IMG/VR virus record: IMGVR_UViG_3300007640_000269 | Coordinates: 1 to 22,243 of that record | DNA from: a virus | DNA: 22,243 bases | Direction: 5' to 3' (one strand) | Shown here: piece after piece, positions 1 through 22,243 of the stretch | Position numbering within the stretch: the first letter of the stretch is position 1 | Layout: each line of letters begins with the position of its first letter | Notes under the pieces: model-generated | Databases searched by the model: none | What the model saw: only the letters and a program-made list of their open reading frames with translations | Told to the model about the DNA's origin: nothing | Made by a program: the position numbers and the translations under genes

Positions 1-165
1 GGCGTAGGAGTGGGCGTGGGCGTGGGCGTAGGAGTAGGTGTGGGCGTGGGCGTTGGAGTGGGCGTTGGCGTTGGAGTGGGCGTTGGCGTTGGAGTGGGCG
101 TTGGAGTGGGCGTAGGAGTTGGCGTAGGAGTTGGCATTGGCGTAGGAGTTGGCGTAGGCATTGGA
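1..165 (-). repeat. Degenerate GGCGTTGGAGTG-type tandem repeat encoding Pro-Thr
   Basis: The plus strand is built from 6-bp units GGCGTT, GGAGTG, GGCGTA and GGAGTT. On the minus strand these encode alternating Pro and Thr with a few Met. The tract runs off the left edge. It is far more G+C-rich than its AT-rich surroundings and has the same unit vocabulary as the tracts near 8.8, 9.5 and 13.8 kb. Confidence 0.9.
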
Positions 166-383
166 ATTATGCCACCATTTTCCAAATAGTCACCATAATA
201 ATAAGTTGGATCGTCAAACCTATCAAAATATTTAGTATCTATAGTATTTATTTCTATATTTTTTACATATCTATTATATGTATCGCTATCAGAAAATCCT
301 GTGACTCTAGGCTGAACAACAATCGTAGAATTTTTTATTCTATTACTTTGTATGGCCAGAGTGATATCGGGTTTCTTAGACAT
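1..383 (-). CDS. Partial hypothetical phage protein with Pro-Thr tail (3' end outside window)
   Basis: The reading frame starts at ATG 383, preceded by an SD-like AGGA, and stays open to the left edge, so the C-terminus is missing. About 75 ordinary residues (start [14 protein letters not shown]) are followed by a Pro-Thr tract with occasional Met that fills the rest. The segment [14 protein letters not shown] just before the tract matches [14 protein letters not shown] at the C-terminus of the neighbouring 73-aa gene, so the two are paralogous and this one has gained a Pro-Thr extension. No signal peptide, membrane segment or catalytic motif is visible. It lies downstream of the capsid-gene terminator, so it is probably a small virion or accessory protein. 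The function is unknown. Confidence 0.75.
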
Positions 384-399
384 TTTATCCTGATTCCGA

Positions 400-621
400 T
401 TAGACGATGTCTCCGCCATCAACAACTTGAGATCCATAATAATAGCTAGGATCATCAAAACGATCATCATATTTGTTTTCAATATTTGCTATCGTAAGAT
501 CACCAGGATAGTTTTCTCTAACCAATAATTTACTATATGATCCTGTAGGTAGCATAGAACAAATAGCGTATTTATTGTTAATGGGTTTTGTGGGATCTAT
601 TACGATAATATCAATAGCCAT
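400..621 (-). CDS. Small hypothetical protein with FDDPxYYYG C-terminal motif
   Basis: This 73-aa ORF begins [13 protein letters not shown] and has a good SD (AGGAG, 7 nt before the ATG at 621). It is the first gene after the capsid-gene terminator, so it needs its own promoter or read-through. The C-terminal third ([18 protein letters not shown]) is repeated in the next gene downstream, 16 bp away, where a Pro-Thr tract follows. The pair looks like a tandem duplication. The protein is small, acidic and Tyr-rich, with no recognisable domain. I cannot assign a function; a small virion component is possible from location alone. Confidence 0.7.
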
Positions 622-646
622 AATAATTCTCCTGTGGTATATTTTT

Positions 647-675
647 ATAATACACCAGAATTAGTAACTTTTAAC
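647..675 (-). promoter_or_regulatory. Weak candidate leftward promoter for the two left-edge genes
   Basis: Read on the minus strand, GTTAAA (675-670), a 17-nt spacer and TATTAT (652-647) form a possible sigma-70 promoter about 25 nt upstream of ATG 621. The -35 match is poor. An AT-rich imperfect inverted repeat (636-656, arms GGTATATT/AATACACC) overlaps the -10. A promoter is expected here because a strong terminator lies just upstream. Confidence 0.3.
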
Positions 676-725
676 TGTGAGATAATTTCAGATAGCCGAA
701 CCTTATCACTAGATATTCCAGAACT

Positions 726-757
726 AAAAAAAAAGGGCTGGCATAATGCCAACCCTT
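726..757 (-). terminator. Rho-independent terminator after the major capsid gene
   Basis: On the minus strand AAGGGTTGGCA, loop TTA, TGCCAGCCCTT is followed by a run of T (plus-strand A run 726-734). The 11-bp stem has one U-G wobble on the minus-strand RNA but a C-A mismatch on the plus-strand RNA, so it favours leftward transcription. It lies 26 bp after the capsid stop codon and closes the long packaging/head operon. Confidence 0.9.
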
Positions 758-782
758 CTCTTTTATTAAAATTAAACAATAA

Positions 783-1787
783 TCAGAGAGAACCGAGAAG
801 AACTCTACGATTGTCAAGAACAGCAAAGCCCTGTTCAGCCCAACCATAGAAACCAGCTCGTTTTTGACGATGAAGAGTATCGTCTTCAAAAATTTGAACT
901 TGTTCACGCACTGGCATGATAAAACTGTCTCTCTTACGAAGATCGAGACCAACTACTAGCTCGACGTCATTAGCTGGTAAACTAGCCTCTAAAACATTAT
1001 CATAGAACAATTGGTACTCTTGACCTTCGCCGAGTTCATCAAGATCGTGAAGATTAACACCGAAAATTCTATTTAATGTGCCATCAGCAGCAACATAGAT
1101 TTCACGACGAGTAATTTCATCAACTTGATCGATACCCCAGTTACGAATATCCTCCATAGCTTCTGGAGAAACATAAAGATCAGTTAACATACCTCTGTTA
1201 TTGCTAGCGCTGTTACCGCCGCCATTACGACGCATAACAGTTTTTAATAAGCTGACCAGTCTCTTGGTGAATTGTCCTGTATCAGCATCGCTATCATAAA
1301 CAACTATGTTACGATCAACACCAGCAGCAAGAAGAGTGTGCCAACCGTCATCATTCATCTTCTTAACAAACTGAGCCTCAAGAACTTCCATAGCACGACC
1401 AACAACGTCCCAACGGGCGTCACGAGCATACTTTAGAAGATAATCGATACTAGCACCAATGTCATAAGTTGGAACCATTACATAATCGCCCTCAACATGA
1501 CGTTGTGGAATATAACCATGATTTGGGATAGTATAAGCCACAAAATCTTTTTCTGTGCCAGGGGCTAGAAAATCTAATGGAAATTCTGGAGTAGCACTTT
1601 GAGCAAGAACAACTGGCTCAAATATGCCATCAAGAATATCTCCATTGAGAACGCCTTGACGCAAAGGTAACTCTAAAGCTTTGGCAAATTCAGCATTAGC
1701 TGCTAAAGCCTGATCTTTATTATGCGAACCAGACTTAATCAAAAGATCAGTAAGTTCTGGCGTAGCTTCGAATCTATTATTGACCAT
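783..1787 (-). CDS. Major capsid protein (HK97-fold type)
   Basis: This is the 334-residue main shell protein, last gene of the head operon. I chose ATG 1787 (MVNNRFEATPELTDLL) over the upstream in-frame ATG at 1805 because AAGGGAG lies exactly 6 nt before it, between the two ATGs; the upstream ATG merely overlaps the previous stop codon. The order decoration protein, capsid, terminator, the length of ~330 aa, the sequence style (the N-terminal part, a central ARDARWDVVGRAMEVLE helix, a Gly/Asn-rich loop NGGGNSASNN, and a C-terminus ending AEQGFAVLDNRRVLLGSL) and its place after a prohead protease all fit HK97-type capsid proteins. The family call rests on context and resemblance, not on an alignment. 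The strong SD and terminator fit a highly expressed protein. Confidence 0.85.
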   Translation of the reverse strand: MVNNRFEATPELTDLLIKSGSHNKDQALAANAEFAKALELPLRQGVLNGDILDGIFEPVVLAQSATPEFPLDFLAPGTEKDFVAYTIPNHGYIPQRHVEGDYVMVPTYDIGASIDYLLKYARDARWDVVGRAMEVLEAQFVKKMNDDGWHTLLAAGVDRNIVVYDSDADTGQFTKRLVSLLKTVMRRNGGGNSASNNRGMLTDLYVSPEAMEDIRNWGIDQVDEITRREIYVAADGTLNRIFGVNLHDLDELGEGQEYQLFYDNVLEASLPANDVELVVGLDLRKRDSFIMPVREQVQIFEDDTLHRQKRAGFYGWAEQGFAVLDNRRVLLGSL

Positions 1788-1801
1788 GTTTTTCTCCCTT
1801 A

Positions 1802-2251
1802 TCATGTTATATTAATATCAACTTTTGCATAACCATCGGCATCTCGTGAACTTAAAAAGCGACCAACTTTCACGCTATTATTAACGTTTGTTAGTTCGCC
1901 GAATTCATCAAAATAAGCGCTTTCTCCAGCAGTAACATTTACTCCGCTTTTGAGAACGTCTGTTGTTACTTGACCTTGACGCAAAAGAGTAACCTTACTA
2001 CCTATCTGAACTTCATCTCGATGCCAATTAATGTGTTGTCTGGTTAGATCTAAATCAACAACATCATTCAGTAATAGACCAGCAGGATTACCGTCAGTTC
2101 CGGTTGGATATACTACTTGAGCATTAGCGTCATCCATACTGACTCCGCTACCACTAGTATCATGAACAACAATGCCTCCACGTTCAGCAACTTTATTCAT
2201 GAAAAATGAGATATCTGTGTATGCTTCGATACGATCTGGTTTTAGAGCCAT
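1802..2251 (-). CDS. Probable head decoration/capsid-stabilising protein
   Basis: This 149-aa protein begins MALKPDRIEAYTDIS. ATG 2251 has AAGGGAGAG a few bases upstream, so I prefer it to the GTG two codons earlier. The protein is rich in beta-strand-like segments and Gly/Asp turns (PAGLLLNDVVDLDL, VGRFLSSRDADGYAKVDI). Its size, lack of catalytic motifs and place between protease/scaffold and capsid genes match lambda gpD-type or other head-decoration proteins. Its stop lies 12 bp before the capsid ATG, and its own start is 3 bp from the preceding stop, so translation is probably coupled. The function is inferred from synteny. Confidence 0.6.
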   Translation of the reverse strand: MALKPDRIEAYTDISFFMNKVAERGGIVVHDTSGSGVSMDDANAQVVYPTGTDGNPAGLLLNDVVDLDLTRQHINWHRDEVQIGSKVTLLRQGQVTTDVLKSGVNVTAGESAYFDEFGELTNVNNSVKVGRFLSSRDADGYAKVDINIT

Positions 2252-2253
2252 GT

Positions 2254-2955
2254 TCACTCTCCCTTATTAAGTTTCTTGCCTAATCTATTATAAACAAAAT
2301 CAACTAAAGCAGCTCTTGTGTTTTCAACTTCAGAGACTGCGGAATCTTCTTCGCTACCAACGCTAAGATTGATGGTGTCTTCAGTTTCAACTGTTTCTAA
2401 AGCTTCTACATCAGCAGAAGTATTATCAGAAGCTTTCTTTTTCATCATCATAGCTTCTTCTTCCATCTTTTTTTTCTTATTTGGCATCATAGCAGCAAAA
2501 ATTTCTGCCATACCATCAAAAGAAGCATCGTCGAGATTTTCAAATTTATCTACTGTGCTAGTAGCAAGATCGCTATCTAAGCCAGTTTCGATCAGTGCTG
2601 CCATTCTTTTCATTTTCTTTTCTTTTTTCATCATTTCTGCTTCTTTGTCTTTGTAAGCGGCGAGCACTTCGTTGGCAGCGTCATACTCTGCTTTCATTTT
2701 ATTCATTTCTTCTTCTTTTTTCTTCATATCTTCTGACATCTTTTTAGCGGCTTCTTCTTTTTCAACCACTACAGCATCAAAAGCCGTTTGAAGTTCAGCC
2801 AATTTTGTTTCTGTTGCTTTTAGCACAACTTCTAGTTCGTTGTTTTGTGTTTGTAGATCAGAAGCTGTGATTTTAGCTTCAGCCATATCTTTTTTACATG
2901 TATTCATGGCTTCTACTATTTCTTTAATTTCTGCTACTTCTTTTTCTAAATTCAT
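2254..2955 (-). CDS. Nested in-frame scaffold protein (internal start)
   Basis: Within the protease gene, ATG 2955 (MNLEKEVAEIKEIVEAM, codon 281, same frame) is preceded by TAAAGGAGA with a 6-nt spacer, one of the best SD sequences in the window. The 233-aa product would hold only the coiled-coil and acidic tail (long Lys/Glu/Met heptad-like stretches, then AALIETGLDSDLATSTVDKF). This is the arrangement of lambda Nu3 inside C, in which the free scaffold is made in excess over the protease fusion. The sequence shows the SD and frame; that it is used is inference. Confidence 0.65.
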   Translation of the reverse strand: MNLEKEVAEIKEIVEAMNTCKKDMAEAKITASDLQTQNNELEVVLKATETKLAELQTAFDAVVVEKEEAAKKMSEDMKKKEEEMNKMKAEYDAANEVLAAYKDKEAEMMKKEKKMKRMAALIETGLDSDLATSTVDKFENLDDASFDGMAEIFAAMMPNKKKKMEEEAMMMKKKASDNTSADVEALETVETEDTINLSVGSEEDSAVSEVENTRAALVDFVYNRLGKKLNKGE

Positions 2956-3795
2956 GTTAATCTCCTTTAGGTTGGCTTGATTTGAAAATACACCTATATT
3001 TTCAAAATTGTTATTTTTTTCTTTTTGAATTTCTGAACGAATAATTTTATCATTAAAACCAATATTATTTTTAGTGAAAATCACGCTTTCCGGATTTGCT
3101 GGCTTATTAACAAAACCTTTACCGGAAAATGTTATATTTCGTAGAACCCTACCTATGATATGATTGTCGTGTTCTCCAACACCCCCATAAGCCCTTAAAT
3201 GCTTTGTTAAAAATGCTGTTTCTTCGTTACGTGTTAAAATTTTATATTCGCCAGTTGATTTATTGATTAATCCATAATCAAAACCATTAAAAAAACATTC
3301 CATACTAACATATTTAGTGCCATCTTCAATTTCTGCTATTAGTTTAGATGCTCTATTTTTAAGTTCAGCATCAGTATATCCTGTATATATAACGGATCCG
3401 GTTAATATATGAAATTTATCTGGCAAATTTTCATTTGGTGTTGATGGATCGATAGCAATACCGTCTTCTGTTATTGGCCAATTAGAAGTGATATGGCCTA
3501 TAATAGTCGACTCATCGTGTTCTAAATTTGTGGGTTTGTGATTTGGGGTGTCCTTGGCTGCCCAAACCTCAAGCTTATCAAATATATCATCATTTTTGTT
3601 CCAAGAAGTGGTCACTAAAATAGATTGCGTATAATATAAATCTTTGTCTTCTATGCCAGCAAAAGCTTTTATATTAGTACTGTTTGTATTAAAAGATTTT
3701 TCTGATTTTTCTAATAGTGATGCATAGGATATGGATGATTTTGAGGAAACAATTTCTTCAATTCCATCGTCTATTTCCGCTTGATATATTTTCAT
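2254..3795 (-). CDS. Prohead maturation protease fused to scaffold domain
   Basis: The 513-aa protein has two parts. Residues ~1-245 resemble head-maturation serine proteases: a His in LEHDESTIIGHI (H93), a central Ser in KYVSMECFF (S164) and the late motif FSGKGFVNKPANPES (~223-237) typical of T4 gp21/HK97-type prohead proteases. Residues ~281-513 are a highly charged Lys/Glu/Met-rich coiled coil plus a Ser/Glu-rich tail, as expected of a scaffold. Such proteins build the prohead core, then cleave scaffold and capsid termini. An internal SD plus ATG (2955) begins exactly at the scaffold half, as in lambda C/Nu3. The catalytic residues are my reading of the motifs and are not proved. Confidence 0.8.
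   Translation of the reverse strand: MKIYQAEIDDGIEEIVSSKSSISYASLLEKSEKSFNTNSTNIKAFAGIEDKDLYYTQSILVTTSWNKNDDIFDKLEVWAAKDTPNHKPTNLEHDESTIIGHITSNWPITEDGIAIDPSTPNENLPDKFHILTGSVIYTGYTDAELKNRASKLIAEIEDGTKYVSMECFFNGFDYGLINKSTGEYKILTRNEETAFLTKHLRAYGGVGEHDNHIIGRVLRNITFSGKGFVNKPANPESVIFTKNNIGFNDKIIRSEIQKEKNNNFENIGVFSNQANLKEINMNLEKEVAEIKEIVEAMNTCKKDMAEAKITASDLQTQNNELEVVLKATETKLAELQTAFDAVVVEKEEAAKKMSEDMKKKEEEMNKMKAEYDAANEVLAAYKDKEAEMMKKEKKMKRMAALIETGLDSDLATSTVDKFENLDDASFDGMAEIFAAMMPNKKKKMEEEAMMMKKKASDNTSADVEALETVETEDTINLSVGSEEDSAVSEVENTRAALVDFVYNRLGKKLNKGE
2962..2968 (-). promoter_or_regulatory. Internal ribosome binding site for nested scaffold
   Basis: Minus-strand AAAGGAG lies 6 nt before ATG 2955, inside the protease coding frame. 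This near-perfect SD, at the border between protease and coiled-coil halves, is what supports the nested gene. Confidence 0.7.
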
Positions 3796-3823
3796 AATTA
3801 TATTCTACATAAGTATTTAAAAA

Positions 3824-5998
3824 TTAGATTTTATGTATATACACCAATTGATATGCGTAAGCTTTAGCAATTTTACTTTCTTCTGTAGTGATTGGTCTAT
3901 TTAGCTGGGAACTAATACCTTCATGAAATTTTTGATATTCTAGATATCTTTGATTGACATCAATACTATTGATAGTATTGAGTTTTGACAATATAATATC
4001 TTCGTTAATTTTTGTAAAAGGGGCTATTGAAAAAAATATTTTTGATTTTGTAGCTTCTACTTCATTATATTCGCTTTGAGATAAACTACGCATATTTTTT
4101 TTGTTATAAAAATCTAATAAAATTGGATTAACAATATTAGATATTTTATCTTGTGCGTCTACTGCCCAAATATTTATAGACGCTCCTGTTTGAGGTTTAA
4201 AATCTTTAGTTTTTCTTTTTTCGGAATCTTTTACATTTAATGGCCTGCCTTGTTGTGGTTGTCCTGGGAGAGATTCTTTTTGTGGTGTGGTTTTTAATTT
4301 CATTTCTAAAGCTGTCATTTCGCCTTCTTTTTTATCTTCCAGTTCTAAACCAATTTGAGACGGTGTAGCCAAACCTAATTGCATAGCCATTTTCTTAGCG
4401 ACATTTTCAAAATTTGCATCAAAAAATGGACCAGCTTTTTTAACCATTCTATTGCTTTTTCTTTCTCTGTTTTCTCTGTTGAGTCTTGTTTTTTCTGTAT
4501 CGGGATCAAAGCCAAATACTCTTTGGATTAATTCGTCAGAAACAATATTCCTGTCCGCTAGTTGTAGCAATAGTGCTTTTTCAGCTTCTTCGTTACTAAG
4601 ATCCATACGATCAAATTCTATTTTGGCTGGAAGTCTAAAGCCCATCGCCTTCTGAACCATTAAAATTTCATTTTTCCAAAATGCCGTCAACACTCTTCTT
4701 CCATATTGTAATCTTTGTGTTAGTGTTTTTAGAGATATAAAGTTGTTTGTTGTTCCGGCTGCTCCATAAGTACCCGTAAGTGTTGGTGGAATACCTAAAC
4801 CAGCATAGACACTATTTAAATGTGGAGTATATTTTTCTTCTCCTAAAAATTGATGAACACTAGTTTTACTTTCTAATAGCTCTATATCTGGACCCCAAAC
4901 CAAATCCATCGTGCCGCCACCAACATTATTCTGTAATATACTACTGAGTTTACTAGCAGCAGCTTGTGTGGGAGCAATTTTATGATCCAAGCTACCAAGT
5001 TTAAAAATTCTAATGTTGCTAATAGCGCCATCAAGAGCGGCTAAATCAGCTAATTTTAATTTTTCTATAATATTAATATCATCCATAATACTATATATCA
5101 TAGGGTAAGCCCAACTTTTCCAGTCATCTTTTTTATAATGAAATACTAAAGTTTTATTTGGGTCTAACAAATAAGGTTTTTTAGATTTTGCTGCTTCAAT
5201 TATTGCTGTCGGCAATTGGTCTATAATAGATCTTTCGGCATCGGTTTTGGGGCTATTGATTATTCTTCTTAAATTACCTGGAATAGTTATTGCATAAGTT
5301 TTATCTCCAACAAAAGAAGATAAAGATCCACCTATTACGTCCACACACACAGGATCTATAAAAGTATATCTCCAAGGTATTTCTCTTTTTTCAACTTGTA
5401 GACTGTCTTTATTTACTAACAAATCTGGAGAAGCAACACTTTTATATAAATTATCAGCAACCTTTATGCTTATTTTTGCAGTTTGTCTATTTATAATGAC
5501 ATTACCTATCCTGTATAAATTATTTAAAAATCTTTCACTTCTTTCTTCCCCTTTGATTTTTTCAAACCAATTTTTGTAAAATCTTTCTATTCTTTTATTT
5601 GGATGCACAAGCCTAATACCCTGACTAGCAAAGTCTCCCATTAAATCTATTACATTTTTAACCAAACCAACGCGATTATAAACAGTGTCTGCTTGTCTTA
5701 AAATTCCTTTTACATGTTTAGGAATACTCTCTTCTGGTCGAAAATAATCATAATCACTTCTGGTTAATCCAGGTCGACCGCTAGTTGGACCATCTAGATT
5801 AGAAAAATCTAATCGATATCTGCTATTATTTGCTGTAGATTTTTGTATTCCTGTAAATTCATCTAAAGCTTTAGAAGCTTCATTTAAAGCTGTCCTTTTA
5901 TCTTCTATATTTTCATCACCCCAAGTTATATAAGCATTGTCAGGAGCAATGGGTTCTGCGTTTGGGATGGAACTATTTATTTTTTCTTGATTTGACAT
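3824..5998 (-). CDS. Portal protein
   Basis: The 724-aa protein lies between large terminase and prohead protease, the standard position of the portal, which forms the ring at the capsid vertex through which DNA is packaged. Typical portal features are visible: an early ADTVYNRVGLVKNVIDLMGD helix, a stem/wing region, and SVYAGLGIPPTLTG (~395) followed by a TNNFISLKTLTQRLQYGRR helix. These resemble the GIP/N-F segments of HK97/SPP1-type portals. At 724 aa it is longer than the usual 400-550; the extra C-terminal ~190 residues include a Pro/Gln-rich stretch (~ESLPGQPQQGRPLN) and a helical end I do not recognise. No clear SD precedes ATG 5998, and 60 bp separate it from the terminase stop. Confidence 0.87.
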   Translation of the reverse strand: MSNQEKINSSIPNAEPIAPDNAYITWGDENIEDKRTALNEASKALDEFTGIQKSTANNSRYRLDFSNLDGPTSGRPGLTRSDYDYFRPEESIPKHVKGILRQADTVYNRVGLVKNVIDLMGDFASQGIRLVHPNKRIERFYKNWFEKIKGEERSERFLNNLYRIGNVIINRQTAKISIKVADNLYKSVASPDLLVNKDSLQVEKREIPWRYTFIDPVCVDVIGGSLSSFVGDKTYAITIPGNLRRIINSPKTDAERSIIDQLPTAIIEAAKSKKPYLLDPNKTLVFHYKKDDWKSWAYPMIYSIMDDINIIEKLKLADLAALDGAISNIRIFKLGSLDHKIAPTQAAASKLSSILQNNVGGGTMDLVWGPDIELLESKTSVHQFLGEEKYTPHLNSVYAGLGIPPTLTGTYGAAGTTNNFISLKTLTQRLQYGRRVLTAFWKNEILMVQKAMGFRLPAKIEFDRMDLSNEEAEKALLLQLADRNIVSDELIQRVFGFDPDTEKTRLNRENRERKSNRMVKKAGPFFDANFENVAKKMAMQLGLATPSQIGLELEDKKEGEMTALEMKLKTTPQKESLPGQPQQGRPLNVKDSEKRKTKDFKPQTGASINIWAVDAQDKISNIVNPILLDFYNKKNMRSLSQSEYNEVEATKSKIFFSIAPFTKINEDIILSKLNTINSIDVNQRYLEYQKFHEGISSQLNRPITTEESKIAKAYAYQLVYIHKI

Positions 5999-6058
5999 AA
6001 TACTATTGTAATAGGATTGGTAATTGAATTAATGTAATAATACACTTTTTTTTGTAAA

Positions 6059-8089
6059 TTATCTGTAAATACCTTTATATATATCTAAATTAGCCGCTTC
6101 TGTAAACCATACCGGTCCTTTGTATAATTCTCCATCTGGTTTTTTCTTGTTACCTTGTCTTAAATTAGAGCCAATGACGTCAAAAGTTACAGGATCCATA
6201 GATCTATTTATTTGTCTAGCTATCATATTAGCTATTACTAGAGCACTATATCTATCTTTTCTTAATTTGCCCTTTTTTCCATTTGGCAACTTTATATCCG
6301 GAGTGTCCCATCTATCTCTCCCACCCATTCCAGTACTAGTTTGTGTCATAACAATTGTTGTCAATTCGTTTTTCAATTCTTCTATTTCTAGTATGCAGTC
6401 ACTTTCATTATCATATATATTATTAAAATCAGTATCCATTATATCTTTGTTTTCTTTGTCTAAAGCCAAAGCAAGAGTAAGTTGGTCAAAACGAGGAAAC
6501 AATAATAATTTATCTTCAAAATCTTTTCGTAAACCATGATTTGCTTGACTAGTCCAGTCAGATTTAGCAAACTGAACCAACTCTAGAATATGTAAGCCAG
6601 CTTGGTCATCTGTTTCTTTATATTTTTCTGGATCTATAACTGGCCAAATTAATTGCTCTCCAGGTTCAAGTTTTGAGGGATCATGTAAAGCTTCTTCAAC
6701 AGCAACTCCACCACCCTGAGCATCTATACCTATTTTAATAGGAGGAAATGTTTTCATTAAGTTTCTAATTTTTCTAGCACAAAATCCATAAAAATCATGC
6801 TCATTAACTAATCCAGTTTTTTGTCTCTCTTTAAAATTACTTCTGTTCGTAGTCCAGCAATATACTATCCTTGTGTGATCGGAATGAAGTTCTAAAATTA
6901 TAATACTAAAATTATCTTTTTCAGATGCCGGGTCGATGCCGTATACGTATTTATACTTAAGGTTTCCTTGAGTAATAGCGTCAAATAAGATTTTTTTGTC
7001 ATTAAGTATGATAGGTTTGCTTTCTTTAACAACACAACTTTCTATTAGGCTTCTTCTAAAAAACCCATCACTATCTTCCGTAAAACAAGCAGCGTATTCC
7101 ATATTATAAATGCCGGTATGAATAGTAGCTTTTGCTCTACTTACTTGCTTATCGTCCATAAAACCTTTAGGTATCAGTTCATAGGGTATTCTAATTATGC
7201 TATAATCTTTCCAATTAAAATTATCTGGCACTTCACCATTAAATATTTCTTTAAGCTTGATAGGATCACCCTTAGTATTAATTATATCTTTATATCTTTT
7301 CCAATAGTTAGCAAAATGTTTAAAAGCATAATCTGCTGTGCCAGATATAATAGCTTGGTTTCCTTTCTTAATTTGAACTGCTTCAAGCTCTTCATTCCAC
7401 AGTCCAGCGTCTGTTAAGGCTTTTTTCTTTGCCTCTTCTTTAACATTTTGTATAGGATTTGCGCTAACAGCAGCGAAGCCAGCAACAACAGTTTCATATA
7501 TGTCTGGAGATATAGAAGCAAACTCATCCGCAATAATAATATGAGCTCTTAATCCTCTAATTTTACTGCCGTCACCCATAGGCACGGCGATAGTCCAACT
7601 ATCTCCTAGTCTGATTGTGCATCTATCAACATCTCTACGAGGACCATCATCATTACTGCTAAAAATACTTCTTAAAATAGGACTATTTCTCCATAAATTT
7701 TCCATATATTCAAAAATAATTTTACTTTGTCTAAAAGCCGCACCCACAACAACAATTTTAGTGCCAGGAACAAGCATGCATTTGAGAACTGCATACAGAG
7801 CCATTAAAAAACTTTTACCAAAACCACGACTAGCTATGAACATTGGAAATGGACGTATCCAAAATTCTTGTAAAATAGCTATTTGTATAGGGTGTAGCTC
7901 TATATCAAAAAGCAACTTGCAAGTAGATCCAAAATATTTTGGATTTTTTAATAATCTTAATAGATGAAGATCGGGATTTTCTATATCTTCTTTTGATCGA
8001 TGTATCATAGGATTATTGAAATTTGTAACTTTAGATAAGTCACCCAATCCTAACCATGCATCATCAAATTTTTTACTTATTTCCACCAT
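6059..8089 (-). CDS. terL: Terminase large subunit (packaging ATPase and nuclease)
   Basis: The 676-aa protein translocates phage DNA into the prohead and cuts the concatemer. The N-terminal ATPase has Walker A ASRGFGKS (residues ~86-93) and Walker B IIIADEF with catalytic Glu (~184-190). The C-terminal RNase-H-like nuclease shows the acidic strands YGIDPASEKDN (D386) and KIGIDAQGGG (D456), and a late Asp in KDRYSALVIANMIA. Size and order match canonical large terminases, and all key residues are present, so it should be active. The ATG overlaps the last 17 bp of the ERCC4-type nuclease gene and has no SD of its own, suggesting translational coupling. The portal follows directly; the candidate small subunit is unusually far away (15.2-16.1 kb). 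Confidence 0.95.
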   Translation of the reverse strand: MVEISKKFDDAWLGLGDLSKVTNFNNPMIHRSKEDIENPDLHLLRLLKNPKYFGSTCKLLFDIELHPIQIAILQEFWIRPFPMFIASRGFGKSFLMALYAVLKCMLVPGTKIVVVGAAFRQSKIIFEYMENLWRNSPILRSIFSSNDDGPRRDVDRCTIRLGDSWTIAVPMGDGSKIRGLRAHIIIADEFASISPDIYETVVAGFAAVSANPIQNVKEEAKKKALTDAGLWNEELEAVQIKKGNQAIISGTADYAFKHFANYWKRYKDIINTKGDPIKLKEIFNGEVPDNFNWKDYSIIRIPYELIPKGFMDDKQVSRAKATIHTGIYNMEYAACFTEDSDGFFRRSLIESCVVKESKPIILNDKKILFDAITQGNLKYKYVYGIDPASEKDNFSIIILELHSDHTRIVYCWTTNRSNFKERQKTGLVNEHDFYGFCARKIRNLMKTFPPIKIGIDAQGGGVAVEEALHDPSKLEPGEQLIWPVIDPEKYKETDDQAGLHILELVQFAKSDWTSQANHGLRKDFEDKLLLFPRFDQLTLALALDKENKDIMDTDFNNIYDNESDCILEIEELKNELTTIVMTQTSTGMGGRDRWDTPDIKLPNGKKGKLRKDRYSALVIANMIARQINRSMDPVTFDVIGSNLRQGNKKKPDGELYKGPVWFTEAANLDIYKGIYR

Positions 8090-8534
8090 ATTTATTATTT
8101 ATTCTTTTCATTATAGAATAAGCCATTTTTTCTGCGTTGGAAGCGCAACCGCAATATATTATATGAATACCATAGTCTAATTGTATTTCGGTTAGAAATT
8201 TTAGCAAATATTTGGGGCTTATTTTTAGTTTATTCCATATTTTTTTAGGAATAGTGCTGCCTACAGGAAAATTATAAACATCCTCTAAATCAAATTCCAA
8301 AAGCATAAATTTATACTTAAAATTATTCATGCGTTTTAATACATCAATAAATCTAGATTCTGTTATATTGTTTGCTATTTCTGCAATGCTTTTTTTACGT
8401 TCTATAGCTAATATATCTTCTAAACCTTCTATAGAATAATCTCCAGTATTTAATTTTTTGGCCACAACATGTTCCTCGTCAACGAACCAGGGTTGTTGTT
8501 CTCTGGTATCAATGACTATAGTAAAATTATTCAT
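8073..8534 (-). CDS. ERCC4 (XPF)-type nuclease
   Basis: The 153-aa protein is a stand-alone ERCC4 nuclease domain. It has IVIDTREQQPW (D9, R11, E12), GDYS (D32) and AIERKKS (E45, K47), the metal-binding GD-x(n)-ERK signature of XPF/MUS81-type nucleases. The Asp that often follows ERKxxx is not evident. Family members cut branched or flapped DNA. No helix-hairpin-helix domain is attached. It overlaps the terminase ATG by 17 bp, so a role in resolving branched replicative DNA before or during packaging is plausible but inferred. The SD is weak. The start is the first ATG, giving MNNFTIVIDTREQ, a normal domain boundary. Confidence 0.85.
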   Translation of the reverse strand: MNNFTIVIDTREQQPWFVDEEHVVAKKLNTGDYSIEGLEDILAIERKKSIAEIANNITESRFIDVLKRMNNFKYKFMLLEFDLEDVYNFPVGSTIPKKIWNKLKISPKYLLKFLTEIQLDYGIHIIYCGCASNAEKMAYSIMKRINNKYGGNK

Positions 8535-8594
8535 TGTATTATTATGACCAAGATTTAATACAAAGGTTTAGTTAATAGGAGTCTCTGTAACAAC

Positions 8595-11066
8595 TTAGGT
8601 TGGCGGTGTTGTGGTTGGCGCAAAGGTCGTTGTGGGAGACGCTGTTGTGGTTGGTTCAACGGTTTCTGTAGGGCTAGGCGTTGGGCTAGGCGTTGGGCTA
8701 GGCGTTGGGCTAGGCGTTGGGCTAGGCGTTGGCGTAGGCGTTGGCGTAGGCGTTGGCGGAGGATCGCTTGGGGTGGGTGTTGGCGTTGGCGTTGGCGGAG
8801 GATCACTTGGGGTTGGCGTAGGTGTTGGCGTAGGTGTTGGCGTAGGTGTTGGCGTAGGTGTTGGCGTAGGTGTTGGCGTAGGTGTTGGCGTAGGTATTGG
8901 CGTAGGACATTCAAGAGAAATTGTTTCAATATTAGAATAGCAACATTTATCTTGGGGTGGTGGGGGTGGTACTTCTGGTGGACATTCTGGAACATCAACA
9001 GTTGCTTCAACAATCATAGAACCATTGTAGCCCCATAAATGCATGTCGCTAGAACTCCACAATCTAATACTAGGTGGATATTTAGCTACCAAAGCTGGAT
9101 CCGCATTATTCCAACTATTGGTCAGATTAACAGTATCGTATGGGCCGTCTTTCCATATAACATTATTAATAATTGCTGGACCAGTTTGATCTAAGACTAA
9201 GTCTCCATTAAAGTTTTCTTGCGAATATACTTTAACCCTAAATCCTTCTGGAACAAGTATTCCATCAAAAGTTGTCTTTTGAGCATTTACGGCAGTTTCT
9301 GACAAATAAGGATAAGATCCTGGTACTATATAATTACAAGTAAGGAAAGAAGCACAGGTGTTTAATTTTTCTACTTCAACAATACCAGGACCAACATCGC
9401 ATGAACCACCAAGTAAACCACCTGTGACATGTAAACCACATAGGGTGTCAGGGTTTGGCGTTGGAGTAGGGTTTGGCGTTGGAGTAGGGTTTGGCGTTGG
9501 AGTAGGCGTTGGCGTTGGAGTGGGCGTTGGCGTTGGAGTGGGCGTTGGAGTGGGCGTTGGAGTAGGCGTTGGCGTAGGAGTAGGCGTTGGAGTAGGCGTT
9601 GGCGTTGGAGTAGGCGTTGGCGTTGGAGTAGGCGTTGGAGTGGGTGTTGGTGTGGGCGTGTCGCTTGTGTATGTTACATATATACTATTCCCAGAGCTAT
9701 CTGCTCCTGCTTGCCAATATTTTTGCCCATTCTCTATGATGCTTATGTCGCTCAGAGCACCAGACTTAGTGATGTAAGACCAATTAGAAGGATCATTATG
9801 AGCAATCTCAGAGGGTGTTAGCGATGCTAAATTTAAAGCGTTAACAACTTCATCAATTCTACAAAAAAGACCTACATTATTTTGTAACGGAGTCCACTCT
9901 TGTCCATCAATATTGTATGTTAGAGAACCACCAGCAAAAATTAAACCAACTATTTTATATGTAGTAAGAAAAGTATTATTATCAAATATTGGAATTATTG
10001 CTAAAGAACCAGAATCTCCTGGCGCTATTACGTTTGGAGAAGGTACATAATACACATTACCATTATTTGGATTTGTAACAGTTTCGTAAGTGTTATAAGT
10101 AAATTCTACAACATTAGTGAAGTTTATAAGAACATCGTTATAATTTAGGTCTTTATAATTTACTCTTAATGTAGTAAACAAAGAAATTGGGTTTATTCTA
10201 CAATAATTTTCTCCAGAATTTAAACCGGTGGTTCTGCCACTTTTATACAAAAGATCTGAATAAACCAAAATTGAATCTATTTCTTGAGTACTAGCTATCG
10301 GAAAATAGTCTAACCCTACATTAGCATTAACAAGAGCAGGATCTAAACCAATTCCGCCGCCTGATAATTGTTGTTTTTTAGCTGAAGATATAGAATTTAC
10401 GGTGTTAGATTCATAAAAACCTATAACAGCGGCATCTACAGAATTATAATTATTAGGATTTGGGTCTAAAAATTGATATCTCTTAATATTTCCAATAAAA
10501 TTTTGAACTGCATATCCTGGTGGTGGAGAATCGATTCTTCCTGGTTGACACAATCTATCGTCTCTAATATCCCATACTAAATTACTTTTTAAATTGTTTG
10601 AATAACTTTTTTCTATTCCATCAAAAACTACGTGAGCATTAGTTAATCCTACAAAACTATCATCATCTTTGTCTAATAAAATACCACCCAAGGTGCCAGC
10701 ACTTATTATTTTTTCATTGCCTATAGATATTCCACCAGTTAGATTAGGAATCACAGATTGTCTATGTGGATCAGAACTAGCGCCATTAGCCTCAAAACAA
10801 TTACTATCCAAAGCGCTGGGTATAATTTTCGGTACTACATCTGTTAAAATTTGCTCTCCATTTAATTCTACATACGGAGGTAAAACTTCGTCTGGTGGTA
10901 TTTCTTCTATTGGCAGCTTTTTTTCAACACCAAAAATAATAGCAAAATCATCTGTAATCTGATTATCTTTTATTTTTTTACCATAACCAACAGAATATAC
11001 GCTGTTAGGAGTAGACTTATGTAATTCTTTGGTAAGATTTTTTAAATCATTAAAATTGATTGACAT
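8595..11066 (-). CDS. Trypsin-like serine protease with two Pro-Thr tracts and a crystallin-like domain
   Basis: This 823-aa multidomain protein starts at ATG 11066 after SD AAGGAT. Residues ~80-440 form a chymotrypsin-fold protease: [10 protein letters not shown] (H145), [10 protein letters not shown] (D211), [10 protein letters not shown] (S352), plus [12 protein letters not shown], so the triad looks intact. Then come a Pro-Thr tract (~469-539), a domain with [18 protein letters not shown] (~609-626) matching the Y-x4-F-x-G signature of beta/gamma-crystallin Greek keys, a Cys/Pro-rich bridge, a second Pro-Thr/Ser-Pro tract (~719-800) and a short TTTASP-like tail. No signal peptide is seen. 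Between HNH/structural genes and the terminase, it is likely a virion-displayed or lysis-released protease. Substrate unknown. An overlapping ORF in another frame is a repeat shadow. Confidence 0.85.
8667..8907 (-). repeat. Pro-Thr/Ser-Pro tandem repeat, C-terminal tract of the trypsin-like protease
   Basis: The plus strand shows runs of GGCGTAGGTGTT, GGGCTAGGCGTT and two copies of a GGCGGAGGATCNCTTGGGGT interruption (encoding SDPP). Several 12-bp units are perfect copies, for example GGCGTAGGTGTT repeated back to back at ~8815-8890, indicating recent slippage or unequal recombination. Confidence 0.9.
9451..9662 (-). repeat. Pro-Thr tandem repeat, central tract of the trypsin-like protease
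   Basis: About 71 codons alternate Pro and Thr, with Asn-Pro variants at the C-terminal end. They are built from GGCGTTGGAGTG/GGCGTTGGAGTA units on the plus strand. The tract joins the protease domain to the crystallin-like domain. Confidence 0.9.
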
Positions 11067-11078
11067 TTTTAATTATCC

Positions 11079-12080
11079 TTAACACGGTACAACGTTGACA
11101 TAAACCACACCAGCCTCAGCCGTAAATTCGGAAGACGGAACACACAAATCATAGGGATACCAATATAAATCGGTATATGGCCATGTCATTCTAATTGAAA
11201 AATCGGGATTAATACCAAAAAATCTAAAATGGTCCACAAGCCATTGTCTTAATTCTTCAGAATTACTAGCTGTTTTAATTTTAATTAGAGTATTACTGTT
11301 CAAAGACGAATTATCGTATATCATGCCATCTATTGTGGGCATGGCATTAAAACCATAATTAAACGAATAGGCTTCGATTTTGTTATACTGTGGCAGATCA
11401 TATGTGGGACCTCTACTACCATAGGTGCAGGAAAAATCTATATCTAAAGGTACTCCATAAGGCGTTCTATTTGTAGACACGGTCGAAGGTAGATCTTCTA
11501 TGTTTACATACGGATTAAATTTGCAAGCGCATTGTCCTGTAGGATCCTCTGGAGGAGTACATCTAGGAGAACATAATAAAGCGCTTATATCCGAACAACT
11601 ATTATGCGTAATAGTAAGGTTTAATTGTTTTGGAACAACTATATCATTATATTCTTGTGTTATGCTACTATCTTCAGGTCGTAAGTAGGGGTTGGTTATT
11701 GATACAGATTCGTAGCATGCGTCTTCATTTGGGTCTGCTATAATAACACACGGCGGATCGTCTGGAATTTCCGGTATCTCACCGCCTCCGCCAGGAGGAA
11801 TTGGTGGGTCAGGACCTACTGGGGGTGGTTCTGGACAACATTGATTTAATCTAATATCAATATTACACACATCAGGAGGAAGTGCAAAATTTATTGTAGT
11901 AGATAGAGAAGTAAGAACAGCATAATCAAACCAATCATTTATAACAGTACCATTATTATCTCTATAGCGAAGCTGTATATTTGTACATTCATATACAGTA
12001 GAAACATCTATCGTAATAGATATGCCCCCAGAACCTAACAAAACATAATTATATGTAAAAGATAATTCGGTACAACTCAT
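11079..12080 (-). CDS. Cys/Pro-rich hypothetical structural protein
   Basis: The 333-aa protein (start MSCTELSFTYNYVLLGSGG) has SD AAGGGA before ATG 12080. The first ~80 residues look like a beta-sandwich with an immunoglobulin/fibronectin-III feel (IQLRYRDNNGTVINDWFDY, strands ending in DVCNIDIRLNQCC). A Pro/Gly-rich linker follows (EPPPVGPDPPIPPGGGG), then a Cys-rich middle with CSPRC and CAC clusters, and a C-terminal domain rich in aromatic residues (TWPYTDLYWYPYDLC). I do not recognise a family and see no catalytic motif. It is 12 bp upstream of the trypsin-like protease and 9 bp downstream of a module protein, so it belongs to the same accessory set, plausibly a virion fibre or receptor-contact protein. 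Confidence 0.65.
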   Translation of the reverse strand: MSCTELSFTYNYVLLGSGGISITIDVSTVYECTNIQLRYRDNNGTVINDWFDYAVLTSLSTTINFALPPDVCNIDIRLNQCCPEPPPVGPDPPIPPGGGGEIPEIPDDPPCVIIADPNEDACYESVSITNPYLRPEDSSITQEYNDIVVPKQLNLTITHNSCSDISALLCSPRCTPPEDPTGQCACKFNPYVNIEDLPSTVSTNRTPYGVPLDIDFSCTYGSRGPTYDLPQYNKIEAYSFNYGFNAMPTIDGMIYDNSSLNSNTLIKIKTASNSEELRQWLVDHFRFFGINPDFSIRMTWPYTDLYWYPYDLCVPSSEFTAEAGVVYVNVVPC

Positions 12081-12089
12081 GTTTTTCCC

Positions 12090-12890
12090 TTAGACTAGTT
12101 GATTAGCTGATATAGTTCTAATATCATCGATTTTTGTAGAACAACAATCTATTACTTTGACAAATTCAGTATCTGACATTGTGTTATCTATAATTAAACT
12201 TTCCCAAAAAGTCCAATCTTTATATATATATCTATAACGTAATGGTATTCTATATCTAATATGAACATAAGAAGTATTATTTAACGAAGGTTTTGGATAT
12301 AAAAATATGTTAAAATATTCATCATCAATATAAAAATTAAACGTTCCTAATTGTATATCTTTATTAGAACTAGATAATAGTTGACCACCGCTTTCTTTAG
12401 ACCAATTTAAAACATATTCTCCGCTATAATCAATATAATAGCATGTGCAATCATTGGTGGTTAAGTTTATAGCGTCTACAACCTTAAAGAATCCACCTTT
12501 AAATGGATAAGAAGATGTTCCGTTCACAGTATTCTGTGTCCAATGGTATCCTCCGTTTTGGAAAATTGTGGAAATTTTTTGTGGACAAAGTGGATAATTG
12601 GAAACGTTTGGATATCCGGGATCAAACTGTTGAGTAAAATAATTTAACCTATTTTGTCTAATCGCTGTGGTGTCCAAACTCATTCTTACATTTCTTCTGT
12701 CATTATTGTCTGGAACATGTAAATCTAAATTGATAGGTTTTTTCTCATATATTTTTGTGATATTTGCTGTAGTAGTATTATTAAAATCATTAATTAGCGG
12801 TTTAGTCTCTTGATTTTTGATACTATTTTTAAAAGAAATACCGTCTATATAGTTATTTTTTTTTAGTTTATCAATAGCAAAAATAGACAT
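12090..12890 (-). CDS. Shared-module virion accessory protein
   Basis: The 266-aa protein (MSIFAIDKLKKNNYID) starts after AGGAATAA. Residues ~69-120 carry the repeated N-terminal module of this locus: IRQNRLNYFTQQF (77-89), a 14-residue gap, QKISTIF (104-110) and NGGYHWT. The module and its following YPFKGGFFKVVDAI match the gene at 13540-14931 (YPFKTSLRKVYDSV). The C-terminal ~140 residues are beta-rich and aromatic, have one DCTCYY Cys pair, and end with two more Cys (DCCSTK). No enzyme motif is seen. Spacing of 8-9 bp on each side indicates one operon with the nucleotidyltransferase and Cys/Pro-rich genes. Function unknown; docking to the virion through the shared module is inference. Confidence 0.65.
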   Translation of the reverse strand: MSIFAIDKLKKNNYIDGISFKNSIKNQETKPLINDFNNTTTANITKIYEKKPINLDLHVPDNNDRRNVRMSLDTTAIRQNRLNYFTQQFDPGYPNVSNYPLCPQKISTIFQNGGYHWTQNTVNGTSSYPFKGGFFKVVDAINLTTNDCTCYYIDYSGEYVLNWSKESGGQLLSSSNKDIQLGTFNFYIDDEYFNIFLYPKPSLNNTSYVHIRYRIPLRYRYIYKDWTFWESLIIDNTMSDTEFVKVIDCCSTKIDDIRTISANQLV

Positions 12891-12898
12891 ATTTATTC

Positions 12899-13540
12899 CT
12901 AATCTATTGGAGATATATCTTGGTATTCTAGAAGCTTTTCATATGTACTATCATACACAATTTTTAAATCTTCGCCCGAAGATATATTTGAACTAAAATA
13001 TTTACTTGTAAAAATTTTTTTCTGATTTGGCCATAAAGAAATGAAAAATTGATAATATGGTTCTAAAAAAATATAATAATCAATTTTAGTACCATCTAGA
13101 ATTTTTTCGGGAAGGTTATTATTTTTTAGCCATTCAGCATAAGATCTTATATCTTTCACCCAAAATACAATATCAATATCTTTATGATTTTCTACATTTT
13201 CAACTATATAAGATCCAGTTAGTCCTATGTCTACAAACCAAGAATATTTTTTTAAAAAAGAAAATTGATCATTTATTATTTTCCAATTATTTGGACATAT
13301 AATTTTAGTATGATTTACATATTTTTTTATCAACTTATCGAAAAAAGTTTTATCATATCGTCTATAAAAACATTTTTTCAAAAAATCTTTATTATTTTGT
13401 CCATATTTGTAGACATTAATAGGACATTGACGACAAAATAAATAGGAAGTGGTAACAACATGGCCTAATCTTTTGGATTGCCATTCACATATAGCTGGGC
13501 TGTCGCACCCAATTCTATATTGACAATCAAAATCAAACAT
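12899..13540 (-). CDS. Nucleotidyltransferase-fold protein with N-terminal cysteine cluster
   Basis: In this 213-aa protein, residues ~105-155 carry the pol-beta-type signature: GLTGSYIVENVENHKDIDIV (G109-S110 and D121-x-D123) and a third Asp in TKIDYYIF (D154). These match the GS-x(n)-DxD...D pattern of minimal nucleotidyltransferases, so NMP or nucleotide transfer to a protein, RNA or small molecule is likely. The N-terminus has C6, C12, C18, C36, C39 and C57, including FCRQCP, probably a zinc or iron-sulfur site. Its ATG overlaps the preceding stop codon (TAATG), so translation is coupled. A nucleotidyltransferase inside a structural cassette is unusual. The substrate is unknown; it could modify a host protein, a tRNA or a virion component. 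Confidence 0.75.
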   Translation of the reverse strand: MFDFDCQYRIGCDSPAICEWQSKRLGHVVTTSYLFCRQCPINVYKYGQNNKDFLKKCFYRRYDKTFFDKLIKKYVNHTKIICPNNWKIINDQFSFLKKYSWFVDIGLTGSYIVENVENHKDIDIVFWVKDIRSYAEWLKNNNLPEKILDGTKIDYYIFLEPYYQFFISLWPNQKKIFTSKYFSSNISSGEDLKIVYDSTYEKLLEYQDISPID

Positions 13541-14931
13541 TATGAAACCTGAATTACAACATCGTACATAGGCTCTCCTGTATCAGAATTTGGATATCCT
13601 GCTTCGGTCTGTGAAATAATTTCAACAGTATATCCATTGCAGCAAAGATACGTAGTTGATCCGCAGCTATTGGTAACCACAGATAAATCATATGCTCTAT
13701 TATATATTCCTGGGCCTAAATTACAAAATTCATTTAGGCAACATTCTGTTTCTACGCATGGTGTAGGTGTGGGCGTAGGCGTGGGCGTTGGCGTGGGCGT
13801 GGGCGTTGGCGTGGGCGTTGGCGTTGGTGGTGGTGGTGGTGGTGGTGGTGTAGGCGTTTCTTCGCAAGAATTAGGAAGAGTATCATTATTGCATGGAATA
13901 GTGCCTAAAAATCCAGCATTGAATTTGCCGGGAGCTACACAATCGCCAAAAATAAGAACATACTCGTCATTGTCAGATCGTTGACCAACTAAAAATACCA
14001 TAGAAACATCATTATGACAAGTGAAGCCTTGTAATAAGCATTCAAGATATATGTTACATTCAGAATTTAATAAACTAGGATCGTTTACAGTAAATGTAAA
14101 ACTGTCTGACCTATCGCCGGGATGTTCTTGAACAAAACCATCGACAGGAAAATATGAAGGAACATCATATGTTGTTACACCAAAATTATCAAGACTAACA
14201 TTATTTGATGCTTGTATTATAGACCCATCGCTTAATTCTAACACAGGAGCAAAGTGTGTTCTATAACATTTATGCCCACCAGCACATCTAACTTTTCTAG
14301 GTCCGATGTTTGGAACATTAACTTCTCTGATACGCGAAACATAAAAAATATAACCATATATAGTAGATTTTAAATTTATCAATTCAGGTGCTGGACATGG
14401 TTCAACCGGAGGAGGAATACACTCCCTCAAAGAAGTACACAATCCTGTTACTGGATCCGGAGATTGGCCATTTGGGCAACAAAACTGTTGGCCAGCAAAA
14501 TTTTTACCATATTGATTAGACTGAACTGAATCGTAAACTTTGCGTAAAGAAGTTTTGAACGGATATCCTTTATCGTCATCAACTTTTCTTGTGTAAGAAT
14601 ATGCGCCATTAGAAAATACTGTAGATAATTCAGGATTACAAAACCTGTAACTATCATTTTCTGGAAAATTATTTTCAAATTCACCAGAATAAAAATCAAA
14701 TCTATCATTTCTAATAGATTCTTCTGTCATTCTGATTCTAATAACTTCTGTATTATTGCTACCTCTTTTTTTTATTTCTTCTAATACGTTGTACTGTATC
14801 AATTTGTTATTTAATGGATCTATAGTTCCATAATCGGTTTCTCTGGAAGCTTCAACTTTAGGATAATTATTTTGTCTAGAACCACCATTATTATTTATTG
14901 GTAAATTAGGATTTGCTTTAAATGTGCTCAT
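13540..14931 (-). CDS. Shared-module virion protein with Pro-Thr tract and Cys-rich C-terminus
   Basis: I start this 463-aa protein at ATG 14931 (MSTFKANPNLPINNNGG) because AGGGG lies 7 nt upstream; the longer frame to 15006 overlaps the HNH gene and lacks an SD. Residues ~68-115 are the shared module: IRNDRFDFYSGEF (73-85), PELSTVF (100-106), NGAYSYT. A Cys/Pro-rich joint (CCPNGQSPDPVTGLC) leads to a beta-rich middle (~180-350) with several Cys. Next come a Pro-Thr tract with a polyproline run, and a C-terminal Cys module, FCNLGPGIYNRAYDL...SCGSTTYLCC, resembling [20 protein letters not shown] of the trypsin-like protease. Function unknown; a modular virion spike or fibre component is likely. 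Confidence 0.7.
   Translation of the reverse strand: MSTFKANPNLPINNNGGSRQNNYPKVEASRETDYGTIDPLNNKLIQYNVLEEIKKRGSNNTEVIRIRMTEESIRNDRFDFYSGEFENNFPENDSYRFCNPELSTVFSNGAYSYTRKVDDDKGYPFKTSLRKVYDSVQSNQYGKNFAGQQFCCPNGQSPDPVTGLCTSLRECIPPPVEPCPAPELINLKSTIYGYIFYVSRIREVNVPNIGPRKVRCAGGHKCYRTHFAPVLELSDGSIIQASNNVSLDNFGVTTYDVPSYFPVDGFVQEHPGDRSDSFTFTVNDPSLLNSECNIYLECLLQGFTCHNDVSMVFLVGQRSDNDEYVLIFGDCVAPGKFNAGFLGTIPCNNDTLPNSCEETPTPPPPPPPPTPTPTPTPTPTPTPTPTPTPTPCVETECCLNEFCNLGPGIYNRAYDLSVVTNSCGSTTYLCCNGYTVEIISQTEAGYPNSDTGEPMYDVVIQVS
13760..13858 (-). repeat. Pro-Thr tandem repeat with (GGT)n polyproline stretch
   Basis: The plus strand has GTGGGCGTAGGC/GTGGGCGTTGGC units followed by a perfect (GGT) run at about 13826-13847 that encodes polyproline. 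The trinucleotide run is a likely slippage site. Confidence 0.9.
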
Positions 14932-14983
14932 AAAACGACCCCTGATAGTATATTCATAATCTAGTGTAATATACACCATTAAG

Positions 14984-15256
14984 TTATTTTGTACATTTGT
15001 TAGCAACTATTTTACTAAAAAAATGCCTATAATTATCTTCATTATTTTTTATCATATCATGGTGTTGTTTGCACAAAGTAATCCCATTATAGATATGGAA
15101 TCTTAATCCAGGAAAATCGGCCCATTTATAAATATGATGAGCATTTAGTTTTTTAGTATTTTTGCATCCAGGCCATTGACAAGTAAAATTATCTCTAGCA
15201 TAAACATTATGTCGCCAATTTTTATACATTGGATCTTTATAATTACGATTCGTCAT
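14984..15256 (-). CDS. HNH endonuclease
   Basis: The 90-aa protein is a compact HNH nuclease: a Cys pair in FTCQWPGCKN (C26, C31), the catalytic LNAHHIYKW (H40/H41), Asn in IYNGITLC (N57) and the second metal pair CKQHH (C62, H65). It overlaps the small-terminase-like gene upstream by 14 bp. HNH proteins encoded beside terminase genes are known to take part in cohesive-end or headful cleavage together with the terminase in several HK97-like phages, so a packaging role is more likely than homing, although a free-standing mobile HNH is possible. Both ends are intact. Confidence 0.88.
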   Translation of the reverse strand: MTNRNYKDPMYKNWRHNVYARDNFTCQWPGCKNTKKLNAHHIYKWADFPGLRFHIYNGITLCKQHHDMIKNNEDNYRHFFSKIVANKCTK

Positions 15257-16055
15257 TTTTAGCAGAGTGTTCGTTGAGGAATGGTATGTCTACTTTTTTG
15301 TCTGCATAGTTGTGGTATTCTTCTAGATTTTTTTTAAATTTTTCTGTAGCCATGTCCAATATTGCCATTTCTTTGCCTTCCTTTTCTCTAATTTCTTCAT
15401 CCTCAAGCATTCTTATAAGACCTACCCAGCTACTTTTACCATCTTCTATTCTTTTGATGCGCTGCTCTCTTGTGGCTTTTAAATCTTTGCTGATTTTTTG
15501 TTGTTCATTTAATAGTTTTGTATACTCATTTGTATAACTAGAAATACTATTTCTTGCAAAACTTAATTGTGTTTCTAAATTTGCTAATTTAGGTATATCT
15601 CTTTGATCTTCTGGTTTATCATATTCTGCGTCTACTTGTTTTTGAAGTTTTTCTGTCTCACTAATATGCCTTTTGCGTTCTTTCATACTGCGATTAATAA
15701 GAATATCTATTGTGATAAATTGTTTAATTTGAAGTTCTTCAGCTGGCAAAACATCTTCTCGAAACTGTTTAATTAAACCTATCCAAGTATTTTCGAAATA
15801 TTGAAGCTCTCCGCTTTCTTCGTCAAATTGTCTTTCTATTTCATACCAAAAACTTTTGCTATGTAATTTTCTAATTAATATATCGTTATCGTTTTTTTCT
15901 TCTAGGGCATATAGTTGGTTTTCATCTATATACCTTTTAATAGGAGCTTCCGTCCTATTTAAAGAATTTGCTATTTGTTCTATGCTAAGAGTTTGTATAT
16001 TTTCGGTAATAAATTTCTCTTCATCTAAACTCAATTGTCCTCTTTTTTTTGCCAT
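15243..16055 (-). CDS. HTH and coiled-coil protein, candidate small terminase subunit
   Basis: The 270-aa protein has a basic start (MAKKRGQ) and a helix-turn-helix at ~8-45 (LDEEKFITENIQTLSIEQIA, then a recognition-helix-like RTEAPIKRYIDEN). A helical middle and a long charged coiled coil (~115-200, NRSMKERKRHISETEKLQKQ) follow, then a helical end. An N-terminal DNA-binding HTH with a central oligomerisation coil is the plan of small terminase subunits, which recognise the packaging site and form rings. Its neighbours (HNH immediately downstream, sigma-like gene upstream overlapping by TAATG) support this. Its HTH resembles that of the divergent regulator at 16869-17090. No motif is specific for TerS, so the call rests on architecture and context. 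Confidence 0.55.
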   Translation of the reverse strand: MAKKRGQLSLDEEKFITENIQTLSIEQIANSLNRTEAPIKRYIDENQLYALEEKNDNDILIRKLHSKSFWYEIERQFDEESGELQYFENTWIGLIKQFREDVLPAEELQIKQFITIDILINRSMKERKRHISETEKLQKQVDAEYDKPEDQRDIPKLANLETQLSFARNSISSYTNEYTKLLNEQQKISKDLKATREQRIKRIEDGKSSWVGLIRMLEDEEIREKEGKEMAILDMATEKFKKNLEEYHNYADKKVDIPFLNEHSAKNDES

Positions 16056-16675
16056 TAATTTGATCCTAATATAGTTTTAATTTTAGATACCAGTTTTAAA
16101 ATTTCGTTTTTCTTAACTTTGCTACCAGTTTTTAACTTAATATATATTATTCTTTCTTCTCCAATTAAATTTTCTTCTAAAATTTTATATATTTCTTGAT
16201 TCTCCGTATCATTAATATAGCTTTGAAATATATTTGAAAAATCTTTTATTTCATCTACTGTTATTAAATACATTAAATTTTTTTTTGTATCATTACGCTT
16301 ACTCCAAGAATTGTATAATTCGCAATCGTTTTTGTTCGTATAGCTCTTACATTGACTAAATGAACTAGTCATAGATGGATCATAAAAAGGACAGGTGTAA
16401 CAAGGCTTATCTGGCCTTTGGTAATTATCTCTTTTATAATTGAACAATCTGTTCCGAACATGAGTCCACAAGAAATTTTCTAATGGTCTTTTATGATCGT
16501 AATTTTTTAAACCTTCTATAGCAAATATACTAATTTGCTGTTTCATGTCCTCTATATCATGATATCCGAATTTAAATTTATAAGCTAATTTTTTACTAAT
16601 AATATCTATTACTTTTAATAGCTCATTATCATCTACTTTCGGTGTTTTTTTGGTTTTTTTCTTTTTTTTGCTCAT
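16055..16675 (-). CDS. Sigma-70-family-like transcription factor with Cys4 insert
   Basis: The 206-aa protein begins with a Lys-rich stretch (MSKKKKKTKKTPKVDDNELL). Residues ~38-88 resemble sigma region 2: YHDIEDMKQQISIFAIEGLK, then NFLWTHVRNRLFNYKRDN, the usual D-x-x-Q...F...R-N-R-L pattern. Next is an insert with CYTCPFYDP (C92, C95) and C109, C118, probably a zinc knuckle. The end (EERIIYIKLKTGSKVKKNEI) is like sigma region 4. It probably redirects host RNA polymerase to phage late genes, or is a structural relative of sigma. No SD precedes ATG 16675, and the gene overlaps a 52-codon ORF that does have a good SD, so a longer protein made by frameshifting, or an indel in the poly-A runs, is possible. 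See findings. Confidence 0.65.
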   Translation of the reverse strand: MSKKKKKTKKTPKVDDNELLKVIDIISKKLAYKFKFGYHDIEDMKQQISIFAIEGLKNYDHKRPLENFLWTHVRNRLFNYKRDNYQRPDKPCYTCPFYDPSMTSSFSQCKSYTNKNDCELYNSWSKRNDTKKNLMYLITVDEIKDFSNIFQSYINDTENQEIYKILEENLIGEERIIYIKLKTGSKVKKNEILKLVSKIKTILGSN

Positions 16676-16787
16676 CTATAATTTGGCTGATGGTTTTATT
16701 AGAATCATCCTTTTTAAGGTCTTCAGTTACGTCAATTTCATTAGCGGTAACTTTTAAAACACTAGGAACAATATTATCAATATTCAT
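16629..16787 (-). CDS. 52-codon leader ORF overlapping the sigma-like gene
   Basis: This short ORF is the first gene after the leftward promoter. ATG 16787 has AAGGTG 5 nt upstream. It encodes MNIDNIVPSVLKVTANEIDV, continues with an acidic/polar stretch, and ends in a Lys-rich KKEKNQKNTESR at stop 16629-16631. It overlaps the sigma-like gene by 47 bp in a different frame (+1). The overlap holds three A runs (8, 7 and 7 A) where the downstream frame also encodes poly-Lys. It may be a real small protein that couples translation to the sigma-like gene, or the true N-terminus of that gene separated by a frameshift or sequencing indel. No known family recognised. Confidence 0.6.
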   Translation of the reverse strand: MNIDNIVPSVLKVTANEIDVTEDLKKDDSNKTISQIIDEQKKEKNQKNTESR

Positions 16788-16803
16788 TTTTTCACCTTGC
16801 GTG

Positions 16804-16815
16804 TATTGGCCAATA
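16804..16815. promoter_or_regulatory. 12-bp perfect palindrome, candidate operator
   Basis: TATTGGCCAATA reads identically on both strands. It lies immediately downstream of the -10 of the leftward promoter, at about +4 to +15 relative to the predicted start point, and upstream of the divergent HTH gene. A dimeric DNA-binding protein, possibly that HTH protein, could bind here to repress. The sequence is visible; binding is inference. Confidence 0.5.
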
Positions 16816-16824
16816 ATATATCAT

Positions 16825-16853
16825 ATAGTATGTAGTATATACACTTTTGTCAA
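16825..16853 (-). promoter_or_regulatory. Sigma-70 promoter for the leftward packaging operon
   Basis: On the minus strand a perfect -35 TTGACA (16853-16848), a 17-nt spacer and a -10 TACTAT (16830-16825) are present. The predicted start is near 16818, giving a ~30-nt leader with SD AAGGTG before ATG 16787. The spacer contains the 8-bp palindrome GTATATAC (16835-16842). The -35 lies in the 5' untranslated region of the divergent gene, so the two promoters overlap. Confidence 0.75.
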
Positions 16854-16868
16854 AAAGGAATCAATATT

Positions 16869-17090
16869 ATGGCAACATATAAAAAATGGAGCGATGTGGA
16901 GATAAATTTTGTAAGAGATAATATTTCGCTATTGAGTGATGAACAATTGGCCAGTAAGCTTAGTGGTATGACAGGCGAAAATATTACTTATGGTATGGTT
17001 CGTAGACAAAGACGAAAACTAGGCATAGTTAAGCCACGTGGGCGTCCGAAGAAGGTCAAGAATATACAAGAGTTTCAACCAGAAACTTGA
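16869..17090 (+). CDS. Small HTH DNA-binding protein with AT-hook-like tail
   Basis: This is the only convincing plus-strand gene. The 73-aa protein starts at ATG 16869 with AAGGA 9 nt upstream. Residues ~7-52 form a helix-turn-helix (WSDVEINFVRDNISLLSDEQ, continuing LASKLSGMTGENIT and a basic RRQRRKLGI). A basic AT-hook-like PRGRPKK (~56-62) follows. The first part resembles the N-terminal HTH of the candidate small terminase (xxFIxxNIxxLSxEQ). It is divergent from the leftward operon and ends at a strong terminator. It is probably a regulator acting on the shared control region, perhaps through the palindrome. A weak rightward promoter candidate TTGGCC/17/TATGTA (16806-16834) is present. 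Confidence 0.8.
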   Translation: MATYKKWSDVEINFVRDNISLLSDEQLASKLSGMTGENITYGMVRRQRRKLGIVKPRGRPKKVKNIQEFQPET

Positions 17091-17097
17091 TATCAAA

Positions 17098-17127
17098 AAG
17101 CGCCGGAGAAATCCGGTGCTTTTTTTT
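17098..17127. terminator. Convergent terminator between the HTH gene and the leftward operon
   Basis: A hairpin AGCGCCGGA, GAAA tetraloop (GNRA type), TCCGGTGCT is followed by T runs on the plus strand and by A before the stem, giving a T5 tract on the minus strand. On the plus-strand RNA the stem is complete with one G-U wobble; on the minus strand that pair becomes an A-C mismatch. It should stop rightward transcription well and leftward transcription less well. The TAA of the leftward gene (17126-17128) overlaps its T run. Confidence 0.88.
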
Positions 17128-17740
17128 ATTCAAATGTTAACAAACCAAAGTTATTTAAATCTCTGCCAGTCACCGTAAATATTTGCGTTCTGGGGCCTTC
17201 GCCAAAAGTATTTACCGCAGAAACCTGGAAAATATTACCGGGAAGAAGGATATTAAGTAAATAAATGCTATAGATATTATATTTAGGATATATTTTATTG
17301 TATATATCTGGATAATTTTGAGAAATTCTATTTAAAATAGTGCTATCGTTAATTTTAAAAGATATAGGTTGAATTCTTGGTGACAAATCGGTGTCAGTAC
17401 TTGTATTAGAATAGCAAACAAATTCTTGAATTGGAATACGAAAATCGTCATCAAAATACATAGCCAAAGTAGAAGTTAAAGTACTAGATGCATATATAAC
17501 TTTTGGCTTGTTAGGTCTGATATTATCGTCACAATTAGTAGATATGGTTTTTTTGCCAACATTAAATACTGTACAAATTTTTTGATCATTTAAATAAGTA
17601 TTAACATTTTCTTTGTCTGTAAAAGTGTTCGTAAATTCATTGTAAGAATTATTTCTTATAGCTTTAGGAGTATGAACAACTCTTAAGTTTTTAGATTGAT
17701 TTGTGTTATTGTTGTTATTATATTTGTAATTAAATATCAT
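17126..17740 (-). CDS. Shared-module protein with fibronectin-III-like C-terminus
   Basis: In this 204-aa protein an Asn-rich start (MIFNYKYNNNNNTNQSKNLR) is followed by the shared module of this locus: IRNNSYNEFTNTF (28-40), a 12-residue gap, QKICTVF (53-59). From ~72 on, the sequence looks like a fibronectin-III or related beta-sandwich: NKPKVIYASSTLTSTLAMYF near its start and FQVSAVNTFGEGPRTQIFTV near its end, the latter being the classic F/G-strand pattern of FN3 domains. FN3 domains in phages bind carbohydrate or link tail proteins. SD AAGGT precedes the ATG. It is the last gene of the right-hand operon, just after the papain-like protease. Function as a virion accessory is inferred. Confidence 0.7.
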   Translation of the reverse strand: MIFNYKYNNNNNTNQSKNLRVVHTPKAIRNNSYNEFTNTFTDKENVNTYLNDQKICTVFNVGKKTISTNCDDNIRPNKPKVIYASSTLTSTLAMYFDDDFRIPIQEFVCYSNTSTDTDLSPRIQPISFKINDSTILNRISQNYPDIYNKIYPKYNIYSIYLLNILLPGNIFQVSAVNTFGEGPRTQIFTVTGRDLNNFGLLTFE

Positions 17741-17765
17741 ATTATAACCTTTTTAGTTATGCTTA

Positions 17766-19184
17766 TTAACCTGGCGAAGCTGTGGTCGTTGTGGGAGACA
17801 CTGTTGTGGTTGGCGAAGCTGTCGTTGTGGGAGACACTGTTGTGGTTGGCGAAGCTGTTGTGGTTGGCGAAGCTGTTGTGGTTGGCGAAGCTGTGGTTGT
17901 GGGAGACGCTGTTGTGGTTGGCGAAGCTGTGGTAGTTGGAGAAGCTGTTGTTGTGGGAGACGCTGTTGTGGTTGGCGAAGCGGTCGTTGTGGGAGACGCT
18001 GTTGTGGTTGGCGAAGCTGTGGTTGTGGGAGACGCTGTTGTGGTTGGCGTTGGCGTAGGCGTAGGTGTTGGCGCTGGTGTGGTTGTCGGACAACAATTTT
18101 TAATTTTTTCCCACGTTATTTCTTGTCCTGGTAATCCAGGCGGTAAAAAACTAATTGAAAAACCGATAAATCGCAAAAGACCAACATCGCCTCTTCTGAA
18201 ATAATTTCCATATAAATCTCCAATATTAAAAGGAATTTTGGGCATTGGATTTCCTGTAAAGATATCGCCTTCTATATCTTCATAGCTATAATAGATAAAA
18301 AATTCACCAGGTCTTTTAATATCAGTACCATATTCATAAAAATCTTTGAATTTTAATTCAAATCCATTTGTATCACACTCATATCCTACGCAGATAACGG
18401 TATGGCTGTACGCTCCCTTAATTGTAAAATCAAAAGGTTGTGTTGGATCATAAATAATCATAGAACCTGAACTGTGGTTGAATTTCTTAGATTTAGAATC
18501 AAACTCTTGCCATTCAGGTCCTGAAAAATTACAAATAATAGGTTTTTTATTCTTACAAAGAAAATTGATAAAATCTTTTAAATCTAAATCTGCAGAAGCT
18601 TTATTTGATATGGCTGATCGGTTACTAATACCAACTCTAACTGGTATAATACACGGAGCGTCGTAATCGCACTCCACAACACCATTATCACCAAATATAG
18701 CAGGATCGTAGGTCTGATATTCTGACGAATTATGATCGCATATAATTTTAATTGGTAAAGTTTTTGATATGCGACTTTTTATATCTTGACGTTTTCCATC
18801 TTTTTCATTAAAAATCCAGTTTAGAAACTGCTGGCTTTTTTGGAATTGTAAAATTTGATCGCTAATTTTTTCCTCAGCATATCCTTGTGACCGTAGATTT
18901 TTTTCAAATGCTACGATATCTATTGACCTAGGCAGATATTCATCCTTTTGCCACTGTTTTCTGAGGCACTGTATTGTATAATTTATGTCGATACTAATAT
19001 TATTTGATAGCTCTAATTTTTGTTGTAGTTCAAAAACAATAAAAGAAAACAAAGTATTAACAGCACAAGTTGCTGAATCCAAACCATTGTCTAGTTGTTG
19101 ATTTATATTAAGATTTATATTTGCTACAAAATCTTCACCATCATTACAATCAAATAATTCTTTAAATTTTTCTGGACAAGACAT
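17766..19184 (-). CDS. Papain-like cysteine protease with TTTASP-repeat tail
   Basis: I start this 472-aa protein at ATG 19184 (MSCPEKFKELFDCND) because of SD AAAGGA; the longer frame to 19247 runs into the preceding gene. Residues ~25-50 (NINQQLDNGLDSATCAVNTL) match the DQGxxGSCxAxA active-site region of C1 peptidases with C40 as nucleophile. AYSHTVICVGYEC supplies the His (H261), and FKDFYEYG (D281) probably replaces the Asn/Asp of the third catalytic position. No propeptide or signal peptide is evident. After a CCPTTTPAPTPTP joint the C-terminal ~95 residues are a [12 protein letters not shown] repeat. It sits with the subtilisin-like protease, so both may act on host or virion proteins. 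The substrate is unknown. Confidence 0.8.
   Translation of the reverse strand: MSCPEKFKELFDCNDGEDFVANINLNINQQLDNGLDSATCAVNTLFSFIVFELQQKLELSNNISIDINYTIQCLRKQWQKDEYLPRSIDIVAFEKNLRSQGYAEEKISDQILQFQKSQQFLNWIFNEKDGKRQDIKSRISKTLPIKIICDHNSSEYQTYDPAIFGDNGVVECDYDAPCIIPVRVGISNRSAISNKASADLDLKDFINFLCKNKKPIICNFSGPEWQEFDSKSKKFNHSSGSMIIYDPTQPFDFTIKGAYSHTVICVGYECDTNGFELKFKDFYEYGTDIKRPGEFFIYYSYEDIEGDIFTGNPMPKIPFNIGDLYGNYFRRGDVGLLRFIGFSISFLPPGLPGQEITWEKIKNCCPTTTPAPTPTPTPTPTTTASPTTTASPTTTASPTTTASPTTTASPTTTASPTTTASPTTTASPTTTASPTTTASPTTTASPTTTVSPTTTASPTTTVSPTTTTASPG
17772..18088 (-). repeat. 18-bp tandem repeats encoding TTTASP, with a short Pro-Thr lead
   Basis: On the plus strand, units GTTGTGGTTGGCGAAGCT and GTTGTGGGAGACGCT/ACT alternate about 15 times, followed by ~35 bp of GGCGTT-type Pro-Thr units. 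Several units are identical, indicating recent expansion. The 18-bp length keeps the frame. Confidence 0.92.
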
Positions 19185-19206
19185 TATAAAATCCTTTGTG
19201 GTGTGT

Positions 19207-19443
19207 TCATAAAATGAATAACAAATCTTCATTTGGGAAAGCGGCATGCCATGCTTCTGTGTCTGGCCTGCACTTATTATAAATTACAGTTACGCCATTT
19301 TCAGATATCGAATATACACAAGAAGTATAGTCAGAAGGTATGGGGTCTGGAACAACATCTATTGATTCTCTAGAGTTACCAGTATCCCAAAAAGCTTTTG
19401 GGACATTGTATTCAACTTGTGTTTTTATATTAAAAATAGCCAT
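19207..19443 (-). CDS. Small protein with N-terminus duplicated from the subtilisin-like protease
   Basis: The first residues of this 78-aa protein, MAIFNIKTQVEYNV and AFWDTGNSRES, match the start of the subtilisin-like protease just upstream (MAIFNIKTQTSSNV, ALWNTGNNRDN), so the N-terminal segment was duplicated. The rest (Cys in TSCVYSISENG and YNKCRPDTEAWH) does not match the protease. It could be a minimal docking or assembly peptide, or a remnant of a larger duplicated gene. The SD is poor (AAAAAGAC). It lies 10 bp after the protease stop and 22 bp before the papain-like protease ATG, within one operon. Function unknown. Confidence 0.65.
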   Translation of the reverse strand: MAIFNIKTQVEYNVPKAFWDTGNSRESIDVVPDPIPSDYTSCVYSISENGVTVIYNKCRPDTEAWHAAFPNEDLLFIL

Positions 19444-19453
19444 TTGTGTCTTT

Positions 19454-21907
19454 TTATGAAAAAGGAGTTTCTGTTGGTGTTTCGGTAACTATTGGCCAAC
19501 TAATAAAATTACTGCTTAAACTGTTTTCAGTAATATTCCAATCTATACCACTTACACCAGGATAACTAATTAAAACTCTAATTTGTATAGCGTTAATTGG
19601 CACTAAGTCCACAGGTATCGATGCTCCGTATGCGAATGTTTCAAAATTTTCGGATAATGATGGTCTAGATTGCCAAGCTATTCCTATATCTGGAACACTC
19701 AATTTTTTTATAAAAGAAGTTGTGCCATAAATATATTTAGTATTTATTTGTATAGCATTTTCTTGATCATTTAGTTGGGGCTGTTGATCTATGCTTAGTT
19801 CATTAGCAATATTAGGTTCACAATCAGATGGATCATCAAAATTATTTATAACATCATAGCCTTCGCAGTTTTGATAAGGGTTTTGTAGTATTCTATTATT
19901 ATCTTGTCTATGTGGAAATAAATTTATTATTCCATAATCAGTTTCATAACCCCACAGTCCAGATATCCCATTGTCTCCACCGTGAGAATAGCCAATTATA
20001 ATATTTTTAACTATTTCTTGTGCGGTTTGATCATTTGGTAAATTTTCCATATGTCTGACTGTTTCTGCTGTTACGCCTGCCACTAAAGGACAAGAAAAAC
20101 TTGTTCCCGAAACCCTAGCTTTTAGGTTTTTTCTTCTTTTTGTATTGGGGGCAGCAGCTATTACGTTTCGACCTGTAGCATAAATATCAACAGCTGGACC
20201 AAAATTACTAAACGAAGTTTTTTTATCCATAAAATGTCCAGGATTACCAACACCACGAGCAGTAACTTTAAGACAACCGATGTTTGAAGCACTCGTTACA
20301 GAACACTGTGCCACAATGACCGTTGATCCTACAGTGATAACTGTGGACATTCTAGCAGGACTTACAAAACGAGCATCAATATCATCATTACCAGCAGCGA
20401 CAACAACTATGATGCCTTTATTAATAGCTTCTGAAATTGCATATTCCATAATATTTTGTTCAGAAGATGTCTGTATGCCACCTAAACTTAAATTAATAAT
20501 TATTTTTCTATCTGGATTATCTATTTTATCTTGGATAACTCTAGATATACCACGAGCTACTAACTCATAGGAGCCTCCTTGTGGTGTTAAAACACCAACA
20601 CTGATTAACTCTGGCTTTCTTGTTACCCCACAATCTGCTCCTGCTACAACACTAGCAACTTTTACTCCATGATCAAAGTACCCAATAGTATCTTTGACTA
20701 TTAGTGGCCCATAGAAAGTTTTTAATCTTCCTTCAAATTGATTATGAGATATATTAATATCTCCGATGGGTTCATCTACTACGTATACATAAACAGGATC
20801 TTTAATTTCGTCGCACGTGCCACCGGAAGCTTTCAATTTATTTCTTGGTTTGGTTCTACCAGGATATGCTCTATCTAAAGGAAGATCTCCATGACACAAC
20901 CTTGAAAGCTGAGTGTAAACAAATGACGGCTTGCTATCAAATCTACAAGGCCGAACGTTATATAACCATTGCAAAATCTCTGTTTTTCCTAAAGTAGGAT
21001 TGCTCCAACAATTAGGTAATTCTGACACAATATCATCAACAGTTTTTAAAACAAACAAATTGCTATCGCTATCGAATTTGTATGGACATAATGTTCTTGG
21101 CCACTGATTATCAGAATCGGAGCACTCAGAATTAAGATTATAGCATTGACTAGGCGTATTTTTATAACGTCCTGTCCATTTGAATTTTTGCACATATCCG
21201 TTTTGAAAACTGTTTTCGATTCTACTATCATTTTGTGAAAAATATATGGCTGAATATAATGTGTTTTTATTAAAATTTATACTAAAAGTTTTAATTGCTG
21301 TCGTTGTATTTAAAATTGTTCCATTAAATTTATTAGCATATTCATTAGCTATGAGATTTAGGTTGTCTTCCACATTTTCTCCAAGAAAATCTGAAGACAC
21401 AACAAAAGAATATTGTTTAGTTAAGTCTTGTGATATAGGGTCATATAAAGATAATATTTCTGAAAGTTCTGGCAGTTGTTTTGATAAATTAAAAAAGTTT
21501 ACATAAAAAATAGAAGAAATTTTTTGTTCTAAATAGAAATACTTAGTTATATATGAAATACTACCAAAATCAAAAGAACCTGTATAAAAATTAAAATTGC
21601 CTTCTCTCATATTTTTAGATAAAAGCTGAGATCTCATCAAGATTGCATAATTATTTAATTTAAGAGATGCTGAGTTACTATTTATATAGCTTCTATCTGA
21701 TGTGAAAATTACAGAATGTTTAACGTAAAATGTTTTAGAATTTTTGATATTGCAAGTCTCATCTAAACTAAATTTTAGGTCACAAATTTCAGTAGGTGTA
21801 AAAAATTTATTATTATTAATCTGTAAATTATCTCTATTATTTCCGGTATTCCACAGCGCTGTGGAAACATTAGAAGAAGTTTGTGTTTTTATGTTAAAAA
21901 TAGCCAT
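19454..21907 (-). CDS. Subtilisin-like serine protease with shared N-terminal module
   Basis: The 817-aa protein has, in order: a leading peptide also found in the next gene; the shared module (~100-136: MREGNFNFYTGSF, QKISSIF); a segment resembling an I9 inhibitor/propeptide (~165-245, YSFVVSSDFLGENVEDNLNL); a Cys-containing stretch; and an S8 peptidase domain (~365-670). The triad is present: VYVVDEPI (D378), YFDHGVKVASVVAG (H413), SGTSFSCPLVAG (S603), plus the oxyanion Asn in VVAAGNDD (N507). The C-terminal ~140 residues end in a short TETPTETP motif as in the gene upstream. No signal peptide. It may act outside the host after virion docking, or process virion proteins. Confidence 0.88.
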   Translation of the reverse strand: MAIFNIKTQTSSNVSTALWNTGNNRDNLQINNNKFFTPTEICDLKFSLDETCNIKNSKTFYVKHSVIFTSDRSYINSNSASLKLNNYAILMRSQLLSKNMREGNFNFYTGSFDFGSISYITKYFYLEQKISSIFYVNFFNLSKQLPELSEILSLYDPISQDLTKQYSFVVSSDFLGENVEDNLNLIANEYANKFNGTILNTTTAIKTFSINFNKNTLYSAIYFSQNDSRIENSFQNGYVQKFKWTGRYKNTPSQCYNLNSECSDSDNQWPRTLCPYKFDSDSNLFVLKTVDDIVSELPNCWSNPTLGKTEILQWLYNVRPCRFDSKPSFVYTQLSRLCHGDLPLDRAYPGRTKPRNKLKASGGTCDEIKDPVYVYVVDEPIGDINISHNQFEGRLKTFYGPLIVKDTIGYFDHGVKVASVVAGADCGVTRKPELISVGVLTPQGGSYELVARGISRVIQDKIDNPDRKIIINLSLGGIQTSSEQNIMEYAISEAINKGIIVVVAAGNDDIDARFVSPARMSTVITVGSTVIVAQCSVTSASNIGCLKVTARGVGNPGHFMDKKTSFSNFGPAVDIYATGRNVIAAAPNTKRRKNLKARVSGTSFSCPLVAGVTAETVRHMENLPNDQTAQEIVKNIIIGYSHGGDNGISGLWGYETDYGIINLFPHRQDNNRILQNPYQNCEGYDVINNFDDPSDCEPNIANELSIDQQPQLNDQENAIQINTKYIYGTTSFIKKLSVPDIGIAWQSRPSLSENFETFAYGASIPVDLVPINAIQIRVLISYPGVSGIDWNITENSLSSNFISWPIVTETPTETPFS

Positions 21908-21948
21908 TTTATTTATCTCTATAAACTTGGTGGCGTGGTTTGTGGAAT

Positions 21949-22243
21949 TTAGGTCTCAGTTGGGGTTTCAGTAGGAGTTTCAGCTGGGGTTTCAGTAGGA
22001 GTCTCGGTTGGGGTTTCAGTAGGAGTCTCGGTTGGGGTTTCAGTAGGAGTCTCCGTAACATCTTGTTCTTTACAATTTTCTAAGCATTCTTCTTCAGTGG
22101 CATACACCACAGCATCATCCGATAAATACTTAAGATTTTTATCTAAACAAGATTTTGAAAATAGTCTGCATCTTTTAGTTCCCGGAATAGGTTGTCCGCC
22201 CGCATCTGTATCAGAAGCACAAACCCACACTAAACCTGGATCA
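21949..22243 (-). CDS. Partial protein with Cys module and TETP tail (5' end outside window)
   Basis: The frame is open to the right edge, so the N-terminus is missing; the visible GTG at 22230 is probably internal. What remains is a small Cys module (WVCAS, KRCRLFSKSC, then YATEEECLENC) with five cysteines spaced like small disulfide or Kunitz-like knots in phage and eukaryotic secreted proteins, followed by ~11 TETP repeats to the stop. The tail repeat recurs in short form at the end of the adjacent subtilisin-like protease. Disulfides would form only outside the cytoplasm, so a virion-surface location fits, but function is unknown. Confidence 0.75.
   Translation of the reverse strand, partial: DPGLVWVCASDTDAGGQPIPGTKRCRLFSKSCLDKNLKYLSDDAVVYATEEECLENCKEQDVTETPTETPTETPTETPTETPTETPAETPTETPTET
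21952..22056 (-). repeat. 12-bp tandem repeats encoding Thr-Glu-Thr-Pro
   Basis: On the plus strand GGGGTTTCAGTA and GGAGTTTCAGTA/GGAGTCTCGGTT units alternate and encode TETP (one APAETP variant). The unit differs from the Pro-Thr tracts elsewhere, so this array expanded independently. Confidence 0.9.

Follow-up and report, generated by a model that had tools for sequence, protein, structure and literature searches.

A short module shared by four different proteins of an uncultured phage and its relation to the core of a family of small viral proteins

In phage T4, the capsid targeting sequence is an N-terminal sequence that is common to different internal head proteins and is cut off. In the dockerin-cohesin system, one docking module serves many cargoes. 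The receptor-binding proteins (RBPs) of Klebsiella phages vary in their C-terminal enzyme domains but have conserved anchor domains at the N-terminus and conserved short peptides by which a second protein is fastened to a branching domain (PMC6872550). We analysed a 22,243-base viral fragment from IMG/VR (this whole stretch is called the window) in which four otherwise different proteins share a module. As in the Klebsiella RBPs, a conserved N-terminal stretch is common to proteins with different C-terminal parts (PMC6872550), but the cargo there is a depolymerase and here a protease and other domains, and the module here, whose attachment is presumed, is not at the very N-terminus. As an analogy, the RBP anchor domain or conserved peptide is the closest known logic and a closer one than the dockerin, which is likewise an analogy only; we claim membership in neither group. 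No dockerin was matched by Pfam in the module proteins and no cohesin-like partner was seen. The T4 gp9/gp10 partner family PF07880 was found in none of nine relatives searched with one profile, some of these records being fragments. The module resembles the T4 targeting sequence as an N-terminal sequence common to different proteins, but it is longer, lies further inside the protein, and is related to a phage protein of what we call family Z, an unnamed family of about 180 residues.

The window virus and the four module proteins

The genes and module copies of the window were located as follows.

783-1805, minus strand: major capsid gene (name partly by inspection)
minus strand: genes for a decoration-like protein and a prohead protease/scaffold-like protein (names partly by inspection)
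3824-5998, minus strand: portal gene (name partly by inspection)
6059-8089, minus strand: large terminase (TerL) gene (PHROGs)
12537-12689, minus strand: module copy A (IRQNRLNYFTQQF ... QKISTIF), in the 266-residue protein at 12090-12890
14590-14742, minus strand: module copy B (IRNDRFDFYSGEF ... PELSTVF), in the protein at 13540-14931
17540-17686, minus strand: module copy C (IRNNSYNEFTNTF ... QKICTVF), in the 204-residue protein at 17126-17740
21482-21637, minus strand: module copy D (MREGNFNFYTGSF ... QKISSIF), in the 817-residue subtilase at 19454-21907
19949-20674, minus strand: subtilase catalytic domain of D (residues 412-653; PF00082, E 4e-28)

After TerL, the minus strand carries a nuclease gene and then accessory genes, and all four module copies share this strand with the TerL, portal and capsid genes. 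TerL had relatives 77-100% identical to it in the 80 viral contigs kept, one of which was 230 kb long, and GenBank phages gave partial TerL matches with an identity of at most about a third. The capsid protein matched a single GenBank phage, Bacillus phage G (21%, E 4e-6), and the tail sheath family PF04984 was not found in the nine relatives searched. The virus is an uncultured and probably large phage. Long Pro-Thr-rich repeats form linkers or C-terminal tails of accessory proteins at 3-482, 8595-9777, 13637-13984, 17782-18204 and 21949-22243. Between 8534 and 14984, an HNH gene and the nuclease gene are separated by five genes (8595, 11079, A, the nucleotidyltransferase-like 12899 and B), and since the HNH and nuclease genes adjoin in the genomes L010 and L005 this block looks like an insertion.

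The original prediction had quoted four 13-residue motifs, each followed by a second block, and the translations contained both, unchanged and at the stated places; the blocks are separated by 14 residues in A and in B, by 12 in C and by 15 in D. The parts downstream of the module do differ among the four proteins. Protein B continues with a PT-repeat linker and a Cys-rich C-terminus, and its start codon is ambiguous, being either the ATG at 14931 or one further upstream in frame, as far as 15006. The naming of the 21907 protein as a subtilisin was borne out by the PF00082 match; the catalytic Asp, His and Ser motifs (VYVVD, DHGVKVASVVAG and SGTSFSCP) were read in its translation, and the domain matched proteinase K-like chains in the PDB. 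The FN3-like label for the 17740 protein had been given by eye; Pfam was empty for this protein at E 0.1. The proteins starting at 12890, 14931, 17740 and 21907 begin with M(S/A)(I/T)F or MIF, the start of B being uncertain; when 408 genes were checked for a loose form of this start, 24 had it, including several of the module proteins.

Homology among the copies and to family Z

Copies A and B aligned over 79 residues with an E value of 3e-12. In a set of 5,699 ORFs from the window and its relatives, leave-one-out profiles recovered A (3.8e-12), B (7.2e-7) and C (8.6e-5), while the profile built from A, B and C missed D. When each pair was compared with 2,000 composition shuffles, the observed score was reached by none for A-B and A-C, by 3 for B-D, by 18 for B-C and by 22 for A-D; the similarity of C to D was not significant (1,242 of 2,000). 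By these shuffles A-B and A-C are clear, and B-C, A-D and B-D marginal to good. From the four window sequences alone, the membership of D would thus be plausible and unproven.

Family Z was reached from the TerL relatives, by way of a profile of the segments and a search of whole records. Among the 5,699 ORFs, the seed profile retrieved one further protein, of 89 residues, in L010 (E 2e-11), which occupies the slot of gene C and contains almost nothing besides the module. The whole-record search added two mutually related proteins, one of 182 residues (E 2.4e-7) encoded on a contig of 230 kb and another (E 0.001) on a contig of 122 kb. Profiles and patterns widened the family to 74 viral loci on about 70 related contigs, which reach 238 kb in length. 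A Z profile built without window sequences ranked the L010 protein and A-D immediately below the family members, all in a common register, with E values of 4e-5 for the L010 protein and A, 0.004 for B, 0.005 for C and 0.43 for D. Copy C scored E 7e-5 against a profile of the core of the outside family.

Several results bear on copy D. Once Z relatives with 'AMRxGxFNxxTGxF' were added to the profile (44 outside members, no window rows), D improved to E 1.4e-4 in the same register, a value that is partly circular because 5 of the 44 rows came from a DNA pattern derived from D. A gapless matrix built without D is free of this circularity; with it D topped all non-family ORFs among 12,467, and none of 5,000 shuffles of D equalled its score. 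The DNA pattern was drawn from D and a protein of locus L201 and scanned over 2.9 million IMG/VR viral contigs, yielding 13 stretches that included five new Z proteins and the L201 carrier. That this pattern retrieved Z proteins at all strongly supports the membership of D. The predicted profile similarity of the four copies therefore stood at once for A, B and C, whose leave-one-out values ran from 4e-12 to 9e-5, and failed there for D, which was recovered by the later tests.

The region found in the window proteins is the Z core, AIRxNxYNxYTGxF. The N-terminal block (VFASTVxDNxxADKAVSAGxFAY) and the C-terminal block (DxAAxPTRxxPGxLxYxxG) of Z were unmatched in them and the core alone aligned; the window proteins thus carry the Z core but are not full Z proteins. 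Taken together, these comparisons show that the four-copy segment is a homologous module and forms the core of Z, a family of small viral proteins. In the most distant members of Z the C-terminal block persists but no core can be recognised, which indicates that the core is not the sole important part of Z. An overlapping piece (Z residues 41-125) was found at the head of a 683-residue protein in L016, and in L201 a 198-residue core-bearing protein adjoins Z with a suggestive E value of 0.03. Locus L221 has tandem Z genes (1-483 and 515-1093) followed by a membrane protein, with a trypsin-like protein two genes on (by inspection).

The module had been described as matching no named family, and in agreement neither it nor Z had a convincing match in Pfam, PHROGs or the PDB. 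Z was found in no GenBank phage, and one scan of bacterial and archaeal genomes (GTDB) gave 17 pattern matches of which none was confirmed. Searches of viral contigs with single proteins, A and B, gave no match, and in the first module alignment conservation was nowhere sufficient for a scan.

Gene neighbourhoods, predicted structures and a second module

The usual gene order around Z is ClpP-like, DeoC-like, Z, membrane protein and, often, tail fibres. The gene for the membrane protein, a small one, was downstream of Z in 63 of the 74 loci at a median distance of 72 bases; upstream, DeoC-like genes were present in 60 loci and ClpP-like genes in 57, and tail-fibre homologues followed Z in 25. 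In G034 the genes downstream of Z bear phage-tail repeat, tail-tip and FGE-sulfatase Pfam domains. From these neighbours, Z is probably a virion protein associated with the tail or fibres. The FGE-sulfatase fold is frequent in variable receptor-binding proteins, and in G034 this domain lies on a fibre-region protein (L131, 17183-19114). G034 and G010 each carry TerL and Z on one contig, far apart. The ClpP-like, DeoC-like, Z and membrane protein neighbourhood was not seen around the window copies, which lie near the packaging and capsid genes.

AlphaFold models of Z and A had mean pLDDT values of 42 and 46 and were mostly below 50. The core hairpin was the best part of both (block means of 71-77 and 86), the rest being of low confidence, and the core strands fell at equivalent residues (129-130/135-136 in Z and 82-83/88-89 in A). 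Because the two alignments share rows, this agreement lends weak support, and it has no bearing on binding.

The subtilase carries a second N-terminal module, N2 (MAIFNIKTQ...TGNxR).

21767-21907, minus strand: N2 of the subtilase, its first ~47 residues
19207-19443, minus strand: stand-alone N2 gene of 78 residues, directly upstream of the cysteine-peptidase-like gene
17766-19184, minus strand: cysteine-peptidase-like protein with a PT-rich tail, between the stand-alone N2 and gene C (start at 19184 inferred)

N2 is thus fused in the window subtilase and is a separate gene in three genomes, the window, L010 (1585-1842, 85 residues) and L005 (1635-1895, 86 residues); in all three genomes the separate gene immediately precedes one for a cysteine-peptidase-like protein. 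The window protein at 17766-19184 had no Pfam match; its alignment with the L010 and L005 homologues showed conserved Cys and His, suggesting that it belongs to the cysteine-peptidase class. Both in the window and in L010, a Z-core module gene follows the cysteine-peptidase-like gene, so that the neighbouring genes (N2, peptidase, module) are the same pieces as those fused in the subtilase (N2, module, peptidase). Three protease-like types occur between 8595 and 21907: trypsin-like (8595-11066, phrog_20754), cysteine-peptidase-like (17766-19184) and subtilase (19454-21907). A subtilase encoded separately, about 300-316 residues long, was seen in seven of nine relatives.

Proposed docking and its alternatives

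The core is mobile between proteins, is placed N-terminally, in the window on four proteins of the late region, and is followed by unrelated downstream parts. There is good support for the idea that these proteins have a module in common and that their cargo is interchangeable. In this virus, part of one protein seems to have been duplicated onto several different ones, and the copied core would probably serve to attach its carriers to a common site. The best explanation, which we hold with middling confidence, is that the module docks its carriers, presumably to the virion. Docking is favoured by the four segments being homologous both among themselves and to Z, by the constant position of the module near the N-terminus with varied cargo, and by the nearly solitary module in the gene C slot of L010. 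The core or overlapping Z pieces on the L201 and L016 proteins, the fact that all copies share a strand with the genes for TerL, portal and capsid, and the constant neighbourhood of Z with tail-domain genes downstream in G034 point the same way, as do the core being the best-modelled part of Z and A with equivalent strands and N2 occurring as a fusion in one protein and, in three genomes, as a gene of its own. Against docking are the most distant Z proteins without a recognisable core, the absence of the module from the trypsin-like (8595-11066) and cysteine-peptidase-like proteins, and the AlphaFold models, which are poor overall and come from alignments that share rows.

A targeting propeptide, with which the N-terminal part would send the proteins into the prohead and then be cut off, leaving the cargo packaged and injected and not displayed, would also account for an N-terminal module with varied cargo and for genes beside the portal, prohead protease/scaffold-like and capsid genes. 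The packaging of ejection proteins is known from giant phages (PMC7411985, PMC5694885), which is in keeping with it. However, the module core lies 27-100 residues into the carrier proteins and not at their very end, and core-bearing Z adjoins fibre genes, not head genes, and we consider a targeting propeptide unlikely. The co-occurrence of N2 and the module with peptidases, fused in D and as neighbours in the window and L010, could instead indicate a piece for oligomerisation or folding that trimerises or chaperones, or is a protease propeptide, and attaches to nothing; a fibre-like, low-complexity Z would fit an oligomer. This too is improbable in our view, as A and B have the module without a recognised peptidase and the L005 peptidase has N2 but lacks a module gene within range. 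As a beta-turn motif 'FNxxTGxF' is widespread, C1q-like domains being one instance; the motif is short, and unrelated proteins (L235, L241) also matched the short DNA pattern, as would be expected if the similarity reflected local structure and not common descent. Such convergence is very hard to credit given that the similarity reaches past the hairpin (R...TxAIRxN), that the profile without window rows sets all four copies in one register, that the A/B alignment spans 79 residues, and that Pfam found no C1q match.

If the module docks its carriers, the Z core (R-x-x-x-[FY]-N-x-[FY]-T-G-x-F) would be a tight beta-hairpin that binds a fixed site on the particle and was copied into the N-terminal part of accessory proteins. 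Proteases and other domains would thereby occupy the same kind of site, some of them on flexible PT linkers and facing the host envelope. N2 may be a second attachment or chaperone piece for peptidases, supplied fused in the subtilase or next door in the case of the cysteine-peptidase-like gene. More tentatively, and with considerable doubt on our part, this would amount to a plug-in system in which the attachment core of a small particle protein mounts several enzymes at equivalent virion sites, through fused or adjacent genes.

Family Z is a previously unrecognised family that is spread through a large group of uncultured phages, and the module profile provides a means of finding accessory proteins in them. 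If docking is true, it shows phages mounting interchangeable enzymes, including proteases, on one kind of site.
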